Source of the DNA: Yersinia kristensenii
Lineage (GTDB): Bacteria; Pseudomonadota; Gammaproteobacteria; Enterobacterales; Enterobacteriaceae
DNA: 64,000 bases
Assembly (NCBI RefSeq): GCF_900460525.1
Contig: NZ_UHIY01000001.1
Span: 4,526,001-4,590,000, forward strand
Direction: 5' to 3'
The notes beneath the pieces are model-generated. The model saw only the letters and a program-made list of their open reading frames with translations. It was not told the DNA's origin and did no database searches. Position 1 is the first letter of the stretch; every line of letters begins with the position of its first letter. A program made the translations under genes and the position numbers. Below, in pieces: positions 1 through 64,000 of the stretch.

Positions 1-19
1 CGACGAAAATCTTGTCCAA
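1..19 (-). CDS. prmB: prmB, N-terminal codons only
   Basis: Read on the minus strand, the first bases encode (M/L)DKIFV, the conserved start of PrmB, the N5-glutamine methyltransferase of ribosomal protein L3 (uL3). The likely start is TTG at 19-17, preceded by GGAG, with an in-frame stop just upstream at 32-34. prmB lies divergent to smrB, as in Escherichia coli, which supports the call. Only six codons are visible, so the identification rests on the short match and on the neighbourhood. Confidence 0.6.
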
Positions 20-225
20 GGTATTCTCCAGCTAGGGCGTAAAATCATTATCTATGCCCCTAGTTTGCCATGAAGCCCGCCACAAATCAGCAGCAATACA
101 TCAGTTGAATGATAACGAAATAATGAAATAGACATTAAAGCCATCAATCCTACCGTTACATTTATTTAGACAGATGCATCTCAACAGGTAAACTGGGTAA
201 ATTGCATAAGTACGATGAACAGAGA

Positions 226-756
226 ATGAAAAATAAATATCACCTGACAACAGATGAATTAGAACTATTTAAAGAGTCAATAACCGGAACTAAGAGGCTG
301 AAACAAGACACGATTGTCCATCGTACGCCCCCCAAACTCGGCAAAAAAATTGCGCCGGAGCGGTTGCTGCAAGAGCAAGTTGATGCCAGCTATTATTTTT
401 CTGATGAATTCCAACCGCAATTAGATACCGATGGCCCGACACGCTATGTGCGGCCAGGTGTTGATCATTTTGAAGTCAAAAAGCTGCGGCGTGGCGATTA
501 CTCACCCGATATGTTTTTAGATTTACACGGATTAACCCAGAAACAAGCTAAACAAGAGTTGGGGGCATTGATTGCAGCCTGCAAACGCGAGCATGTGCAT
601 TGCGCCTGTGTTATGCATGGGCATGGCAAACATGTTTTGAAGCAGCAAACCCCACTGTGGCTGGCACAACATCCCGATGTGCTGGCATTCCATCAAGCCC
701 CGAAAGATTGGGGTGGCACGGCGGCATTATTGGTATTAATCGAGTTAGAACAGTAG
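226..756 (+). CDS. smrB: SmrB, ribosome rescue endonuclease
   Basis: A 176-residue Smr-domain protein, close to the usual SmrB length. SmrB cuts mRNA just upstream of a stalled ribosome in collided disomes. Seen here are the basic N-terminal region with KQDTIVH, the DLHG motif at about 99-102 and the HGHGKH motif at about 131-136, both hallmarks of the nuclease domain. The ATG at 226 is preferred over an upstream TTG at 202 because [11 protein letters not shown] matches the family start. It is divergent from prmB and faces sixA tail to tail. The identity is nearly certain from overall similarity to E. coli SmrB. Confidence 0.93.
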
Positions 757-867
757 CCGAATTGGCTGGTAGGATGCATTTTTCTGCCACACACATGCAG
801 TTTTAAGTATGGCGGGGAGAGGCGCGACAGTGATGCCGCACCCTTTGAACATTGACTCAGATGATAC

Positions 868-1359
868 TTAGCCGTGACAAGCTTTCGCTAAAAGTTGTGT
901 TGGGCTAACCTGCCAGTCAAGAGTCCCTTTGCCTGTTTCGTCATTCAAATCAACACGCGCGATAGCTGAAGTCGCAAACATTGGCGGGCATTGCCCCGGA
1001 CAAAGTTCAGCCACCAAATACCCAACCAGCGGCAGGTGCGAAATAACCAACACTGCGGCACAATCTTCTTTTGCCAGTGCTTGTAAATAGCAACAAATAA
1101 AAGCGGCATCCCCACCCGGCGTTAATTCTGGCATGACTTCCTGCTCTGCCGGAAGCGTCATTACCTCGCGCACCACTGCCAATGTTTGCCCTGCGCGTAA
1201 GTATGGGCTAACCAAAATCCTTTCAATATCGACTGACTGGTCGTTTAACCAGCTGGCCATCTGGCGTGATTCATCCTGACCACACAGAGTAAGAGGCCTT
1301 TGCGCATCACTAGGTGCGTTAAGGGCCGCGTCACCGTGACGCATAATGAAAACTTGCAT
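868..1359 (-). CDS. sixA: SixA phosphohistidine phosphatase
   Basis: A 163-residue histidine phosphatase with the catalytic RHG triplet at residues 7-9 and a second histidine in VISHLPLVG. SixA removes phosphate from phosphohistidine; known substrates in E. coli include the histidine phosphotransfer domain of ArcB and NPr of the nitrogen PTS. It is cytosolic and monocistronic here, read leftward and facing smrB. Length and sequence fit the family, and no lesion is visible. The ATG at 1359 is the only sensible start. Confidence 0.93.
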   Translation of the reverse strand: MQVFIMRHGDAALNAPSDAQRPLTLCGQDESRQMASWLNDQSVDIERILVSPYLRAGQTLAVVREVMTLPAEQEVMPELTPGGDAAFICCYLQALAKEDCAAVLVISHLPLVGYLVAELCPGQCPPMFATSAIARVDLNDETGKGTLDWQVSPTQLLAKACHG

Positions 1360-1741
1360 ATTGCACCGTTTTTGTTAACAAAATAACGCTATACAGAAAC
1401 GCTTTGCGTGCTGTACCGCCGAAACCTTTGCTTGAAAGCAAAGAAACTTCATAACGATAACGCGCCGTCTCTCTATGGCGGCCGGGCATTTTGCCTGAAA
1501 CTAAAGGTAAAGAAAATGGCTGTTTTTACACCAGTAACACCGACAGCCAACCTTGATTGGTTACAGAGTAACCATATCAACAGCTTAATCTAAACTCTAT
1601 CACCTGCACAATAAATGGCTATTCATTCATTTTGGCACGAATAGTCACTTTGCGTGATTCTGATTTAAAGTAGCGCGGGTTACCCCCAGTGTACAGCCAC
1701 CTGAATGGTTAGAATTGCAGGTGGTGATCCCGTTCACACTC
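1360..1741. other. intergenic region between sixA and fadJ
   Basis: This 382-bp stretch lies upstream of sixA and downstream of fadJ. A 7-bp inverted repeat, CCACCTG at 1697-1703 and CAGGTGG at 1718-1724, can form a stem-loop just beyond the fadJ stop and may protect or end that transcript, although no T-run follows. An open frame at 1408-1593 has no recognisable product or convincing ribosome binding site. Nothing else was recognised. Confidence 0.4.
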
Positions 1742-3979
1742 TTAATTATCGGGATTGACTGCCCGCTCAGTCATACTCTCTTCCAGGGGATAAAATCTTT
1801 GTTGCTGCTCGGCCATCGTGACTAATAATGGGCAAGGTTCAAAGCGCTCGCCATACTGCTGCGCGAGTAAATTCAGTGTTTTTACCACTTTTTCTGCACC
1901 CAGGCTGTCCATATAGCGGAAAGGCCCGCCTAAAAACGGTGGGAAGCCAATCCCGAACACCGCACCAATATCCCCATCGCGTGGGTTACGGATAATAGAT
2001 TCATCCAGACAACGTGCAGCTTCATTCAGCATCATCATGACGCAGCGTTGTGCTATCACAGCAGATTCGAGATGGGCCTTCGGTGTGACACCGAGTAAGG
2101 TATAAACGCTAGTGTCCACTTGCTTACCGGGACTTTTCTTCCACTTGAAACCGCGACTTGTAGCCGGATAAAGATAGAAACCGCGGCCATTTTTACGCCC
2201 TTTCCGCCCATCCTTCAAGATGACATCAAATGAAGGCGGCGCAGCAAAACGTGCCCCTAGTTTCTCCACCAAGATCGGCATTATTTTGGTGCCAACATCA
2301 ATCCCAACTTCATCCAGCAAGGTTATCGGGCCTACTGGAAAGCCGAAATCGACCAGCGCCTTATCAATTGAATCAATAGGTTCGCCGTCTAATATACAGC
2401 GAGCTGCTTCATTAATGTATGGCGCCAAAATACGGTTTACATAGAACCCGGCACAATCAGCCACCACAATCGCTGTTTTACCCTGTTTGCGAGCTAAGGC
2501 AACCGTCGTTGCAATGGTTTCTTCGCTCGTTTTTGCATGCGGAATAACCTCCACCAGCGGCATTTTATCTACCGGACTAAAGTAATGCAGACCGATAACC
2601 TGCTCAGGCCGCTGCGCCTGTGCCGCAATATCACTTATCGGCAGTGATGAGGTATTGGAAGCAAAAATGGTATGAGGTGCAGCAAAATGCTCAATATCTG
2701 CCACCATTTGCTGCTTCAATGTTAAATCTTCAAATACCGCTTCAATCACGATATCCACATTGCTAAAACCACAATAATCAGTGCTGCCGGAAATCAGCAT
2801 CATTTGCCGTTGCCGCTCTGCTGGGCGCATCCGCTTACTACGCACCCGCTTGCCCAAGGCATCCCAGGTATATTTCAGCGCCTGGTTAATTCCAGTTGGA
2901 TTGATATCTTTAATCCGAACCGGTAAACCCGCACGGGTTGCAGTAACATTGGCAATACCGCCCCCCATCAACCCCCCACCTAATACCCCTACTCGATGGA
3001 TATCCCGCGGCTGTGCTGTACCGCCAGTCTCTTTTTTCAGTGCAGTGGTCGCAAAAAATAAGCTGCGTAATGCCGCGGACTCAGGGGACATTGCCAGCTC
3101 ACCAAATGCTTTCGCTTCGGCTTCATATCCCGCGGGGCCACCGTGGTCTAACCCCTTACGCACCACATCAATAATACGCTCGGCTGCTGGATAATGGCCT
3201 TTTGTCTTTGCCAGCGTTTTCTTGCGGACAATATTAAATAACAATGCCTTACCTAATGGACCGCTGAGCAGACGCTCCTGCCACGGCAAAACGGGTTTAT
3301 CAAGCCAACCAGCTTTAGCCCGTTGGATAGCCACATCAAGCAAGATATCCTGCGGCACCACATCGTCCACCAGCCCCATTTTAAGTGCCTGACGGGCACG
3401 AACCTGCCTACCCGTCAATATCATATCCAGCGCCTTACTCACCCCCACCAGGCGCGGCAAACGTTGGGTACCGCCGGACCCCGGCAACAGCCCAAGCTGT
3501 ACCTCGGGCAAGCCAAGCACAGTTTTATCATCCTGCGAGCAAATGCGGCTATGACATGCCAGCGCCAGTTCCAGACCGCCGCCGAGGCAAGCTCCGTGGA
3601 TAGCAGCAACTACCGGCACCGGAAACGCCGCGATTTGTGCCAGAATGGATTGCCCTTTCTGAGCCAGAACACGCGCATCTTGGGCGGTACGGCAAGCGGC
3701 AATCATGCTGATATCAGCACCGGCGATAAAAGAGCCCGGTTTGCCAGAAATAATCACTAAGCCCTGTAATTGACTCAAAGCCTGCGCTTGTTGCAGGATT
3801 TCAGCAATTTGCTCTGCGAATTCAGCCTTTAAGGTATTAACTTTATCACCGACAACATCAACGGTGATGATACCAATATTATCAGGCCGAACATCGAGGG
3901 TGAAAACCGAATGGGCCGGAGCGGTAGAGCCCAACATCACTGTTTCAGTTCCGCTATTAAGGGTATTTTCCTGGCTCAT
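1742..3979 (-). CDS. fadJ: FadJ, anaerobic fatty acid oxidation alpha subunit
   Basis: A 745-residue bifunctional enzyme: N-terminal enoyl-CoA hydratase/isomerase (about 30-300) and C-terminal 3-hydroxyacyl-CoA dehydrogenase (about 325-700). The hydratase part shows FIAGADISM and [12 protein letters not shown], and the dehydrogenase part shows the NAD-binding [12 protein letters not shown]. With FadI it forms the trifunctional complex used for beta-oxidation, especially without oxygen. Its start codon overlaps the fadI stop (TAATG at 3979), so the two are translationally coupled. It is somewhat longer than the E. coli protein (714 residues), mainly through the N-terminal extension. Confidence 0.96.
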
Positions 3980-5289
3980 TACTCCACCTCCAAAATCATT
4001 GCGGCACCCAAACCACCCGCAGCACAGGCGGTTGTTAATCCTAGCCCACCGCCGCGACGACGCAATTCATGCAATGTTTGAGTGATCATGCGCGCACCGG
4101 TGGCGGCGAAAGGATGACCATAAGCAATTGATCCACCCAATACGTTGAATTTACTCATATCAACCTCACCAATCGCCTGACTGCGGCCCAGTTTTTCACG
4201 TGCGAAGCTCTCACTGGCAAACATTTTCAGGTTCGCCAGTGTTTGTGCCGCAAAGGCTTCATGCATATCAATGAGGGTTAAATCTGCCAGTGTTATTCCG
4301 GCGCGATCAAGTGCTAATGGGGTGGCATAAGAGGGGCCTAACAGCATGTCTTGCCAGACATCAATGGCCGAAAAGGCAAAACTGCGCAGATAGCCTAATG
4401 GCTGTAAACCCAAAGCTTTAGCCTTTGATTCACTCATCATCATGACGGCAGCCGCACCGTCGGTCAGCGGCGTACTGTTCGCCGCCGTGACACTGCCATG
4501 CTTGCGATCAAATGCCGGGCGTAATTTCGCATATTGCGCCATGGTGGAATCTTTGCGGATATTATTATCTTCAGTGATAGCATCACGATAAGGCGGAATA
4601 TAAGCTGTCATCACCTCATCTTGTAATAATCCCTGCTGCCAGGCCTGTGCCGCCATTTGGTGCGAGCGCAGCGCTAAAGCATCTTGATCCTCGCGGCTAA
4701 TACCATAGGTTTTTGCCATCTGTTCAGCGGTATCGCCCATCCGCAGGCCAGTTGAGTATTCTGCGACGGCTGGAGCCACCGGGAGCAAATCGCGCAGTTT
4801 TAACCGGCTAAATAATTTCAATCGTTGGGATAAAGTTCGTGCTTTATTGACGTCAACCAAGGTCCGCGCCAATGCTTTGCTGACACCGATGGGCAAAACA
4901 GAGGAAGAATCCGCACCACCGGCGATCGCCACAGTCACTGAACCAGCAATGATACTTTCCGCCACATTGGCCACCGCCTGAAAGCTGGTCGCACAGGCAC
5001 GGGAGACACTGTAAGCATCAGTATGCACACTCATGCCGGTTCCCAGCACAATTTCCCGCGCGATGTTTGGCGCTTCTGGCATTTGGACGACTTGACCAAA
5101 CACCAGTTGATCAATGAATTCAGGAGCAACACCGCTTCTGGCCAAGAGTTCACTGACCACAATTTTGCCTAAATCTACAGCAGGCACGCCGTGATAAGCA
5201 GTTGCCTGCTTGGCAAAAGGGGTTCGCAGTCCGCTGACTATGGCAATGCGATCGCCCTGGCGCGTCACTAGCGGTAATGGCTTACTCAT
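3979..5289 (-). CDS. fadI: FadI, 3-ketoacyl-CoA thiolase
   Basis: A 436-residue thiolase, the beta subunit partner of FadJ, cleaving 3-ketoacyl-CoA with CoA to release acetyl-CoA. The nucleophilic cysteine lies in SRACATSFQ, and the other catalytic motifs [12 protein letters not shown] and CAAGGLGAA are present near the C terminus. The open frame extends far upstream, but the ATG at 5289 with GGAG seven bases before it and the [18 protein letters not shown] start fit the family. It is the first gene of the leftward fadIJ operon, with a FadR-type operator about 50 bp upstream of the start. Confidence 0.96.
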
Positions 5290-5338
5290 ACATGCTCCTG
5301 ATAAGTCAAAGTGGCTTTTATTAAAGCATAACAAATAA

Positions 5339-5351
5339 CAGGTCTGACCTG
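5339..5351. promoter_or_regulatory. FadR-type operator upstream of fadI
   Basis: CAGGTCTGACCTG is a perfect 13-bp palindrome (CAGGTC-T-GACCTG) about 50 bp before the fadI start. It agrees with the FadR consensus built on GGTCNGACC. FadR is released from DNA by long-chain acyl-CoA, so this site would repress fadIJ until fatty acids are present. The match is seen in the sequence; binding is inferred. Confidence 0.75.
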
Positions 5352-5535
5352 ATCCAATTATTGTTAACCAAACATTTACATTTGGTAAACCTATAGAGCA
5401 GGAAAGTGGGAGCAGGAGCAACTTTTCACTATAAAAAGAAAGGAAAGGGAGGAACTGGCGGATGGATAAGACATATAAAGCCGAGGTTTCTGATGCAATA
5501 AATTCAGCACGAAATGCGAGAAGAGTACAAAAACA

Positions 5536-5560
5536 AACGCGAAGCAAAAAGCTCCGCGTT
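5536..5560 (-). terminator. terminator after yfcZ
   Basis: AACGCGAAGC at 5536-5545 pairs with GCTCCGCGTT at 5551-5560 with one mismatch. On the minus strand the stem is followed by a T-rich run (complement of 5529-5537), giving a factor-independent terminator about 45 bp beyond the yfcZ stop. Confidence 0.65.
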
Positions 5561-5606
5561 TTAGGGATATTCAGCTTACCTGAATCAACTTACAGTAAAG
5601 TGCGAA

Positions 5607-5903
5607 TTAACGCAGGCCTAACTGGAAGATCATGGTTTCTGCCTGGCAGGAGAAAGTGAAATCAATGGTTAAGCGCACGCCATCTGTAGTTTCTTCCAAC
5701 TTATGTTCGATCAGGCAAGGTTCAGATTCAACAGCCCGCGCTTTTTCAGTCAGCGTTTTCAGCATGGCTTCAGCATCAGCACGGTTGTCGAATACGCAGC
5801 TATAGGACGCGGTACAATCAGTATTGTCCATGATAGTGCCTACATCTATACAGCAGCAAGCTGCGGTTTCTTCCGCACTACAGCGATTGATTGCATCTGA
5901 CAT
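5607..5903 (-). CDS. yfcZ: YfcZ, YfcZ/YiiS family protein (DUF406)
   Basis: A small protein of 98 residues matching E. coli YfcZ, including a cysteine-rich ACCCIDVGTIMDN segment near the N terminus, AEAMLKTLTEKAR-like and SEPC elements, and the conserved C terminus IFQLGLR. The function is not established. The ATG at 5903 is chosen over a TTG two codons earlier because GGAG precedes it by eight bases. It sits between fadIJ and fadL and is divergent from fadL, as in related genera, with its own terminator. Confidence 0.9.
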   Translation of the reverse strand: MSDAINRCSAEETAACCCIDVGTIMDNTDCTASYSCVFDNRADAEAMLKTLTEKARAVESEPCLIEHKLEETTDGVRLTIDFTFSCQAETMIFQLGLR

Positions 5904-5909
5904 CTTCAA

Positions 5910-6317
5910 TTCTCCTCAACGGATATTTCAAAATAAACGCACATCACCTATCAATTAATGCAGATAAGACAGAGTGCAAAAAAATATTTTCTCTACCGTC
6001 ATTTTACTACCCTAGGTCACAAGGCACTAGGACTTACTGTTTATAGGCCTATTAAGTGACGGAAATCACGCTAAAATTGTTCGCTCCCTCATCAATAATG
6101 TACAAATTGCTACCTAATTGTGATTTTTTTGTTAACTGCGTCTATTTTTTGCAATCAAATTTGACCAAATCCCAAAACATACTTGCAACACGCACACAGG
6201 TCGGACCTATACTTCAGCCACTGGTCTGCTTTGTCTGACCGATAACGGACCCTACAATCCCGCATTCTCTTGTTACGGTATGTAACATAGTTTAAATAAA
6301 ACAATGAGGTTTTGGTC
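5910..6317. promoter_or_regulatory. fadL control region with FadR-type operators
   Basis: The 408 bp between the divergent yfcZ and fadL starts contain AGGTCGGACCT at 6198-6208, an 11-bp palindrome differing from its own complement only at the central base, which matches the FadR consensus. A weaker half-site, CTGGTCTG, lies near 6221-6228 and another, GTCTGACC, near 6233-6240. E. coli fadL also carries two FadR sites downstream of its promoter, so paired sites are plausible. No coding sequence is recognised here. Confidence 0.65.
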
Positions 6318-7586
6318 ATGAACCAGAAAAACCTGTTTACCCGATCAGCTCTGGCAGCTGCAGTAGCACTGATTTCTTCGAACGTTTCTGCAGCTGGTTT
6401 TCAGCTGAATGAATATTCAGCAGCTGCATTGGGCCGCTCTTTCTCTGGTGAAGGCGCCGTTGCTGACAATGCTTCTGTTGGTAGCCGCAACCCCGCCGCC
6501 ATGACTTTGTTCGACCGCCCTTCATTCTCCGGCGGCTTCGTGTATGTCGACCCAAACGTTGATATCAGTGGCACATCCCCCCTATCGGGCAGAAGTACCA
6601 GTGCCAAAAACATCGCGCCATCGGCGTGGATCCCAAATATCCACTTTATTATGCCGCTGAATGAGCAATGGGCGATTGGGGCTTCCGGTACTTCAAACTA
6701 CGGTTTGGCCACTGAATTTAATGATGACTATATTGCCGGTTCTCTGGGGGGGCAAACTGACCTGAAAACCGCCAACCTGAACTTGAGCACAGCTTATCGC
6801 CTGAATGAAAACTTCAGCTTTGGTTTGGGCTTCAATGCGGTTTATGCCGATGCCAAGATTGTGCGCCATATTGGTGAAGCTGGTCGCGGAGTTATCCCGG
6901 CCAATACTGAAGTCACCCGTATGGAAGGGACCAAATGGGGCTATGGTTGGAATGCCGGCGTGCTGTATGAAGTGGATAAAGAAAACCGTTACAGCTTTAC
7001 CTATCGTTCAAAAGTGAAAATCGACTTTGATGGCGACTTCAGCAGCCAGTTACCACCACCAGGTGGCACCGGTGGTGCAGTGATTCCAGGCGCCCTGACT
7101 CTAAACCTGCCAGAAGTGTGGGAAGTGTCTGGCTACAATAAAGTGGCACCACAATGGGCGATTCACTATAGCCTGGCCTACACCAGTTGGAGCCAGTTCA
7201 AAGAGCTGAAAGCCACCGGAACCAACGGTAACACTCTGTTTGAAAAGCAAGAAGGCTTCCACGATGCTTACCGTATCGCGCTGGGTACCACCTATTATTA
7301 CGATGATAACTGGACTTTCCGCACCGGTATTGCTTTCGATGATAGCCCGGTTCCAGCAGATAACCGCACTATCTCAATTCCAGACCAAGACCGTTTCTGG
7401 ATAAGCGCGGGTACCACCTACGCCTTCAACAAAGATGCATCAGTTGACGTGGGTATTTCCTATATGCATGGCCAGAACGTGCACATCACGGAAAAAACAC
7501 CGGCTGCATTGGGCGGAACAACCTATCAGTTTGATTCTAAAGGTACCGCATTGCTGTATGGCGTAAACTTCAACTACGCCTTCTAA
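6318..7586 (+). CDS. fadL: FadL, long-chain fatty acid outer membrane channel
   Basis: A 422-residue outer membrane beta-barrel. Residues 1 to about 26 form a signal peptide ending in NVSA, followed directly by the mature start [17 protein letters not shown], typical of FadL, where the N-terminal hatch binds fatty acid. The protein ends in an aromatic residue (NFNYAF), the outer membrane insertion signature. FadL carries long-chain fatty acids across the outer membrane to feed FadD and the Fad oxidation enzymes. The ATG at 6318 follows GAGG at 6306-6309. The prophage is inserted in its terminator a few bases downstream. Confidence 0.96.
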
Positions 7587-7615
7587 TCGGCATGATTTAA
7601 TCAATCATTGCCCAT

Positions 7616-7650
7616 AAAAAAGCGCCTCGCGGTGATTTAATTTTTCTTGC
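7616..7650 (+). terminator. fadL terminator rebuilt by phage DNA
   Basis: Downstream of fadL an A-run and GCGCC (7622-7626), loop TCGC, then GGTGA (7631-7635) and a T-rich tail form a weakened stem with one G-U pair. The right half is prophage sequence. The intact bacterial version is regenerated at attR, where GCGCC is followed by GGCGC and a T-run. Termination strength here is uncertain. Confidence 0.55.
7618..7632. repeat. attL core, 15-bp direct repeat
   Basis: AAAAGCGCCTCGCGG occurs here and again at 44747-44761 at the far end of the prophage. The next base differs (T here, C at the right end), setting the limit of identity. The integrase gene ends about 90 bp away, the usual layout for an attL site. 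The core overlaps the 5' arm and loop of the fadL terminator. Confidence 0.85.
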
Positions 7651-7704
7651 TCCCCCTGCTATTTACTTATTTTTCAACACATAAGCAAAAACAGGGGGAA
7701 CAAG
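7646..7704. repeat. inverted repeat between attL core and int
   Basis: CTTGCTCCCCCTG at 7646-7658 is the inverted complement of CAGGGGGAACAAG at 7692-7704 except for one base. The 33-bp spacer is AT-rich and contains a further CTTAT/ATAAG pair. No T-run follows on the int strand, so a terminator is unlikely; arm-type integrase binding sites around an IHF-bendable spacer are the favoured reading. Confidence 0.5.
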
Positions 7705-7720
7705 TTAGCGCAAATTTTTA

Positions 7721-8713
7721 CTAATCGATGGACAGTTTGTGGACACTGTCAGCCAGCGGGTTGAAGCTGACTGCGTCCTGCAGAAAGTCCGGAGAAAAAT
7801 GCGCATAAGTCATTGTTTGTTGGATGGTTGCATGCCCTAGAATCCGTTGCAGCGTAACGATATTTCCACCATTCATCATGAAGTGTGTAGCGAATGTGTG
7901 ACGCATTACGTGTGTCGCCTGTCCCTTGGGTAGGTCTGGCTTCACCTCCCGCAGGATCTCGCGAAACTGAAGATAGTCAACACGATACAGTTGCCCGGTT
8001 CGGTGAGTTTTTATTAGCGAAAGCACCGAATTAGCTACAGGCACAGAACGAGATTTCCCGTTCTTGGTGTTAAAGAACGTCACTCGATTGCCGACGATAT
8101 GCTCTCCGCGTAACCCCGCAGCCTCATTCCATCTAGCTCCCGTAGAAAGGCACAAGATAGCAACACGCCGCGCATCCCCCTCAAGCCGCTCAAGCAGTCG
8201 TTCGATCTCATCATCAGAAAGAAAAGCCATTTCCGTATTCCGAACTTTCAGCTTACGTATTCCATGGACAGGATTTTCGTTATGAAAGACTTCAGCATCA
8301 ATCAATACAGTGAACATTGCCGATAAAGCGCACAAGTCACGATTAATACTGGACGGCATTAACCCTGCCTGTAATTTATCTGACCGATATTCAAGCATAA
8401 ATTTTCGCGTCATCTGACTGGCTCGCGGATCTCCCATTTCACGAATCACCTTCTCCAGTCTAACCCTGTAAGTATCACCGTAAGCCTGATTACGGCCATT
8501 AAGCATCCACCACACATCAAGCAGCTCAGATAATCGCCGCTGATCAGCTGGTTTAGCCTGCCATGGCTTGTCGTGGAAATTCTGTAAAATATATTTTTCG
8601 AACTCCTGAGCCTTTGATTTCAGGGCAAAAATCTTACGAATACGCTTTCCTTGCGCTCCCTGCGGCCTTACATCAACTTGATAACGTCCGTCTTTGAGTT
8701 GCTTAATCGACAT
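7721..8713 (-). CDS. int: prophage tyrosine integrase
   Basis: A 330-residue tyrosine recombinase that would integrate and, with Cox, excise the prophage. An N-terminal SAM-like core-binding domain (about 60-150) precedes the catalytic domain with arginine in STGARWNEAAGL, the HVMRHTFATHF box and LGHATIQQTMTYAHF, which carries the second histidine and the nucleophilic tyrosine. The ATG at 8713 follows GGAGGGG. It is read toward attL, with its stop about 90 bp from the core, as in P2. All catalytic residues are visible, so the enzyme should be active. Confidence 0.95.
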   Translation of the reverse strand: MSIKQLKDGRYQVDVRPQGAQGKRIRKIFALKSKAQEFEKYILQNFHDKPWQAKPADQRRLSELLDVWWMLNGRNQAYGDTYRVRLEKVIREMGDPRASQMTRKFMLEYRSDKLQAGLMPSSINRDLCALSAMFTVLIDAEVFHNENPVHGIRKLKVRNTEMAFLSDDEIERLLERLEGDARRVAILCLSTGARWNEAAGLRGEHIVGNRVTFFNTKNGKSRSVPVANSVLSLIKTHRTGQLYRVDYLQFREILREVKPDLPKGQATHVMRHTFATHFMMNGGNIVTLQRILGHATIQQTMTYAHFSPDFLQDAVSFNPLADSVHKLSID

Positions 8714-8782
8714 GATCAGCCCCTCCAACGGATAAACTAGCTAAATACTCCTTGCGAGATGCAATTCGCTCAATATGTAACG

Positions 8783-9130
8783 TCAGCCAGCATTGTGGTC
8801 TGATTGGGGTGATTTTTGGGTAATGCCGATTGAAGCCTGATCGCCCTCCGACCGAATAGAGCCATCAAGAGAGAGAGCCGGGGCAATTTGCCCTCCGACT
8901 TCAAATGTTTCATCTGTCGTTAACCAAAGCGCATACTTTTTAAGCCGTAAATTCTTTGTAATCTTGAACAAAATCTCACTCCCAATCCCCTCTTGTCTTC
9001 CTGTTTCGTAATACCTTTGGGTGTTAACCGGAATCCCTGTAAGTTCAAAGAATTGCTTTCTTGTAAGCCCTTCACTTTTCCTAATCATTAAAATTTTCTC
9101 ACCGATACTTGTTGACAGTGTCGAATTCAT
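8783..9130 (-). CDS. prophage repressor, HTH family (C-like)
   Basis: A 115-residue protein with an N-terminal helix-turn-helix (about residues 10-65), including SEGLTRKQFFELTGIPVNTQ followed by RYYETGRQEG. Its size and position, between int and the divergent cox-like gene and transcribed with int, match the C repressors of P2-family phages, which keep lysogeny by blocking the early promoter. There is no protease-like C-terminal domain of the LexA/CI type, so SOS cleavage is not expected. The leftward promoter and a palindromic operator lie just upstream. Confidence 0.8.
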   Translation of the reverse strand: MNSTLSTSIGEKILMIRKSEGLTRKQFFELTGIPVNTQRYYETGRQEGIGSEILFKITKNLRLKKYALWLTTDETFEVGGQIAPALSLDGSIRSEGDQASIGITQKSPQSDHNAG

Positions 9131-9203
9131 ACCACTAAAATCCCCTCAAGTGTCGTAATCTCGACATTAAACAAATCAGAGTAAACCATCACAAGGCGCG
9201 ACA
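9112..9203. promoter_or_regulatory. lysis-lysogeny switch: face-to-face promoters and operator
   Basis: Rightward promoter: TTGACA 9112-9117, 18-bp spacer, TAAAAT 9136-9141, expected start near 9148. Leftward promoter (minus strand): TTGTGA at 9194-9189, 17-bp spacer, TTTAAT at 9171-9166, expected start near 9159. The palindrome TGTCG-N6-CGACA at 9151-9166 lies between them, and single half-sites occur at 9118-9122 (TGTCG) and 9199-9203 (CGACA). The two promoters point at each other, as Pe and Pc do in P2. Sequence elements are seen; promoter activity is inferred. Confidence 0.65.
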
Positions 9204-9229
9204 AGCACACCAACGTAAGAGGATAACAA

Positions 9230-9787
9230 ATGCAGGAGCTCATTGCCGATAAAGAGTTATCTGACGCCAATCACATAACAGATGTGATGAACGCCAACGA
9301 CACCCAACGGCTTCGGGAAAGTAATGTGCAAACTGAACTAACGGATGCCGCAAACGACTGTGAACACGAAGAAAATAAACAAAAACGTACCTACAAAAAG
9401 GGAATAACTTTGCGCCTAGATGGGCCAATCGCCGGGCTTTGTTCACTGGAAAAAGGCGCAGCATATGTTGGACTAACAAAATCAGCACTACGCGCAGCCA
9501 TTCAGCGCGGACAGATGCCAGGACACAAAACACGCAAAAATCCTGAAGATGAAGAATCAGATGGTACGTGGTGGTTTAACGTCAAAGCATGGGACAAACT
9601 GGCAGACGAGCTACCGGAGTGCGAATTACCAGAATGGCACAACTGGAAAAGCTACTGGACATATAACCGCCAGAAAAGAAGGTTCGCTCCTGCAAATAAG
9701 GAAGATTGCAAACTTATTAAAGGTAAGCGTGTTTATACGGGCAGAAAATCAAGATTAGAAAGAAACGGAAGTTACGAGAATAACTAA
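9230..9787 (+). CDS. Cox-like excisionase/regulator
   Basis: A 185-residue protein, first gene of the rightward early operon and divergent to the repressor. The middle (about 65-135) carries a winged-helix-like segment, AAYVGLTKSALRAAIQRGQM, followed by WWFNVKAWDKLADEL, resembling the P2 Cox pattern of a helix-turn-helix ending in an acidic/aromatic strand with AW. P2 Cox directs excision and represses the lysogenic promoter. This protein is about twice the length of P2 Cox, with an acidic N-terminal extension and a basic C-terminal tail rich in K and R, so the match is by domain and position only. Start ATG 9230 follows AGAGG. Confidence 0.65.
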   Translation: MQELIADKELSDANHITDVMNANDTQRLRESNVQTELTDAANDCEHEENKQKRTYKKGITLRLDGPIAGLCSLEKGAAYVGLTKSALRAAIQRGQMPGHKTRKNPEDEESDGTWWFNVKAWDKLADELPECELPEWHNWKSYWTYNRQKRRFAPANKEDCKLIKGKRVYTGRKSRLERNGSYENN

Positions 9788-9947
9788 CCATGATCGACAC
9801 AAAGTATAAACGCAGCTAAATAAATGAGTCGAGGAGTACTGATTATTCTGATTCCCACAAACCACATACGGCGACGTTATTTCAAATATGGGAAATTACT
9901 GAGTTATATCAAAACCGTTAGATAAAAAGTGTTTACGAGGCAAAACA

Positions 9948-10292
9948 ATGGACAGCACAAAAGTAAATCCATTAATAAACACGATTAATCCGCTATCGAA
10001 AGCATTCATACGAATTAAAAATGAAAGAACGCCTGTTGGTAACAGCTTTTTCCGTCTGGATCAATTGCAGGCAGTGTATATCGACAATAATATTGGAATT
10101 ACGCCTGAACTGGTTGTATCCGGGAATCTTATTCCCGTTGATGTCACATATGAGCAGTTCATGAGTTTTTTCGCTACTGTTATTGATAGCATTAATAAAG
10201 AGACTAATAGAATTCAGATCCATGAATTGATTATTACTGAGGAAACTGTGCGGAATATTGCGTCCCGCACAGAAAAAAGCACAACTCAGTAA
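9948..10292 (+). CDS. early phage protein, function unknown
   Basis: A 114-residue protein that I do not recognise. It begins at ATG 9948 after GAGG, the second gene of the rightward early operon behind the Cox-like gene. The composition is ordinary and soluble, with no membrane segment, cysteine cluster or obvious DNA-binding motif. In P2 relatives this position often holds a CII- or Apl-like small regulator, but nothing visible here supports that assignment. It ends two bases from the stop of the opposite-strand gene that follows. Confidence 0.6.
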   Translation: MDSTKVNPLINTINPLSKAFIRIKNERTPVGNSFFRLDQLQAVYIDNNIGITPELVVSGNLIPVDVTYEQFMSFFATVIDSINKETNRIQIHELIITEETVRNIASRTEKSTTQ

Positions 10293-10293
10293 A

Positions 10294-10761
10294 TCACTCT
10301 AACCATTTTCCGGATGGGTGAATATCACCGATATTGTGTTCTTTCGCGAACTCACTGGAGAACCAGAGGGCAGGGATCGCGACCCCATTCTGATCCAGAA
10401 CTGGAGCATCAACAATGCTATTGCAGAATATACGCGCATTAACTCGCGCATCATCAGAGACTTTGAAGCGTGAAGCAAAATGCCTTTCTACTTCAAAAAG
10501 CCGCCCGTTTATCGGGGTAGATAGTATCCACCCCCAGCAGCCTTTATCTCTTGCAATAACCACCGTCGCTAATTCCTTGTCAGGAGATATCCCAGAAGGC
10601 ATGAGATCAACAAAAACTGGAGACTTCATTAAATTGACAAGCCGTTCAATTTCTTTGATCGCTTCCTTTTTGGCACCAAACAAGGGGCTCTTGATGAGTT
10701 GCGAACCATCTGAAAGCACCCAGTACACCCGATGCATTTCAATGAATAAATTGAATTTCAT
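10294..10761 (-). CDS. opposite-strand gene in the early region, unknown
   Basis: A 155-residue protein read against the early operon. Features: a mixed alpha/beta look, a GAKKEAIKEIERLVNL helix near residues 30-45, a central WGWI, and a C terminus LWFSSEFAKEHNIGDIHPSG. No signal peptide or transmembrane segment. I do not recognise the family. An isolated reverse gene in an early operon is a common arrangement for genes expressed from the lysogen (morons such as exclusion factors), which is only inference. The plus strand of this interval also contains a 121-codon open frame, but its start and ribosome site are poor, so the minus-strand gene is favoured. Confidence 0.55.
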   Translation of the reverse strand: MKFNLFIEMHRVYWVLSDGSQLIKSPLFGAKKEAIKEIERLVNLMKSPVFVDLMPSGISPDKELATVVIARDKGCWGWILSTPINGRLFEVERHFASRFKVSDDARVNARIFCNSIVDAPVLDQNGVAIPALWFSSEFAKEHNIGDIHPSGKWLE

Positions 10762-10845
10762 TGTATTTCCTCGTGGTTAAGTACATTCAGCCCTTTACAG
10801 CCCCTTCAAGACTGTGGGCGGTGGAAAAATACCACAAAACCATGC

Positions 10846-10868
10846 GCCGGGCATGGCTAAAACCCGGC
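10846..10868. other. stem-loop before an early gene
   Basis: GCCGGG at 10846-10851 pairs with CCCGGC at 10863-10868. The preceding bases GTGG (10820-10823) and CCAC (10831-10834) can form a second small stem. Both sit in the untranslated stretch before the gene at 10902 and could affect its translation. Confidence 0.4.
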
Positions 10869-10901
10869 ATAAATCAACAACAGCAACCGAGTCAAAACAT
10901 T

Positions 10902-11249
10902 ATGAATAAATCATCGCAGAATATCTTTATTCACTTCACCGACTTTCGCGGTGAATTAATTCTGCGTGCCTCATCAATTGATGGAATAGCGCCGCAAGAA
11001 AAATATAAAGCCACAACCGTATATTTAAATGGTCATCGTATAACGATTGAATTGCCATTCGAAAAGGTTGTCAGTGCTATGCGTGACGCCGAAAAAAACG
11101 CAATATCCCATCCATCTGAGTTAATGACCATATTTTGCCGAGATGATGCCGCAGAAAACAAAGAAATATCCTGCGGCTTTAAAAAAAGATATTCAACACA
11201 TGGTAAATATTGCGGCGATGCGTCGATTAATGAATCCGACAATCTCTGA
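10902..11249 (+). CDS. early phage protein, function unknown
   Basis: A 115-residue protein starting MNKSSQNIFIHFTDFRGEL. The open frame extends upstream without a stop to 10761, but the ATG at 10902 gives the more protein-like start. The segment TVYLNGHRITIELPFEKVVSAM suggests a strand-rich N-terminal half followed by a helix. The C-terminal half contains two cysteines in RYSTHGKYCG and SCGF. I do not recognise it. It belongs to the run of small rightward early genes. No membrane or DNA-binding signature is apparent. Confidence 0.5.
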   Translation: MNKSSQNIFIHFTDFRGELILRASSIDGIAPQEKYKATTVYLNGHRITIELPFEKVVSAMRDAEKNAISHPSELMTIFCRDDAAENKEISCGFKKRYSTHGKYCGDASINESDNL

Positions 11250-11278
11250 CATCCATTCGAATTATTGGAGTGGGAAAC

Positions 11279-11521
11279 ATGAATAAACCATACAAACAAA
11301 TCATCAATGACCTTCTGGAGCGCCACAACTTTGCGTTGTACACCAAAGGCCACGCCACAGAACCCATAGCAACCGAGTCACTGATGCAAGGGTTACAGGC
11401 ATTGCGTACTGCGGCGTTTTTTGCAGATGACATTGATGCATTTCAGGAAATCAGCCACCTGATAATACGAATAGAAAATGGCGACTCCGTTCACCCATTT
11501 GATATTGCGGTGGCCGCATGA
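11279..11521 (+). CDS. small early phage protein
   Basis: An 80-residue, mostly helical protein (MNKPYKQIINDLLERHNFAL...). The ATG at 11279 is preceded by GGAG, and an in-frame GTG three codons upstream is less well placed. Its stop overlaps the next small gene by ATGA (11518-11521), indicating translational coupling. The product is not recognised. It looks like a soluble accessory factor of the early operon. Confidence 0.5.
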   Translation: MNKPYKQIINDLLERHNFALYTKGHATEPIATESLMQGLQALRTAAFFADDIDAFQEISHLIIRIENGDSVHPFDIAVAA

Positions 11522-11664
11522 ATGCCGTCATCCCCATATTGAAATCATGGATTATTGTTGGTATATCAATAATAGCCGCACCTCTTATTGTCAGGTTATT
11601 AGATTTCATATCGACATCAAATAAACAGCGAAATATTAAAAGACGCAGAAAACACATTAGTTAA
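11518..11664 (+). CDS. 48-residue single-span membrane protein
   Basis: A short frame with ATGA overlap to the previous gene. Residues about 11-30 (WIIVGISIIAAPLIVRLLDF) form one hydrophobic span, followed by a strongly basic tail with KRRRK. The positive-inside rule suggests the tail is cytoplasmic. No relative recognised. Small membrane proteins in early regions of temperate phages may act in superinfection exclusion, but here that is only a possibility. Confidence 0.45.
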   Translation: MNAVIPILKSWIIVGISIIAAPLIVRLLDFISTSNKQRNIKRRRKHIS

Positions 11665-11777
11665 TTCATAAATAAACACAACCCGAAAACAAATCCGCTT
11701 ATTACGCGGAGAGATTCACTCATCCCAATAACCATTCTGCAAGGGATGAGCAGGCAATAAAGAAATGGAAACAAGCC

Positions 11778-12371
11778 ATGAATAATTTAATGATTGATAT
11801 CGAAACTCTCAGCCAGCAACAGAATGCTGCTATTGCCACTATCGCTGCCGCTTTTTTCGATCCCACCTCCGGCGAGGTGGGCGCAAAATTCTACGCACGC
11901 CTTGACTGGGAAGAAGATATCAAAAAAGGAGGTCACTTTTCCCCCAACACAATTAAATGGTGGCTACGTCAGTCCAGTGAGGCGCGTGCAGAAATTGTCA
12001 CAGACAATAATGAGCACACCTGTGTTGCATTGACGGACTTTTACGACTTCATCATCAAACACAAACCCGAAAACTTTCCCCTATACGTCTGGGCGAAATC
12101 CCCTTCATTTGACCTCGCTATCATCAGAGAAGCCTTTGTGCGTTACAGCATCTCTACTGCTGTTGTCTGGAAATACTGGGATGAGCGCGACGTTCGCACC
12201 GTAGAAGCCATTGGCAAAATGCTTGGCATTCTACCCCGCGCCAAAGCAAAACCAACTCACCATGCCATGAACGATGTACACGACCAGATACTGGCCGTCT
12301 CATCCGTCATAACGCGTATCAACAGTGAATTTAATCTCCCGCCATTTGGTTACGAAGAGGAGACGAAATAA
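11778..12371 (+). CDS. DnaQ-like 3'-5' exonuclease
   Basis: A 197-residue exonuclease of the DEDD superfamily, nearest in pattern to the Rv2179c/exodeoxyribonuclease VIII-like group. Exo I is D7-I-E9 in LMIDIETL; Exo II aspartate lies in SPSFDLAII; Exo III is HHAMNDVHDQ with the catalytic His and Asp. It would degrade nucleic acid 3' to 5' with two metal ions. Such genes are common in early regions of P2-like and lambdoid phages. Its stop overlaps the start of the next gene (TAATG at 12371). Confidence 0.85.
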   Translation: MNNLMIDIETLSQQQNAAIATIAAAFFDPTSGEVGAKFYARLDWEEDIKKGGHFSPNTIKWWLRQSSEARAEIVTDNNEHTCVALTDFYDFIIKHKPENFPLYVWAKSPSFDLAIIREAFVRYSISTAVVWKYWDERDVRTVEAIGKMLGILPRAKAKPTHHAMNDVHDQILAVSSVITRINSEFNLPPFGYEEETK

Positions 12372-12559
12372 TGCTTCAAGAGCGCCTTATCACCCGTTTT
12401 ACCTCTAATGGAAAACGCTACGAAATCGACGACAGCCTGATTGTACACACCGAGTCCTACTCATCTATTCCAGATGGTCTGTATCTCTTTCTGGCCGATG
12501 GCAAGCAAATGACAGCCAGTGAGGTGGAATTCATCCGGGTTATTGAGGAGGCCGAATGA
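12371..12559 (+). CDS. small early phage protein
   Basis: A 62-residue protein starting MLQERLITRFTSNGKRYEID, strand-rich with an acidic C terminus. It is coupled on both sides: TAATG with the exonuclease and ATGA with the next gene. This tight packing supports it being real. No family is recognised. Confidence 0.55.
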   Translation: MLQERLITRFTSNGKRYEIDDSLIVHTESYSSIPDGLYLFLADGKQMTASEVEFIRVIEEAE

Positions 12560-12771
12560 AACCTTCACCACAATGTTGCTGTTTTTCATGCAGCCCCAAA
12601 ATAAAGGGGCTCACTGAGCTCAAAGCGCTTATTAAAAGTGAAATTGCTGATTTTATGGCCGGACTAGGTTCACCGACTGAGTCAACAGCGCCAGAACTCA
12701 TGCAGCAAGCACTCCTGCGACGCATAGACATGGTATTTGATTTTTATATCACCCAAAAGCCGGAGCGATGA
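12556..12771 (+). CDS. small Cys-rich early phage protein
   Basis: A 71-residue protein with a cysteine cluster CCCFSC at residues 7-12 followed by helices (ELKALIKSEIADFM, ALLRRIDMVFDFYI). The cysteines could bind a metal, but no paired second cluster is present. ATGA overlap with the preceding gene puts it in the same operon. Function unknown. Confidence 0.5.
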   Translation: MKPSPQCCCFSCSPKIKGLTELKALIKSEIADFMAGLGSPTESTAPELMQQALLRRIDMVFDFYITQKPER

Positions 12772-12822
12772 CCTCGCATTTGTGCATGTCGCAAAGCGTG
12801 AGTTCCAAAAACCAGTAACAAG

Positions 12823-13027
12823 CCCCCTGTCAGTCACACCACTGGCAGGGGGATGCAGTCAATCACCGTTATCAGGACAAACTGCCATGCTGTGCACAGA
12901 CAAAAACCGCTTGCCTAATACGATAACCGGGCGTTATATTTTCCCCGCAGCCGCAAAATCGGCTGCCGGGATTAGCCTCCCGGAGATCAAAAGAGCGCAT
13001 AACCGCGCCAGCGGTTTTTTTATGCGC
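12823..13027 (+). ncRNA. hairpin-rich leader with an internal terminator
   Basis: Four stems occur in 205 bp: 12823-12833/12842-12852 (11 bp, CCCCCTGTCAG with one G-U), 12947-12953/12960-12966 (GCAGCCG/CGGCTGC), CCGGGA/TCCCGG at about 12966-12983, and 12995-13006/13011-13027. The last contains AACCGC-GCCA-GCGGTT followed by a T-run, a good factor-independent terminator, enclosed by GCGCAT/ATGCGC. A structured, possibly attenuating RNA between the small early genes and the replication gene is inferred. Confidence 0.5.
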
Positions 13028-13561
13028 AAAGCACGACCACGTTTTCGCACAATGGTGGGGCGTGCAGGGGCACTTTCGGGTGCGCCGGTTTCTCTTTTGT
13101 CCGGTAAGGCTAACCCTGTACGTCTCACCACCCTTTCGATTAGCCTCGAATGTGGTGAGTTAATTCAAACCACAAAAGAGGTTGCATCATGGCGACAATC
13201 CATACTTCCACTCGCCCACAAAACGGCGAACACCCACAATTCAGCCCGGAAACCTGCGGCAAACTCCATCGCGTTCAAGCCATCGCCACCTATCTGTTCG
13301 TTGATTCACACCGTGAACAGAGCAGCACCATGCTCCAGCTCCTTTTGCCGCACCTCACCAGCTACATGCATGACGATTTGTGCTACATCGTGCAAGAAGC
13401 CCACGAGCTCGGCCTGCTGCCGGATACACCTCAAAACTAATATCACTCCCTCGCAAGGCGTGTTACCCCCCCCTTGCGAGGGAAATGACCTGAACCGCTA
13501 TCAAGCACGCTATCCGTTATCGTCACGGAGAATTTGCCATGGCCAACAGACATCACAGTGA
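12887..13561 (+). CDS. Ash-like open reading frame (uncertain extent)
   Basis: From ATG 12887 a frame of 224 residues contains RFRTMVGRAGALSGAPVSLL and GKANPVRLTTL, a signature I associate with the phage Ash (P4 epsilon/Ash-like) family found in many enterobacterial prophages. The rest of the frame runs through the whole of the next gene in another frame and is compositionally poor, so the real product may be short or the signature may be conserved for RNA reasons. It overlies two of the hairpins and a terminator. The function of the family in derepressing phages is known only for P4. Confidence 0.4.
   Translation: MLCTDKNRLPNTITGRYIFPAAAKSAAGISLPEIKRAHNRASGFFMRKARPRFRTMVGRAGALSGAPVSLLSGKANPVRLTTLSISLECGELIQTTKEVASWRQSILPLAHKTANTHNSARKPAANSIAFKPSPPICSLIHTVNRAAPCSSSFCRTSPATCMTICATSCKKPTSSACCRIHLKTNITPSQGVLPPPCEGNDLNRYQARYPLSSRRICHGQQTSQ
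13189..13440 (+). CDS. small conserved early protein before the replication gene
   Basis: An 83-residue protein, MATIHTSTRPQNGEHPQFSP..., with a helical second half (SSTMLQLLLPHLTSYMHDDL). ATG 13189 follows GAGG at a good distance. Small proteins of this sort sit between the B/orf80 region and gene A in P2-like phages. Function unknown. It overlaps the Ash-like frame and is the more credible of the two. Confidence 0.65.
   Translation: MATIHTSTRPQNGEHPQFSPETCGKLHRVQAIATYLFVDSHREQSSTMLQLLLPHLTSYMHDDLCYIVQEAHELGLLPDTPQN
13448..13482. other. 11-bp perfect hairpin before the replication gene
   Basis: CCCTCGCAAGG at 13448-13458 is the exact inverse complement of CCTTGCGAGGG at 13472-13482. It sits 9 bp after the preceding stop and about 55 bp before the replication initiator start. 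No T-run follows, so an RNA processing or translation-control element is more likely than a terminator. Confidence 0.5.
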
Positions 13562-16202
13562 TAATTCCACCACGCCCGAACGTGTGCCGCTGCGCGCTTT
13601 TCAGCGCTCAGTCTGGCTGACATTCGGCGAACAAAGCCTGCCCCTGCGGGAGCAAATCGCTCTCCATGAGGCGCGTTCACTGTCCATTGCCTCACGGATA
13701 CAACGCGACCGCGCCCGGCAGGAGCGTGACGAATGGATGAAAGCGCTGCATTCATGGGATAAAACCATCGAAGGCGTGCGCGAACGCTTTTATGCCCAGC
13801 CCTTTTTTATTCGCCAAACCTTTCAAAACAAAATCGCCGCTTTTCGCGATAAGGAACGCCTCAATGCCTTTTTCATGAATACCGTGAAAAACGCATTGCT
13901 GCGTCTGGAGGCCGTCAAACGCCTGCACTGTATCAACCGCGCTCACACCTCGGAGCTATCTGCCTATTACCATGCCGTGTGGCCGCGTCTGGTGGAAAAA
14001 GACCGGCGCAGTATTCTCAGTTTGGCTAACGGACTGGCGGCACGTATCAACGAGATGATTTACACCGAGTGTGACCAGCAGCCCGAACTCAAAAGTGACG
14101 ACTACCTGCATAATATTTACTGTCATCTGGTCATTGAGCTGTTTGCCCTGCGTATCACCGCCCCCATGCCGTACCTGCGTGACTGGCGCAAGTTCAACCG
14201 CCCGGATTTTTTCTCAGCGGCTGCGCGGCTCTGTAGCCCGGAATGGTGGGGCCGCAAATTGTGGCGCTTACGTACCCAGTGGCGCGAACAGCAGTTACGC
14301 GCTGTCAGCATGGTGCATCGTTTCGCCTCCCCCTATATCAGCAGTGACGCCCTGCAACAGTGGTTACACCAGCGCCGCAAAAATCTGACGTTCCTGCAAA
14401 CTCATGAGTTGGTCGATGACGAAGGCAACGTTTATTCACTGGAAGCGATGGCTATGGCCAGCATCAGTAACCCGGTCTTGCGCCGTCATGAACTGATGGC
14501 GCGGGTCTCCGGAGTGGAGGCCGTGGCTAATGAGCGGAGTGATTGCGGGGTATTTGTAACCATCACCACCCCGTCAAAATATCACGCTAACTATCAGGTC
14601 AGTGGGGCCATGAATGACAAATGGAACCACAGTACCGTGGAAGAGGCGCACCGTTACCTGATGGATACGTGGGAGTTGGCGTTTACCGCGTTAAGAAACC
14701 AAGGCCTGCGTCCTTACGGTTTCCGGGTTATCGAACCTCATCATGATGGCACGCCACACCTGCACTGTTGCCTGTTTATGCCCAAAGCACTGCGCCCCAA
14801 AATACTCAAAATATTGCGTCGCTATTTCATTGCAGAAGACCGCGAAGAGCTGGGTAAAAACCTGACAGCGCGCTTTAAGGTGGAGTACATCAAACCCAGC
14901 AAGGGGACGGCCACTTCCTACGCAGCCAAATACATCAGCAAAAATATTGACGGTTACGCACTGGAGGGGGAAATCGACCACGAAACCGGCCGCCCGCTGG
15001 CAGAAACCGCCCGCCGCGCCATGGCGTGGGCATCCACTCATCGTATCCGGCAATACCAGTTTGTGGGGACACCACCGGTCACCCCCTATCGTGAACTGCG
15101 CAAACTCAGTAACCGGATGGAAGCGCAACTGAAACACGCCCGCCGGTGGAAGCCCGGACAATCTTTGTTAACCGATACCGCGATGGACAGGGTGATGGCC
15201 GCAGCCGATGCCGGGTGTTTTGCCAGCTACATCAAGGCACAGGGAGGCGTTCTTATTCCCCGCAAGGATTACACCGTCGCACTGGCCTATGAGCTTGCCG
15301 ACAAACCCAATGCTTACGGTGAAGTCACCCCCAAAATCTTTGGTATCTGGTCACCCAATAAAGGGGAAGACACCAAAATCTGTACGCGGCAAAAGACCTT
15401 CACTATCCGCAAAAAAGAGAAGCCAAAAACCGTCGACCTTATGGAGAAGTTAGGCACCCCATGCGGCACCGCCGCACCTTGGAGTCCTGTCAATAACTCG
15501 ACAGAGGAGAAAAAACAGCCAGAAAATGACGAAAACTGCACCACACAAAAAACCGGTGAAGAACAGGAAATCACCGACTTCAACACCATTACCCCCAAAC
15601 AGCGCCGCGCATTGCTCAAGCGATTGCGACAAATTCCGCCGATTTGCACCAAAGCCCCAGTTACCACCGCACCAGACGAATTACTGGCCGCCCAACGTGC
15701 GCAGGAAAAACGCCATCAGGCTGCCGAACGCCGTCAGCACAGGCTGCGCCTGCTCAATACCCATCTGGAAGATATCGGGGAAAACCTGCCCCCACTGGCG
15801 CGCACCATTCTGGCCGATGGCGGCAGCTATTACACCACCACACGCTGCTATCGCCTGACCGAACGCGGGGAACTGCTTTGCCTGCCCTATCGTCCACGCC
15901 CGGATAACCAGCAAAAAGCGGCACTGTTCAATGAACGCGTCTCACGCATCAATCAGATACTGGCACAGCACAACACTGCACCGCTGTCACAGGAAGGTTC
16001 ACTGGCGGAGAAAATAGCCAGACATAACGCTTTACTGCAAAAACACACCCAGGCACCGCTGGCTATTCAGCCAGCAACCACGAAACCAACACCGGAGGAA
16101 AAACAGCAGGCCCGAAACGTGGAGCACTTTGCCCAGAAAATGCGCCACCTGTTTCGGCAACTCAAAGCTAAACAGAACTGCACTGACTCATGCTTGATCT
16201 GA
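13539..16202 (+). CDS. phage replication initiator, gpA-like rolling-circle nuclease
   Basis: An 887-residue protein of the P2 gpA family that nicks the phage origin and starts rolling-circle replication. The conserved core lies at about residues 320-480: FVTITTPSKYH, then PHHDGTPHLHCCLFMP carrying the HUH-type metal site (about 405), then SYAAKYISKNIDGY (about 460) with the two tyrosines in the YxxxY arrangement of this superfamily. The C-terminal third is rich in K, Q and E and less conserved. In P2 the origin is inside gene A. No frameshift is visible. Confidence 0.92.
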   Translation: MANRHHSDNSTTPERVPLRAFQRSVWLTFGEQSLPLREQIALHEARSLSIASRIQRDRARQERDEWMKALHSWDKTIEGVRERFYAQPFFIRQTFQNKIAAFRDKERLNAFFMNTVKNALLRLEAVKRLHCINRAHTSELSAYYHAVWPRLVEKDRRSILSLANGLAARINEMIYTECDQQPELKSDDYLHNIYCHLVIELFALRITAPMPYLRDWRKFNRPDFFSAAARLCSPEWWGRKLWRLRTQWREQQLRAVSMVHRFASPYISSDALQQWLHQRRKNLTFLQTHELVDDEGNVYSLEAMAMASISNPVLRRHELMARVSGVEAVANERSDCGVFVTITTPSKYHANYQVSGAMNDKWNHSTVEEAHRYLMDTWELAFTALRNQGLRPYGFRVIEPHHDGTPHLHCCLFMPKALRPKILKILRRYFIAEDREELGKNLTARFKVEYIKPSKGTATSYAAKYISKNIDGYALEGEIDHETGRPLAETARRAMAWASTHRIRQYQFVGTPPVTPYRELRKLSNRMEAQLKHARRWKPGQSLLTDTAMDRVMAAADAGCFASYIKAQGGVLIPRKDYTVALAYELADKPNAYGEVTPKIFGIWSPNKGEDTKICTRQKTFTIRKKEKPKTVDLMEKLGTPCGTAAPWSPVNNSTEEKKQPENDENCTTQKTGEEQEITDFNTITPKQRRALLKRLRQIPPICTKAPVTTAPDELLAAQRAQEKRHQAAERRQHRLRLLNTHLEDIGENLPPLARTILADGGSYYTTTRCYRLTERGELLCLPYRPRPDNQQKAALFNERVSRINQILAQHNTAPLSQEGSLAEKIARHNALLQKHTQAPLAIQPATTKPTPEEKQQARNVEHFAQKMRHLFRQLKAKQNCTDSCLI

Positions 16203-16328
16203 TACTTTTGTTAAATGAGTAAGAATTACTGAGCTTGCATATCAGTATATTGTTGCTTGGCAGAACACAAAACCAAGAAAAACCCTTTGAGTTATAGACA
16301 TATAAACGTTAGCTTGGCATTAGTTAAA

Positions 16329-16412
16329 ATGGCAAAAGAAGGCAGAGAAATGTTCGATTTGGAGAAACTGCACCTTCTACTAAATTATTGTATTTCTGAG
16401 GGTAAGCAATGA
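16329..16412 (+). CDS. possible 27-residue leader peptide before CBASS
   Basis: MAKEGREMFDLEKLHLLLNY... ends in TGA overlapping the ATG of the CD-NTase gene (ATGA at 16409-16412). The strong GAGGG that serves the CD-NTase lies inside it. Its own ribosome site is poor, so it may be a leader that couples translation, a remnant, or chance. Confidence 0.25.
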   Translation: MAKEGREMFDLEKLHLLLNYCISEGKQ

Positions 16413-17284
16413 GCCTAGAAGATAAATTGTCTGGATGGACAGGTCCTTCGAGTAGCACCGAACAGGATAAACAGGATAGAACGGAGCGAATGATTCGCGA
16501 AGCAATTTATTCACACGCGCCATTCAACAATTGCTCATTAAAAGTTTATGCAAAAGGGTCTTACGCCAATAATACTAATGTGCGTTCAGACAGTGATGTG
16601 GATATAGCTGTTGAATGTACAGAGGTTCTGTATTGGGAGAAAACAGAAGAAAGTATTCATACGCCAGGTGAACCATATAAAGGAATTTGGACCCCAGCAA
16701 AATTGAGAACCGAGCTTATAACTGCGATGGAAACAAAGTTTTCCGGTCAAGTTGATTCTTCGGGGTCAACAGCGATACAGATTAATTCTAGCTCAGCTCG
16801 CGTAGATGCTGATGTTGTTCCATGTTTTAGTTATAAATATTACATGGAAAATGAAACAAGAGACGGAACAAAAATATTCAAAACTGACGGCAATAACATT
16901 GTTAACTACCCTGCCCAGCAATTGAAAAACGGAATAGCAAAGAACAATCGAACTAATTATGCCTACAAAAGGGGGGCACGCCTGTTAAAACGTATTGAAA
17001 ATGTGATGACGAAAGATGAAACATTTCGCGAATTGCCATCCTTTTTTATGGAGTGCTTAGCTTATAACTGCCCAGATATTGTGTTTGCTCATTCAACATG
17101 GACAAAATGCCTCCGTGCTATGCTTATCCATATTTGGGAGAACCTTCAAGGTGATGAGCCAACTTCTGAGCGTTGGGTGGAAGTGAATGAATGTTTTTAC
17201 CTTTTTCACTCAAATCAAAAATGGGCTCGCAAAGATGGCCGCGAGTTTGCTAAAGCAGCGTGGAACTACTTGGAATTCAAGTAA
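16409..17284 (+). CDS. CBASS CD-NTase (cGAS/DncV-like nucleotidyltransferase)
   Basis: A 291-residue nucleotidyltransferase that would make a cyclic oligonucleotide alarm signal on phage infection. The active site motif G50-S51 followed by SDSDVDIAVE places the metal-binding aspartates at D63 and D65; the third is D135 in VDADVVPCF. The C-terminal half is helical, as in the CD-NTase fold. It is followed immediately by a Cap15-like effector (TAATG overlap at 17284), giving a two-gene type I CBASS with no Cap2/Cap3 or HORMA/TRIP13 genes. The second messenger cannot be told from sequence alone. The region looks more AT-rich than the phage backbone. Confidence 0.92.
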   Translation: MSLEDKLSGWTGPSSSTEQDKQDRTERMIREAIYSHAPFNNCSLKVYAKGSYANNTNVRSDSDVDIAVECTEVLYWEKTEESIHTPGEPYKGIWTPAKLRTELITAMETKFSGQVDSSGSTAIQINSSSARVDADVVPCFSYKYYMENETRDGTKIFKTDGNNIVNYPAQQLKNGIAKNNRTNYAYKRGARLLKRIENVMTKDETFRELPSFFMECLAYNCPDIVFAHSTWTKCLRAMLIHIWENLQGDEPTSERWVEVNECFYLFHSNQKWARKDGREFAKAAWNYLEFK

Positions 17285-17946
17285 TGCGTAATGTGACATT
17301 TAAAAATTCGCTATACCTGCTAGTCGCATTTTCTGCAGTCGCTTGGTTTTCTCTCGCCTATGTTAATGAGCTAGACCTGTCCAAGATAAAAGATTTTTTG
17401 GGACTTATACCAAAGGTGGTGAGTATTGACCTTTTGATGGTTGCTGTGTTCGCAAAATGGGGATGGAAACTTAAGATATTTAGAGGCTGGCTCGTTCCTT
17501 TTCCAAACTTGAGTGGAAGCTGGGTAGGTTTTATATATTCAGATTGGAAAAACCCGCAAACTGGAGAAAAACCACCACCTATACCCGTAATGCTAACTGT
17601 GAACCAATCTTTCTTCCACATTAGCTGCATGATGCGAACGAGTGAAATGGAAAGCTCTTCGTATTCTGAGGGTTTTCTTATCGACCCTGAACGACAAATT
17701 AAAGACGTAGCATACTCTTATGCAAGCAAGCCTAGGCTAAGTTTAAATGAGAGAAGCATTCCCCATGATGGAACCGTGGTGTTCAAAATCATTGAGAGCC
17801 CGAAACTGAAGTTAGTAGGTAGATATTGGACGGAAAGGTTAACAAAAGGGGAAATAGTTCTTCAATATCATTCAAAAGAAATGCTTGAAGAGCTGCCTGA
17901 AAATTTGGGTGAACATCCCGTGACGGAAAGTGAAAATCGACGCTAG
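17284..17946 (+). CDS. CBASS effector, Cap15-like 2TM beta-barrel protein
   Basis: A 220-residue membrane effector. Two hydrophobic spans lie at about 8-27 (LYLLVAFSAVAWFSLAYV) and 41-58 (VSIDLLMVAVFAKWGW), followed by a strand-rich cytoplasmic domain beginning FPNLSGSWVGFIYSDW, the SMODS-associated 2TM beta-rich pattern. Cap15 proteins bind the cyclic nucleotide in the beta-barrel, oligomerise and disrupt the inner membrane, killing the infected cell. The best-studied structure of this family came from Yersinia aleksiciae. The start is the ATG that overlaps the CD-NTase stop; the frame upstream from a TTG is not used. Confidence 0.88.
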   Translation: MRNVTFKNSLYLLVAFSAVAWFSLAYVNELDLSKIKDFLGLIPKVVSIDLLMVAVFAKWGWKLKIFRGWLVPFPNLSGSWVGFIYSDWKNPQTGEKPPPIPVMLTVNQSFFHISCMMRTSEMESSSYSEGFLIDPERQIKDVAYSYASKPRLSLNERSIPHDGTVVFKIIESPKLKLVGRYWTERLTKGEIVLQYHSKEMLEELPENLGEHPVTESENRR

Positions 17947-18031
17947 CAAGATGTTGCTGAAGGATGATTTTCTGCAGGTTACAATGTTTATCGTAAAATA
18001 AAAGTTATATATATTAATTTGGAGAAATAAG

Positions 18032-18296
18032 TTGACTGAGTTAGCTGAAGTAGAAATTAAGTACAGGTTTCCTCTTTTCTCAAAACCTTCCTCTTTAGTT
18101 AATTTAAAAAATTGTAATATCAGATATTTGGGCGTTCTGGGACTATGTTATAAAAAAGACGAGCAATGATCGCAAAGGGGAGGATTTTTTAAGGTCACTT
18201 CTCGAACAGGCAAAACACCTTTATCATAGTGTGTTAATCACTGGGGAGCAGGTTAGGCGTATACAGGTCGTTTCGGTGACAATACTTAACATCTGA
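18032..18296 (+). pseudogene. frameshifted gene fragment, possibly YaaC-like
   Basis: A TTG start at 18032 after GGAG opens a frame of 45 codons (MTELAEVEIKYRFPLFSKPS...). Past the run of six A at 18106-18111 the sense continues in the +1 frame as ISDIWAFWDYVIKKTSNDRK and EDFLRSLLEQAKHLYHSVLI until TGA 18294-18296. One extra base in the A-run explains the break. The second part resembles, from memory, the N-terminal region of YaaC-type proteins; this is weak. The gene is also truncated, since the FRG gene follows at once. Confidence 0.5.
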
Positions 18297-18412
18297 CACC
18301 GACACACCGAATAACCGGTAACCATATTTTAGAGGTTGACCTGACATCGGTTTGCAGAAAAGCTGTACGGACTATCTTTCTCGCTGATGTCCCTCAGGGA
18401 CAGGGATAACTC

Positions 18413-19771
18413 ATGTTTAATTTTATCGTTGTAGGCGGCTCGTTTAATTTCTTTCAGATGAAAGAAGGACGGGAGAGTTTTCCTATTTCCCGCCTGTTTG
18501 AATCTACAGCAGAGGATATCAGGAATAAGTTGCTGCCGCTGACGTCTGAAACGTTACAGTATATAGCTACCCTGCCGGTTATATTCATGACCGAGCCTGA
18601 ACAGGACGATGAGCGTACTGCGGACTATTCCGACGTCAGGATTGGTTCAATTACTGATCTTAAGATTACTAAGGAAAAGAACGAAACCGTTCTCGACTTT
18701 AAATTTAAAATCAGCAAAGATTTTGCACGTTGTAGACTCGCCAATGAAAAGGAATATTCCAGCATCCTCCAGCTAGGTGGGTTTGGTCTCCATCGCACCC
18801 ACTGGTCCGTTAAGAAGCTTGAATTGTTAGATGCCCTACGAGTGATGGGTATAAATAATAATGTTCACGGGTTGCCTTCCGGAGACATAAACCCACCTGA
18901 TAAGCATTACGAACAGGAAAGCATTTCAGACGTCAGTACATACCTCAACAGAGTGCTAGAGCATGAATTCGGGAAGGACGAAGAAGTCTTTTACCGTGGA
19001 CACTCCGATTACCGGTATGAGCTTACTCCATCGTTATACCGTAAAAATGCACACGGGAACTTTCGCTACCGCCAGCACGAGTCTGAGATGATCACAGAAC
19101 TGCTAACGGTTCAACCCGCCGAGTTCATGAGTGACCGGTATATGCTCGATAAACTGGTTAGAATGCAGCACTACGGCCTGCCAACCCGATTGCTGGACGT
19201 CACCACGAACCCGCTTATTGCACTCTATTTTGCCTGCTCAAATATAAAGTTTGAGAACGGTGCAGAGGTGGAGGGAAACGTCATCATTATGACAACTCGA
19301 AAAAGCCAGATAAAGTTCTTTGATTCTGATACGGTCAGTTGCATAGCTAATCTGTCACGTCTACCTGAACACCTGAAAAAAACTCTGAACTTCACCCTTG
19401 AGCAAGAGGAGTTCAACGGAACCGGTTCCTGCGCGCAGCTACTACATCTGATTAAGGATGAAAAATCCTACTTCAAGCACGTCATAGAACCAGCGGATCT
19501 GCAGCGACTTATCGTGGTCAAGGGAAGAATGACAAATCCTCGAATTAACTCGCAGTCCGGCGCATTTCTGATATTTGGGGAAGATGCTGTTCTTCCTGAA
19601 ACTGGATACAGCGAACTCAAAGTCAAAAAATTCCGCATTCATAATAAAAAAGCCCTGATGGAGCAGTTGGCTCGTTTTGGAATAAACGAAAGCACTGTTT
19701 ACCCAGGCATTGAAAAAGCGGCCGGTGAAATCGCCAAGAAATATGATACGCTCAGCAACACTGCACGATAA
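18413..19771 (+). CDS. FRG-domain protein, probable anti-phage cargo
   Basis: A 452-residue protein. Residues 1 to about 160 form a strand-rich domain I do not recognise. The FRG domain follows with FYRGHSDYRYELTPSLYR (193-210), MQHYGLPTRLLDVTTNPL (251-268) and a later INSQSGAFLIFG. FRG (named after the Phe-Arg-Gly motif, here Y-R-G) proteins are scattered in mobile elements and defence islands, and some analyses relate the fold to ADP-ribosyltransferases; the activity is not established. Position next to CBASS in the variable gap between replication and packaging genes supports a defence role. Confidence 0.75.
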   Translation: MFNFIVVGGSFNFFQMKEGRESFPISRLFESTAEDIRNKLLPLTSETLQYIATLPVIFMTEPEQDDERTADYSDVRIGSITDLKITKEKNETVLDFKFKISKDFARCRLANEKEYSSILQLGGFGLHRTHWSVKKLELLDALRVMGINNNVHGLPSGDINPPDKHYEQESISDVSTYLNRVLEHEFGKDEEVFYRGHSDYRYELTPSLYRKNAHGNFRYRQHESEMITELLTVQPAEFMSDRYMLDKLVRMQHYGLPTRLLDVTTNPLIALYFACSNIKFENGAEVEGNVIIMTTRKSQIKFFDSDTVSCIANLSRLPEHLKKTLNFTLEQEEFNGTGSCAQLLHLIKDEKSYFKHVIEPADLQRLIVVKGRMTNPRINSQSGAFLIFGEDAVLPETGYSELKVKKFRIHNKKALMEQLARFGINESTVYPGIEKAAGEIAKKYDTLSNTAR

Positions 19772-19832
19772 CTTCCGCCCGACACGCATTACCCGCAACA
19801 TGGTAAGCAGAATATCGTCAGGTCAAATGAAT

Positions 19833-19854
19833 AAAACCCCGCCCCATCGGCGGG
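19833..19854 (-). terminator. terminator of the leftward late operon
   Basis: CCCGCC at 19838-19843 pairs with GGCGGG at 19849-19854; on the minus strand the stem is followed by GTTTTAT. It lies just past the Ogr-like gene stop and would end the terminase-portal-ogr transcript before it reaches the FRG gene. Confidence 0.65.
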
Positions 19855-19859
19855 CTTGA

Positions 19860-20174
19860 CTATTGCGCCTGTAGTAATTCCAGCGCCAACTGTTTTTCCT
19901 CTGGCCGCATACGCTCAATAAAAAATTTCAGCATGCCATTCTGTAGGCCGCTGGGAACCAGTGTGTGTGAGTAAGCCAGATTCATTACCCATGTATGCCC
20001 ACACTCAAGGCGCGTGCAGCGGTAGTAAACATCAGCATAGTCGTCAGTTTTCCAGGCGGTCTTCTCAATGATGGCTTGCGCACCACAGCAATGACACCGC
20101 GCTTTTTGTTTGCGCACTATCCACCTCTTACAAGCTCGCTTCCTGTGAGGGGATTTTATCCAATTTTTTGCCAT
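19860..20174 (-). CDS. Ogr/Delta-like zinc-finger late activator
   Basis: A 104-residue protein with C27-x2-C30 and C53-x4-C58 (CHCC and CTRLEC), the zinc-binding spacing of the P2 Ogr and P4 Delta activators, followed by GHTWVMNL, equivalent to the conserved aromatic segment after the finger. Ogr-type proteins recruit RNA polymerase to late promoters through its alpha subunit. Compared with P2 Ogr (72 residues) it has a basic 25-residue N-terminal extension. Its location is unusual: it is the last gene of the leftward packaging operon, 9 bp after the portal gene, instead of lying next to the D-like gene at the far end. Confidence 0.8.
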   Translation of the reverse strand: MAKNWIKSPHRKRACKRWIVRKQKARCHCCGAQAIIEKTAWKTDDYADVYYRCTRLECGHTWVMNLAYSHTLVPSGLQNGMLKFFIERMRPEEKQLALELLQAQ

Positions 20175-20183
20175 CTTTGTGCA

Positions 20184-21218
20184 TTACTCTGCTGATTCAT
20201 CGAATCCCAGTTCAAATACCACACGCCCCAACCGCCCAATATCCGGGTCGCTATTTATCCCCTCCATAATCAACCGGCGCAACGGGATGACCTCATCTTT
20301 ATAATAGGCTTCGCGGGATTTTAGCGGGTCACCGAGTCCACCGGTATTGGCGGGAATAATACCAGCCAACCCCGGTGGAAAACGGTGGGCTACAAGCTGA
20401 TCCTGAGCACTGATATTTTTGATATTCAGAAACTCATCTTTCGTGCCACTGTCCCCAATAGGGATAACTTTCACCCCTTCTTTATCCCCGCCGGGAATAT
20501 TGATAAACATCGATTTGAAATTTCCCGCCCCTTTTGAGCCTTCGATTTTCTTGCGAAATGCCTCTTCAAGGTCTGGGGTCATATCCGGGTCAGTGGTGTA
20601 AAGGATGTACCCAAGGTGTGCGCCATTTTTGAAATACTTACGACGAAAGCGGGTGGCATCCACATTCAGCATGGCCGACTCCATGCCGTGAATATAGTCC
20701 GGCACCCCATAGACCTGCTGTTGCGGGTCATAAATGGCGACAAAAATGACCTCATCAGGCGTGTAGGTGAGGTCTTCCAGAGCAGACTGCACAATGACGG
20801 TACCGCCATCACCGTTACGCCTGAGATACAGCGACGGCAGTGTGTGGAGTCGCACCACCTGCCCCAGCCTGTTTCGCACTTTCAGTAACCCCATATCACC
20901 AAATATCAGCAGGTTGGTGACCGCAGCGGCCATCGCCGCATGAGTCATGCCGCCGCCGCCACGAAAACCCTGCACTATCATATTGACGCGCGCCCGCAGC
21001 ACTGCGCCATGGTACGGAGCAATATTGGCCAGCACCGCAAGGTCAGTTCGCTCAATGGGCGGCATATAATAGCCGTTATACCCATTCCAGAGCGTGCCGT
21101 AATAACAACCCCACGCGGCGACGGGCTCAGGATCACCAAACTCAATAAGGGTTGTCCGGCTGGAACTGGTATGCTTATTTTCAGTGAACTGGACAGGATA
21201 TTTTCTTTTCTTAGTCAT
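20184..21218 (-). CDS. portal protein (P2 gpQ-like, PBSX family)
   Basis: A 344-residue portal protein, the same length as P2 gpQ, forming the dodecameric ring at the capsid vertex through which DNA is packaged. Recognisable stretches include LANIAPYHGAVLRARVNMI and HRFPPGLAGIIPANTGGLGD. The ATG at 21218 is preferred to an in-frame TTG at 21224, and the gene overlaps the end of the terminase gene. It is cotranscribed leftward with terminase and the Ogr-like gene. Confidence 0.92.
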   Translation of the reverse strand: MTKKRKYPVQFTENKHTSSSRTTLIEFGDPEPVAAWGCYYGTLWNGYNGYYMPPIERTDLAVLANIAPYHGAVLRARVNMIVQGFRGGGGMTHAAMAAAVTNLLIFGDMGLLKVRNRLGQVVRLHTLPSLYLRRNGDGGTVIVQSALEDLTYTPDEVIFVAIYDPQQQVYGVPDYIHGMESAMLNVDATRFRRKYFKNGAHLGYILYTTDPDMTPDLEEAFRKKIEGSKGAGNFKSMFINIPGGDKEGVKVIPIGDSGTKDEFLNIKNISAQDQLVAHRFPPGLAGIIPANTGGLGDPLKSREAYYKDEVIPLRRLIMEGINSDPDIGRLGRVVFELGFDESAE

Positions 21219-22986
21219 CAGCAAAAATCCATGTCGATTTACGTTTGTTTTGGTAGTTCAGCGGCTCATTACTCAACGCGTGGGCGATAGCAAAAAACAC
21301 ATCCGCATGCCCCGTTTCCTCGCTACGCTCTGCGGTGAAAGTGACTTTATTACCGCTGTTGGTGGTTTCCTGACGAATGGCGAGGAAAGAGGCGGGAATA
21401 TCGGTAGCTTCTTCGTCCCATTCAATGCGGTTGGCGTAAATCACATCCAGCATTTTCATGACCAGACGATTTTTAGACTCCACGCTGTAGTGAATGGCCA
21501 CCGTTTCACGATGCGCAAAGCCTTGCACCAGCTCAAAGACGCCATAGCCAAGCCCTGTCACATCAATGCCGATATAGGTCATGTTGTAACGCGCCTTGAT
21601 ACTACGGATACGCTCAGCCATAAACTGGAATGACATGCTGCGCCAGTGGTGCTTTTCCAGCACCCGGAAACGTTCAGCCGCCACCAGTGGCGGTGCGACC
21701 ACCACAAAAGTGGCATTATCATTTGAGCGCGCAGGGTCAAACCCGCCCCACACCTCCCGATTACCAAACGGCATGGGTTCGTCAGGGTGAAAATCCTCCC
21801 ACGTCCGAATATCCACCCCACAACGCATCAAATCGCCGAACTTAAAGACACTCTCTTTATCATCCACAAATACGCACATAAACAGCATATTGAATGCGCT
21901 TTCGTTGTAACGTTCGCGCAGCTCATTGATATCAGCCAGATTGAAACCACCGGCAATGGCATCCTCCAGTGTCACGACATAACGCCACTGGCCATCCGGG
22001 CATTCGCGGCCACCGTCCCGCATCTCATCAAACGAGGGGAACACCACATCTTTTCGTTTGGTATCCCCTTTACGCCACTCATCACCTGACCAGAACGGAT
22101 AGCCCTGATGGGTTTTAGCTGACGGTGTGGAAAAATAGGTAATACGCCAGTGCTTATGCGTGGCCATCCCGGAAGCCACTTCATTAAGGCGACGAAAATT
22201 CGGGATCCACAGGTATTCGTCGATATAGAGGTGACCGCTGTTTGATTGTGCGGTGTTGCTGTTTGTGGCCAGAAAATAAAGCTCGGCCAAATTACTTAAT
22301 TTGATCGGATTGCCCTTGATGGGAATGCCAAATTCCGTCTGGGCTATTTTGACAATATAGGTGCGAAAGACTTCTGCCTGACGCTTGGAGGCCGATAAAA
22401 ATATCTGTGTGTCGCCACTTAATACCGCATCTTCAAATGCTTCAAATGCGAAATAATACGTGGCCCCGATCTGACGAGATTTAAGCAGATTACGCACACG
22501 CCGAAACTTATTGTTCCGCAAGTGTTGTTGGTAGCTGAAGAGTTTTTGGATAAAGGGCTCAAAACTTTCTGCCGCCAGCCCTGAGACATCATTTGCCTTG
22601 CGAGGGCGCGCTTTCTGCTCCCCTTTTTCACCTCGAACGGTGTGACCAGAACCAGACGTACCGGCCTCTGTCCGCTCAATCTCCGCCATGCGTTCAGTGT
22701 GTTTATTTCTCACCGACATCAGTTTGACGTGGTGCCCAATCAGGCGGTCGAGTTCGTCACGCTCCTCCTGAGTTTTAAGGTCACGCTCCAGCAGCACTTT
22801 ACAGCGCCGGGCTATCACCTCCTCCACGCCTTCCGTGCTGAGCTGCGTGTACCATTCAAATTTGGTCGCCCAATAATAAATAATGCGCGGACTGTTTAAT
22901 CCGAGTTTTTTCTGTATCTCTTTGGGGGTATGCCTTTTCAGGTACAGCGATTTTGCAGCGGCAATCACCTCATCTGAATAAGCCAT
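21211..22986 (-). CDS. terminase large subunit ATPase (P2 gpP-like)
   Basis: A 591-residue packaging motor matching P2 gpP in length. An N-terminal helix-turn-helix (about 1-60, KRHTPKEIQKKLGLNSPRII) is followed by the ATPase core with a variant Walker A (LLKSRQIGATYYFAFEAFED) and Walker B HLYIDEYLW. The C-terminal nuclease domain (about 400-560) has acidic residues in GGFDPARSNDNA and GIDVTGLGYG. It is the first gene of the leftward late operon, divergent from the scaffold gene across the nested dyad. Confidence 0.94.
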   Translation of the reverse strand: MAYSDEVIAAAKSLYLKRHTPKEIQKKLGLNSPRIIYYWATKFEWYTQLSTEGVEEVIARRCKVLLERDLKTQEERDELDRLIGHHVKLMSVRNKHTERMAEIERTEAGTSGSGHTVRGEKGEQKARPRKANDVSGLAAESFEPFIQKLFSYQQHLRNNKFRRVRNLLKSRQIGATYYFAFEAFEDAVLSGDTQIFLSASKRQAEVFRTYIVKIAQTEFGIPIKGNPIKLSNLAELYFLATNSNTAQSNSGHLYIDEYLWIPNFRRLNEVASGMATHKHWRITYFSTPSAKTHQGYPFWSGDEWRKGDTKRKDVVFPSFDEMRDGGRECPDGQWRYVVTLEDAIAGGFNLADINELRERYNESAFNMLFMCVFVDDKESVFKFGDLMRCGVDIRTWEDFHPDEPMPFGNREVWGGFDPARSNDNATFVVVAPPLVAAERFRVLEKHHWRSMSFQFMAERIRSIKARYNMTYIGIDVTGLGYGVFELVQGFAHRETVAIHYSVESKNRLVMKMLDVIYANRIEWDEEATDIPASFLAIRQETTNSGNKVTFTAERSEETGHADVFFAIAHALSNEPLNYQNKRKSTWIFADD

Positions 22987-23053
22987 AAATAACCTCTACT
23001 GTATGATTCCCCTCTCATTCTCAGCAAAGGTTTGAGTAAAAACGAACGGCAGA

Positions 23054-23099
23054 TTTCGGCTATTTTCGGATATTGCCCGATATCCGAAAGTACCCGAAA
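23054..23099. promoter_or_regulatory. nested dyad between divergent late operons
   Basis: Four 6-bp half-sites are arranged symmetrically around 23076.5: TTTCGG at 23054-23059 and 23064-23069, CCGAAA at 23084-23089 and 23094-23099. The inner pair extends to a 10-bp perfect inverted repeat, TTTCGGATAT and ATATCCGAAA, with spacer TGCCCG. Each direct pair is spaced exactly 10 bp, one helical turn. It lies in the 184-bp gap between the divergent terminase and scaffold genes. Binding by the Ogr-like activator is the natural inference. Possible AT-rich -10 segments are CGTTTTTAT near 23115 on the right and CGTTTTTAC near 23044 on the minus strand. Confidence 0.7.
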
Positions 23100-23170
23100 C
23101 CCAACGGATGACGCCGTTTTTATCCCGCCGTTAAATAACGCCAGATGTTTTTATCAGTGGATTAATTCAG

Positions 23171-24046
23171 ATGGCGAAACAGAAAACAGACTGGGTGGTG
23201 GTGGCGACTTCGGGGCCCACCATTGATGGTCGGGAAATTGACCCAAAGTGGCTGACAGATGCTGCCGAGGTTTACAACCCGGATGAACGTACCGCCATGC
23301 TCTGGCCGTTTCATGCCGATTCCGCGTGGCGCGCCTTCACTAACAACTACGGTCTCATTGATGCCCTGAAAGCAGAGAAAGTGGGTGACAAAGTGCAGCT
23401 TAAAGCCCGCCTGATCCCCAATCGTTTTCTGCTGGAAGCCAACAAGGCCGGGCAAAAACTCTTTACCTCCATTGAAGTGAAGGAAAATTACATGGGCACA
23501 GGCAAATTCTTTTTGTCTGGCATTGCCGTGACTGATACACCCGCCAGCATTAACACGACTCGCCTGCAATTTTCGCAAGGCGAAGTCCTCCATATGGGCA
23601 ATACGGAAGAGCTGAATTTCACCCTGCAATCTGACGACGAACAGGCAAAACGCAGATTTTTCTCTCGTTTCTTTTCATCTGCTCCCCACGAACAGGAAAA
23701 CGACAACAGCATGAACGAAAAACAATTTAACCAGTTGATGGATGCCATCAACCAAACCAGCGAACGTCTGGACAAAATGGAAGAAAAAGTCGCGCAGTTC
23801 AGTGAACAGAAAGAACCGGAAAGCGCTGGCGACAACACGCCGGAAAGCAACACCACTGACAATAGCGATAAGGACACTAAAACCTTCACGCTGACGACGG
23901 AACAAGGCGAAAAACTGTTTTCCACGATAAACGCCATTGCTGGCAAGGTCGACAAAATGGAAGCGGCGTTCACTGAACTGACTCAGGATGCCACACAACT
24001 CCCCGGCAACAACCCGGCGGGCGGCGAAACCTTTAACTTGGTGTAA
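23171..24046 (+). CDS. capsid scaffolding protein (P2 gpO-like)
   Basis: A 291-residue protein of the gpO family, an internal scaffold and self-cleaving serine protease for capsid assembly. The N-terminal protease domain (about 1-140) contains WPFHADSAWR and LFTSIEVKENYMGTGKFFL, the latter carrying a serine of the kind used in gpO catalysis. Residues about 180-290 form the helical scaffold with NQTSERLDKMEEKVAQF coiled coil. It is the first gene of the long rightward late operon. Confidence 0.9.
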   Translation: MAKQKTDWVVVATSGPTIDGREIDPKWLTDAAEVYNPDERTAMLWPFHADSAWRAFTNNYGLIDALKAEKVGDKVQLKARLIPNRFLLEANKAGQKLFTSIEVKENYMGTGKFFLSGIAVTDTPASINTTRLQFSQGEVLHMGNTEELNFTLQSDDEQAKRRFFSRFFSSAPHEQENDNSMNEKQFNQLMDAINQTSERLDKMEEKVAQFSEQKEPESAGDNTPESNTTDNSDKDTKTFTLTTEQGEKLFSTINAIAGKVDKMEAAFTELTQDATQLPGNNPAGGETFNLV

Positions 24047-24061
24047 TGAGGGGAGTACACA

Positions 24062-25150
24062 ATGAACATGACACCAGAAGCGCAGAAGCTGGTTAATCAA
24101 TATATCGGCGCACTACAAAAAGCATTCAGTGACTGCCAGGTATCTCAAGACAGGTATTACTCGCTGACAGAACCCAAAACCACCGCCCTGCGCAAAGCGA
24201 TGCTGGAAAGCGTGGAACTGCTGGGGTTCCTGAGCTGCCTTGACGTTCCCCACCCGCAGGGGCAGGTCGTTATCGTGGGCGAGTCCACGCTGCGTACTGG
24301 TCGCGTCAAAAGCGGACGCTTTACAAAGGGCTCCGGCATCAGTGGTAACGAATTTAAACTGGCAGAAACCGACTCCTGTTGCGTGATCACCTGGGAACAA
24401 CTTGCCATCTGGGCAAATGCGGGCAGCCCACAGGAATTCTTTAACCTGATGAACTCCGCCGCTGTCACCAACTTTGCGCTGGACATGCTGCGCATCGGCT
24501 TCAACGGTAAGAAAGCGGCAGAAAACTCTGACCCGGAAACAAACCCGAACGGCGAAGATGTCAATATCGGCTGGCATGAAATCGCCAGACAGTGGGGCGA
24601 ACAGGAAGGTAACACCTCCCGCATTCTGACGGACGCCGTCACCTTGGGTGAAGGGGGGGATTATCTGGGACTGGATGCCATGGCCGCCGACCTGATCCGC
24701 ACCTGCATTCCGGTGCAGTACCACAATGACCCGCGTCTTACCGTACTGGTGGGTGCTGACCTTGTGGCCGCTGAAGAGCTGCGCCTCTACAACAAGGAAG
24801 ACAGACCCACCGAGAAGGTGGCCGCACAGCTACTAACCAAAAATATCGCGGGTCGCAAAGCCATTATTCCACCGTTCATGCCGGGCAAGCGCATGGTGGT
24901 GACGATGCTGCCCAATCTGCAAATTCTGACGCTGAAAGGCTCTCGTCGCCGCAAGGCCGAGGATGTGGGCGACCGCAAACAGTTCGAAAACAGCTACTGG
25001 CGCTATGAAGGCTATGCCTTGGGTGATCCGAATCTGTACGCTGCCGTAGATGAGTCTGCGGTCACTATTGCTACCGACAAAACGAAAGCAACACCAAAAA
25101 ATGCCCCCGCGCAGAAAGCTGCGCCAAAAAATGACGCAGAACAGGAATAA
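24062..25150 (+). CDS. major capsid protein (P2 gpN-like)
   Basis: A 362-residue HK97-fold capsid protein close in length to P2 gpN (357). Family stretches visible are TPEAQKLVNQYIGALQKAF at the N terminus, PHPQGQVVIVGESTLRTGR, and NSYWRYEGYALGDPNLYAAV near the C terminus. The C-terminal tail is alanine and lysine rich and disordered. It follows the scaffold gene by 15 bp with a GGGGAG ribosome site; the scaffold protease would trim it during maturation. Confidence 0.95.
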   Translation: MNMTPEAQKLVNQYIGALQKAFSDCQVSQDRYYSLTEPKTTALRKAMLESVELLGFLSCLDVPHPQGQVVIVGESTLRTGRVKSGRFTKGSGISGNEFKLAETDSCCVITWEQLAIWANAGSPQEFFNLMNSAAVTNFALDMLRIGFNGKKAAENSDPETNPNGEDVNIGWHEIARQWGEQEGNTSRILTDAVTLGEGGDYLGLDAMAADLIRTCIPVQYHNDPRLTVLVGADLVAAEELRLYNKEDRPTEKVAAQLLTKNIAGRKAIIPPFMPGKRMVVTMLPNLQILTLKGSRRRKAEDVGDRKQFENSYWRYEGYALGDPNLYAAVDESAVTIATDKTKATPKNAPAQKAAPKNDAEQE

Positions 25151-25153
25151 ATC

Positions 25154-25861
25154 ATGACGCCCATGCAACGCCAGCAAGCCCGTCAACTCGCCGAGCGACG
25201 TGCCGCCCAATTGGCTGAGGCACCGGTGGCGGGGACAACGCAAGAGAGCCAGCACATCAAACTGCTGGCGCTGGGTAACGACCTGAAACAGCTGCATGGC
25301 ATGGAGCTGATAGCCGACAAACAGGCATTCAAACGAGAAGTGTTACTCCCGCGCTGGATGCCCCACGCACAGGCCTATCTGGATGGCGAGCGCGTGTATC
25401 AGAACCCCGTGTTGGTGTACTGCATCATCTGGCTGCTTGATACCGGCCAGTTTGAGCTGGCGTTGCAGTGGGCGGATATCGCGATTGCTCAGGGGCAAAA
25501 AACCCCCGATGGCTTTAAAAGCGAACTGCAGTCGTTTGTTGCCCACTTCATTCTGGACTGGGCGGAAACCGAAGCGGAGCGCGGACACAGCACAGAGCCC
25601 TACTTCTCACAACTGTTTGAAAAGGTACGGGATACGTGGCGACTTAACGAACGACTGACCGCGCGTTACTACCGTTTTGCGGGCTTACAACTGCTGCGCG
25701 GCGAAGATGGCAAGGCGCTGGCCAGCGCGGTGAATGACCCGGATAAGCTGATGCAGGCCGACCAGTTACTGGAGCGGGCCGAATGGCTGCACCCGAAAAT
25801 TCAGGTCAAAACACAGCGTCAGCGTATTGCGGCACGACTGCGCGCCTTGCAGGCAGAGTAA
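25154..25861 (+). CDS. terminase small subunit (P2 gpM-like)
   Basis: A 235-residue protein of the gpM family, which recognises and cuts cos together with the ATPase subunit. Its N-terminal basic helical stretch (MQRQQARQLAERRAAQLAEA) and the central VLVYCIIWLLDTGQFELALQ are typical. It starts 3 bp after the capsid gene stop, in the standard O-N-M-L order. P2 gpM is 247 residues, so the size fits. Confidence 0.88.
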   Translation: MTPMQRQQARQLAERRAAQLAEAPVAGTTQESQHIKLLALGNDLKQLHGMELIADKQAFKREVLLPRWMPHAQAYLDGERVYQNPVLVYCIIWLLDTGQFELALQWADIAIAQGQKTPDGFKSELQSFVAHFILDWAETEAERGHSTEPYFSQLFEKVRDTWRLNERLTARYYRFAGLQLLRGEDGKALASAVNDPDKLMQADQLLERAEWLHPKIQVKTQRQRIAARLRALQAE

Positions 25862-25962
25862 CAGAACACCAACAACCGGGTGGGCGTGGTGGAGGCATAC
25901 CGGCAATAACGCCGCGATGGCTACAGAAACCAGACAGCCCACCTTTCTCTGGCGGAATAACG

Positions 25963-26457
25963 ATGTTTGACGGAAAAACCCTTCACTACCAGCAGGCCAT
26001 CATTCAGAACGATGGGTTCTGGCCGGATATTGACGCGGGCGACTTTGAAAAAAATCGCACCATTCCTGCGGTAACGTCACACGATACGGTACTGAATGCG
26101 CTGCTGTGTGCTATCGCAGAAATCAATGTCGAGCTGGCATCACGACAGGCCTATTTTCGGGAGCAAGGCTACCTGTCGGCCAATGATATTCCGGGTTATC
26201 GCGTATTGCGCCCCACACCACGCAGCGAAAGCGAACACGATATGCCCACACACGGCCATATTGCCGCGCTGTACATCAAAGCCGTTTACGCCCGCGCCAA
26301 AGCAGACCTGATACCGGAAGCCGCCAGCGTGGGCAGACGAGATACCCAGCCCCAAATAGAAGCTGCCGAAAGCCGCCGCAGCTTGCTGGCCGAGTCTGCC
26401 ATGGCAATACGTGCATTAATGATGCGTCCGCGCGCCTCTGTTTGCCTGATTGACTGA
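25963..26457 (+). CDS. head completion protein (P2 gpL-like)
   Basis: A 164-residue protein matching gpL, which caps the filled head and prepares it for tail joining. The motif SHDTVLNALLCAIAEINVEL lies near residue 40 and IEAAESRRSLLAESAMAIRA near the C terminus. The ATG at 25963 is well within a longer open frame that begins at 25783; the upstream part has no family similarity and overlaps the previous gene. Order after gpM is as in P2. Confidence 0.88.
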   Translation: MFDGKTLHYQQAIIQNDGFWPDIDAGDFEKNRTIPAVTSHDTVLNALLCAIAEINVELASRQAYFREQGYLSANDIPGYRVLRPTPRSESEHDMPTHGHIAALYIKAVYARAKADLIPEAASVGRRDTQPQIEAAESRRSLLAESAMAIRALMMRPRASVCLID

Positions 26458-26467
26458 GGTGAGCATC

Positions 26468-26941
26468 GTGACACAACTGTCTCAACTGACTGACTTTATT
26501 GAGGCCAATCTGCCACAACGCGCACTGGTACCGTTCACCAGCGATATGGATGATATTTCGCTGCTCCCCTGCATCAAGGTGCTCGGACACGGCCAATTGT
26601 GTACGCAGGTCAGAAAATATACCGCCTTTTTAAGGTGGGATGCGTGGCCATACCGGGAGTTAGATCCGGATTTACTTTTCTCACTGGTGGAAAGCTGGCT
26701 GGCAGACAGCGCAGGCGAACTACGCGAAAAGCTGGCCCCCGATGCCCCTGCTATTGATGTTGAGGTGGATGACGAAAACGCGGTGGCATGGGTTGAAATC
26801 AGCCTCCCGTTGGTTGACCCCATCGTGCTGATAGAGGACGAAAACGGCCCTATCCCTCGTGGCGGCAAACGCTACCGGCTGGGTAAACCCGATATCTGGG
26901 TCGCGCAGGCGCACCGTATTCACTTAGGAGTAGCCTCATGA
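26468..26941 (+). CDS. tail completion protein (P2 gpR-like)
   Basis: A 157-residue protein of the gpR family that finishes the tail end for head attachment. The likely start is GTG 26468 with GAGGTG at 26456-26461; an in-frame TTG at 26450 overlapping the previous stop is less well placed. QLTDFIEANLP at the N terminus and DVEVDDENAVAWVEISLPL in the middle fit the family. ATGA overlap with the next gene. Confidence 0.82.
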   Translation: MTQLSQLTDFIEANLPQRALVPFTSDMDDISLLPCIKVLGHGQLCTQVRKYTAFLRWDAWPYRELDPDLLFSLVESWLADSAGELREKLAPDAPAIDVEVDDENAVAWVEISLPLVDPIVLIEDENGPIPRGGKRYRLGKPDIWVAQAHRIHLGVAS

Positions 26942-27660
26942 ACCACCCCTGTATCCGTGAAGCCCAGCTCCAGCAAGTGCTGCGCGCGGTCAGGGATGCC
27001 GAGCTCACCCCGACCAAAGCACAGAAGTTGCTGGTTCGCATAGCAAAATATGGCCTTATTCCGGCAGCAAAACGCCATGTGAAGGCGCAACAAACGCCCG
27101 AAGGCGTCAAATGGGCTCCACGTAAAAAAACCGGAAAACAAAAGGGAAAGCGCAAAGCGCAGATGCTCGTCGGCATGCCCAAGCTACTAGCCATTAAAAA
27201 CGACAAAGCCAACAAAAGCGTCAGGCTTTATTTTAAGTCTGGCAACTATGCCACCCGCACACATGGCGGCCTCGTGGCATGGGCGCAACAACACGGCACG
27301 CGCATCACCATGAAAGCCAGCAGCCTGCAACGGCGGTATCGCAGTGACGCCTTGCGTAAAAAGCCCGCCACATCAGGACAGGCAGAGCGCCTGCTCTCAC
27401 TGGGGTTTCGCGCCCCTATTGGGGCGGTAAGCAAGAAAACCGGACACAGAGGGCGCAGAAAACCTTCCAAAAAATGGATTATCGAACACATGAACATGGC
27501 ACAGGCCGGGCTGGTGATTGACATCCTGAAAGGCAAGAGCAAGCGCAGCACATGGGAAATCGTGCTCCCTTCCCGCGCTTTTTTGGGGGCCAGTGGTGAG
27601 GAGTTCGCCCGCATTCTGGAGACCCAGCTCCGCAACCTGAACTATGGCACTAATACGTAA
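26938..27660 (+). CDS. tail completion/virion morphogenesis protein (P2 gpS-like)
   Basis: A 240-residue protein, longer than P2 gpS (150). The N-terminal TPTKAQKLLVRIAKYGLIPA is typical of the phage virion morphogenesis family, and the C terminus WEIVLPSRAFLGASGEEFAR matches the expected LPSRxFLG motif. The central basic region carries an extra 80 or so residues rich in K and R. Together with the gpR-like protein it completes the tail for joining. It begins within the end of gpR. Confidence 0.85.
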   Translation: MNHPCIREAQLQQVLRAVRDAELTPTKAQKLLVRIAKYGLIPAAKRHVKAQQTPEGVKWAPRKKTGKQKGKRKAQMLVGMPKLLAIKNDKANKSVRLYFKSGNYATRTHGGLVAWAQQHGTRITMKASSLQRRYRSDALRKKPATSGQAERLLSLGFRAPIGAVSKKTGHRGRRKPSKKWIIEHMNMAQAGLVIDILKGKSKRSTWEIVLPSRAFLGASGEEFARILETQLRNLNYGTNT

Positions 27661-27681
27661 CAAAAACATCAGGAGGTCGCC

Positions 27682-28836
27682 ATGACATGGCCGTCCGTCA
27701 CTATCAATCAATACAACACGTACAGCAGTACCCCCAAGAGCATTGAAAATACGCTGCTGTTTGTGGGTATGGCACATGCCAGTCACGGCAAGGTGCTCCC
27801 CATCAATGCCAACAGCAATCTGGATACCCTGCTGGGCAGTGAAGACAGCGCCCTGAAAAGCAACATTCAAGCCGCCCTGCTGAACGCGGGACAAAACGCA
27901 TTCTGCTACGCCTGCGTATTACCCAAAACCCCCAAGGGAGCCAAAGACAGCCCTCAGGCTGCCGCCCCCGCATGGGTGGAAGCCATCACTCGCGCACAGG
28001 AAACCCTGTCGGTTGAAGGGGTGGTACTGGTCGAACCGGTCAGCTCGCAGGATGACATTCTCGCCGCCCAAGCCCTGCGCCAGACCCTCATTAATCAGCG
28101 GCAGCGCTGGGTGTGGTTTCTGCTGGCGGTGGCCGGTAACACCGGCACACAGACATGGGCGGAATACATTCAAACCCTGACCGAACTGCAAAAAGGGATA
28201 GTCGCCCCACAGGTGATGCTGGTGCCGGAGGTGTTTGGTTATGACATCGGCGTGCTGGCTGGCCGCCTGTGTAATGCGGCTGTCACCATTGCCGACAGCC
28301 CCGCCCGCGTGGCCACCGGTGCGCTCGTCGGGCTAAAAAGCAGCGAAAAGCCACAGGACAGTGCCAAACAACCGATAGATTTGGCCACCCTGCAAGCCCT
28401 CGCCACCGTCCGTTACAGCGTCCCGATGTGGTACGCCGACTATGACGGTCTGTACTGGGCTGATGGCGTCACTCTTGAGGTAGATGGCGGTGACTATAAC
28501 GTCATTGAGCATGTGCGGGTGGCCGACAAGGTGGCGCGCCGCGTGCGCCTGATGGCCATTCCCAAGATTGCCAACCGGACACTCAACAGCACACCGGGCA
28601 GCATTGCCGCGCACGAAACACTGTTTGCCGAACCGCTGCGCACCATGGCGAAGTCCACCCAGATTAACGGGGTCACCTTTCCCGGCGAAGTCAAACCGCC
28701 GAAAAAGGAGGATATCACCATCACCTGGCAGGACACCAAAACCGTCAGCATCAACATTATCGTGCGTCCGTATGCCTGCCCGAAAACCATCAGGGTGGGC
28801 ATTCAGTTAGACCACGCACTGGAGGATAACGCATGA
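27682..28836 (+). CDS. contractile tail sheath protein (DUF2586 type)
   Basis: A 384-residue protein of the DUF2586 type found in HP1/K139-like phages in the position of the sheath. The N terminus MTWPSVTINQYNTYSSTPKS and C-terminal KTVSINIIVRPYACPKTIRV are characteristic. An AGGAGG ribosome site precedes the ATG. As in other contractile sheaths the C-terminal half should contain the conserved interlocking domain. It overlaps the tube gene by ATGA, and the two would be made in matched amounts. Confidence 0.82.
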   Translation: MTWPSVTINQYNTYSSTPKSIENTLLFVGMAHASHGKVLPINANSNLDTLLGSEDSALKSNIQAALLNAGQNAFCYACVLPKTPKGAKDSPQAAAPAWVEAITRAQETLSVEGVVLVEPVSSQDDILAAQALRQTLINQRQRWVWFLLAVAGNTGTQTWAEYIQTLTELQKGIVAPQVMLVPEVFGYDIGVLAGRLCNAAVTIADSPARVATGALVGLKSSEKPQDSAKQPIDLATLQALATVRYSVPMWYADYDGLYWADGVTLEVDGGDYNVIEHVRVADKVARRVRLMAIPKIANRTLNSTPGSIAAHETLFAEPLRTMAKSTQINGVTFPGEVKPPKKEDITITWQDTKTVSINIIVRPYACPKTIRVGIQLDHALEDNA

Positions 28837-29288
28837 CATCACGTGTAAACGGCATGGCATTTGATGTGTTTGTCGGTGGACTGGATATCCACGTCAAAAG
28901 CATCTCGCTCGACATCAGTGATGAAAGCACCGTCGCCAAAACACGCGGCATTCCCGACGGCAAACTGCGGGGGCCGGTCAGTGGCGAGGGCGAAATCGAG
29001 ATGACCACCCGCAGCTTCAACCAGTTAAGCGAAATCGCCGCACGGGCAGGCTCATGGCGCAACCTGCCCACCATGGATTTTGTCTTTTATGCCAACACCG
29101 GCAGCGAAGAAATCAAGGTGGAAGCTTTTGGTTGTGAGTTGGTGCTCTCCAACCTGTTGAGCATCGATACCGACAGCGCCGACAACACTACCCACAAACT
29201 CAAATATTTTGTGGCCAGCCCCGACTTTGTGCGCATTAACGGGGTACGGGTGCTCTCCGAAGATGATGTGCGCGGCCTGATGGGGTGA
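28833..29288 (+). CDS. tail tube protein (DUF2597 type)
   Basis: A 151-residue strand-rich protein directly after the sheath, where the inner tube protein is expected. It starts MTSRVNGMAFDVFVGGLDIH and contains RGIPDGKLRGPVSGEGEIEM, a pattern of the DUF2597 family of HP1-like phages, functionally equal to P2 gpFII. No membrane segment. The identity as tube is inferred from order and family. Confidence 0.8.
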   Translation: MTSRVNGMAFDVFVGGLDIHVKSISLDISDESTVAKTRGIPDGKLRGPVSGEGEIEMTTRSFNQLSEIAARAGSWRNLPTMDFVFYANTGSEEIKVEAFGCELVLSNLLSIDTDSADNTTHKLKYFVASPDFVRINGVRVLSEDDVRGLMG

Positions 29289-29291
29289 CCG

Positions 29292-29591
29292 ATGCTTCAC
29301 GACCACGAACGCACCCTTATCACACTGGCGCTGGTCGGGGCAGTCGCTGCCATGAGCAAGGCACTGGCCAGTGCCGAGCCACTGACACTGCGCCTGTTTA
29401 TCGGGCGCACACTGGCCGGTAGCGTGCTCTCCATATCGGCCGCCGCATTACTGGTGCAGTTTCCCGACCTGTCACCACTGGCCGTGGCCGGTGTCGGGGC
29501 CACACTGGGCATTGCAGGTTACCAGTGCGTCGAAATGTGCCTGCGCCGTTTTTTGCAAAAATACAGTAAAGGGCCGTCACGCCATGAATAA
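29292..29591 (+). CDS. holin
   Basis: A 99-residue membrane protein. Predicted spans lie at about 9-27 (ITLALVGAVAAMSKALA), 36-58 (GRTLAGSVLSISAAALLVQF) and 61-80 (LSPLAVAGVGATLGIAGY), followed by a basic C terminus, the class I holin layout. It resembles LydA-type phage holins. It sits immediately before the endolysin and starts three bases after the tube gene stop. Timing of lysis would depend on its accumulation in the inner membrane. Confidence 0.8.
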   Translation: MLHDHERTLITLALVGAVAAMSKALASAEPLTLRLFIGRTLAGSVLSISAAALLVQFPDLSPLAVAGVGATLGIAGYQCVEMCLRRFLQKYSKGPSRHE

Positions 29592-29673
29592 ACATCAACT
29601 TCATCGTCTGTTACGCCTTGCCTACTGGCTATGGCAATGCATCAGCAAAAACAGAAAAAAAGGAGGCTTCTGA
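29584..29673 (+). CDS. 29-residue peptide between holin and endolysin
   Basis: MNKHQLHRLLRLAYWLWQCI... then a basic tail KNRKKGG. It overlaps the holin end and its TGA overlaps the endolysin ATG (TGATG at 29671-29675), while the AGGAGG for the endolysin lies inside it. An amphipathic helix with tryptophans could associate with membrane. It may be a coupling leader or a holin modulator; no relative is recognised. Confidence 0.35.
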   Translation: MNKHQLHRLLRLAYWLWQCISKNRKKGGF

Positions 29674-30011
29674 TGAAACTGTCCACCAAACAACAACAGT
29701 TCACCACTATGGTGGCGCGTCTTATCACTTACGCCAGTGAGCAGGGCTACGGCCTCACTTTTGGCGAGGCCTGGCGCACACCGGAGCAGGCCAGACTCAA
29801 CGCACAAAAAGGCACCGGCATTGCCAACAGCCTGCACTGCCAGCGACTGGCCGTCGATTTTAATCTGTTTATTGACGGGGAATACCAGACCCGCACCGAA
29901 GCCTATCGCCCGCTGGGCGAGTTCTGGGAATCCATTGGCGGCGCATGGGGCGGGCGCTTCAAACGCCCGGACGGCAACCACTTCAGTCTGGCGCATAACG
30001 GCGTTCGCTAA
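29673..30011 (+). CDS. endolysin, M15-type peptidase
   Basis: A 112-residue zinc peptidase of the VanY/M15 (L-alanyl-D-glutamate endopeptidase-like) family, which cuts peptide cross-links of the cell wall. The zinc ligands are visible in SLHCQRLAVDFNLF (His and Asp, the SxHxxxxAxD motif) and GNHFSL (second His), with the general base within WGGRFKRPDGNHF. No signal peptide, so release depends on the holin. P2 and HP1 use glycosidase lysozymes here, so this is a swapped module. The AGGAGG ribosome site is excellent. Confidence 0.85.
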   Translation: MKLSTKQQQFTTMVARLITYASEQGYGLTFGEAWRTPEQARLNAQKGTGIANSLHCQRLAVDFNLFIDGEYQTRTEAYRPLGEFWESIGGAWGGRFKRPDGNHFSLAHNGVR

Positions 30012-30047
30012 CCCCATATTGTTAACCCATTAACCGGAGACATCATC

Positions 30048-30329
30048 ATGAGCGAGAAAAACACCCAGACCGATACCCTTATCACGCTGCAAATCGGGGA
30101 GCATGAGTTGAGCTTTGCCCCCACTACCAAAGACTACAACGACCTGCAAAACGACTTTATGCCGGACAACAAAATCGCGCCGTTAAAAAACTACCTGCGC
30201 CGTATTGTCATCAAAGAGCACCGCGAATTACTCAACGAACTGCTGGAAAAACCGGGTATGCCTGCCAACATTGCCACAGCGGTCAACAATGAGTTTGTGC
30301 CGGATGTGGAGATCATCGTAAAAAAATAA
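30048..30329 (+). CDS. tail assembly chaperone, short form
   Basis: A 93-residue protein (MSEKNTQTDTLITLQIGEHE...) of the phage tail assembly chaperone class, directly upstream of the tape measure gene. Its last codons are GTA AAA AAA TAA, so a slippery heptamer abuts the stop. It would coat the tape measure during tail assembly, like gpE of P2 and gpG of lambda. See the frameshift product for the extended form. Confidence 0.82.
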   Translation: MSEKNTQTDTLITLQIGEHELSFAPTTKDYNDLQNDFMPDNKIAPLKNYLRRIVIKEHRELLNELLEKPGMPANIATAVNNEFVPDVEIIVKK

Positions 30330-30520
30330 AAACGCATCTGGGTGCCATTGCCCGCAATGAGTTCACCCAGTTGCTGATATTGCGACGCCACTACCTACCG
30401 GGCGAAGACGACTCCCCGCAGTCTCTGGCCTGTGCGGCGTGGCTGGATAATCGTTACTGGGAAAACATGAGCGCGGCCATCAACAACGGCATTGTCCGCG
30501 CCTTTAAAGGTTCCACATGA
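30048..30520 (+). CDS. tail assembly chaperone, -1 frameshift fusion
   Basis: At A_AAA_AAA (30320-30326), immediately before the TAA of the short form, a -1 shift would read ATA AAA ACG and continue for 64 codons (KTHLGAIARNEFTQLLILRR... to AFKGST) to TGA 30518-30520, which overlaps the tape measure ATG at 30517. The extension has no start codon of its own near its beginning and has protein-like composition with DNRYWENMSAAIN. This is the G/GT and E/E+E' arrangement seen in lambda and P2. The product would be 157 residues. The slippery site and open frame are seen; frameshifting is inferred from the strong precedent. Confidence 0.85.
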
Positions 30521-32649
30521 CCCAACAGCGCCTTGAACTGCTCCTCGAACTCACCGACAAACTGACTAAACCGCTGCGTGCCGCCGGTCGGCAGGTGCAG
30601 TCTTACGCCAACACCAGCCGGGCAGCCTTTAAAAGTATTGCTGTAGGGGGCGCAGGTTTATGGGCCGTGGGTGCAGCCATCAAGGGGGCGCTGCAACCCG
30701 CCATCGAGATGGACAGAGCACTGGGCGAGGTCAAATCGTTGGGGGTAGCCGAGGCAGGGCTGCGAAAACTCCAGCACGCCGCCATTGACTTCACCATGGA
30801 ATATGGTGGTGCAGCGGAAGACTTTGTGCGGGCTTCCTATGATATCCAGTCGGCTATTGCCGGTCTGACAGATAACGAGCTGGCCCGATTCACCACCGCC
30901 TCCGCCACAGTCGCGGCCGCCACCAAATCCAGCAGCCAGACCATCACCGCCTATATGGGCACCCTGTACGGCATCTTTAAAGATCAAGCCGATGCCATGG
31001 GTAAAGGAAAGTGGGTTGAGCAACTTGCCGGCCAGACCGCTACCGCCGTGCAGATGTTCAAGACCACCGGCGACCAGATGTCAGCCGCCTTTACCACGCT
31101 GGGTGCGAGTGCTAAATCGGCGGGCATCGACGCTGCCGAGCAGTTTGCCGTGCTAGGACAGTTACAAGCCACCATGAGCGGCAGTGAAGCCGGTACCAAG
31201 TACAAATCCTTCCTTGCTTCGGTAGGGAAAGCCCAGAAAACGCTGGGGCTGAATTTTGTCAACAAAGACGGCACCATGAAAAGCGTCACCGAGATCATGC
31301 ACCTCATTCAGGGCAAATTTGGCGACCTCTCCAAAGTGGCAGACTCTGACCTGCTGAAAAAAGCGTTTGGCTCAGATGAAGCTGTTGCCATGATCAAACT
31401 GCTGAATGCTGATATTGGTGGGCTGAAAAAGAATATCGCCACTCTGGGTAAGGTCGGAGGCATGGATAAAGCTGTTGAAATGGCGAAAGCCATGGCCGAC
31501 CCATGGGAGCAGGCGCTCGCCGTCATTAACGGCATCCGTATTGAGATTGGTACACAGCTACTGCCGGTACTCTACCCCTTCATTAACCAGACGAATGAAG
31601 GAGGCAAGTCCTTTGTCGAATGGTTACGCCTTTATCCCAATATCACCCGCGCCATAGGTTTACTGGCCGGGGCGTTGATTGCGCTGGCCGCCGTGGGGGC
31701 CATCACCAATATCGTGGTGGGGGTGGCTAAATTTGTCTGGGCGGGTCTCAGGCTGGCATGGCTTGCAGCCACCGCCCCTTTGCGTCTGCTTATTCTGTTA
31801 AAACGCACCCTGATTTTTACCATAACGGTATTAAATGCCGCCGTCAGGCTGACGCGCGCTCTCTATCTGGCACTGGCTATCGCCATGAATGCCCTGAATA
31901 TCAAGGCCAAACTGGAGCTGGTGCTGTTAGGCCTGAGACGGGCCGGATTGTGGTTATACAGCGCCGCACTGGCCGCCGCAGCCATCGCAACCAAAATCTA
32001 CGCCGCCGCCACCACCGGTGCCGCCGTGGCCACGCAACTTCTGTTCAGCCCTATTACACTCATCATTCTGGCACTGGCGGCACTGGGGGTAGGGATTTAC
32101 TACCTCATCACACGCTGGAATGAAATCAAGACCGCCCTGATGGATACCGCCGCCTTTAAGTGGGTGGCCGGTGTCATTGGTCAGCTGGGTGTCTGGCTGG
32201 GCGAGGTCTGGCAGGGGATCCGTCAGGGGTGGGCAAACACGGTGAATTATTTCTCCACCCACTCGCCGCTGGAGATTTTTAAAGATCTCGTCAATCTGAT
32301 TGGCGGGTTATTTAACCAGTTATGGTCTTCCGTCGCGGGCATGTTCAACAGCATGCTGAAATGGATGATAGAAAAAATCAATCTGATACCGGGGATCAGC
32401 ATTGACGCACCGGATATTCCCGCTCCCACAACACTGGCATCTGGTGAAAACACCTCACCAAAACAAAGCGTTCCGCTGCTCACCGGTGGCAACACCCTCA
32501 CTGCCGGACAGGGTGGCCTTGCCACCCAGATACAGAACAACAGCGAACGCAAAACCACGATTGATAACTCAACACACAACCTCACGGTGAATATTCAGGA
32601 TGCGTCCCCCACCAACCTGCAGGAATGGATGGAGCTCAATGCCTACTGA
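30517..32649 (+). CDS. tail tape measure protein
   Basis: A 710-residue protein that sets tail length. The N-terminal 330 residues carry the phage tape measure domain (KLTKPLRAAGRQVQ, then AIDFTMEYGGAAEDFVRASY and FGSDEAVAMIKLLN). Residues about 370-540 are strongly hydrophobic with several spans (RAIGLLAGALIALAAVGAI, ITLIILALAALGVGIYYLI), which would form the membrane-penetrating part. The C terminus is polar with Q and N. P2 gpT is 815 residues, so a slightly shorter tail is implied. Confidence 0.93.
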   Translation: MTQQRLELLLELTDKLTKPLRAAGRQVQSYANTSRAAFKSIAVGGAGLWAVGAAIKGALQPAIEMDRALGEVKSLGVAEAGLRKLQHAAIDFTMEYGGAAEDFVRASYDIQSAIAGLTDNELARFTTASATVAAATKSSSQTITAYMGTLYGIFKDQADAMGKGKWVEQLAGQTATAVQMFKTTGDQMSAAFTTLGASAKSAGIDAAEQFAVLGQLQATMSGSEAGTKYKSFLASVGKAQKTLGLNFVNKDGTMKSVTEIMHLIQGKFGDLSKVADSDLLKKAFGSDEAVAMIKLLNADIGGLKKNIATLGKVGGMDKAVEMAKAMADPWEQALAVINGIRIEIGTQLLPVLYPFINQTNEGGKSFVEWLRLYPNITRAIGLLAGALIALAAVGAITNIVVGVAKFVWAGLRLAWLAATAPLRLLILLKRTLIFTITVLNAAVRLTRALYLALAIAMNALNIKAKLELVLLGLRRAGLWLYSAALAAAAIATKIYAAATTGAAVATQLLFSPITLIILALAALGVGIYYLITRWNEIKTALMDTAAFKWVAGVIGQLGVWLGEVWQGIRQGWANTVNYFSTHSPLEIFKDLVNLIGGLFNQLWSSVAGMFNSMLKWMIEKINLIPGISIDAPDIPAPTTLASGENTSPKQSVPLLTGGNTLTAGQGGLATQIQNNSERKTTIDNSTHNLTVNIQDASPTNLQEWMELNAY

Positions 32650-32992
32650 TAAACCACTTTATATCGACCTGCTTATCACCGGGCGTAACTTCACCCTCAA
32701 CAGCGCCAACGAGCCGGTGATGTGCAACAACCGCCAGAGCATTGCGCAGGACTGCCAGCACGCCATTATCGAAAGCGGGCTGACCACACGCCTGCTGGCG
32801 GAAAAAAGCCCCACATTGCGCGCCGACATCATGATGCAAATGGTGCTGCTTATCGAAGATGACGAACGCATTACACCGGGTACCGTCAGTGTTACCGAAG
32901 AGTCGCCCCTCTCCGGTCGTCTACTGATACGGGCTGACACCGAAGATTTTCACGACGCCCCGCTCACTTTTGAGGTTTTACTGCATGATTAA
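32639..32992 (+). CDS. baseplate protein, DUF2590 type (gpW/gp25-like role)
   Basis: A 117-residue protein, MPTDKPLYIDLLITGRNFTL..., of the DUF2590 family seen in HP1-like phages between tape measure and gpJ-like genes. Position and size suggest the baseplate wedge role of gpW/gp25. The ATG at 32639 lies inside the end of the tape measure gene, after GGATGGAG, and the stop overlaps the next gene. The role is inferred mainly from order. Confidence 0.75.
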   Translation: MPTDKPLYIDLLITGRNFTLNSANEPVMCNNRQSIAQDCQHAIIESGLTTRLLAEKSPTLRADIMMQMVLLIEDDERITPGTVSVTEESPLSGRLLIRADTEDFHDAPLTFEVLLHD

Positions 32993-34169
32993 CGGCAAAC
33001 CACAAGTCGATTATGAACGCATTCTGGCCGACCACGGTATGCCTGTCACACAGGAACAGGCACGCGCCGAATTTGATCTCGTCGCCAAAGACGAGGGCAT
33101 TATCACCAACACATCCCGCATGTCACCGTTCTGGCGACTGGTGACCACCATCACCACCACCCCGGTCATGTGGTTAAAGGATGCTCTCGTCAAGGTGGTC
33201 ATGAAAAACCTGTTTCTGGCCAGTGCCGAAGGGGTATTTGTGGATGTGTTTGCCTGGGCGGTCAACCTGCAACGCAAGGCGGCCACACCAGCAGGCGGCA
33301 CCATTCGTTTTACCAAACAGGATATTGCACTGGCCGTCACCGTACCGGCAGGTACCCAAATCCAGACCGAACGTATCAATGGCGTGATTTATACCCTGAC
33401 CACCCTGAGCGATACGCTCATCCCGGCAGGTGTATTGAGCCAGAGCATTGCCGTGACCGCCGAGCATGCCGGTGCAGGCTTTAATCTCGCGCCGGGCTAT
33501 TACCGCATTCTGCCCACCGCCATTGAGGGGATTGCCTCGGTGGAAAATGACGAGAACTGGCTGGCCACGCCGGGTGCCAATGAAGAGAGTGACGACGAAC
33601 TGCGCGATCGTATTCGCAACCAGTTCAATCTGGCCGGAGCCTATCATATCGACGCCGTCTACCGTGGTCTGATGGCCCGCGTGGCTGGGATAAGTGCCGA
33701 CCGCATCTATTTTGAACACGATGCACCACGCGGCCCCGGCACCGCCAATGCCTATATTCTGCTGGACACCGGCATTGCTTCCGCCCCCTTTGTGGACACC
33801 ATCAATGACCACATCATGGTGCAGGGGTACCACGGCCATGGCGATGATTTGCGCGCCTTTGCCCTGCCGGAAACCCGTCATGATCTGACGGTGACCCTCT
33901 ACCTTTATGCCAGCCTGAACCTGAACGACGAGGACACCCTGACCCTGTGCCGTAACGTGGGCAATCTGGTGCGCTGCGCCTTTCGGGAAAATAGTGATTA
34001 CGAGGTACAAAAAACATGGCCCTACAGCCGCTTCAGCATGTCCCGTTTGGGGGAGGAAATTCACCAACACTTTCATGAGGTGGAGTCGGTGATTTTTTCC
34101 CTCTCCGACATTCAAAGTGGGCTGGCTGTGCCACGTCTTAACCAGTTGCGTGTGGAGGTGGCACCATGA
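32985..34169 (+). CDS. baseplate J-like protein
   Basis: A 394-residue protein of the baseplate J family (P2 gpJ), part of the baseplate wedge. Family stretches are GVFVDVFAWAVNLQRKAATP, AVTVPAGTQIQTERINGVIY and ANEESDDELRDRIRNQFNLA. It is longer than P2 gpJ (302), which is usual for the larger J proteins of other myophages. The ATG at 32985 overlaps the DUF2590 stop; an upstream in-frame TTG is not needed. Confidence 0.9.
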   Translation: MINGKPQVDYERILADHGMPVTQEQARAEFDLVAKDEGIITNTSRMSPFWRLVTTITTTPVMWLKDALVKVVMKNLFLASAEGVFVDVFAWAVNLQRKAATPAGGTIRFTKQDIALAVTVPAGTQIQTERINGVIYTLTTLSDTLIPAGVLSQSIAVTAEHAGAGFNLAPGYYRILPTAIEGIASVENDENWLATPGANEESDDELRDRIRNQFNLAGAYHIDAVYRGLMARVAGISADRIYFEHDAPRGPGTANAYILLDTGIASAPFVDTINDHIMVQGYHGHGDDLRAFALPETRHDLTVTLYLYASLNLNDEDTLTLCRNVGNLVRCAFRENSDYEVQKTWPYSRFSMSRLGEEIHQHFHEVESVIFSLSDIQSGLAVPRLNQLRVEVAP

Positions 34170-34804
34170 ACCTCCCCAAACTCCCGGATATCACGCTGCC
34201 CACATGGATGAACGAGGGGGAACCCCTGACACTGGCTCACGCCTCCCACCATTACTGGGAAAGGGTCTACCGCTGGCTGACATGGCCACTGGCACAGATT
34301 GACGTGGACACCTGCGCCGAGTCACTGCTCAACCTGCTGGCCTATCAGCGCAATATCACCCGATTTAAGGGCGAACCCATCGCCCTCTTTCGCCTGCGCG
34401 TGAAATACGCCTTTATCAATGCACAGGATGCCGGGGAACGGGCAGGTTTTGAGCGCATCTTTAAGCGTCTCAATATCGGGGATGTCCAGACACTGGAGCG
34501 TCAACTGCAACATGACTGGGATGTCATTTCGTTACGCATCAATGATGCCCAGCTCAGTGAAAACAACGCCCTGATGATGCAGCTTATCCGCCAGTATGGT
34601 CGTACCTGCCGCCGCTATTTTTTTCAGGTGGTGAACCAGAAGACTCTGCATGTCACGGCGGGGGAGTTTGGCGGTGAGTACCGCTATCACACAGCCCTAA
34701 CTACCCTGACACCCGACACAATTTATCTCAATGCTCACTTGCAAGGCGGGCATTATGACGCTTCGGTGGAACATTACACGCTACAAGACGAGAACCGCCC
34801 ATGA
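34166..34804 (+). CDS. baseplate tail protein I-like
   Basis: A 212-residue protein of the P2 gpI family, linking the baseplate wedge to the fibres. ESLLNLLAYQRNITRFKGEP and FRLRVKYAFINAQDAGERAG are typical. It starts ATGA-overlapped with the J-like gene and its stop overlaps the first fibre gene (ATGA at 34801). P2 gpI is 176 residues. Confidence 0.85.
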   Translation: MNLPKLPDITLPTWMNEGEPLTLAHASHHYWERVYRWLTWPLAQIDVDTCAESLLNLLAYQRNITRFKGEPIALFRLRVKYAFINAQDAGERAGFERIFKRLNIGDVQTLERQLQHDWDVISLRINDAQLSENNALMMQLIRQYGRTCRRYFFQVVNQKTLHVTAGEFGGEYRYHTALTTLTPDTIYLNAHLQGGHYDASVEHYTLQDENRP

Positions 34805-36483
34805 CCACCATCATTACCCAACACTATGAGCAGTGGTGCGCCAACCAAATCATCAGCGGGCAGCCTGCCCGGCCAGATACCGTTGTCTTTGCCCACATCC
34901 CCGATCAGGATGACAACGCCGATATTCCGCGAGATGAAACGCTCCCGGAAGCGGCCTGCATACAATATCAGATGCCCGTCACCCAATACGGCCTTATCGC
35001 CCCCAATGCGGTCGCCTTCTCGGTGATACTGGACACCACCGTCGGGGATTTTGATTACAACTGGATTGGTCTGCTGCACGCCCCCAGCCAGACCCTGTGC
35101 ATGATTGCGCACACCCCTCTTCAGCAAAAAATCAAAACCGCCGACGGGGTGCAAGGCAACAACCTAACCCGTACCTTTGTGATGGAATTTGACGGCGCAG
35201 CTGCCGCCATGCAGGTCGATGTGGCCGCTGATGTCTGGCAAATTGACTTTACCGCCCGGCTGGCAGGGATGGACGAAACTCGCCGCCTCATGGCGCAGGA
35301 TTACTACGGTGAAACCGCCTTTTTCGGGGAGGGCTTTCGGGTCAGCCATCAAGACCGGCAGGCCACCATTGCCGCCGGGGTGGGCTATGTCCACGGGTTG
35401 CGCGTGCAACTGGATACCCCTTACACCCTAAGCGCCGCGCCGGGAGATACTCTCTGGATAGACGCCTGCTGGCAGGGCACGGTCACCGGTGCATGGCACA
35501 CGGCATTTACCCTCATCGCCAGCGCCAAACCTCTCACCACTTACCTTGATGAGGCGGGTTTTACCCACTATCTCGCCCCGCTGGCCCATATTGCCGCAGA
35601 CAGCACCCAAGACCTGCGTCCGGCCACGCCCGACGAACAGCAACACAACGCACTGGCGGAACACGAAAAATCCCGCAACCACCCCGACGCCAGCCTGACG
35701 GAAAAGGGTTTTGCACAATACAGCAACGCCACCGACAGCGACGCCGAAGACCGGGCAGCCACCCCCAAAGCGGTCAAAACGGCCTGTGAGTTAGCCAATG
35801 CCGCCAACCAAAACGCCAATACGCGACTGCAAAAAAATCAGAACGGCGCTGATATTCCCGATAAACCACGTTTTGTCGATAACCTTGGCTTGCGAGATAC
35901 CGTCAATAAAGCGACAGGTGCACTGCAAAAAAGCCAGAACGGCGCTGATATACCTGATAAGAGCCGCTTTACGCGCAACATAAACGTATTTACCCAGACT
36001 GAAAGCGACGCTCGTTACTTAAAAACAGCGGATAACTTGCCTGTCGGTATCCCTCTGCCTTGGCCTTTGGCTACACCGCCAGCAGGCTGGCTGGTTTGTC
36101 ATGGTCAGGCATTTAATAAGACACAGTTCCCGCAACTGGCAAAAGCCTATCCGAATGGCGTATTACCTGATTTGCGCGGCCTGTTTATTCGTGGCTGGGA
36201 CAATGGACGCAACCTTGATGGAGGTCGTGCATTGCTCAGTTTTCAAGGGGATGCCATCAGGAACATTACTGGGTATTACGTTCAAAGGTTGGCCGGTAAC
36301 TCATATTGGAATGGCTGTGGGGGCGCGTTCTATCAGGAAGGTAATGCTTTTGGACACCATGCCAATAATAGTGGTGATAATGGAGCAACAACCAAGAGAT
36401 TTGATGCGTCCCGCGTAGTGCCTACTGCCCATGAAAACCGTCCCGTCAATATGGCATTTAACTACATTGTGAGGGCAGCATAA
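34801..36483 (+). CDS. tail fibre protein 1 (gpH-like, collar type)
   Basis: A 560-residue receptor-binding fibre. Residues 1 to about 160 form the baseplate-attachment domain (MTTIITQHYEQWCANQIISG, GDFDYNWIGLLH), shared with the second fibre. Two copies of QNGADIPDK at about 348-356 and 381-389 are fibre repeats, followed by a tail-collar domain (LPWPLATPPAGWLVCHGQAF, PDLRGLFIRGWDNG) and a variable C terminus ending AFNYIVRAA. The tip would recognise the host surface. Its assembly protein follows directly. Confidence 0.92.
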   Translation: MTTIITQHYEQWCANQIISGQPARPDTVVFAHIPDQDDNADIPRDETLPEAACIQYQMPVTQYGLIAPNAVAFSVILDTTVGDFDYNWIGLLHAPSQTLCMIAHTPLQQKIKTADGVQGNNLTRTFVMEFDGAAAAMQVDVAADVWQIDFTARLAGMDETRRLMAQDYYGETAFFGEGFRVSHQDRQATIAAGVGYVHGLRVQLDTPYTLSAAPGDTLWIDACWQGTVTGAWHTAFTLIASAKPLTTYLDEAGFTHYLAPLAHIAADSTQDLRPATPDEQQHNALAEHEKSRNHPDASLTEKGFAQYSNATDSDAEDRAATPKAVKTACELANAANQNANTRLQKNQNGADIPDKPRFVDNLGLRDTVNKATGALQKSQNGADIPDKSRFTRNINVFTQTESDARYLKTADNLPVGIPLPWPLATPPAGWLVCHGQAFNKTQFPQLAKAYPNGVLPDLRGLFIRGWDNGRNLDGGRALLSFQGDAIRNITGYYVQRLAGNSYWNGCGGAFYQEGNAFGHHANNSGDNGATTKRFDASRVVPTAHENRPVNMAFNYIVRAA

Positions 36484-36485
36484 CC

Positions 36486-37064
36486 ATGACTTTTAAAATG
36501 TCTGACAAAGCGCAGATTGTCACTGTCTTTAATTATCACTATGAAACCAAAGAGTTTACCGGAGAAACGGATGAATATATTGCTCCTTATACTGGTATTC
36601 CCGGCTCCAGCACCCTTATAGCCCCTTTGCCGACTAAAGCAGGGTATGCGGTTGTGTTTAATGAAGACGCCCAACAGTGGGAATATACCGAAGATTATCG
36701 CGGTACAGATGCATACGACACACAGACGGGGTATTCACGCCCGGTCATTGCTCTGGGGCCATTACCTGAAGGTTTTACATCACTGGCACCAACCAGCCAA
36801 TTTGACCGCTGGGACGGCTCACAGTGGGTGAAAGACGAAAACGCCGAGAAAAAGCACCATCTGGCCGAAGCAGAGCAGAAGAAACGGGCTTTGCTCAACG
36901 AAGCAAGCGCCAAAATCCAAACCCTTCAGGACAGTATTGAGCTGGGGCTGGGCACGGAAACCACCGAGGCCAAATTACTGGTATGGCGCAGATATCGCGT
37001 TTTGCTTGACCGGGTGGACATCTCGACAGCCCCCAACATCATGTGGCTAGCAAAACCCGAATAA
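36486..37064 (+). CDS. tail fibre assembly protein 1 (Tfa/gpG-like)
   Basis: A 192-residue chaperone for trimerisation of the fibre before it. LIAPLPTKAGYAVVFNEDAQ and WEYTEDYRGTDAYDTQTGYS belong to the caudovirus tail fibre assembly (Tfa) domain; the helical C terminus contains KRALLNEASAKIQTLQDSIE. It is specific to the preceding fibre tip in known systems. It begins two bases after the fibre stop. Confidence 0.9.
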   Translation: MTFKMSDKAQIVTVFNYHYETKEFTGETDEYIAPYTGIPGSSTLIAPLPTKAGYAVVFNEDAQQWEYTEDYRGTDAYDTQTGYSRPVIALGPLPEGFTSLAPTSQFDRWDGSQWVKDENAEKKHHLAEAEQKKRALLNEASAKIQTLQDSIELGLGTETTEAKLLVWRRYRVLLDRVDISTAPNIMWLAKPE

Positions 37065-37095
37065 ATAACCATCAGACCATTTGAGACAACGATCC

Positions 37096-38817
37096 ATGAG
37101 TGTTTTCCTGACCCAAGCCTTTGAGCAATGGATGGCCCAGTGCGCCATCAACAATCTCCCCGCTCGTCCGGACACCCTCGCCTTTGCCCGAATGGGGCGG
37201 GAGCCGTCGCGGGATGACACCTTGCCACCACCGGAAAATATCACCCATACGGTGAGCGAACTTAAATATGGGCACCTGAATTCCAATGCCATCGTCTGTA
37301 GTGCTGTCATTGATGCGGATGTGCCGGATTTTACTTATGACTGGATTTGTCTTATCCATCAGGCCAGCCGCACCTTGTGTGGCGTCATTAAAACTCCGGA
37401 GCGACACAAAGTGGCCGGTGAAACCCTTATCCGCAACTTTGTGCTCATCTACAACGGAATAGCGCAGGCCGCACATATCACCACGCCACCGGAAAGCTGG
37501 CAGTTGGACATCAATGCCTGGCTACGCGCCGGGGCTGCCCGTACCACTCAGACCTTGCAGGATTTTTACGGGCATCATGTTTTTATCAATGACTGCGCAC
37601 GCATCTTGATGCGTGACAACCAAGCCCGCTGCACCCAAGGGGTGGTCTACATTGCCGGTATGCGCATTGAAATACAGGAGGCCCCCCTCCCTGCACTGAA
37701 AGAGAACGACTGCCTTTATATCCGTGCATGGCTTGATGGTCATACCCCTCACGGTACCCCCATCACCGGCTATCAGTTGGAGCACGGTTTCACTGTGCCC
37801 GATGATGATGACATTAACCACTTTGCGCCCATCGCTCGCCTGACCAACGCCAACAACTGGGAGGATTTGCGCATCACCACCTACCGCTTTCAGGAGGTTA
37901 TCGAAACAACCGCCAAGCACACCCTTTCAGCAATACAAGCCGCACAAGCCGCACAGCAGGCGGCTGAGCGGAGCGAACAGGCCACTCAGGCTACCCTGAA
38001 AACCGCCAACAACCTGTCTGAAATCGCCGATGTCGGAACGGATGCGCAGCAACAGGCGCGAACTCATCTTGGGTTGGGTCATGCAGCAACCATGAACGTT
38101 CAGTCGGATATCTATGACCGCACAGAGGGACGGCTGGCGTTACCGGGGGCTTTGGGGTTTGGCGGATACTTTCGTCGGACGAAGTACTTCAGTGGCAATA
38201 ACGGGCCTGCAGAATTTATGGCATGGGTAAGGGAAACACCACCCGGACGGTATTATGTTTCTCAGTTTGCGGGCAGCCAACAAATTATACCGGGCGTGGT
38301 TTTTTCGGGAATGATTGAAATCATTATTCCGTCCACAGTAGGTCACAATGAAGACCAGAGGCAAAAAGGGAAGCTCATCCTGTTTAGCGGGGTTAATGGC
38401 GACCTTTATCTTAACCGGTTACATACCAATAGTATCAGCGCCGATGGCTTTATCGGTTGGGAAAATCTCAAGTTAAAAATCAGTGATTTTACTAACGCAT
38501 TGTGTTCAACCACCGGTAATTCGTGGAGGTCACCGGGTGTCGGCGGCCTAATTTTTGCGGCTTACTGTGGTGATTCAGATGATGACAATAACCGTAACCT
38601 TGCCAGAGGAAAAGGTGTTTCAGGTTCGCGATTGGGAATGTTATCAATTTCAGCAAAATGTAGCACATCAGGTTCTTACACCTCCACGCCACAGTTTATT
38701 GTTACATCGCCAAACTCACACCCACAAGCAGGAAGTTTTATTGCACTTTCAGGTAGTACCCTGATAACACTCAGCAAAACGGAAGCCTTTGTTGGACTAT
38801 TCATACGCATAGCGTGA
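37096..38817 (+). CDS. tail fibre protein 2
   Basis: A 573-residue second fibre. Its N-terminal region (FEQWMAQCAINNLPARPDTL, DFTYDWICLIHQASRT) is homologous to fibre 1, so both can attach to the baseplate. An alanine-rich coiled coil (SAIQAAQAAQQAAERSEQAT) at about 278-305 precedes a distinct C-terminal half rich in G, S and N, without a collar domain. The ATG at 37096 is preferred to a TTG at 37081. The C-terminal half should bind a different receptor from fibre 1. Confidence 0.85.
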   Translation: MSVFLTQAFEQWMAQCAINNLPARPDTLAFARMGREPSRDDTLPPPENITHTVSELKYGHLNSNAIVCSAVIDADVPDFTYDWICLIHQASRTLCGVIKTPERHKVAGETLIRNFVLIYNGIAQAAHITTPPESWQLDINAWLRAGAARTTQTLQDFYGHHVFINDCARILMRDNQARCTQGVVYIAGMRIEIQEAPLPALKENDCLYIRAWLDGHTPHGTPITGYQLEHGFTVPDDDDINHFAPIARLTNANNWEDLRITTYRFQEVIETTAKHTLSAIQAAQAAQQAAERSEQATQATLKTANNLSEIADVGTDAQQQARTHLGLGHAATMNVQSDIYDRTEGRLALPGALGFGGYFRRTKYFSGNNGPAEFMAWVRETPPGRYYVSQFAGSQQIIPGVVFSGMIEIIIPSTVGHNEDQRQKGKLILFSGVNGDLYLNRLHTNSISADGFIGWENLKLKISDFTNALCSTTGNSWRSPGVGGLIFAAYCGDSDDDNNRNLARGKGVSGSRLGMLSISAKCSTSGSYTSTPQFIVTSPNSHPQAGSFIALSGSTLITLSKTEAFVGLFIRIA

Positions 38818-38823
38818 GGTCAA

Positions 38824-39384
38824 ATGGACATTAAAAACATTATCAATCCTCGCTATCTGGAAAGTGGGGCAATTGATTGCGAAGTTCAATTTGCAGGAAT
38901 GGAGGAATACTTGTCCTATACTGCCACTCCCGACGATACCACCGAAACGGGACAGACCATTTGGCGGGCACTGATCAGGGGAGATTATGGCAATATTGCC
39001 CCTTTTGAAGTCACCCCCGCAATATTACAGGCCGCCAGAGAGAAAAAATGGCAGGAAATCAACGCATGGCGACTGGAACAGGAGGCACAAAGCATCACCT
39101 TTGAATACGCAGGCCGGACATGGAATGCAGACCAACAGTCGATGGCGCGTTTATCACCTGTAGTTGCTGTTGCTAACACAAACTCGCGTGATGTGATGCC
39201 GTGGGGTGATGCCAATAATGAATCAGTGCCACTGAGTATGGAACAACTCAAGGGACTCAGTGAGGCAATGGCATTGGCCCTGATGGAGCGCAACAACAGG
39301 ATTTATCAGCGACAACGGAACATGAAAGACGCCCTTACCCCACTCACTGATTTGCAACAGATACGAAAGTTTAAGGTGGATTAA
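38824..39384 (+). CDS. tail fibre assembly protein 2 (DUF4376 type)
   Basis: A 186-residue protein unrelated by eye to the first assembly protein in its C-terminal part, with a DUF4376-like domain: QAAREKKWQEINAWRLEQEA, FEYAGRTWNADQQSMARLSP and MPWGDANNESVPLSMEQLKG. DUF4376 domains occur at the ends of many fibre assembly proteins. It would serve the second fibre, and the pair forms a transferable fibre cassette. Confidence 0.82.
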   Translation: MDIKNIINPRYLESGAIDCEVQFAGMEEYLSYTATPDDTTETGQTIWRALIRGDYGNIAPFEVTPAILQAAREKKWQEINAWRLEQEAQSITFEYAGRTWNADQQSMARLSPVVAVANTNSRDVMPWGDANNESVPLSMEQLKGLSEAMALALMERNNRIYQRQRNMKDALTPLTDLQQIRKFKVD

Positions 39385-40092
39385 ATGACACGACGTCCAG
39401 ATCAGTGGCGAGTAGCCACACTGCGCCCTGTTGCCCTCAATCTCACCTGCTCGCACCTTTGCCTGCATCCATGGTCAGGCGGCGCAGGCAACGTCACGCC
39501 ATCAGGGCGCTACCTGAGCCCGCCCAATGCCGTGGCTGCCTTACCCCCTTATCTGAACGGGGTTAAGGGTCAACAAGAGATGGTGGCCATACTGTTTTGC
39601 GCCCCGTCACTGGACGCCTTTCTGACACTGGCAGGCCAATTTGCTGACGCCTTTCCGTTGCCGGAAATCAGGCGCATGAGCCGAATGGCCCGCACACAAC
39701 TGTCACTGGCCACCACCCGAATGCAACGCCCGGCTCGCGCCAGCAACGGACTCCCACCCCCCACTACGTTGTCGGTAGACACCGCGCGTCACCTCACCCG
39801 CACCGCACAAATCGCGCAAGCCACCCAAAGTGGCACCGGGGGCATTAATCAACTGACCGCCGCACTGAGCCAGTTTAAACAGGCACGCGCACAGGCCCTT
39901 GCTGCCATCACGCAGGGCAGCCAGTCATTACAGCAACACTATTGCCCGGTCTGGGCATTTTGCAGTACCGGCGATATTCAGACCGCCCGCACGGACATAC
40001 AGGAAAACATCCCTCACCCAGAGCAGGTGTTCTCTGCCCTCGCGCTGTTTATTGGCCCTGACCTGTCCGCGTTGCGAGGAGCATTAACATGA
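39385..40092 (+). CDS. tail/baseplate-associated protein, unknown
   Basis: A 235-residue protein that I cannot assign. It starts the final trio of tail genes, touching the previous stop and overlapping the next by ATGA. The first half contains QEMVAILFCAPSLDAFLTLA and the middle a helical LTAALSQFKQARAQALAAIT. In HP1-like phages conserved tail proteins of similar size lie next to the hub gene; a baseplate or tail-assembly role is inferred from order only. Confidence 0.6.
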   Translation: MTRRPDQWRVATLRPVALNLTCSHLCLHPWSGGAGNVTPSGRYLSPPNAVAALPPYLNGVKGQQEMVAILFCAPSLDAFLTLAGQFADAFPLPEIRRMSRMARTQLSLATTRMQRPARASNGLPPPTTLSVDTARHLTRTAQIAQATQSGTGGINQLTAALSQFKQARAQALAAITQGSQSLQQHYCPVWAFCSTGDIQTARTDIQENIPHPEQVFSALALFIGPDLSALRGALT

Positions 40093-40661
40093 CACAAATC
40101 ATCGTGCTCGCCCTCGATGGCGAGGCTATTTTGCTGCGTAACATTGCCGTCAGCGTCACCCTGCGCCTGCCCGACAAAGACATGTCGGGACAGTCAACCA
40201 GCACCAGCAGCGCCCAGCAAGGCACCAAGGCCAAGGAAATGCGCGTCTCCGGCATCATCGATTTTAAAGACGAGGCAATCCTGACACGCATTTTTCAACT
40301 GGCCGAAGCCACCGACAGCCACGGCGGAAAAAAGCGTTACCGCATCGCCAACGCCACCGCACAGGCCATCAACATGCGACAGGGGGTCTTCTCCGGCGGC
40401 GTGGATGTCACCGAACAACAGGGGAAAATGCACTGGCAAATCACCTTCACTCTGAAAGAGAAACTGAGTGTTCCCGAAAAAGCCGATGCCCGCAGCGGGA
40501 CACAAAAAACCGTCACCGCCCAACAACAAACCCAGAACGGCAGCGAAACCGCCCCTGAAAAAATCAACACACAGGAAGGTTTTTGGAAGCTCATCAATGA
40601 CGGTGCCGGACACGTACTGGATGGGCTCGGCATCGGCAGCGTGAAGGAGGAGAAAACATGA
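40089..40661 (+). CDS. probable baseplate/tail structural protein
   Basis: A 190-residue protein whose first 140 residues are strand-rich (IIVLALDGEAILLRNIAVSV, KEMRVSGIIDFKDEAIL) and whose C-terminal third is polar (Q, E, K). It lies between two tail genes with ATGA overlaps on both sides. Its place before the hub-spike suggests a role like gpU or a baseplate adaptor. Sequence identity to a named family is not certain. Confidence 0.6.
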   Translation: MTQIIVLALDGEAILLRNIAVSVTLRLPDKDMSGQSTSTSSAQQGTKAKEMRVSGIIDFKDEAILTRIFQLAEATDSHGGKKRYRIANATAQAINMRQGVFSGGVDVTEQQGKMHWQITFTLKEKLSVPEKADARSGTQKTVTAQQQTQNGSETAPEKINTQEGFWKLINDGAGHVLDGLGIGSVKEEKT

Positions 40662-42355
40662 AACTTATCCAGCGCTGCCTTATCAATGGAAAAGCAGCCG
40701 AAGTGGCCGACCTGAGTTTAGTGCTGGCACTCAATGCCGCCGGGCGCGGCTTTGTCACGCTCACCCAACAGCCCCCGGAAACTCGCCTCGCCAGTGCCAT
40801 GGTACAGATTGACCTTGGCCGCAATGGTGAGGCATGGCGCTATTTTTCAGGGTATGTGGAACGTGACCAACCCGCTGAGAATGGCGCTCGCCGTCTGTTT
40901 ATCCGCGAAGCCGCCGCCATTCTGGATTTTGATTTTCCCTGCGCTTTTCAGCACCCCACCCTCAGAGATGTTCTGGATAATCTCAGCCAGCAGAGCGGCA
41001 TCAACTTTGTCTCTCATGACGCCGCGTACATGCATACGCCCATTCCACACTTCACCCACAGCGGCAGTGGAACTCAACTCCTCAACCATCTGGGTCGCAG
41101 TTTTTCCATTCCGGATTATGTGTGGCACCCCATGCCGGATGGCTCGGTCTTTGTCGGCAGCGCCAAAGACTCACGCTTTGCCAGCCTCACCCTGCCAGAC
41201 ATCCCCACGCAATATACCCTCAGACAAAGCGGGGGAAACAGCGTCACCCTGATGTTTATGGAGACCGTGCGCCCCGGCATCAATCTTCCCGCAGGGCGGA
41301 TCACGCGCGTGGCACTCAATAATCAGGAAATGACCCTGACGTGGGAACGGCTCGACACAAACGGCAACCCGATATCCAAATCGCCGTTACGTCGCCAGAT
41401 CGAGGAGCAGTTCCCGGAACTGGCTGACGGCACCCTGCGCACCCGACTGGCACGCGTTGTAGCCCCGACCGAACCGGCCACCCTTGGCGATGCCGCCGAC
41501 CCTTTCCGCCCCAAATACGCGGTAGACGTGCAACTGCTGGATGAAAACGGCAACGATAAAGCTGGAACCCCGACCTATGCCGCCGTCCCGCTCCCCGTCC
41601 CGATGGCGGGCGCAGAGGCGGGCTGTTTCGCCTACCCGGAAGCCGGAACACTGGTGGAGATATCCCATATTGAGGGCCGTCCGGACAAGCCCACCATCAG
41701 ACAGGTGCTGCCCTCCGGACTGAACCTGCCCGACATCAAGCCCGGCGAACAACTGCAACAGCAGCGTGCAGAGGTGTTTCAACGCGTCACCACCGAGGGA
41801 AGTTGGCACCGGGAAACCGACCAGCAGATAAAAGAACAATCGGCACAACGTCACATCACCAGCGACACCGAAGAACGCACCACCACCGTACGTGCCACCA
41901 CGGTACAGGCCACCGACACCACCACCGTACTGGGCACCAGTACTCTGATGGCCGGACACATCACCCAACTGTCAGACGGTGACTACAACATCGCCGCCCA
42001 GAACCAGATACTGCTCAAAGCCCAGACCCTGTTGGCCGAACTTCAGAGTGCCGAACTGAACCTGAGCGGAGACTGGTCAGAAAAAATGGGGGGACATCGA
42101 CGCACCCAGGCGGGAGCGGGACTGGAGCTTGTCGCGCCCAGTATTTTTATCGGCCGAGGCGGCGCACGCACAAAATCAGGTCTGAACCTGCTCACCCTGT
42201 TGATTGAGATTTTGGATTTGGTGCAACAACTGGCCAGCCACGCAGCCAGTCACACTCACAGCAACACAGGGACACCCACCAACAGCGGAGCACTCGCTGC
42301 CGATGCCACACAGGCCAGTGCCCTTAAAGCCAAATACCGCGACCTCATCGCCTGA
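40658..42355 (+). CDS. fused hub and spike protein (gpD-gpV-like)
   Basis: A 565-residue protein combining two P2 functions. Residues 1 to about 250 resemble the gpD/gp27-type hub (SGYVERDQPAENGARRLFI, LRDVLDNLSQQSGINFVSHD). An OB-fold spike domain follows (about 275-360, PVPMAGAEAGCFAYPEAGTL). Residues about 380-500 are Thr-rich and repetitive (RTTTVRATTVQATDTTTVLG), like a beta-helical needle. Near the C terminus is HTHSNTG, the HxH motif that binds iron at spike tips in P2 gpV. It is the last late gene before a strong terminator. Confidence 0.8.
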   Translation: MKLIQRCLINGKAAEVADLSLVLALNAAGRGFVTLTQQPPETRLASAMVQIDLGRNGEAWRYFSGYVERDQPAENGARRLFIREAAAILDFDFPCAFQHPTLRDVLDNLSQQSGINFVSHDAAYMHTPIPHFTHSGSGTQLLNHLGRSFSIPDYVWHPMPDGSVFVGSAKDSRFASLTLPDIPTQYTLRQSGGNSVTLMFMETVRPGINLPAGRITRVALNNQEMTLTWERLDTNGNPISKSPLRRQIEEQFPELADGTLRTRLARVVAPTEPATLGDAADPFRPKYAVDVQLLDENGNDKAGTPTYAAVPLPVPMAGAEAGCFAYPEAGTLVEISHIEGRPDKPTIRQVLPSGLNLPDIKPGEQLQQQRAEVFQRVTTEGSWHRETDQQIKEQSAQRHITSDTEERTTTVRATTVQATDTTTVLGTSTLMAGHITQLSDGDYNIAAQNQILLKAQTLLAELQSAELNLSGDWSEKMGGHRRTQAGAGLELVAPSIFIGRGGARTKSGLNLLTLLIEILDLVQQLASHAASHTHSNTGTPTNSGALAADATQASALKAKYRDLIA

Positions 42356-42385
42356 CGTAAAACGCCCCTATCCCACCACACACAG

Positions 42386-42410
42386 CGCATGGTTTTGGCC
42401 ATGCGTTTTT
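42386..42410 (+). terminator. late operon terminator
   Basis: CGCATGG at 42386-42392 pairs with CCATGCG at 42399-42405 around loop TTTTGG, followed by TTTTT. It lies 31 bp after the hub-spike stop and should end the rightward late transcript. Confidence 0.85.
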
Positions 42411-42879
42411 ATTACCAGACACAAGAAATCCCCGCCATGACCCACTGAGCGCGCACAGGCACGTAAAACGCACACGTAAATTATCCACCCACGGAAACCG
42501 AGCCACTCCCTCCAACCCTCGGGTTTCGCAAAGTTTTTACTTTTCAGTTTTCTTTTGTGCAAAAACAGCGTCCAGACAGCGCCGGCACTGGGCGGAACCT
42601 CAGGTTCTAAAATTTCACCCATTGAAATTTTTTGCAATTCTGGCGCGGTTAAGAAGATCGCGACAAAGTGTAATGAGAAGACATTTTATTGATAAATAAA
42701 GGGTTTTCATACTTTACGTGAGCGTATGATGATCTCGATTGGATCTCAGGCCAAAAGACGATAACCCACAAACCCAGATTTGACGCGGCCTGCGAACAAT
42801 CACACACAAAAATAAAACTGAAAAAAGGATCACTGCACAGCGGAAAAAGTTATCGCTGACCATGAGCAAAAAACAAAAA
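42411..42879. other. non-coding stretch after the late operon
   Basis: About 470 bp without a convincing gene. AAAATTTCA at 42609-42617 and TGAAATTTT at 42623-42631 form an AT-rich stem with a trailing T-run, a possible weak terminator. Two GATC sites lie near 42733-42751. An 89-codon frame on the minus strand (42368-42637) has an odd composition and was not accepted. Confidence 0.4.
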
Positions 42880-42899
42880 GCCGGTGCATAAGCACCGGC
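42868..42899 (-). terminator. minus-strand terminator, possible end of an antisense RNA
   Basis: GCCGGTGC at 42880-42887 and GCACCGGC at 42892-42899 make a perfect 8-bp stem with loop ATAA. On the minus strand it is followed by a T-rich run (complement of 42868-42879). No minus-strand gene lies before it, so it may end an antisense transcript from the Hok locus. Confidence 0.55.
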
Positions 42900-43124
42900 C
42901 ACTCAGTCGAAAAGCAAGCAAGTATGACAAGTCTCAACCACAAGGAGACGTATATTCTATAAAACAGATTTTAAGGACTCAAGACCAGAGAGAGGGTGTT
43001 GTTATTGCAACGAAAAAACGGGCTAAGGTAGAATGCACGCGGGTGCCTTCGGCCAATGGCTGGAAGGTTTACCTGAAGGCCAGAAAGACGAAGGCCCCGG
43101 AAAACATTGCTGTTTAACCGAGGC

Positions 43125-43157
43125 CTAACTCTTTCACCCTAGCAAGTGAAAGGTTAG
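43125..43157 (+). promoter_or_regulatory. stem-loop in the hok leader
   Basis: CTAAC-T-CTTTCAC (43125-43137) pairs with GTGAAAG-GTTAG (43146-43157) leaving one bulged base. It lies 27 bp before the hok start, just after a short frame that ends at 43117. Such structures hold Hok mRNAs in an untranslated form. Confidence 0.55.
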
Positions 43158-43184
43158 CGCTTCTCCAAAAAGGAGACAAGTGCT

Positions 43185-43334
43185 ATGTCGCAAAAACTGC
43201 TAAAAACCGCCATGATTTGCATTACGGCGGTACTCATCATCTGGATGATACGCCACTCACTTTGTGAGGTGCACATCAAGTTGGGAGGCGCAGAGATTGC
43301 GGCATTCTTACAGTGTAAACAACAGGCACTGTAA
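43185..43334 (+). CDS. Hok/Gef family type I toxin
   Basis: A 49-residue toxin with one membrane span at about 8-22 (TAMICITAVLIIWMI) followed by the family signature RHSLCEVH, then GGAEIAAFLQ. Hok proteins depolarise the inner membrane and their mRNA is normally silenced by an antisense RNA. AGGAGA precedes the ATG. The leader is structured, a 55-codon or longer frame (KRAKVECTRVPSANGWKVYL, ending at 43117) precedes it as a possible Mok-like reading frame, and a minus-strand terminator lies upstream. This would act as an addiction or exclusion module at the prophage end. Confidence 0.85.
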   Translation: MSQKLLKTAMICITAVLIIWMIRHSLCEVHIKLGGAEIAAFLQCKQQAL

Positions 43335-43342
43335 GAAACCGC

Positions 43343-43465
43343 AGCGGGGGAGTAATCCCCCGCTATTCGGTTGCTTTGGGTTACGTCCGAAAGGCACCCG
43401 GCTATAAAAACTCAACTCCATACAAAGCCAAAGCCCGCAGCCTAATGCCGTGGGCTTTTCTTTTT
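43343..43465 (+). terminator. 3' hairpin and terminator of the hok transcript
   Basis: AGCGGGGGA (43343-43351) pairs with TCCCCCGCT (43356-43364). Further on, AAAGCCC (43430-43436) pairs with GGGCTTT (43452-43458), followed by a T-rich run to about 43465, a factor-independent terminator. Confidence 0.65.
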
Positions 43466-43492
43466 GCCAGTAACCGCAATATAGACAAAGCA

Positions 43493-43545
43493 GATCGATA
43501 CAATAAAATCGATCGTCAAAATCGATCGATTTGATATCATATAAG
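43493..43545 (+). promoter_or_regulatory. GATC cluster upstream of com
   Basis: GATC occurs at 43493-43496, 43511-43514 and 43524-43527, within 35 bp, each as part of ATCGAT or CGATCG. An AT-rich TGATATCATATAAG (43532-43545) follows and could supply a -10. In phage Mu the mom operon, also led by com, needs Dam methylation of GATC sites upstream of its promoter to block OxyR. The same logic may apply here. Confidence 0.5.
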
Positions 43546-43578
43546 CGCAGTACAGTAACAACGATAGAGGTGCCGCGA

Positions 43579-43764
43579 ATGCCGCAGAATGTACGATGCA
43601 AGCACTGCAACAAACTACTCGCACGCGCCTCATTTGAATATATCGAAGTAAAATGTCCGCGCTGCAAAACACTTAATCAAATTACATTGAGCGCCACAGA
43701 GCACCCCACCAAAGCAAGAGGTTATGTTCGTGGGGAACAGCACATTACAACTACCGCCAGGTAA
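43579..43764 (+). CDS. Com-like zinc-finger translational activator
   Basis: A 61-residue protein with C7-x2-C10 and C26-x2-C29 in VRCKHCNKLLARASF and KCPRCKTLN, the Com signature of phage Mu. Com binds the mRNA ahead of the modification gene and opens its ribosome site. The gene overlaps the start of the methyltransferase gene by 41 bases in another frame, an arrangement that fits translational control. The ATG at 43579 gives the proper N terminus; the frame is open further upstream without family similarity. Confidence 0.85.
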   Translation: MPQNVRCKHCNKLLARASFEYIEVKCPRCKTLNQITLSATEHPTKARGYVRGEQHITTTAR

Positions 43765-44512
43765 ACTTAAACACATCAAAGTTCGCCAGATTGGCAATGC
43801 TACGCTTTACTGCGGGAATGCACTGGAAATACTCCCTTTCATCAAGTCGGGCAGTGTCGATGCTCTCATCACCGACCCACCCTATAGCTCAGGTGCGACA
43901 CACAAAAGTGGCCGCACGACGACTACCCCAACCAGCAAATATCTGAACGAAGAAAACAAACGTTTTGAAGAGTTTGATGGCGAAAATATGGATGCTCGCT
44001 CTTGGGTGCTCTGGTGTTCGTTATGGATGTCACACGCCTGCAAAGCGGTTAAGGCCGGAGGTTATTCGTTAGTATTTACCGACTGGCGACAATTGCCCGC
44101 CGCAACAGATGTTTTTCAAGCCAGCGGCTTTGTCTGGCGTGGAATAGTGGCATGGAACAAAGGACGGGGCTCACGAACACCGCATACCGGGTACTTTCGC
44201 CACCAGTGCGAATACATCGTCTGGGGTAGCAAGGGAAAGCTGAAAAGTTCACCAAACGGCCCATTCGATGGTTGTCTCACCTTTCCGGTTATCCCGTCGA
44301 AAAAGCTGCACCCAACAGCCAAACCCGAAGAACTGATGGCGGAATTGGTAAAAACAGCCAACCCCAATGGCATCATACTGGATCCATTCATGGGGTCAGG
44401 CACAACGGGAGTCGCAGCCTTAAAGACAGGTTGTCAATTTATCGGCATTGAATCTAATGAGCATTACTTTGAAGTGGCCGCGCAACGGCTTCAGAGTACC
44501 CTGCTCCCATAA
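43724..44512 (+). CDS. phage DNA methyltransferase (N6-adenine/N4-cytosine type)
   Basis: A 262-residue methyltransferase. The catalytic motif IV is DPPY at 51-54 (ALITDPPYSSG), and the SAM-binding motif I is DPFMGSGTTG near 216-225, giving the beta-class order with motif IV first. DPPY methylates an exocyclic amino group, most often adenine N6. No restriction enzyme gene is adjacent, so it is an orphan methylase that could protect phage DNA from host restriction. Its ATG lies inside com, so translation is probably Com-dependent. Confidence 0.88.
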   Translation: MFVGNSTLQLPPGKLKHIKVRQIGNATLYCGNALEILPFIKSGSVDALITDPPYSSGATHKSGRTTTTPTSKYLNEENKRFEEFDGENMDARSWVLWCSLWMSHACKAVKAGGYSLVFTDWRQLPAATDVFQASGFVWRGIVAWNKGRGSRTPHTGYFRHQCEYIVWGSKGKLKSSPNGPFDGCLTFPVIPSKKLHPTAKPEELMAELVKTANPNGIILDPFMGSGTTGVAALKTGCQFIGIESNEHYFEVAAQRLQSTLLP

Positions 44513-44640
44513 AATAAATGCATTTTGTGCCACCGCGAGGTGATGCCAAGTGGTTTATCGGGAGCATCAGCAGAAAAGCAAATAAGGCGACGAGCATCAA
44601 ACCCGCAACCTTTAAAGTATTTCGCTATCGAACAGAAGAC

Positions 44641-44673
44641 AAAGCCCACAACATTAGAGTTGTGGGCTTTTTT
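44641..44673 (+). terminator. terminator of the com-methyltransferase operon
   Basis: AAAGCCCACAAC at 44641-44652 is the perfect inverse complement of GTTGTGGGCTTT at 44659-44670, loop ATTAGA, followed by TTT. A 12-bp stem with T-run, about 130 bp past the methylase stop. Confidence 0.88.
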
Positions 44674-44746
44674 ACGTTCAAAGATGGACGTTATCTGGAC
44701 AGCCCAAAACAAAAAACCTTTGTTTTCAGTAAATTAAACTTCTATT

Positions 44747-44761
44747 AAAAGCGCCTCGCGG
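44747..44761. repeat. attR core, 15-bp direct repeat
   Basis: Second copy of AAAAGCGCCTCGCGG, matching attL at 7618-7632. To its right the bacterial sequence CGCTTTTTT completes the original fadL terminator hairpin. Confidence 0.85.
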
Positions 44762-44771
44762 CGCTTTTTTA
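44747..44771. terminator. bidirectional terminator at attR
   Basis: GCGCC (44751-44755), loop TCGC, GGCGC (44760-44764), with AAAA before and TTTTTT after, so it works in both directions. It ends mlaA transcription on the minus strand. Before integration it would have ended fadL on the plus strand. Confidence 0.8.
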
Positions 44772-44792
44772 TTTGTCGAGATAGCACATTTA

Positions 44793-45557
44793 TCAGTTAG
44801 CGGAATCGATACTGTCCAAATCGCCCTGAATAGCTTGAGCATTAGGGTTAACTTCCGGTTTCAATTGCCCGCCATTCGCCAGGAAATCATAGCGTTGGAA
44901 GTAGGCTTCACGCACCATTAGATAAGGGTCGGAGGAATTACGCAGCAAACCATCGGAATCCAATAGCTGCGCACGAGTTTCTACCCCTTCCAGTACCCAT
45001 TTACCCGCTGACATCCAGAAGGTCAGGTAACTCAGCACCGGATAGACGTAATCAACCGCATCGCCCCCATCTTCACGGAGGGTAAAGCTGCCATAGGCCG
45101 GTAATACCACATAGGGGCCATAACCGACATTATAATGCCCTAAGGTGCTACCAAAACGGTGCGGCACTTCTTTCGCCAGTTTCGGGTTCGCCATACCGGC
45201 GACGTCAATTAAGCCGCCCATCCCCAAAAGAGTGTTCAAGAAGAACCGGTTAAAGTGCTTCATAGCATTGTATGGATCACCAACTAAGAAGCTGTTGACC
45301 ATGCTGGCCGGCTCTTCAAGGTTCCCCAAGAAGTTACTCATCCCATTACGGGCGGGTTGTGGCACGTAATCACGCCAAACCACCGCCACCGGCCGCACGA
45401 CATAAGGGTCGAGAACCTCATAGTTAAAATTGAACATTGCCCGGTTAAAACCTTCCAGTGGATCGGAGCGGCCCTGCTCCATGTGATCCGACGAGCTACT
45501 GGCACACCCGACTAAAAGCACGGTTGCAAAAGCCAGCCCAATCAGGCGGTAGTTCAT
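44793..45557 (-). CDS. mlaA: MlaA (VacJ) lipoprotein of lipid transport
   Basis: A 254-residue outer membrane lipoprotein of the Mla pathway, which removes misplaced phospholipids from the outer leaflet and passes them to MlaC. The signal peptide ends in the lipobox LVGC at residues 15-18. The family core DPLEGFNRAMFNFNYEVLDP follows. The ATG at 45557 is preferred to one four codons upstream because GGAG lies six bases before it. It is read toward the prophage. Confidence 0.95.
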   Translation of the reverse strand: MNYRLIGLAFATVLLVGCASSSSDHMEQGRSDPLEGFNRAMFNFNYEVLDPYVVRPVAVVWRDYVPQPARNGMSNFLGNLEEPASMVNSFLVGDPYNAMKHFNRFFLNTLLGMGGLIDVAGMANPKLAKEVPHRFGSTLGHYNVGYGPYVVLPAYGSFTLREDGGDAVDYVYPVLSYLTFWMSAGKWVLEGVETRAQLLDSDGLLRNSSDPYLMVREAYFQRYDFLANGGQLKPEVNPNAQAIQGDLDSIDSAN

Positions 45558-45593
45558 ATTTTTCTCCATGAAATTCTTACCAACCCCTTATAT

Positions 45594-46814
45594 TTAAGGG
45601 ATTTGTTTATTTATTTGAACATTAATAGTTTGGCGTTGCCCCTTCGCAGCGAAATCCTGCACGCCGCTTTCACCAAACCAGTCACCTGACTGCGAATTCA
45701 CAGTGCCGTCCAGTGAAATACGGACACGCACTTTCACCTGTTGCAATGAAGAGAGCAACCGCTCCGGCATCATTGCATTGCTATCATTGAGTGTTACTGA
45801 TAGCGGAAATCGACTCAAAGGCAGCTGTTTTACCGCGACCGGGACTGGGTTTGAACCATCCGTTACCGAGATAATCAGTGCACCCTGCTGGGGCAATTTC
45901 TGAGCCGCCTCTGGTGACAATGAGACCGCTATTTCCAGTGTAGCTGTTTCCTGCCCGGCCTGTGATTTCGCTTGCGCAATACTGCGTTTTATAACTTCTG
46001 TGCGAGAATCACCCGCAGGCAGCAATTTTAGCATAACTTCCCACGCGCCAATGGCTTGTTTAAAATCGCCCTGCTCAAAAGCATTAAAAGCTAATAAACT
46101 CATCGCGCGTAAGTTGGTGTGATCCTGTCCAACCAGGGTGCGGAGCATCTTGGTTGCCAGTTGATTATCCTGCGGATCATTGGAACGAGTCAGCACTTCA
46201 GCATAGCCGAACCTGACGTCATCATTATCGGGCGCAAGTTGATAAGCTTTAGCAAAAGCTTGCGTGGCGGTCGTGGCGTTATTCAGTGCCATGCCCACTC
46301 GGCCCAGCATCATCCAATCATTCACATTACGCGTATCTTGTTGCAGCGAGGTGCGTAATCCCAGCCCCAAACGGGCGACTTCCTCCATCGTCAGGGGCTC
46401 AGCCCGCTCATTAGCCACTCTGGCCCGTAATTCGGGCATTTGTGCTTCAACCTGATGCCACGCTTGCACTTGCGGCAAGCCACCGGTTTTCAGATATAGC
46501 CCGACCGAAACCACCACCAAAATCACCACACCCGGCAGTAAAACCCAGCGGTTGATCGGGCTGACATTTTCAGTAGATTCTGGTGGAATATCTGTCAGCA
46601 GGTTTTGTTGCAACTCCTGAATCAATTCAGGCCGCTGCTCCAGCACCCCTTGGGCTTCATCCTCAGCCAACTCAGATAACCGATCTTGGTAAATCGCTTT
46701 ATTCAGTTCATCTCGGGTGGTCACCGGTGAATTCGTCTCTGGTCGCAGCGCCGGAATCACCAACAAAGCACCCGCGACCGCCAGCAAAATAATCACTATC
46801 AGCCAAAAAGCCAT
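45594..46814 (-). CDS. ccmI: CcmI, cytochrome c maturation TPR protein
   Basis: A 406-residue membrane protein with two N-terminal spans (about 4-20 and 95-113) and a C-terminal TPR region that presents apocytochrome c to the haem ligation complex. In E. coli this part is fused to CcmH; here the two are separate genes overlapping by a base (46814). NDWMMLGRVGMALNNATTAT and NDDVRFGYAEVLTRSNDP are TPR units. It is the last gene of the leftward ccm operon. Confidence 0.9.
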   Translation of the reverse strand: MAFWLIVIILLAVAGALLVIPALRPETNSPVTTRDELNKAIYQDRLSELAEDEAQGVLEQRPELIQELQQNLLTDIPPESTENVSPINRWVLLPGVVILVVVSVGLYLKTGGLPQVQAWHQVEAQMPELRARVANERAEPLTMEEVARLGLGLRTSLQQDTRNVNDWMMLGRVGMALNNATTATQAFAKAYQLAPDNDDVRFGYAEVLTRSNDPQDNQLATKMLRTLVGQDHTNLRAMSLLAFNAFEQGDFKQAIGAWEVMLKLLPAGDSRTEVIKRSIAQAKSQAGQETATLEIAVSLSPEAAQKLPQQGALIISVTDGSNPVPVAVKQLPLSRFPLSVTLNDSNAMMPERLLSSLQQVKVRVRISLDGTVNSQSGDWFGESGVQDFAAKGQRQTINVQINKQIP

Positions 46815-47335
46815 TATGGTTGTTTCCTGTTCGTCTTTTTGTGTTGAGCCGAGATCTGTTTTTTAACAGTAGCTTCTTGTTCAGCCAGCAAAGTCTGTAA
46901 CCGCTGTTGCTCTTGCGGCGAAAGCGCGGCGTCTTTCTCCACCCGCCGCCGGGCGCGCAGCACCACAATGATTGCGCCTATCAGTACAAACAATGCCGGG
47001 CCGACCCACAAAATCAAGGTTGCAGGGGTTACAGGTGGCTCATAGGTAACAAAATTGCCGTATCGGGCCACCATATAATCAATGATTTGCGGTTTGGAAT
47101 TGCCCTGTTGCATCAGTTCATACACCTTGCCGCGCATATCAGCGGCAATGGTGGCATTGGAATCAGCAATACTGTTGTTTTGGCATTTAGGGCAGCGCAG
47201 CTGCTCGGTTAACTCGCGATACTGCTGTTCCTGCTCCACCGAGCTAAAAGTGTAAGTATCAATGGCTGCAAAAGCATTGGTCGCAAAAATACTCCAGCTC
47301 AATATCAAGCCGAGTGCCAAGTTGAAAAATCTCAT
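46814..47335 (-). CDS. ccmH: CcmH, apocytochrome thiol reductase
   Basis: A 173-residue protein with signal peptide (1 to about 23) and the redox motif LRCPKCQNNSIADSNA, whose two cysteines reduce the apocytochrome haem-binding site. One C-terminal membrane span (PATLILWVGPALFVLIGAII) anchors it in the periplasm-facing inner membrane. It overlaps ccmG by ATGA and ccmI by one base. Confidence 0.93.
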   Translation of the reverse strand: MRFFNLALGLILSWSIFATNAFAAIDTYTFSSVEQEQQYRELTEQLRCPKCQNNSIADSNATIAADMRGKVYELMQQGNSKPQIIDYMVARYGNFVTYEPPVTPATLILWVGPALFVLIGAIIVVLRARRRVEKDAALSPQEQQRLQTLLAEQEATVKKQISAQHKKTNRKQP

Positions 47336-47898
47336 GCGCCCCCCTGATACTTTTTATACAGCGGCAGAATTTCCTGCTGCCAGACGCGATCATTGAGGTC
47401 ACCGGCATGGCGATAACGAATGATACCTTGCCCATCAATCAAGAAAGTTTCCGGTGCGCCATAAACCCCCAAATCCAGCCCCAGCATGCCATCGCCATCA
47501 TACAAACTCAGCGCGTAAGGATTACCCAGAGCATTGAGCCACTGGACGGCTTTGGCCCGGTCATCTTTATAGTTCAACCCCACCACCCGGATCCCCTGCG
47601 CAGCCAGCTTATTCAGATATTCATGCTCGGCACGGCAAGTCGGGCACCAAGTCGCCCACACATTGAGTAGCATCGGTTTGCCATCATGCAATACCGACTG
47701 ATCAAAGGTTTCCCCTGTTTTTTCAAGGGATTCCAGTTTAAACGTCGGCACCGGTTTGCCAATCAGCGCCGACTCCAGCATCGTGGGGTCATCGCCATTA
47801 GCATTGCGGGTCAGTTGCACCAGAAAAGCCACCACCAACAGCAAAAATAGCACCAGCGGAATGAACATCAGCTTATTGAATGAAGATTGAGATTTCAT
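47332..47898 (-). CDS. ccmG: CcmG/DsbE thioredoxin-like protein
   Basis: A 188-residue membrane-anchored thioredoxin-fold protein. The active site WCPTCRAE lies in NVWATWCPTCRAEHEYL, and GVYGAPETFLIDGQG carries the cis-proline loop. It keeps CcmH and apocytochrome reduced, receiving electrons from DsbD. A single N-terminal span is present at about 11-27. Confidence 0.95.
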   Translation of the reverse strand: MKSQSSFNKLMFIPLVLFLLLVVAFLVQLTRNANGDDPTMLESALIGKPVPTFKLESLEKTGETFDQSVLHDGKPMLLNVWATWCPTCRAEHEYLNKLAAQGIRVVGLNYKDDRAKAVQWLNALGNPYALSLYDGDGMLGLDLGVYGAPETFLIDGQGIIRYRHAGDLNDRVWQQEILPLYKKYQGGA

Positions 47899-49865
47899 TA
47901 TTCAGCCTCCGTTGCCGCGCCGCGTTTTAATTTTTTACTCATCCGATAGCGGGGATCAAACATACAGAAAATACCGCCGATGGCCATAAACACCCCGCCA
48001 TACCAAATCCAGCGGACAAATGGCTTGTAATACAAGCGCACCGCCCATGAACCGTCATCCAGCTCTTCACCTAACGCAGCATACAGATCGCGCGTCAAGC
48101 CGCCATCAATAGCCGCTTCCGTCATCATTGAGCGGGCCACACTGTAATAGCGCTTTTCGGCATGTAAGGTGGCTTCGGGTTTGCCATTGCGGGTGACATC
48201 AATAATGCCGACACCGCCGGTATAGTTCGGCCCTTTAATGTCGTGAACATCGCGGAATACAAAGTGATAATCGTGGATATCGATGCTATCACCGGCTTTC
48301 ATGCGCACATCGCGCTCGACACTGTAATTCTGGCTGAAGGCGATCCCAATCACGGTCACGGCCACCCCAAGGTGCCCTAGCACCATCCCCCAATGGCTGC
48401 GGGAAAGGTGGCTCAGACCGCGCCAGAAGCCATGACGGTGAGTGGCGCGCTCATGCAATTCCATCACAGTGAGAATAATTACCCAGATAGCCATCATCAG
48501 CCCGACCACAGTCATACCGGCGATAGTATCTTGCAGCAACCACGGCACCAATATTGACAGCAGCAAGGTAACCACCAGCGCAACACCCAAGCGCTTATAA
48601 AGCTTGCTCGGCTCATCGCGACGCCAGCGAACCAAGGGGCCAATCCCCATTAATAGCGCCATCGGGGCCATCAACCAGGTAAACATGGTATTAAAGAAAG
48701 GTTCGCCAATGGAGATACTGCCCAATCCAAGCTGTTTGTGGACTAATGGCAGCAAAGTGCCGAGCAAGACCACCAACATCGCCGCAATGAGCAGCACGTT
48801 ATTACCCAGCAGGAAAGTCTCGCGCGAGAACACTTCATGTTGAGTCCGGCTGCGAACTTGTGCACCTTTCACCGCATACAAGAGTAAGGAGCCGCCGATG
48901 ACAATCACTAAATACGCCAAAATAAACATACCGCGCGCGGGGTCAGAAGCAAAAGAATGCACCGAAACCAACACGCCGGAGCGCACCAGGAATGTCCCCA
49001 TCAAGCACAAAGAAAACGCGGTAATGGCCAGTAATACCGTCCAGGCCTTGAATGTTCCGCGCTTCTCGGTGACAGCCAATGAATGAATCAGCGCCGTGCC
49101 AGCCAACCATGGCATAAAGGAAGCATTTTCTACCGGATCCCAAAACCACCAGCCGCCCCAGCCCAGTTCATAATAAGCCCAAGCCGAGCCCAGCACGATC
49201 CCCATGGTCAGGAAGACCCATGCGGCCTGAGTCCACGGGCGTGACCAGCGAGCCCAGGCGCTATCCAGCCGCCCCGCCATTAAAGAAGCAATAGCAAAAG
49301 CAAATGCCACCGAGAAACCGACATACCCCATATAGAGCAATGGCGGATGGAAAATCAGCCCGACATCTTGCAATAGCGGGTTTAAATCGTTGCCATCAAT
49401 CGGGAAGTCCGGCAAGGTGCGGTTAAAGGGGTTCGAGGTCAGAATAATAAACAGCAGGAAGCCGCCCGTAATCATCCCCAACACCGACAACACACGGGCA
49501 ACGGCATCATCCGGCATCGAGCGGCTAAACAGCGCCACCGCCAATGACCAACAACTGAGCAGCAATACCCACAGCAGTAGTGACCCTTCGTGCGCGCCCC
49601 AGGTTGCGGCAATGCGGAAATAGACCGGCAGATGTGAATTCGAGTTGGCTGCTACATAAGAGACGGTGAAATCATTCACCACAAACGCATATACCAAACA
49701 GAGAAATGAAAGCGCAATAGTGGCAAACATACCGTAGGTCAATGGCCTACCGGTTGCCATCATGCGCGCATCTTGACGCGCGGCCCCCCATTGCGGATAC
49801 AAACTCAGCAATAGCGAGAGAGCCAGTGCCAGACATAATAAGAAACCACCTATTTCAGGAATCAT
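47898..49865 (-). CDS. ccmF: CcmF haem lyase subunit
   Basis: A 655-residue polytopic membrane protein that attaches haem to apocytochrome c. The tryptophan-rich WWD-type motif [20 protein letters not shown] is fully present, with conserved histidines in periplasmic loops (for example [15 protein letters not shown] preceded by FH). Length agrees with the family (647 in E. coli). It overlaps ccmE and ccmG by a few bases. Confidence 0.96.
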
Positions 49866-50356
49866 GAAGCATTGCCCTCACTCGCGGCGCTGTTATAGGC
49901 CTCTGCCGGGCGGGTATGATTTTCTTTCATCGCCTCTTTGACTTCCGGTGGGGTATATTTTTCATCATGTTTTGCCAAGACTTCTTTGGCATTGATAGTG
50001 TTATTTTCAGCAAAGACCCCTTGTGCCACCACGCCCTGCCCCTCACGGAACAAATCAGGCAAGATGCCGGTGTAAGTCACGGTGACAGCACCGCGGGCAT
50101 CATAAACTTTGAAACTCATTTCCAACGTTTTGTCATCGCGCTTCACCGACCCCGGCATCACCATGCCGCCAATACGCAAGCGCTGACCGATTTCCGGCTT
50201 CTCATGACGCTCGCCCTTGCCCTGCAAAATTTCACCTGGGGTATAAAACAAATCGATATTAGCCCGCAGCGCATACAGCACCAAAGTGGTGGTCAAACCG
50301 ATGCCGATCAGCACCACAATCGCCAAATAGAGCCGACTTTTTCTACGTGGATTCAC
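49862..50356 (-). CDS. ccmE: CcmE periplasmic haem chaperone
   Basis: A 164-residue haem chaperone with an N-terminal anchor (about 8-29) and an OB-fold domain. The haem-binding histidine lies in [12 protein letters not shown], with the following tyrosine needed for iron ligation. It accepts haem from CcmC and delivers it to CcmF. ATGA overlaps with both neighbours. Confidence 0.95.
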
Positions 50357-50601
50357 TGTATTTTCTCCTGCGAATGGGCCACATTTTTGGCTTGCTGAGT
50401 CGGGGTCTGATTTGCCTGGCGAATACGTTGCTCTCTCGCCTCACGGCGCTGAATATCCGCTAATAACTGTTTGTGCTGCCATAGGGTATGTGCCCACAGG
50501 CCCAACAGTGACAGTAAAGTCGCGGCTACCGCCAGCCAGACATAAAAGGCATAACCGCCCATGGCAAAAAATGCCGCCCAAGAATGAAAGGCTGGATTCA
50601 T
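50353..50601 (-). CDS. ccmD: CcmD small membrane protein
   Basis: An 82-residue protein with one span (about 16-36, [19 protein letters not shown]) and a charged cytoplasmic tail with [11 protein letters not shown]. CcmD helps release haem-loaded CcmE from the CcmABC complex. Order and coupling between ccmC and ccmE confirm it. It is slightly longer than in E. coli (69). Confidence 0.88.
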
Positions 50602-51335
50602 ACACGAGGCTCCTTACGCAACAAAGCGGCAACCCAAGGGCGATGGCGCTCTTGCTGCAAAATCAGATTGCGCAAGCGCATTAATGTCAGAGTGATAAAG
50701 AAGAAGAGATAGCCAAAAATGGCCCAACGCAAGGGTGAGCGCATACTTGGGTCAATACTTTGCTGCATGTTGGTCGACCCCTGATGCAAAGTGTTCCACC
50801 ATACGACAGAGAAATGAATAATGGGGATATTGACCACGCCGACCAGCACTAAAATACCGGCTGCCCGCCCGGCCAATTTGCGGTCGTCGAAGGCGTTATA
50901 CAGGGCGATCACCCCCAGATAAAGGAACAATAGCACCAACTCAGAAGTCAGCCGTGCATCCCAGATCCACCAAGTCCCCCACATGGGTTTACCCCAGGCC
51001 GAACCGGTGACCAAAGCAATAAAGGTAAACACCGCGCCCACCGGGGCCATAGCCGCAACCAGGTTATCGGACATTTTCATTTGCCAGATCAAACCGACAA
51101 AGGCTGCGATAGCCATCGACATATAAATGCCCATCGACCAAATTGCTGCAGGAACATGCAAGTACATGATACGGAAGCTATTACCTTGCTGGTAATCCGA
51201 TGGAGCGAAACCAAATCCCCACACCCACCCCACCATCAGGCAGACAGCAGCCCCAGTTGCCAGCCATGGAGTAAATCGGCCACACAGTTGATAGATGCGC
51301 TCGGGTTTAGCGAATTGATGAAACCATTTCCACAT
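50598..51335 (-). CDS. ccmC: CcmC haem transfer membrane protein
   Basis: A 245-residue protein with six membrane spans and the tryptophan motif WGTWWIWDARLTSELVL, flanked by histidines (LHVPAAIWS and IIHFSVVWWNTLHQGS), which ligate haem for transfer to CcmE. Family length is normal. A 182-bp gap separates it from ccmB, larger than in E. coli. Confidence 0.95.
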   Translation of the reverse strand: MWKWFHQFAKPERIYQLCGRFTPWLATGAAVCLMVGWVWGFGFAPSDYQQGNSFRIMYLHVPAAIWSMGIYMSMAIAAFVGLIWQMKMSDNLVAAMAPVGAVFTFIALVTGSAWGKPMWGTWWIWDARLTSELVLLFLYLGVIALYNAFDDRKLAGRAAGILVLVGVVNIPIIHFSVVWWNTLHQGSTNMQQSIDPSMRSPLRWAIFGYLFFFITLTLMRLRNLILQQERHRPWVAALLRKEPRV

Positions 51336-51517
51336 TTTTCATTGCTCACATTAAAATTGGACGGGTATCACCCTCTTGGTAATACCGGTGCAGGGTACGG
51401 CGCACAATCTGCTCTGACTGGCGTTGGCTACCGCGCTTAAGCTTCTGAAAATCGGCACTCTTTTATTTTTACACATCTTTTCTGACAAACAACCTGCTTA
51501 CAGCCCGCCCTAAACAG
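51336..51517. other. extended gap between ccmB and ccmC
   Basis: On the minus strand this contains a 41-codon frame (51476-51351, MCKNKRVPIFRSLSAVANAS...) with no ribosome site of note and no family. No promoter or terminator is obvious. It may be a relic or a processing spacer. Confidence 0.3.
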
Positions 51518-52177
51518 CTAGTGCACACTTACTCTCAATGCAGCGGCGGTAGCAAAAGGCGCCAGTGTCACGCTTCCTGCTAACATCGCCCCCAAAATCG
51601 CCAGATAGCCATCAATAGGCAGCGACATGGACGCGGCATCAATGGCCGCAGTGGCAAATATCAATACCGGGATATACAACGGCAACACCAATAAACTCAG
51701 CAGAACCCCGCCTTTGCGTAATCCCACCGTCAGCGCGACACCAATGGCCCCGATAAAACTTAAGGTCGGCGTCCCCAGTAGCAACGTAAGCGCCATCGCA
51801 ATGGCGGTATTGCTGTCGAGGGAAAGCAACAACGCGACCAGCGGCGATAAAATCAGTAAAGGTAGCCCGGTAACAACCCAGTGAGCACACACTTTGCCTA
51901 ACACCGTGAGTGCCAGCGGGCTGGGTAACAACAGAAACTGCTCAAGAGAACCATCATAGAAATCATCACGGAACAGCCGTTCCAGTGATAATAATGATGC
52001 CAATAATGCTGCGACCCAGACAATACCAGGGGCAATGCGCGCCAATAATTGTGGTTCTGGGCCAATGCCCAGTGGAAACAAAGTGATAACAATCAGAAAA
52101 AACCAGAGCGGATTAACAATTTCTGCGCCTTTTCTGAAGGCTATTTTCAATTCACGGCGCAACACGCTAATAAACAT
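51518..52177 (-). CDS. ccmB: CcmB ABC transporter permease
   Basis: A 219-residue membrane protein with six spans, the permease partner of CcmA in the complex that frees CcmE from CcmC after haem loading. FLIVITLFPLGIGPEPQLLA at the start and LGTPTLSFIGAIGVALTVGL are characteristic. The start overlaps the ccmA stop by one base. Confidence 0.94.
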   Translation of the reverse strand: MFISVLRRELKIAFRKGAEIVNPLWFFLIVITLFPLGIGPEPQLLARIAPGIVWVAALLASLLSLERLFRDDFYDGSLEQFLLLPSPLALTVLGKVCAHWVVTGLPLLILSPLVALLLSLDSNTAIAMALTLLLGTPTLSFIGAIGVALTVGLRKGGVLLSLLVLPLYIPVLIFATAAIDAASMSLPIDGYLAILGAMLAGSVTLAPFATAAALRVSVH

Positions 52178-52803
52178 TAATTCTCCTGCGTGTTGGTTAA
52201 ACGGATTTTACGCACCTGCTGCCCGACACCATCCAAATCCTGATGGGTGGTGAGCAGCACCATGCCCCCTTTGGCGGCATGTTTCACAAACAGAGCCAAC
52301 AAAGTGCTCACGCCCTGCTTATCTATCGCAGTCAATGGTTCATCCAAAATCCATAACGGCGCCTGACTCAACCACAAACGGGCTAAAGCCACCCGCCGCT
52401 GCTGGCCGGCGGACAACTGCGATACCGGTAAATCTTCATATCCCACCAGCCCAACTTGAGACAATGACTGCCAGATTGCAGCGCTATCAACCGGTTGAAA
52501 AACCGACTGATAAAATGCCAAATTCTCAAAAGGGGTCAGTACAGACTTAATTCCTGTCTGATGGCCTAAAAATAATAAATCCTGATGATAGCGGGCGCGG
52601 TCGCGGCGGATGTTTTCTCCCCGCCATTTAACCTGTCCTTCGTCGGCATCGGCCAATCCCGCCAGAATACGCAACAGGCTGGTTTTACCCGCCCCGTTTT
52701 GCCCCTCCACCTGCACAATTTCCCCCGCAGCCACGCAAAAATTGAGCTGTTGGAATAAGCTCCTTTCATCTCGGATGCAGCTCAAATCTTTAGCTTCCAG
52801 CAT
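52177..52803 (-). CDS. ccmA: CcmA ABC transporter ATPase
   Basis: A 208-residue ATPase with Walker [13 protein letters not shown], signature [14 protein letters not shown] and Walker B LWILDEP. It powers release of holo-CcmE from CcmCD. It is the first gene of the nine-gene leftward operon, whose promoter must lie in the 270 bp before yfdC. All nucleotide-binding motifs are intact. Confidence 0.95.
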
Positions 52804-53075
52804 GAAAAATGGTCTTCCACTGTAGGATTGTCAGTTCAGGAAAACCGAATGATAACATAAGGCTTAATCCTTACGTAGCGTAGGTCTAACGCTATCCCTA
52901 CCCTTATAGAGGTATTATTCGGCATTAAGATCAAATTTCTGTAGAAAAAACCGACAACATTAAAGCTGGGTAACTTTTTATTTTCGTACTCATCACCCAA
53001 AAAAATCGCCAACAATCATTTACAACTATGCTTATTAGTCAGCTATTTATTTTCTTTATCAACTGGGAATTCGCT

Positions 53076-53987
53076 ATGAGTAATGAAAAACAGCCTCAGG
53101 ATAAGGGTGATTTAAAAGCGGAAAATGATGGGCAGCATGAAGTGCAGGAAATAGAAGTGAATGAAAAGAATCTCCCCTCCAAAGCCGCAGCTATTCATGA
53201 AATTATTCGAGTCGACGGCGAAAAAGAGTTAGAGCGCGACAGCTTTGCACTGCTATGGTCGGCGGTCGCTGCGGGGCTTTCGATGGGAGCATCCCTGATT
53301 GCCAAAGGCATTTTTCACGCAAAATTGCCGGATACTCCGGCCAGTTTTCTGCTGGAAAATATCGGTTATACCTTTGGTTTTATTATTGTCATTATGGCCC
53401 GCCAACAACTCTTTACTGAGAATACCGTCACGCCGGTGCTGCCAATAATGCAAAAACCCAGCCGCCAAAACTTCATCCTGCTATTTCGGCTCTGGGGTTT
53501 GGTGTTATTGGGCAATCTGATTGGCACAGGGATAGCGGCTTATTCCTTTATTCATATGCCAATATTTGACGATGCCACGCGTGCGGCATTTGTCAGTATT
53601 GCTCAAGGAGTAATGGAGAGTTCTCCGGGGGAGATGTTTGCTAAAGGAATATTTTCTGGCTGGATCATTGCCACGCTGGTGTGGATGATGCCCTCCGCTG
53701 GGGCCGCCAAAATAGGGGTTATTTTCCTGATGACCTATTTAGTGGCTTTATGTGACCTAACCCATATTGTGGTCGGCTCGGTGGAGATCTTCTATTTGGT
53801 ATTTAACGGTTCAATACCCTGGCAGCAATTTATTTATCCTTTCGCCCTCCCGACACTAGCGGGTAATATTATCGGCGGCACCTTCATTTTTGCCCTGATA
53901 AGTCATGCGCAGATCCGTAGTGATATGACCCATAAACCTAAAAAAAGTGACAAGGTAGACAAGAGCGCATCTTCACCCCATGAATAG
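53076..53987 (+). CDS. yfdC: YfdC, formate/nitrite transporter family protein
   Basis: A 303-residue inner membrane protein of the FNT channel family. An acidic, charged N-terminal tail (about 1-60) precedes six spans, among them LLWSAVAAGLSMGASLIAKG and LWGLVLLGNLIGTGIAAYSF, with the FNT pattern GNLIGTG and a matching TLAGNIIGGTF near the C terminus. The transported ion is unknown. The ATG at 53076 is chosen because MSNEKQPQ is a better start than the longer frame. It lies next to argW as in E. coli. Confidence 0.92.
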   Translation: MSNEKQPQDKGDLKAENDGQHEVQEIEVNEKNLPSKAAAIHEIIRVDGEKELERDSFALLWSAVAAGLSMGASLIAKGIFHAKLPDTPASFLLENIGYTFGFIIVIMARQQLFTENTVTPVLPIMQKPSRQNFILLFRLWGLVLLGNLIGTGIAAYSFIHMPIFDDATRAAFVSIAQGVMESSPGEMFAKGIFSGWIIATLVWMMPSAGAAKIGVIFLMTYLVALCDLTHIVVGSVEIFYLVFNGSIPWQQFIYPFALPTLAGNIIGGTFIFALISHAQIRSDMTHKPKKSDKVDKSASSPHE

Positions 53988-54109
53988 CAACGCCGATTTA
54001 GCTCCTCTGGGCTATCGGTTTTAGGTCAGCAATATCACTTATTCACTATAAATTGGTGATAGAGTAACCAAACGCACAGCTAACTGCTTATTATCTGGGT
54101 CAAAATGCG

Positions 54110-54115
54110 TATAAT
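54110..54115 (+). promoter_or_regulatory. -10 box of the argW promoter
   Basis: TATAAT at 54110-54115, preceded by an extended TGCG, and followed by a GC-rich discriminator, 46 bp before the tRNA. The -35 is weak (CTTATT near 54087). Confidence 0.6.
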
Positions 54116-54160
54116 GCTCCGGCAGTATACTTCATCGGCAGCCACCCTGCCGCTGGCCGG

Positions 54161-54235
54161 GTCCCCGTAGTTAAACGGATATAACAAGCCCCTCCTAAGG
54201 GCTAGTTACTGGTTCGATTCCAGTCGGGGACACCA
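54161..54235 (+). tRNA. argW: tRNA-Arg (anticodon CCU)
   Basis: A 75-nt cloverleaf. The acceptor stem GTCCCCG pairs with CGGGGAC, the anticodon stem AGCCC (54187-54191) pairs with GGGCT (54199-54203), anticodon CCT is at 54194-54196, the T-loop GGTTCGATTCC is present, and CCA is encoded. It matches argW of E. coli in sequence and in position after yfdC. argW is a common integration site. Confidence 0.96.
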
Positions 54236-54285
54236 TTAGCACTTCTCAGCACATCCCACAAAGTCCATAAAACCCTGTTAAAACA

Positions 54286-54417
54286 ATGATAAATAGACAT
54301 TTTGGGTCTAAAGAAATCCACGTTCACCGGGCTAAAGCCCAAGATAAAGCTTATACCTTGAATGATGATAATGACCTATCCCTATTGATAAAATCCAATA
54401 GATCCAAGATCTACTAA
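54286..54417 (+). pseudogene. integrase N-terminal remnant next to argW
   Basis: A 43-codon frame includes VHRAKAQDKAYTLNDDNDLS and LLIKSNRSKIY before TAA. This is the start of a P4-type tyrosine integrase, where RxAKPxxKxYxLxDxxGLxLLVxPxGSKxWRxxY is the norm. The frame stops where W should come, and the rest of the gene is absent. It marks an old mobile element at argW that has been largely lost. Confidence 0.7.
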
Positions 54418-54750
54418 GCATCTGAAAAAGCTTCTTAAATCCCTAGCATTGATAACGCTCAGCGCCTGGGTCACCAGTATTCACCGCCTCGCGTACCCAA
54501 CTGGTAACGAAATACCACCCTGCTCAGCAATAACCTCCTGTATGGCTGGCGTATGTCTGCAGCAGTCTTCTGTCAGTTCACTGCCAAGTTATATGCTAAT
54601 TATGAATAATAAAGTGATTTTATATTCTTTTTAACCGAACAGAAGAACCCGTAAGATAATTGACGATTAAGCAAGTTTGCGTGGATTGAAGCAAGAGTTG
54701 CTCGCCGCAAGGGGTGAGTGTTTCACTGACGGATAAAGGCCAGTTGCCAT
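54418..54750. other. degenerate stretch between argW remnant and metN-Q fusion
   Basis: About 330 bp without a credible gene. A 61-codon plus frame (54449-54634) has no family signal and no ribosome site. It is probably decayed DNA of the former argW insertion. Confidence 0.35.
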
Positions 54751-55431
54751 ATGATCGTTCTTTCGAATGTATCCAAAATTTTTAATAGCAACAGTGGGCA
54801 GGTGCTTGCGGTAGATGCCGTGAATCTGCAAATTCAAACTGGGCAAATTTATGGCATTGTTGGCTACAGTGGTGCAGGGAAAAGCACCTTAATTCGTTTA
54901 TTTAATGGGCTAGAGCAGCCTACATCAGGATCTATTCTGATCGCCGGTAATGATATCAGTAGCGCAAAAGGTAATGCGTTGCGGCAGGCACGTTTAAATA
55001 TCAGCATGGTATTTCAGCACTTTAATTTACTGTGGTCACGGACAGTCAGTGAGAATATTGCATTTTCACTGGAGATTGCCGGTGCAAGCAAAACCCAAAT
55101 CAAAAACAGAGTCGCAGAATTAATTGCATTAGTTGGTTTACAAGGACGGGAAAATGCCTATCCCTCACAATTAAGTGGTGGGCATAATAACGAAGGCGAT
55201 GCCGTGGTAATTAATGCAAACTACGCGATTGATGCCGGTTTAAATCCAACTAAAGATCCTATTGCAGTTGAAAGTGGCGAAGACAATCCATATGCCAATA
55301 TCATTACTGTGCATAAAGATGATGTCAATAAACCTGAGATTAAAGCACTGGTCAATGTCTTACACTCAAAAGAAATTCAGGACTTTATCCGTGAGAAATA
55401 TCAGGGTGCAGTAATCCCGGTTAATCAATAA
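54751..55431 (+). pseudogene. metN-metQ deletion fusion
   Basis: A 226-residue frame made of two partial genes. Residues 1 to about 145 are the start of MetN, the methionine ABC ATPase, with Walker A GYSGAGKSTLIR, Q-loop SMVFQHFNLL and YPSQLSGG. It stops inside the LSGGQ signature and lacks Walker B. From residue about 147 it becomes the C-terminal part of the MetQ binding protein (EGDAVVINANYAIDAGLNPT, KDDVNKPEIKALVNVLHSKE). metI and the adjoining parts are lost. The join is in frame, so a protein could be made, but it cannot hydrolyse ATP or bind substrate normally. Confidence 0.85.
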
Positions 55432-55441
55432 ATTTGTCCCG

Positions 55442-55479
55442 TCCTGCAATATCCATCGATATTGCAGGAACCTTTTCTC
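55442..55479 (+). terminator. terminator after the metN-Q fusion
   Basis: TCCTGCAATATC (55442-55453) and GATATTGCAGGA (55458-55469) form a perfect 12-bp stem, followed by CCTTTTCT. It is probably the original terminator of metNIQ. Confidence 0.8.
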
Positions 55480-55760
55480 CATCGTTTACGATAAGTGTTA
55501 ATGAAGTTTATCCCTCCGCTATTAACTATGCCTTTCCCTCTACTATTTTTTCTTACTGTTATTGTCTGATTTATAGCTTTGAAGCTGTTCACGACACTGG
55601 CTACCGATACCAATAAATACCACCATTGGCAAAAAAATAAGCCATGACAAACCTACCCTTTAATGTGATAAAATGTGTAAAATGGATAAACATCAATACA
55701 GTAGTCTGTAATTTATCACTTTTTTATATTTATTGATTTTAATTTCAAGAGGTTAGCGTG

Positions 55761-56099
55761 ATGGGTTTACCAAATTGTCCGAAATGCAGTTCCGAATATA
55801 CATGGCAGGAAGGGGAAAAACTAAATTGCCCAGAATGTGGTCATGAGTGGTCGGAAAATAGCGATTCCGCAACAGCCGATGAAGGCTTGGTAGTGCGTGA
55901 TGCCAATGGTAATTTACTGGCTGACGGTGATGCGGTAACTGTCGTTAAAGACCTAAAAGTAAAAGGTAGCTCTTCAACCCTGAAAATCGGAACCAAAGTG
56001 AAAAGCATCCGCTTGGTTGAAGGTGACCACAATATCGATTGTAAAATTGATGGATTCGGCCCGATGAAGCTGAAATCTGAGTTTGTGAAGAAAAGCTAA
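55761..56099 (+). CDS. yjdM: YjdM (PhnA family) zinc-ribbon protein
   Basis: A 112-residue protein with an N-terminal zinc ribbon, CPKC at 7-10 and CPECGHEW at 25-32, and a C-terminal strand-rich PhnA domain with [20 protein letters not shown] and [20 protein letters not shown]. The family was once named phosphonoacetate hydrolase, but the enterobacterial proteins do not have that activity; the role is unknown. ATG 55761 follows GAGG; a GTG one codon earlier is also open. It has its own terminator. Confidence 0.93.
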
Positions 56100-56117
56100 T
56101 AGCTTAATCCGCTACTT

Positions 56118-56156
56118 CCCCTTGCCCAGTGCAGTTCTGCGGAGCAAGGGGCTTTT
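56118..56156 (+). terminator. terminator after yjdM
   Basis: CCCCTTGC (56118-56125) pairs with GCAAGGGG (56144-56151) followed by CTTTTAT. It may also serve the convergent gene at 56170. Confidence 0.75.
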
Positions 56157-56169
56157 ATAGCACCGGTTA

Positions 56170-56607
56170 TTACTGCGGCTTACTTTCCTGCTTAAGAAAA
56201 TCAGTCAGGAAATATTGCGCATTGCCCTCATTAGAAAGCGATTCACTATACATAATAGGATGGTCGCCTTTCTCGCCAGGTAAATATAATTTGCCTAAAT
56301 TATTGTTATTAATGATCAACACTACAATTTTCTTCCCATTAACATTGACACTATAGTCACTGCGCTCTTCTTTCTTCTCAACATCCATAATTTGAATTTT
56401 CTTATCCCAATCATGGTCGGCATTTGTTATCTGTACTAATGCCTTATTTTCAGAGCGAGGGCCATAACGCAATGTCCAGACTTCAATACCTTCATTGCCT
56501 TGCCAGGCCTTAACAGAATCAGCAACCTCAGGGCGAACAGGTTCGACAGCGAAACTTTTAGCGGATACCGCACATAACAAAGTAAGAAAGAAAAGTTTTT
56601 TAAACAT
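56170..56607 (-). CDS. secreted protein of unknown function
   Basis: A 145-residue protein with a clear signal peptide (MFKKLFFLTLLCAVSAKSFA, cleavage after residue 20), so periplasmic. The mature part has VWTLRYGPRSENKALVQITN and KKIVVLIINNNNLGKLYLPG. No cysteine in the mature part and no metal motif. I do not recognise a family. It is read toward yjdM and shares its terminator region. The upstream 260 bp to the next gene are AT-rich. Confidence 0.6.
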   Translation of the reverse strand: MFKKLFFLTLLCAVSAKSFAVEPVRPEVADSVKAWQGNEGIEVWTLRYGPRSENKALVQITNADHDWDKKIQIMDVEKKEERSDYSVNVNGKKIVVLIINNNNLGKLYLPGEKGDHPIMYSESLSNEGNAQYFLTDFLKQESKPQ

Positions 56608-56868
56608 CCAATAGTCCTTTTGTGTTAATTGAAAACGACAATCCTAATATCGTCGAAATACCTATATCTATCTGCAAATGGCTGCAAAATAAAAATTTAA
56701 TTTTATACTAACCAGAGAAATTGTACTCAAGGTTTTATTAAAAACCATAAAAACAGAGACAATTCTTGATCACTATCTTCAAGTGCAATCGATATATAGA
56801 GTTTTACATAACGAACATGGGATAATGTGCCCATTGCATAATATATGCGAGTAAAAAGGAGATTCAGA

Positions 56869-57372
56869 GTGTTTTTATATATGTTTTATCTCGGTGGCAA
56901 TGCTAAAAAGTCCAATATTGAGGTTCACGATATCCAATTTGTGGCCGCTCAAAAACCGGAAGACGCCTGGCCAGCTTTGAGGGAAGCTTGGTTCGGTGAC
57001 CCAGATAAAGTCCATATTGATGGATATGCGCGCATCACTTGGGCCGATGGCTATGCAATCACCCTTTCTGATACGCCCCCCATTGGCAGCAATAAGCTAT
57101 TTTTTGTCAATGTCGGCGCTTACCACCCTTCAGCGCTTGCGGAGTTACACGCTTTCGACCTGTTTGTGGCGAGTAATGCCCAACAAGCCAAAGCAAAAGG
57201 ACTGGCAACACTGCTTAATGGTGCGCAACAGCAGCATAAAGACAATCTTAAGGAGGTCGATGACTACCTGCTACTGGACAAGGTTGATAACCTTTATGTA
57301 CATCTAACTCCGTTAGAAAATGGCGAGCACTTCAGGCCAGAATGGCAAGGTTATCAACCTATTGGCATTTGA
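56869..57372 (+). CDS. DUF1543 domain protein
   Basis: A 167-residue protein of the DUF1543 type, seen in the opening FLYMFYLGGNAKKSNIEVHD, then IQFVAAQKPEDAWPALREAW and HIDGYARITWADGY. Two similar halves may be present, the second beginning LFFVNVGAYHPSALAELHAF. The function is unknown. The start is GTG 56869 with AGGAGA six bases before it; an upstream in-frame ATG at 56845 contains that ribosome site and is unlikely. Confidence 0.75.
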   Translation: MFLYMFYLGGNAKKSNIEVHDIQFVAAQKPEDAWPALREAWFGDPDKVHIDGYARITWADGYAITLSDTPPIGSNKLFFVNVGAYHPSALAELHAFDLFVASNAQQAKAKGLATLLNGAQQQHKDNLKEVDDYLLLDKVDNLYVHLTPLENGEHFRPEWQGYQPIGI

Positions 57373-57505
57373 TCATCACTTTCAGTATTAGTCTAAAACG
57401 GAATGGCGACTGGAAAATTGTTGTTATGGTTCTGTTCTCTTGCACCGTCCCATTCCGCCTCTCACCTAAAAATCCCCCTCAGCCATTCTGATGAAAAAAT
57501 CATTT

Positions 57506-57588
57506 AGATATATCTTTTTTACCGCCCCTCTTGCTAATTTCGATATATCGATCTAGATTAGATATATCGAAATTGTTTCGATATATCT
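57506..57588. promoter_or_regulatory. array of AT-rich palindromes before padR-type gene
   Basis: Four copies of a 10-bp palindrome, [AC]GATATATC[TG]: 57506-57515 AGATATATCT, 57541-57550 CGATATATCG, 57560-57569 AGATATATCG, 57579-57588 CGATATATCT. The last three are spaced exactly 19 bp. The array ends 14 bp before the start codon. It is the likely operator for autoregulation, as for the related YqjI. Confidence 0.75.
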
Positions 57589-57602
57589 AAAGGAGATTCA
57601 TT

Positions 57603-58262
57603 ATGTTTGGTTTTTCAAAACGTGGTCATCACTGTGGTGGAGAGCACCATGAAGGGCACCACCGTTGTGACGAAAGAATGTATCGCGGTGGTCGCCACCA
57701 TATGGCGGCGGAAGCAATCGAAGCCGCCAGAGGCGGCAGACGTGGCCGTGGTGAAAAAATGCATCGCCTGTTTGAACATGGTGATTTACGGGTTGTTCTG
57801 CTGGCACTGCTTGATAAAAAACCCAGCCATGGCTATGAACTGATCAAAGCTATCGAAGAGGCATCCTCAGGCCTATATGTTCCAAGCCCAGGAGTTATCT
57901 ATCCGACACTGACATTGTTAGAAGAACAGGATTTTGTTACCCCAGTTGCAACCGGTAATGGCCGTAAAAGCTACCAGATCACAGATTCTGGGAAAGCTGA
58001 ATTACAACAAAATCAACAGATGGTTGATGTTATTTTTTCACGATTGGCACAAGTAAATCGCCGGCCTGAAGGCAATATGGCTGAAGGTATTTCCGATGCA
58101 ATGCACCGTTTACGCCACATTCTGCGCAGTAGTATGATGCGCTCAGATGTAACGCCAGCACAGGTTGAACATATTAATGCAGCATTATTGACGGCAGTAG
58201 AAACTATTGAAAAAGTGTTAGAATCCAAGGGTGCAGAGACTCAAGAGCCGGAGAAAAACTAA
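57603..58262 (+). CDS. PadR-family regulator with His-rich N terminus (YqjI-like)
   Basis: A 219-residue regulator. Residues 1-35 are rich in His, Cys and Gly (GHHCGGEHHEGHHRCDERMY), a metal-binding tail, and are followed by a PadR winged helix (about 60-140: LLDKKPSHGYELIKAIEEAS, YVPSPGVIYPTLTLLEEQDF) and a helical dimerisation tail. E. coli YqjI has the same architecture, binds nickel or iron and represses yqjH. No siderophore reductase gene lies next to it here; instead a DUF3861 gene is coupled. The palindrome array upstream supports autorepression. Confidence 0.87.
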   Translation: MFGFSKRGHHCGGEHHEGHHRCDERMYRGGRHHMAAEAIEAARGGRRGRGEKMHRLFEHGDLRVVLLALLDKKPSHGYELIKAIEEASSGLYVPSPGVIYPTLTLLEEQDFVTPVATGNGRKSYQITDSGKAELQQNQQMVDVIFSRLAQVNRRPEGNMAEGISDAMHRLRHILRSSMMRSDVTPAQVEHINAALLTAVETIEKVLESKGAETQEPEKN

Positions 58263-58573
58263 TGCCGGGATATCGTTATCGCATCACCATTGAGCCGCTG
58301 ACTGACCGCAAAGGTGAAGCCATAGATAAAGCCCCGGTAACATTCGAAGCCGAGAATCACGATGAGATCCTCGGCATCATCGAACGGTTACAGGCGCGTA
58401 AAGACTTGGATTTTGGTCAAGAGAAAACAGCCGCGTTTGCATTAGGTCTGAAGCTGTTTTCGGAAACGATGATGGAGAATCGCAAGCATCCGATATTTAC
58501 CCCATTGCGGACTGCATTTATGGATTTCATGATCAACTTGAAGAAAGGCTCGATTCGCGATCGTAGCGAGTAA
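58262..58573 (+). CDS. DUF3861 domain protein
   Basis: A 103-residue protein, MPGYRYRITIEPLTDRKG..., with TFEAENHDEILGIIERLQAR and FALGLKLFSETMMENRKHPI, the DUF3861 pattern. It starts at the base that ends the regulator gene (TAATG), so it is coupled to it and probably under the same control. Function unknown. Confidence 0.8.
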   Translation: MPGYRYRITIEPLTDRKGEAIDKAPVTFEAENHDEILGIIERLQARKDLDFGQEKTAAFALGLKLFSETMMENRKHPIFTPLRTAFMDFMINLKKGSIRDRSE

Positions 58574-58665
58574 CACATCAAAAACTAACAATAAAAATAC
58601 TGCTGTATTCGAATAAAATTCATTGCCGGGAATATAAGTCATAGACCTCGTTCCCGGCGAATTAT

Positions 58666-60096
<1,431 letters not shown>

Positions 60097-60111
60097 TCAA
60101 TACCTCTTCAT

Positions 60112-61569
60112 TTAGTTAATTTTTACTACACTGTGCGAAACAGCAGGGTCAGTAGAATGGGCACCGCCACCTAAGCTGTCTTCAACAGGAATATCTTCAA
60201 ATCCCAGTAACAGTGTCGTGACGAACGAGATAACTATCGCCAGAACCATGACGCCAAACACCCATACAATGCTCATTGGATTAGCCGGATCAAAGAACTG
60301 AACACTGGTAAATAACCCAGGCGAAGCCATGGAATGACTAGCTAGCCCGCCGATTCCGGCAACCGCGCCGCAGATAAATCCACTGATAAGGCTGGCGATT
60401 AATGGGCGTTTAAGCCGCAATGCCACCCCATAAAGTGCCGGTTCCGAGATACCTGCCACAATCGCTGAAGCTGCAGCGGCCAACGCTGTTTGGCGCAACT
60501 CCGGATTTTTGGTGCGCCAGGCAACCGCCAGGGATGAGCCGCCCAATGAAAGATTTGCGCCAATTTCTGATGGCATCACCATGCCCTCTTTTCCTGTTTC
60601 GGCGATGGTCTGAATGATGGTTGGCGTAAAAACACGGTGCATGCCAGTCATGACCAATAATGGCCAAAGTGCTCCCATAATCGCTACGGAGAGCCAACCC
60701 AAATAATCATGAACGGTATAAACCAAAGAAGAAATGCCGCTACCAATCCATATTCCCAACGGCCCAATAAACATGATGGCAATAGGGGCTGAAATCAGCA
60801 CAATTAGCATCGGTTTAAGGAAGTTTTTAGTCACCGCAGGTGTAATACGGTCAACCCACCGCTCAATATAAGACAGCAACCAAGTCATACAGAGTGCCGG
60901 GATCACCGTATAGGTGTACTTCACTGCGGTGACGGTTACGCCCATAAATTCAACATGTTGGCCTTGCGCGGCTTTTGCCATTAAATCAATAAAGGCCGGA
61001 TGAACCAATACACCAGCAATAGCGATAGCCAGCGACATATTGGTTTTGAATTTTATCGCCGCAGAAGCAGCTACCATTACTGGCAGGAAGAAGAAAGCAC
61101 CGTCACCAATAACATTAAGAATAATGAGAGTTGATGAGCCTTTCTCAAAGACGCCGGTCATATCCAGTATCATTGCCAGCAGTTTCACCATGGAACCGCC
61201 GATGATGGCAGGGATCAAAGGTGACATGGTGCCAATCAATGCATCCAGTATCCCTGCCCCTATCCGCTTTAAGGTGATTTTATTTTTCTGGGGCAGCGCA
61301 TTTGCCGGTAATGCGCCTTCCGGGAGCAGTTTAATGACTTCGGCAAAGGCATAGCTCACATTATTACCAATAATAACCTGGCACTGATTTTCACTATGCA
61401 CCACACCCAGCACACCCGTTATGGCTTTCAGCTTAGCCAAATCAACCGCACTCGCATCATTGAGTACAAAGCGTAAACGCGTCATACAATGAGTCACAGC
61501 CCCGATATTATTGGCACCACCAATAGCATCGACGATTTGCTGTGATACTGCGGCATAATTTTTTGACAT
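60112..61569 (-). CDS. ascF: AscF, beta-glucoside PTS enzyme IIBC
   Basis: A 485-residue PTS permease. The IIB domain (about 1-90) carries the phosphorylated cysteine in AVTHCMTRLRF; the IIC domain (about 110-460) has ten or so spans and the GISEPALYGVALRLKRPL motif. It lacks a IIA domain, as E. coli AscF does, and depends on a IIA such as Crr in trans. Sequence agreement with E. coli AscF is high throughout. ATG 61569 gives MSKNYAAV. An AscG-type operator lies about 160 bp upstream. Confidence 0.94.
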   Translation of the reverse strand: MSKNYAAVSQQIVDAIGGANNIGAVTHCMTRLRFVLNDASAVDLAKLKAITGVLGVVHSENQCQVIIGNNVSYAFAEVIKLLPEGALPANALPQKNKITLKRIGAGILDALIGTMSPLIPAIIGGSMVKLLAMILDMTGVFEKGSSTLIILNVIGDGAFFFLPVMVAASAAIKFKTNMSLAIAIAGVLVHPAFIDLMAKAAQGQHVEFMGVTVTAVKYTYTVIPALCMTWLLSYIERWVDRITPAVTKNFLKPMLIVLISAPIAIMFIGPLGIWIGSGISSLVYTVHDYLGWLSVAIMGALWPLLVMTGMHRVFTPTIIQTIAETGKEGMVMPSEIGANLSLGGSSLAVAWRTKNPELRQTALAAAASAIVAGISEPALYGVALRLKRPLIASLISGFICGAVAGIGGLASHSMASPGLFTSVQFFDPANPMSIVWVFGVMVLAIVISFVTTLLLGFEDIPVEDSLGGGAHSTDPAVSHSVVKIN

Positions 61570-61729
61570 GAGTAACAACTCCCCGTAATGGCATGCGCCG
61601 AGCTAAGTATCTTTTCTGCACTGAGATAATCCCATCGCTAAAAAACCATAATTAGCTATTAAATTCATATTGTTATAAGTCATTAATTGACAGGGAAAGT
61701 GTTGCCGCTAGTCATTTCCTGACACATAG

Positions 61730-61741
61730 GTAACCGGTTCC
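61730..61741. promoter_or_regulatory. AscG-type operator
   Basis: GTAACCGGTTCC contains the palindrome AACCGGTT (61732-61739), the core of the AscG/GalR-LacI box TGAAACCGGTTTCA described for E. coli. It lies in the 373-bp region between divergent ascF and ascG and could control both. The rest of this region is AT-rich, with no gene. Confidence 0.6.
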
Positions 61742-61942
61742 ACATGAGAATCTTAAAATATGAAGTAAAATTCAATAGATAAATTTATTCTATTTTAATT
61801 CTGTGATGGTGATCGATATTAGAATCTCGCCAACGGGTGTGGTTCGCAGATACGGCCAAGTCACGAATGTCACTAACTCTTCTGCAATTTCAAGGGCGAA
61901 GAGTATAGAATGACAATAATTTCAACGAGTCAGGAAGGGCCT

Positions 61943-62974
61943 ATGTCTACAATGCAAGAAGTGGCAAAGAAAGCCGGTGTTTCAAAAGCCACTGTTTCGC
62001 GTGTTTTGTCGGGCAAAGGTTATGTCAGTGATGCAACTAAAAATCAGGTCTTTAAAGCGATTGAAGAGACCGGATATCGACCAAACTTACTGGCGAGAAA
62101 TCTGGCGACAAATAAATCTGAATGCATCGGATTGGTGGTAACCAATACTCTGTATAACGGCAGTTACTTTAATGAAATACTGTCTCAGGCGGCGCAAAAA
62201 TTAGAAAATAATGGCCGTCAGTTGGTACTGGTTGATGGGAAACACAGTGCTGAAGAGGAACAAGAGGCTATTCAATTTCTGCTCGATTTACGCTGTGATG
62301 CCATAATCATTTATCCCCGGTTTTTAACTGTTGACGCTATGGATCTTATTATTGATAAATATAAACAGCCGATTATGGTGGTGAACAGAAAACTGCGAAA
62401 AAACTATAGCCATTGTATTTTTTGTGATCATAAAGGCTCGAGCTATAACGCAACTAAATATCTTATTGACCAGGGCCATCAGGATATCGCCTTTATTACT
62501 GGTTCACTTGATTCACCTACCGCAATTGAGCGCCTTTCCGGCTATAAGGCAGCATTAACTGAATTTTCGCTACCCGTTCAAGACAAACTTATCGTGCAAG
62601 GTAAATGGACACCAGCAAGTGGTGCCACTGCGATTGAGTCTTTATTAACCAGTCAGTTACCTTTCAGCGCAATTATCGCCAGTAATGATGATATGGCCAT
62701 TGGTGCGATGAAGAAATTAAATGAAGCCGGTTTAAAAATCCCTGAGGATATTTCCATCATTGGGTTTGATAATATTCCTATTGCGCCTTTCCTACTTCCG
62801 CCATTATCCAGTATCAAAGACCCCGTCAGTGGCATGATAAATGAGGTCATTAATCGGCTAATATCCATGCTAGATGGCGGCTATTTATCAAATGAAAATA
62901 TATTCCAATCTGAATTACTCATCAGAGATTCTGTCAGTAAAGGGCCTTTCTTTAACTCACTCAAAGCAAAATAG
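61943..62974 (+). CDS. ascG: AscG, LacI-family repressor
   Basis: A 343-residue repressor with an N-terminal helix-turn-helix (TMQEVAKKAGVSKATVSRVL) and a periplasmic-binding-protein-like sugar domain (LDLRCDAIIIYPRFL, FSAIIASNDDMAIGAM, ISIIGFDNI). It would repress ascFB until a beta-glucoside is present. The ATG at 61943 follows AGGAAGGG; the frame extends 11 codons further but lacks similarity there. It is divergent from ascFB as in E. coli. Confidence 0.93.
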   Translation: MSTMQEVAKKAGVSKATVSRVLSGKGYVSDATKNQVFKAIEETGYRPNLLARNLATNKSECIGLVVTNTLYNGSYFNEILSQAAQKLENNGRQLVLVDGKHSAEEEQEAIQFLLDLRCDAIIIYPRFLTVDAMDLIIDKYKQPIMVVNRKLRKNYSHCIFCDHKGSSYNATKYLIDQGHQDIAFITGSLDSPTAIERLSGYKAALTEFSLPVQDKLIVQGKWTPASGATAIESLLTSQLPFSAIIASNDDMAIGAMKKLNEAGLKIPEDISIIGFDNIPIAPFLLPPLSSIKDPVSGMINEVINRLISMLDGGYLSNENIFQSELLIRDSVSKGPFFNSLKAK

Positions 62975-63006
62975 CGATTATTGATTATAATATGGCCGAT
63001 AAAAAA

Positions 63007-63168
63007 GGAGCCAAAGGCTCCCCAGACTACTGACAAAGTCAAATAAAGGGGAAACGTGCCGTTGGGGTCGTAACGGCATAAGCCGTCGAAGCGCCCCTAG
63101 GTACGGTTAACCCTTTATTCACTGTACTATAAATAGCTTTGTCATTAACCTCAGGAGCCAAAGGCGCC
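63007..63168. repeat. palindromic repeat element between ascG and yceI
   Basis: An approximately 160-bp element with nested inverted repeats: outer GGAGCCAAAGGC at 63007-63018 and GGAGCCAAAGGCGCC at 63154-63168 (each itself a small hairpin), then TGACAAAG 63031-63038 with CTTTGTCA 63137-63144, then AATAAAGGG 63042-63050 with CCCTTTATT 63111-63119, and internal GCCGTT/AACGGC. The nesting suggests a miniature palindromic element of the kind described in yersiniae. The left hairpin with an A-run at 63001-63006 is also a minus-strand terminator. Confidence 0.65.
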
Positions 63169-63188
63169 TTCAAATAAAGCAACACACG

Positions 63189-63767
63189 TTATTTAACCCG
63201 AACACCTTCGACTGACAAAATCAGTTCAACTTCCTGTGAAGCCGGGCCTAAGTCAGTGGTGATATTAAAGTCTTTCAGCTTAATATTACCGTTAGCTTCA
63301 AAACCGGCGCGATAACCACCCCAGGGGTCATTACCCTGCCCGGTCAGTTTACTTTCCAAGGTCACTGGCTTAGTGACGCCATTTAATGTCAGATTACCGA
63401 CCACGGTATAACCTTCGCCATTTTTCTTCACTTCGGTCGACTCAAATGTCGCCTGTGGGAATTTACTGACATTCAGGAATTCTTTACTGCGCAGATGTTT
63501 ATCACGTTCAGCATGATTGGTATCAACGCTATTGGTATTGATCACCACATTGACTTTATCAGCCGCAGGATCTTTCTCATCAAAAGTGAAAGACCCATCG
63601 AAATCATTAAAACTGCCATATAACCAGCTATAGCCTAAGTGTTTAATCCGGAACTCGATAAAGGCGTGTTGACCTTCTTTATCAAATTTATATTCGGCGG
63701 CTACAGCGCTACCTGCAGTAAACATCAGTGCGCCTACAGTCAGGCCCAAGAGGGTCTTATTAAACAT
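63189..63767 (-). CDS. yceI: YceI-family periplasmic protein
   Basis: A 192-residue lipocalin-like protein with a signal peptide of about 22 residues ending AVAA, then [20 protein letters not shown]. YceI domains form a barrel that binds an isoprenoid such as a polyprenyl quinone precursor; the physiological role is unclear. DWxIDxxHSxIxFxIxHL-like features and [12 protein letters not shown] are typical. It follows yceJ, a cytochrome b561, by 25 bp, as in E. coli. Confidence 0.94.
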
Positions 63768-63792
63768 GCTTAATTCTCCATAATACAGTTGG

Positions 63793-64000
63793 TTAATCGG
63801 TGCTACGTCCCAGCATCCGTTTGAGGGTAATATCACCATCAATAACATGGTGTTTAATTGCGGCGAGTCCATGCAATAGTGAAAGTACTACAACAGCCCA
63901 AGCCAGATAAAGATGTACAATACCAGCGGTATCAGCTTGATCAGGTAAGCCCGTTAATGTGGCAGGAACAGCAAACCAGCCAAATACATTGATTGGTTGC
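63793..64000 (-). CDS. yceJ: YceJ cytochrome b561, C-terminal part
   Basis: The last 68 codons of a membrane cytochrome b561 homologue, cut by the window end. Visible are [14 protein letters not shown], a span [20 protein letters not shown] with a haem-ligand type histidine, and the tail [20 protein letters not shown] typical of the family. It is in one operon with yceI. Confidence 0.85.

Follow-up and report, generated by a model that had tools for sequence, protein, structure and literature searches.

In phage P2, the late operons are transcribed from four late promoters and need Ogr, a C4 zinc-finger activator (PMC3931495). Two of these promoters share a site: the P2 record (NC_001895) annotates a single 'activator binding site; pO, pP promoters' at 3057-3087, between starts at 3016 and 3127. 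In Stenotrophomonas phage Smp131, PP' is placed at 4398-4381 and PO' at 4381-4398 (PMC3931495), that is, one site read on both strands, and the record of Mannheimia phage PHL101 labels part of the same gap as bound by a 'possible activator protein', promoters lying next to it. An earlier note on the DNA analysed here had taken a single site serving two promoters as a departure from P2. This claim has to be withdrawn, since the P2 record, the Smp131 coordinates and the PHL101 record make the shared site a known layout.

The locus studied here lies in a 64-kb stretch of Yersinia kristensenii DNA (hereafter the window). The ccm genes of the window (45500-50300) show that the host is not E. coli, their best megablast piece in E. 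coli genomes being 74.7% identical over 23%. The locus resembles P2 in its divergent flanking genes, which are the same, and in having one activator site, annotated in P2 and proposed here, in the middle of the gap. The sequence of the site is different: the P2 gap carries TGT-N12-ACA at 5/6 only, whereas the window has TTCGG/CCGAA, in four half-sites at a 10-bp phase. The exact TGT-N12-ACA is absent from the window gap, which agrees with the earlier note on both points. PHL101, which is on the P2 side of the family (via the P2 terminase, 55.6%), also has TGT-N12-ACA at 5/6 in its gap, and the Smp131 site (PMC3931495) is TGT-N12-ACA-like and accompanied by two further late promoters, unlike the window. 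The distance from the centre of the site to the start is ~66 bp here, counted from the predicted -10s, versus 55-56 bp in the P2 record. A set of ten P2-side gaps, that of P2 included, has the exact TGT-N12-ACA in 3/10 and did not establish a common -10 offset, with gap ends estimated in three unannotated records, so that an 'extra helical turn' relative to P2 is unproven; a further 80 viral contigs, whose terminases match that of P2 at 99-100% identity, were left out of the comparison. Finally, P2 has four late promoters whereas one divergent pair was found here, with ogr sitting behind portal, and the reliance of all late genes on one site is an apparent difference from P2.

Among closer relatives, Vibrio phage K139 has the putative promoters P16 and P17 in the same gap, together with the same TTCGGATAT-N6-ATATCCGAA dyad. 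The annotated -10 of P17 (15557-15562) is 2 bp from the one predicted in this work (15555-15560), that of P16 (15488-15493) falls on the dyad edge, and the inspected stretch of the record marks no activator site. Yersinia phage vB_YenM_324, Cronobacter phage ESSI-2 and Haemophilus phage HP1 have their genes in the same order, and their gaps also contain an inverted repeat, with half-site variants; in HP1, GGAT/ATCC repeats were seen by eye at a 10-bp phase, more than two of them on one side. Only the K139 record, of the 14 for named phages, marks promoters in the gap (as putative), and none marks an activator site, that of PV94 being unannotated. The literature searches, which covered few subscription papers, listed no description of a late site of the TTCGG/CCGAA kind, and the location of ogr in K139 and Smhb1 is already in print (PMC8537503). 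What is new here is the half-site sequence, the phased array, the mirror geometry and the breadth across the clade.

The dyad lies mid-gap in the 184 bp (22987-23170) between the leftward terminase gene and the rightward gpO scaffold gene (Table 1). Gene positions and Pfam matches bore out the earlier placement of the dyad between a terminase-portal-ogr operon and a scaffold-capsid-tail operon, with ogr behind portal. By Pfam, the rightward run also encodes minor tail and tail-fibre proteins; ten of its later proteins were scanned, and two of them had no match. We hold with good confidence that the region is a P2-like prophage of the HP1/K139/ESSI-2 type, that the gap is its pP/pO equivalent and that the dyad is the site of its Ogr-like activator.

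Table 1. Features of the late-promoter region, in window coordinates; promoter elements are predictions.
Feature	Position	Strand	Comment
ogr-like late activator	19860..20117	-	PF04606; reassigned GTG start, 85 aa
Portal protein (gpQ-like)	20184..21224	-	Pfam Phage_portal
Terminase ATPase subunit (gpP-like)	21211..22986	-	Pfam Terminase_6N/6C/Terminase_5; first gene of the leftward late operon
Predicted -10 GAGAAT, leftward terminase-portal-ogr promoter	23017..23022	-	4/6 to TATAAT; start near 23010
Four-half-site dyad TTTCGG-N4-TTTCGG-N14-CCGAAA-N4-CCGAAA	23054..23099	.	Centre 23076.5; 46 bp; proposed Ogr activator site
Outer left half-site	23054..23059	+	10 bp from the inner one
Inner pair	23064..23089	.	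Core TTCGG-N14-CCGAA at 23065-23088
Outer right half-site	23094..23099	-	Paired with the inner CCGAAA at 23084-23089
Predicted -35-like ATGACG, rightward promoter	23108..23113	+	17 bp upstream of the -10
Predicted -10 TTAAAT, rightward promoter	23131..23136	+	4/6 to TATAAT; start near 23143
gpO capsid scaffold/protease	23171..24046	+	Pfam Phage_GPO; opens the rightward late operon
Rest of the rightward run	24062..42355	+	Capsid, small terminase, holin, peptidase, tail, baseplate

Inspection of the sequence placed TTTCGG at 23054-23059 and 23064-23069 and CCGAAA at 23084-23089 and 23094-23099. The four half-sites are mirror-symmetric about 23076.5 and stand 10 bp apart within each pair, exactly as the earlier note had described, and the 10-bp inverted repeat TTTCGGATAT/ATATCCGAAA that it had reported is present at the middle of the dyad. 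No further hexamer of more than two letters occurs in such a four-copy layout (pair spacing 8-12, centre 0-30) in the 64-kb window, 20 mononucleotide shuffles of the window gave none, and a second exact dyad was not found in the rightward run (24062..42355). With up to 3 mismatches allowed, the four-half-site pattern was found at 2 places in the 4.73-Mb genome versus 0 for a reversed control. The second array occupies the terminase-scaffold gap of another P2-like prophage ~260 kb away (L161, host genome C1:4280000-4292000); it has 2 mismatches, and this prophage carries its own ogr, 42% identical to that of the window. The lone TTCGG-N14-CCGAA was found at 7 places in the host genome versus 17 for its reversed control. 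The inner dyad by itself is therefore not rare, and the weight falls on the four-fold array and its conservation.

To examine this conservation, 201 loci were gathered from terminase-led searches (best 80 matches of each), Ogr-led loci, the 14 named phages, the second prophage and the window. Seven had no usable gap; the remaining 194 had both genes, always divergent, and gave 175 distinct gaps that were grouped into 100 clusters. The Ogr-led search of viral contigs contributed 25 loci, and the exact TTCGG-N13/14-CCGAA was present in the gap of all 20 Ogr-led loci that have both flanking genes and whose Ogr is 70% or more identical. The earlier note had named absence of the dyad from collinear prophages with the same ogr as a refutation; these 20 loci therefore do not refute its reading. 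In the cluster set, which derives in part from best-80 matches, the motif was present at 9 or more of its 10 bases in 72/100 clusters, with spacing 14 in 43 and spacing 13 in 29, without overlap, the mononucleotide-shuffled controls giving 0.15 and 0.6 per 100, respectively. Other spacings (4-12 and 15-22) showed it in at most 8 clusters (shuffles 0.1-0.6 per 100), and peaks at 23 (31 clusters) and 24 (41 clusters) correspond to the outer-to-inner distances. The inner dyad was exact in 50/100 clusters and 127/194 loci. In 66/100 clusters an exact half-site had another one 10 bp away on its own strand, versus 0.4 expected. The outer half-sites matched at 4/5 or better in 56 of the 72 anchored clusters on the left (chance 1.2% per 5-mer) and in 42 of the 72 on the right, both being present in 38. 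The exact TGT-N12-ACA was not enriched, being found in 3/100 of the relatives' gaps versus 4.6 expected by shuffling. The 28 clusters below the 9/10 threshold were not anchored, and in L040 and some other gaps the dyad was not recognisable though the Ogr gene was present.

When the viral contig collection was scanned for the inner dyad, 33 stretches were retrieved, some of them from the same contigs as the Ogr-led loci, and 32 lay between divergent terminase and gpO starts. The P-O gaps bearing the dyad belong to phages of Enterobacterales, Vibrio, Aeromonas and Pasteurellaceae hosts. Among 392 genomes of the host's family, the strict inner dyad was found in the window's own genome only and therefore gives, at that strictness, no hint of satellites using the site; the gap used as a nucleotide query against phage records gave no match. 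Judging by its conservation, the dyad is functional. Variant arrays were also observed: a Rodentibacter locus (L136) has apparently three half-sites per side, and the two half-site pairs of L224 stand 10 bp further apart. The one scan match beside neither terminase nor gpO, at L042:5706-5729, is probably due to chance.

The 72 clusters were anchored on the inner half-sites only and read outward, offsets 5-74 being scored for TATAAT; on the left side 67/72 were long enough to score. The best offset was 42 nt from the end of the inner half-site on both sides (72 right arms, 67 left arms), with a mean score of 3.96 of 6 versus 1.8 (sd 0.5) over all offsets. Both predicted -10s of the window begin 54.5 bp from the dyad centre. 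In the right arm, a -35-like nTG(A/C) lies 17 bp upstream of the -10 (columns T 0.81 and G 0.92, 72 clusters), and the TTGACA score is also maximal at this position; a clear -35-like counterpart was not found in the left arm of the anchored clusters. When the centre shortens from N14 to N13, the right-hand elements move 1 nt along with the proximal half-site, which ties each arm to the promoter on its side. The near-fixed centre spacing suggests that the two arms may also interact. These patterns point to mirror-image divergent promoters flanking the dyad, with predicted -10 elements and starts.

The window was left out of a 53-column model trained on both arms (71 right, 66 left), which was then run over its 64 kb. 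The two window arms ranked first and second at 23.6 and 22.7 bits, the next match scoring 15.2. They also ranked first and second with the right-arm model alone, with a close third (10.4 after 10.9), and the left-arm model alone gave them 25.6 and 20.8, the third match, 19.0 at 58612 (-), lying outside the prophage run. On this ranking, a further promoter of this type elsewhere in the prophage is not well supported. In five related loci from clusters of the training set, the top match was an arm of the P-O gap in 5/5 and the second was the other arm in 4/5, the other arm of L022 scoring 7.8.

The Ogr-like protein of the window matches PF04606 with 45.7 bits (cut-off 26.3) and has a C-x2-C-x22-C-x4-C zinc finger. 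In 179/194 loci, portal is followed on its own strand by an Ogr gene, whose reading frame opens 2712-5041 nt downstream of the terminase start (median 2814), and C-x2-C-x20-24-C-x4-C is present in 161 of these 179 matches. For the alignment, 59 of 76 Ogr references were used, with rows chosen for the C4 pattern, and the invariance of the four cysteines there is therefore partly by construction. Ogr was not found in 15/194 loci, 11 of which extend less than 4 kb beyond the terminase start, while L120, L122, L127 and L151 extend at least 4 kb. Counted by cluster, two anchored ones have more than 4 kb of downstream sequence and no Ogr match. The earlier note had described the window protein as longer than usual, which it is probably not: the codon pattern and the Shine-Dalgarno sequence favor an internal GTG start giving 85 aa. 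The 104-aa version was rejected as an over-long start, the first 26 codons showing 4 synonymous and 13 nonsynonymous differences from L001 versus 26 and 11 in the remainder. GGGAGG precedes an internal ATG in L001, L002, L014, L016 and L017, AAGAGG precedes the GTG at 20117 in the window, and in L022 a stop closes the ogr reading frame shortly upstream of the internal ATG.

From the sequence patterns above we infer Ogr binding, activation, start sites and feedback alike. The Ogr-like C4 zinc-finger protein of the phage would use the dyad as its activator site, with each arm acting as a direct repeat that presents two half-sites on one helix face and keeps a constant spacing to the -10 on its side. 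One bound array could then recruit RNA polymerase to two mirror-image promoters, the rightward transcript providing scaffold, capsid, lysis and tail genes and the leftward one terminase, portal and ogr, which would create a positive feedback. Since a single symmetric site lies between the two late operons and one of these encodes the activator, the positive-feedback late switch of the earlier note is still the best reading; only its claim that the single site departs from P2 falls away. In its fullest form, to which we give slightly less than even odds, a whole branch of P2-like phages would depend for its late transcription entirely on one bidirectional promoter with mirror symmetry, built on a phased TTCGG array read by an Ogr of new specificity, with arms coupled through the 13/14-bp centre, the operons and the activator firing together at matched strength, and the array able to lengthen by whole helical turns.

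An alternative arrangement would give each promoter an independent direct-repeat site, the palindrome reflecting back-to-back packing and no coupled switch. The spacing fixed to the proximal half-site, with its 1-nt shift of the right-hand elements between N14 and N13, agrees with such independence, as do the more distant pairs of L224, but a centre spacing almost confined to 13 and 14 would be needless for independent sites; we regard this as unlikely, its odds overlapping with those of the preferred reading, of which it is a sub-question. It is more doubtful still that the dyad binds another regulator controlling both promoters, be it a protein of the host or another one of the phage, for example a repressor, with Ogr acting elsewhere or through protein contacts only. 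Two results speak for it and against the Ogr reading: a few gaps lack a recognisable dyad despite an Ogr gene, and in a partial Mantel test over 67 loci no co-variation of Ogr and dyad was detected once terminase distance was accounted for (partial r 0.08, p = 0.125). However, the dyad occupies the position of P2's annotated activator site, the site recurs in P-O gaps of phages from all four host groups, with an Ogr gene in 179/194 loci, and the four-half-site array is confined in the host genome to two prophage gaps, unlike a host regulon.

A DNA-structure or packaging element (cruciform, terminator, or cos/terminase recognition) unrelated to activation would account for a long inverted repeat adjoining terminase. 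We consider it very improbable, as the dyad lies upstream of both predicted starts, -10 boxes flank it at equal, fixed distances, and cosL of P2 is at the end of the P2 record, outside the P-O gap. A chance palindrome could be argued from the 7 lone inner dyads of the genome and the 17 of the reversed control; with four phased half-sites unique in the window and found at two places in the genome, and a motif recurring in 72/100 clusters, conservation rules it out for practical purposes.

If the dyad is the Ogr site, it offers a candidate code for late promoters throughout a broad branch of the temperate phages, that of HP1, K139, ESSI-2 and relatives. Set beside P2's TGT-N12-ACA site, it would make the DNA specificity of the Ogr/Delta zinc fingers testable by activator/site swaps, and it would be a case of one activator site held equidistant from two promoters over long evolution.

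A search of PDB sequences with E up to 1 gave six matches for Ogr but no convincing relative, the best being an RPB9 zinc ribbon (E 0.027). Two Ogr-like genes of other phages are unusual. In Salinivibrio phage SMHB1 (L041:6384-6821) the protein has 145 aa and two tandem Ogr-like finger units, each opening C-x-C, an organization that we take to resemble P4 delta. In HP1, an unannotated reading frame after portal (L034 near 6356) matches the Ogr profile (E 2e-16) without the full four-cysteine pattern. The window also carries, between the replication gene and ogr, a two-gene CBASS-like unit (16409-17946) formed of an oligonucleotide cyclase and a Cap15-type two-TM effector; adjoining it is an FRG-domain protein (18413-19771) that matches the PADLOC candidate defence family PDC-S15.
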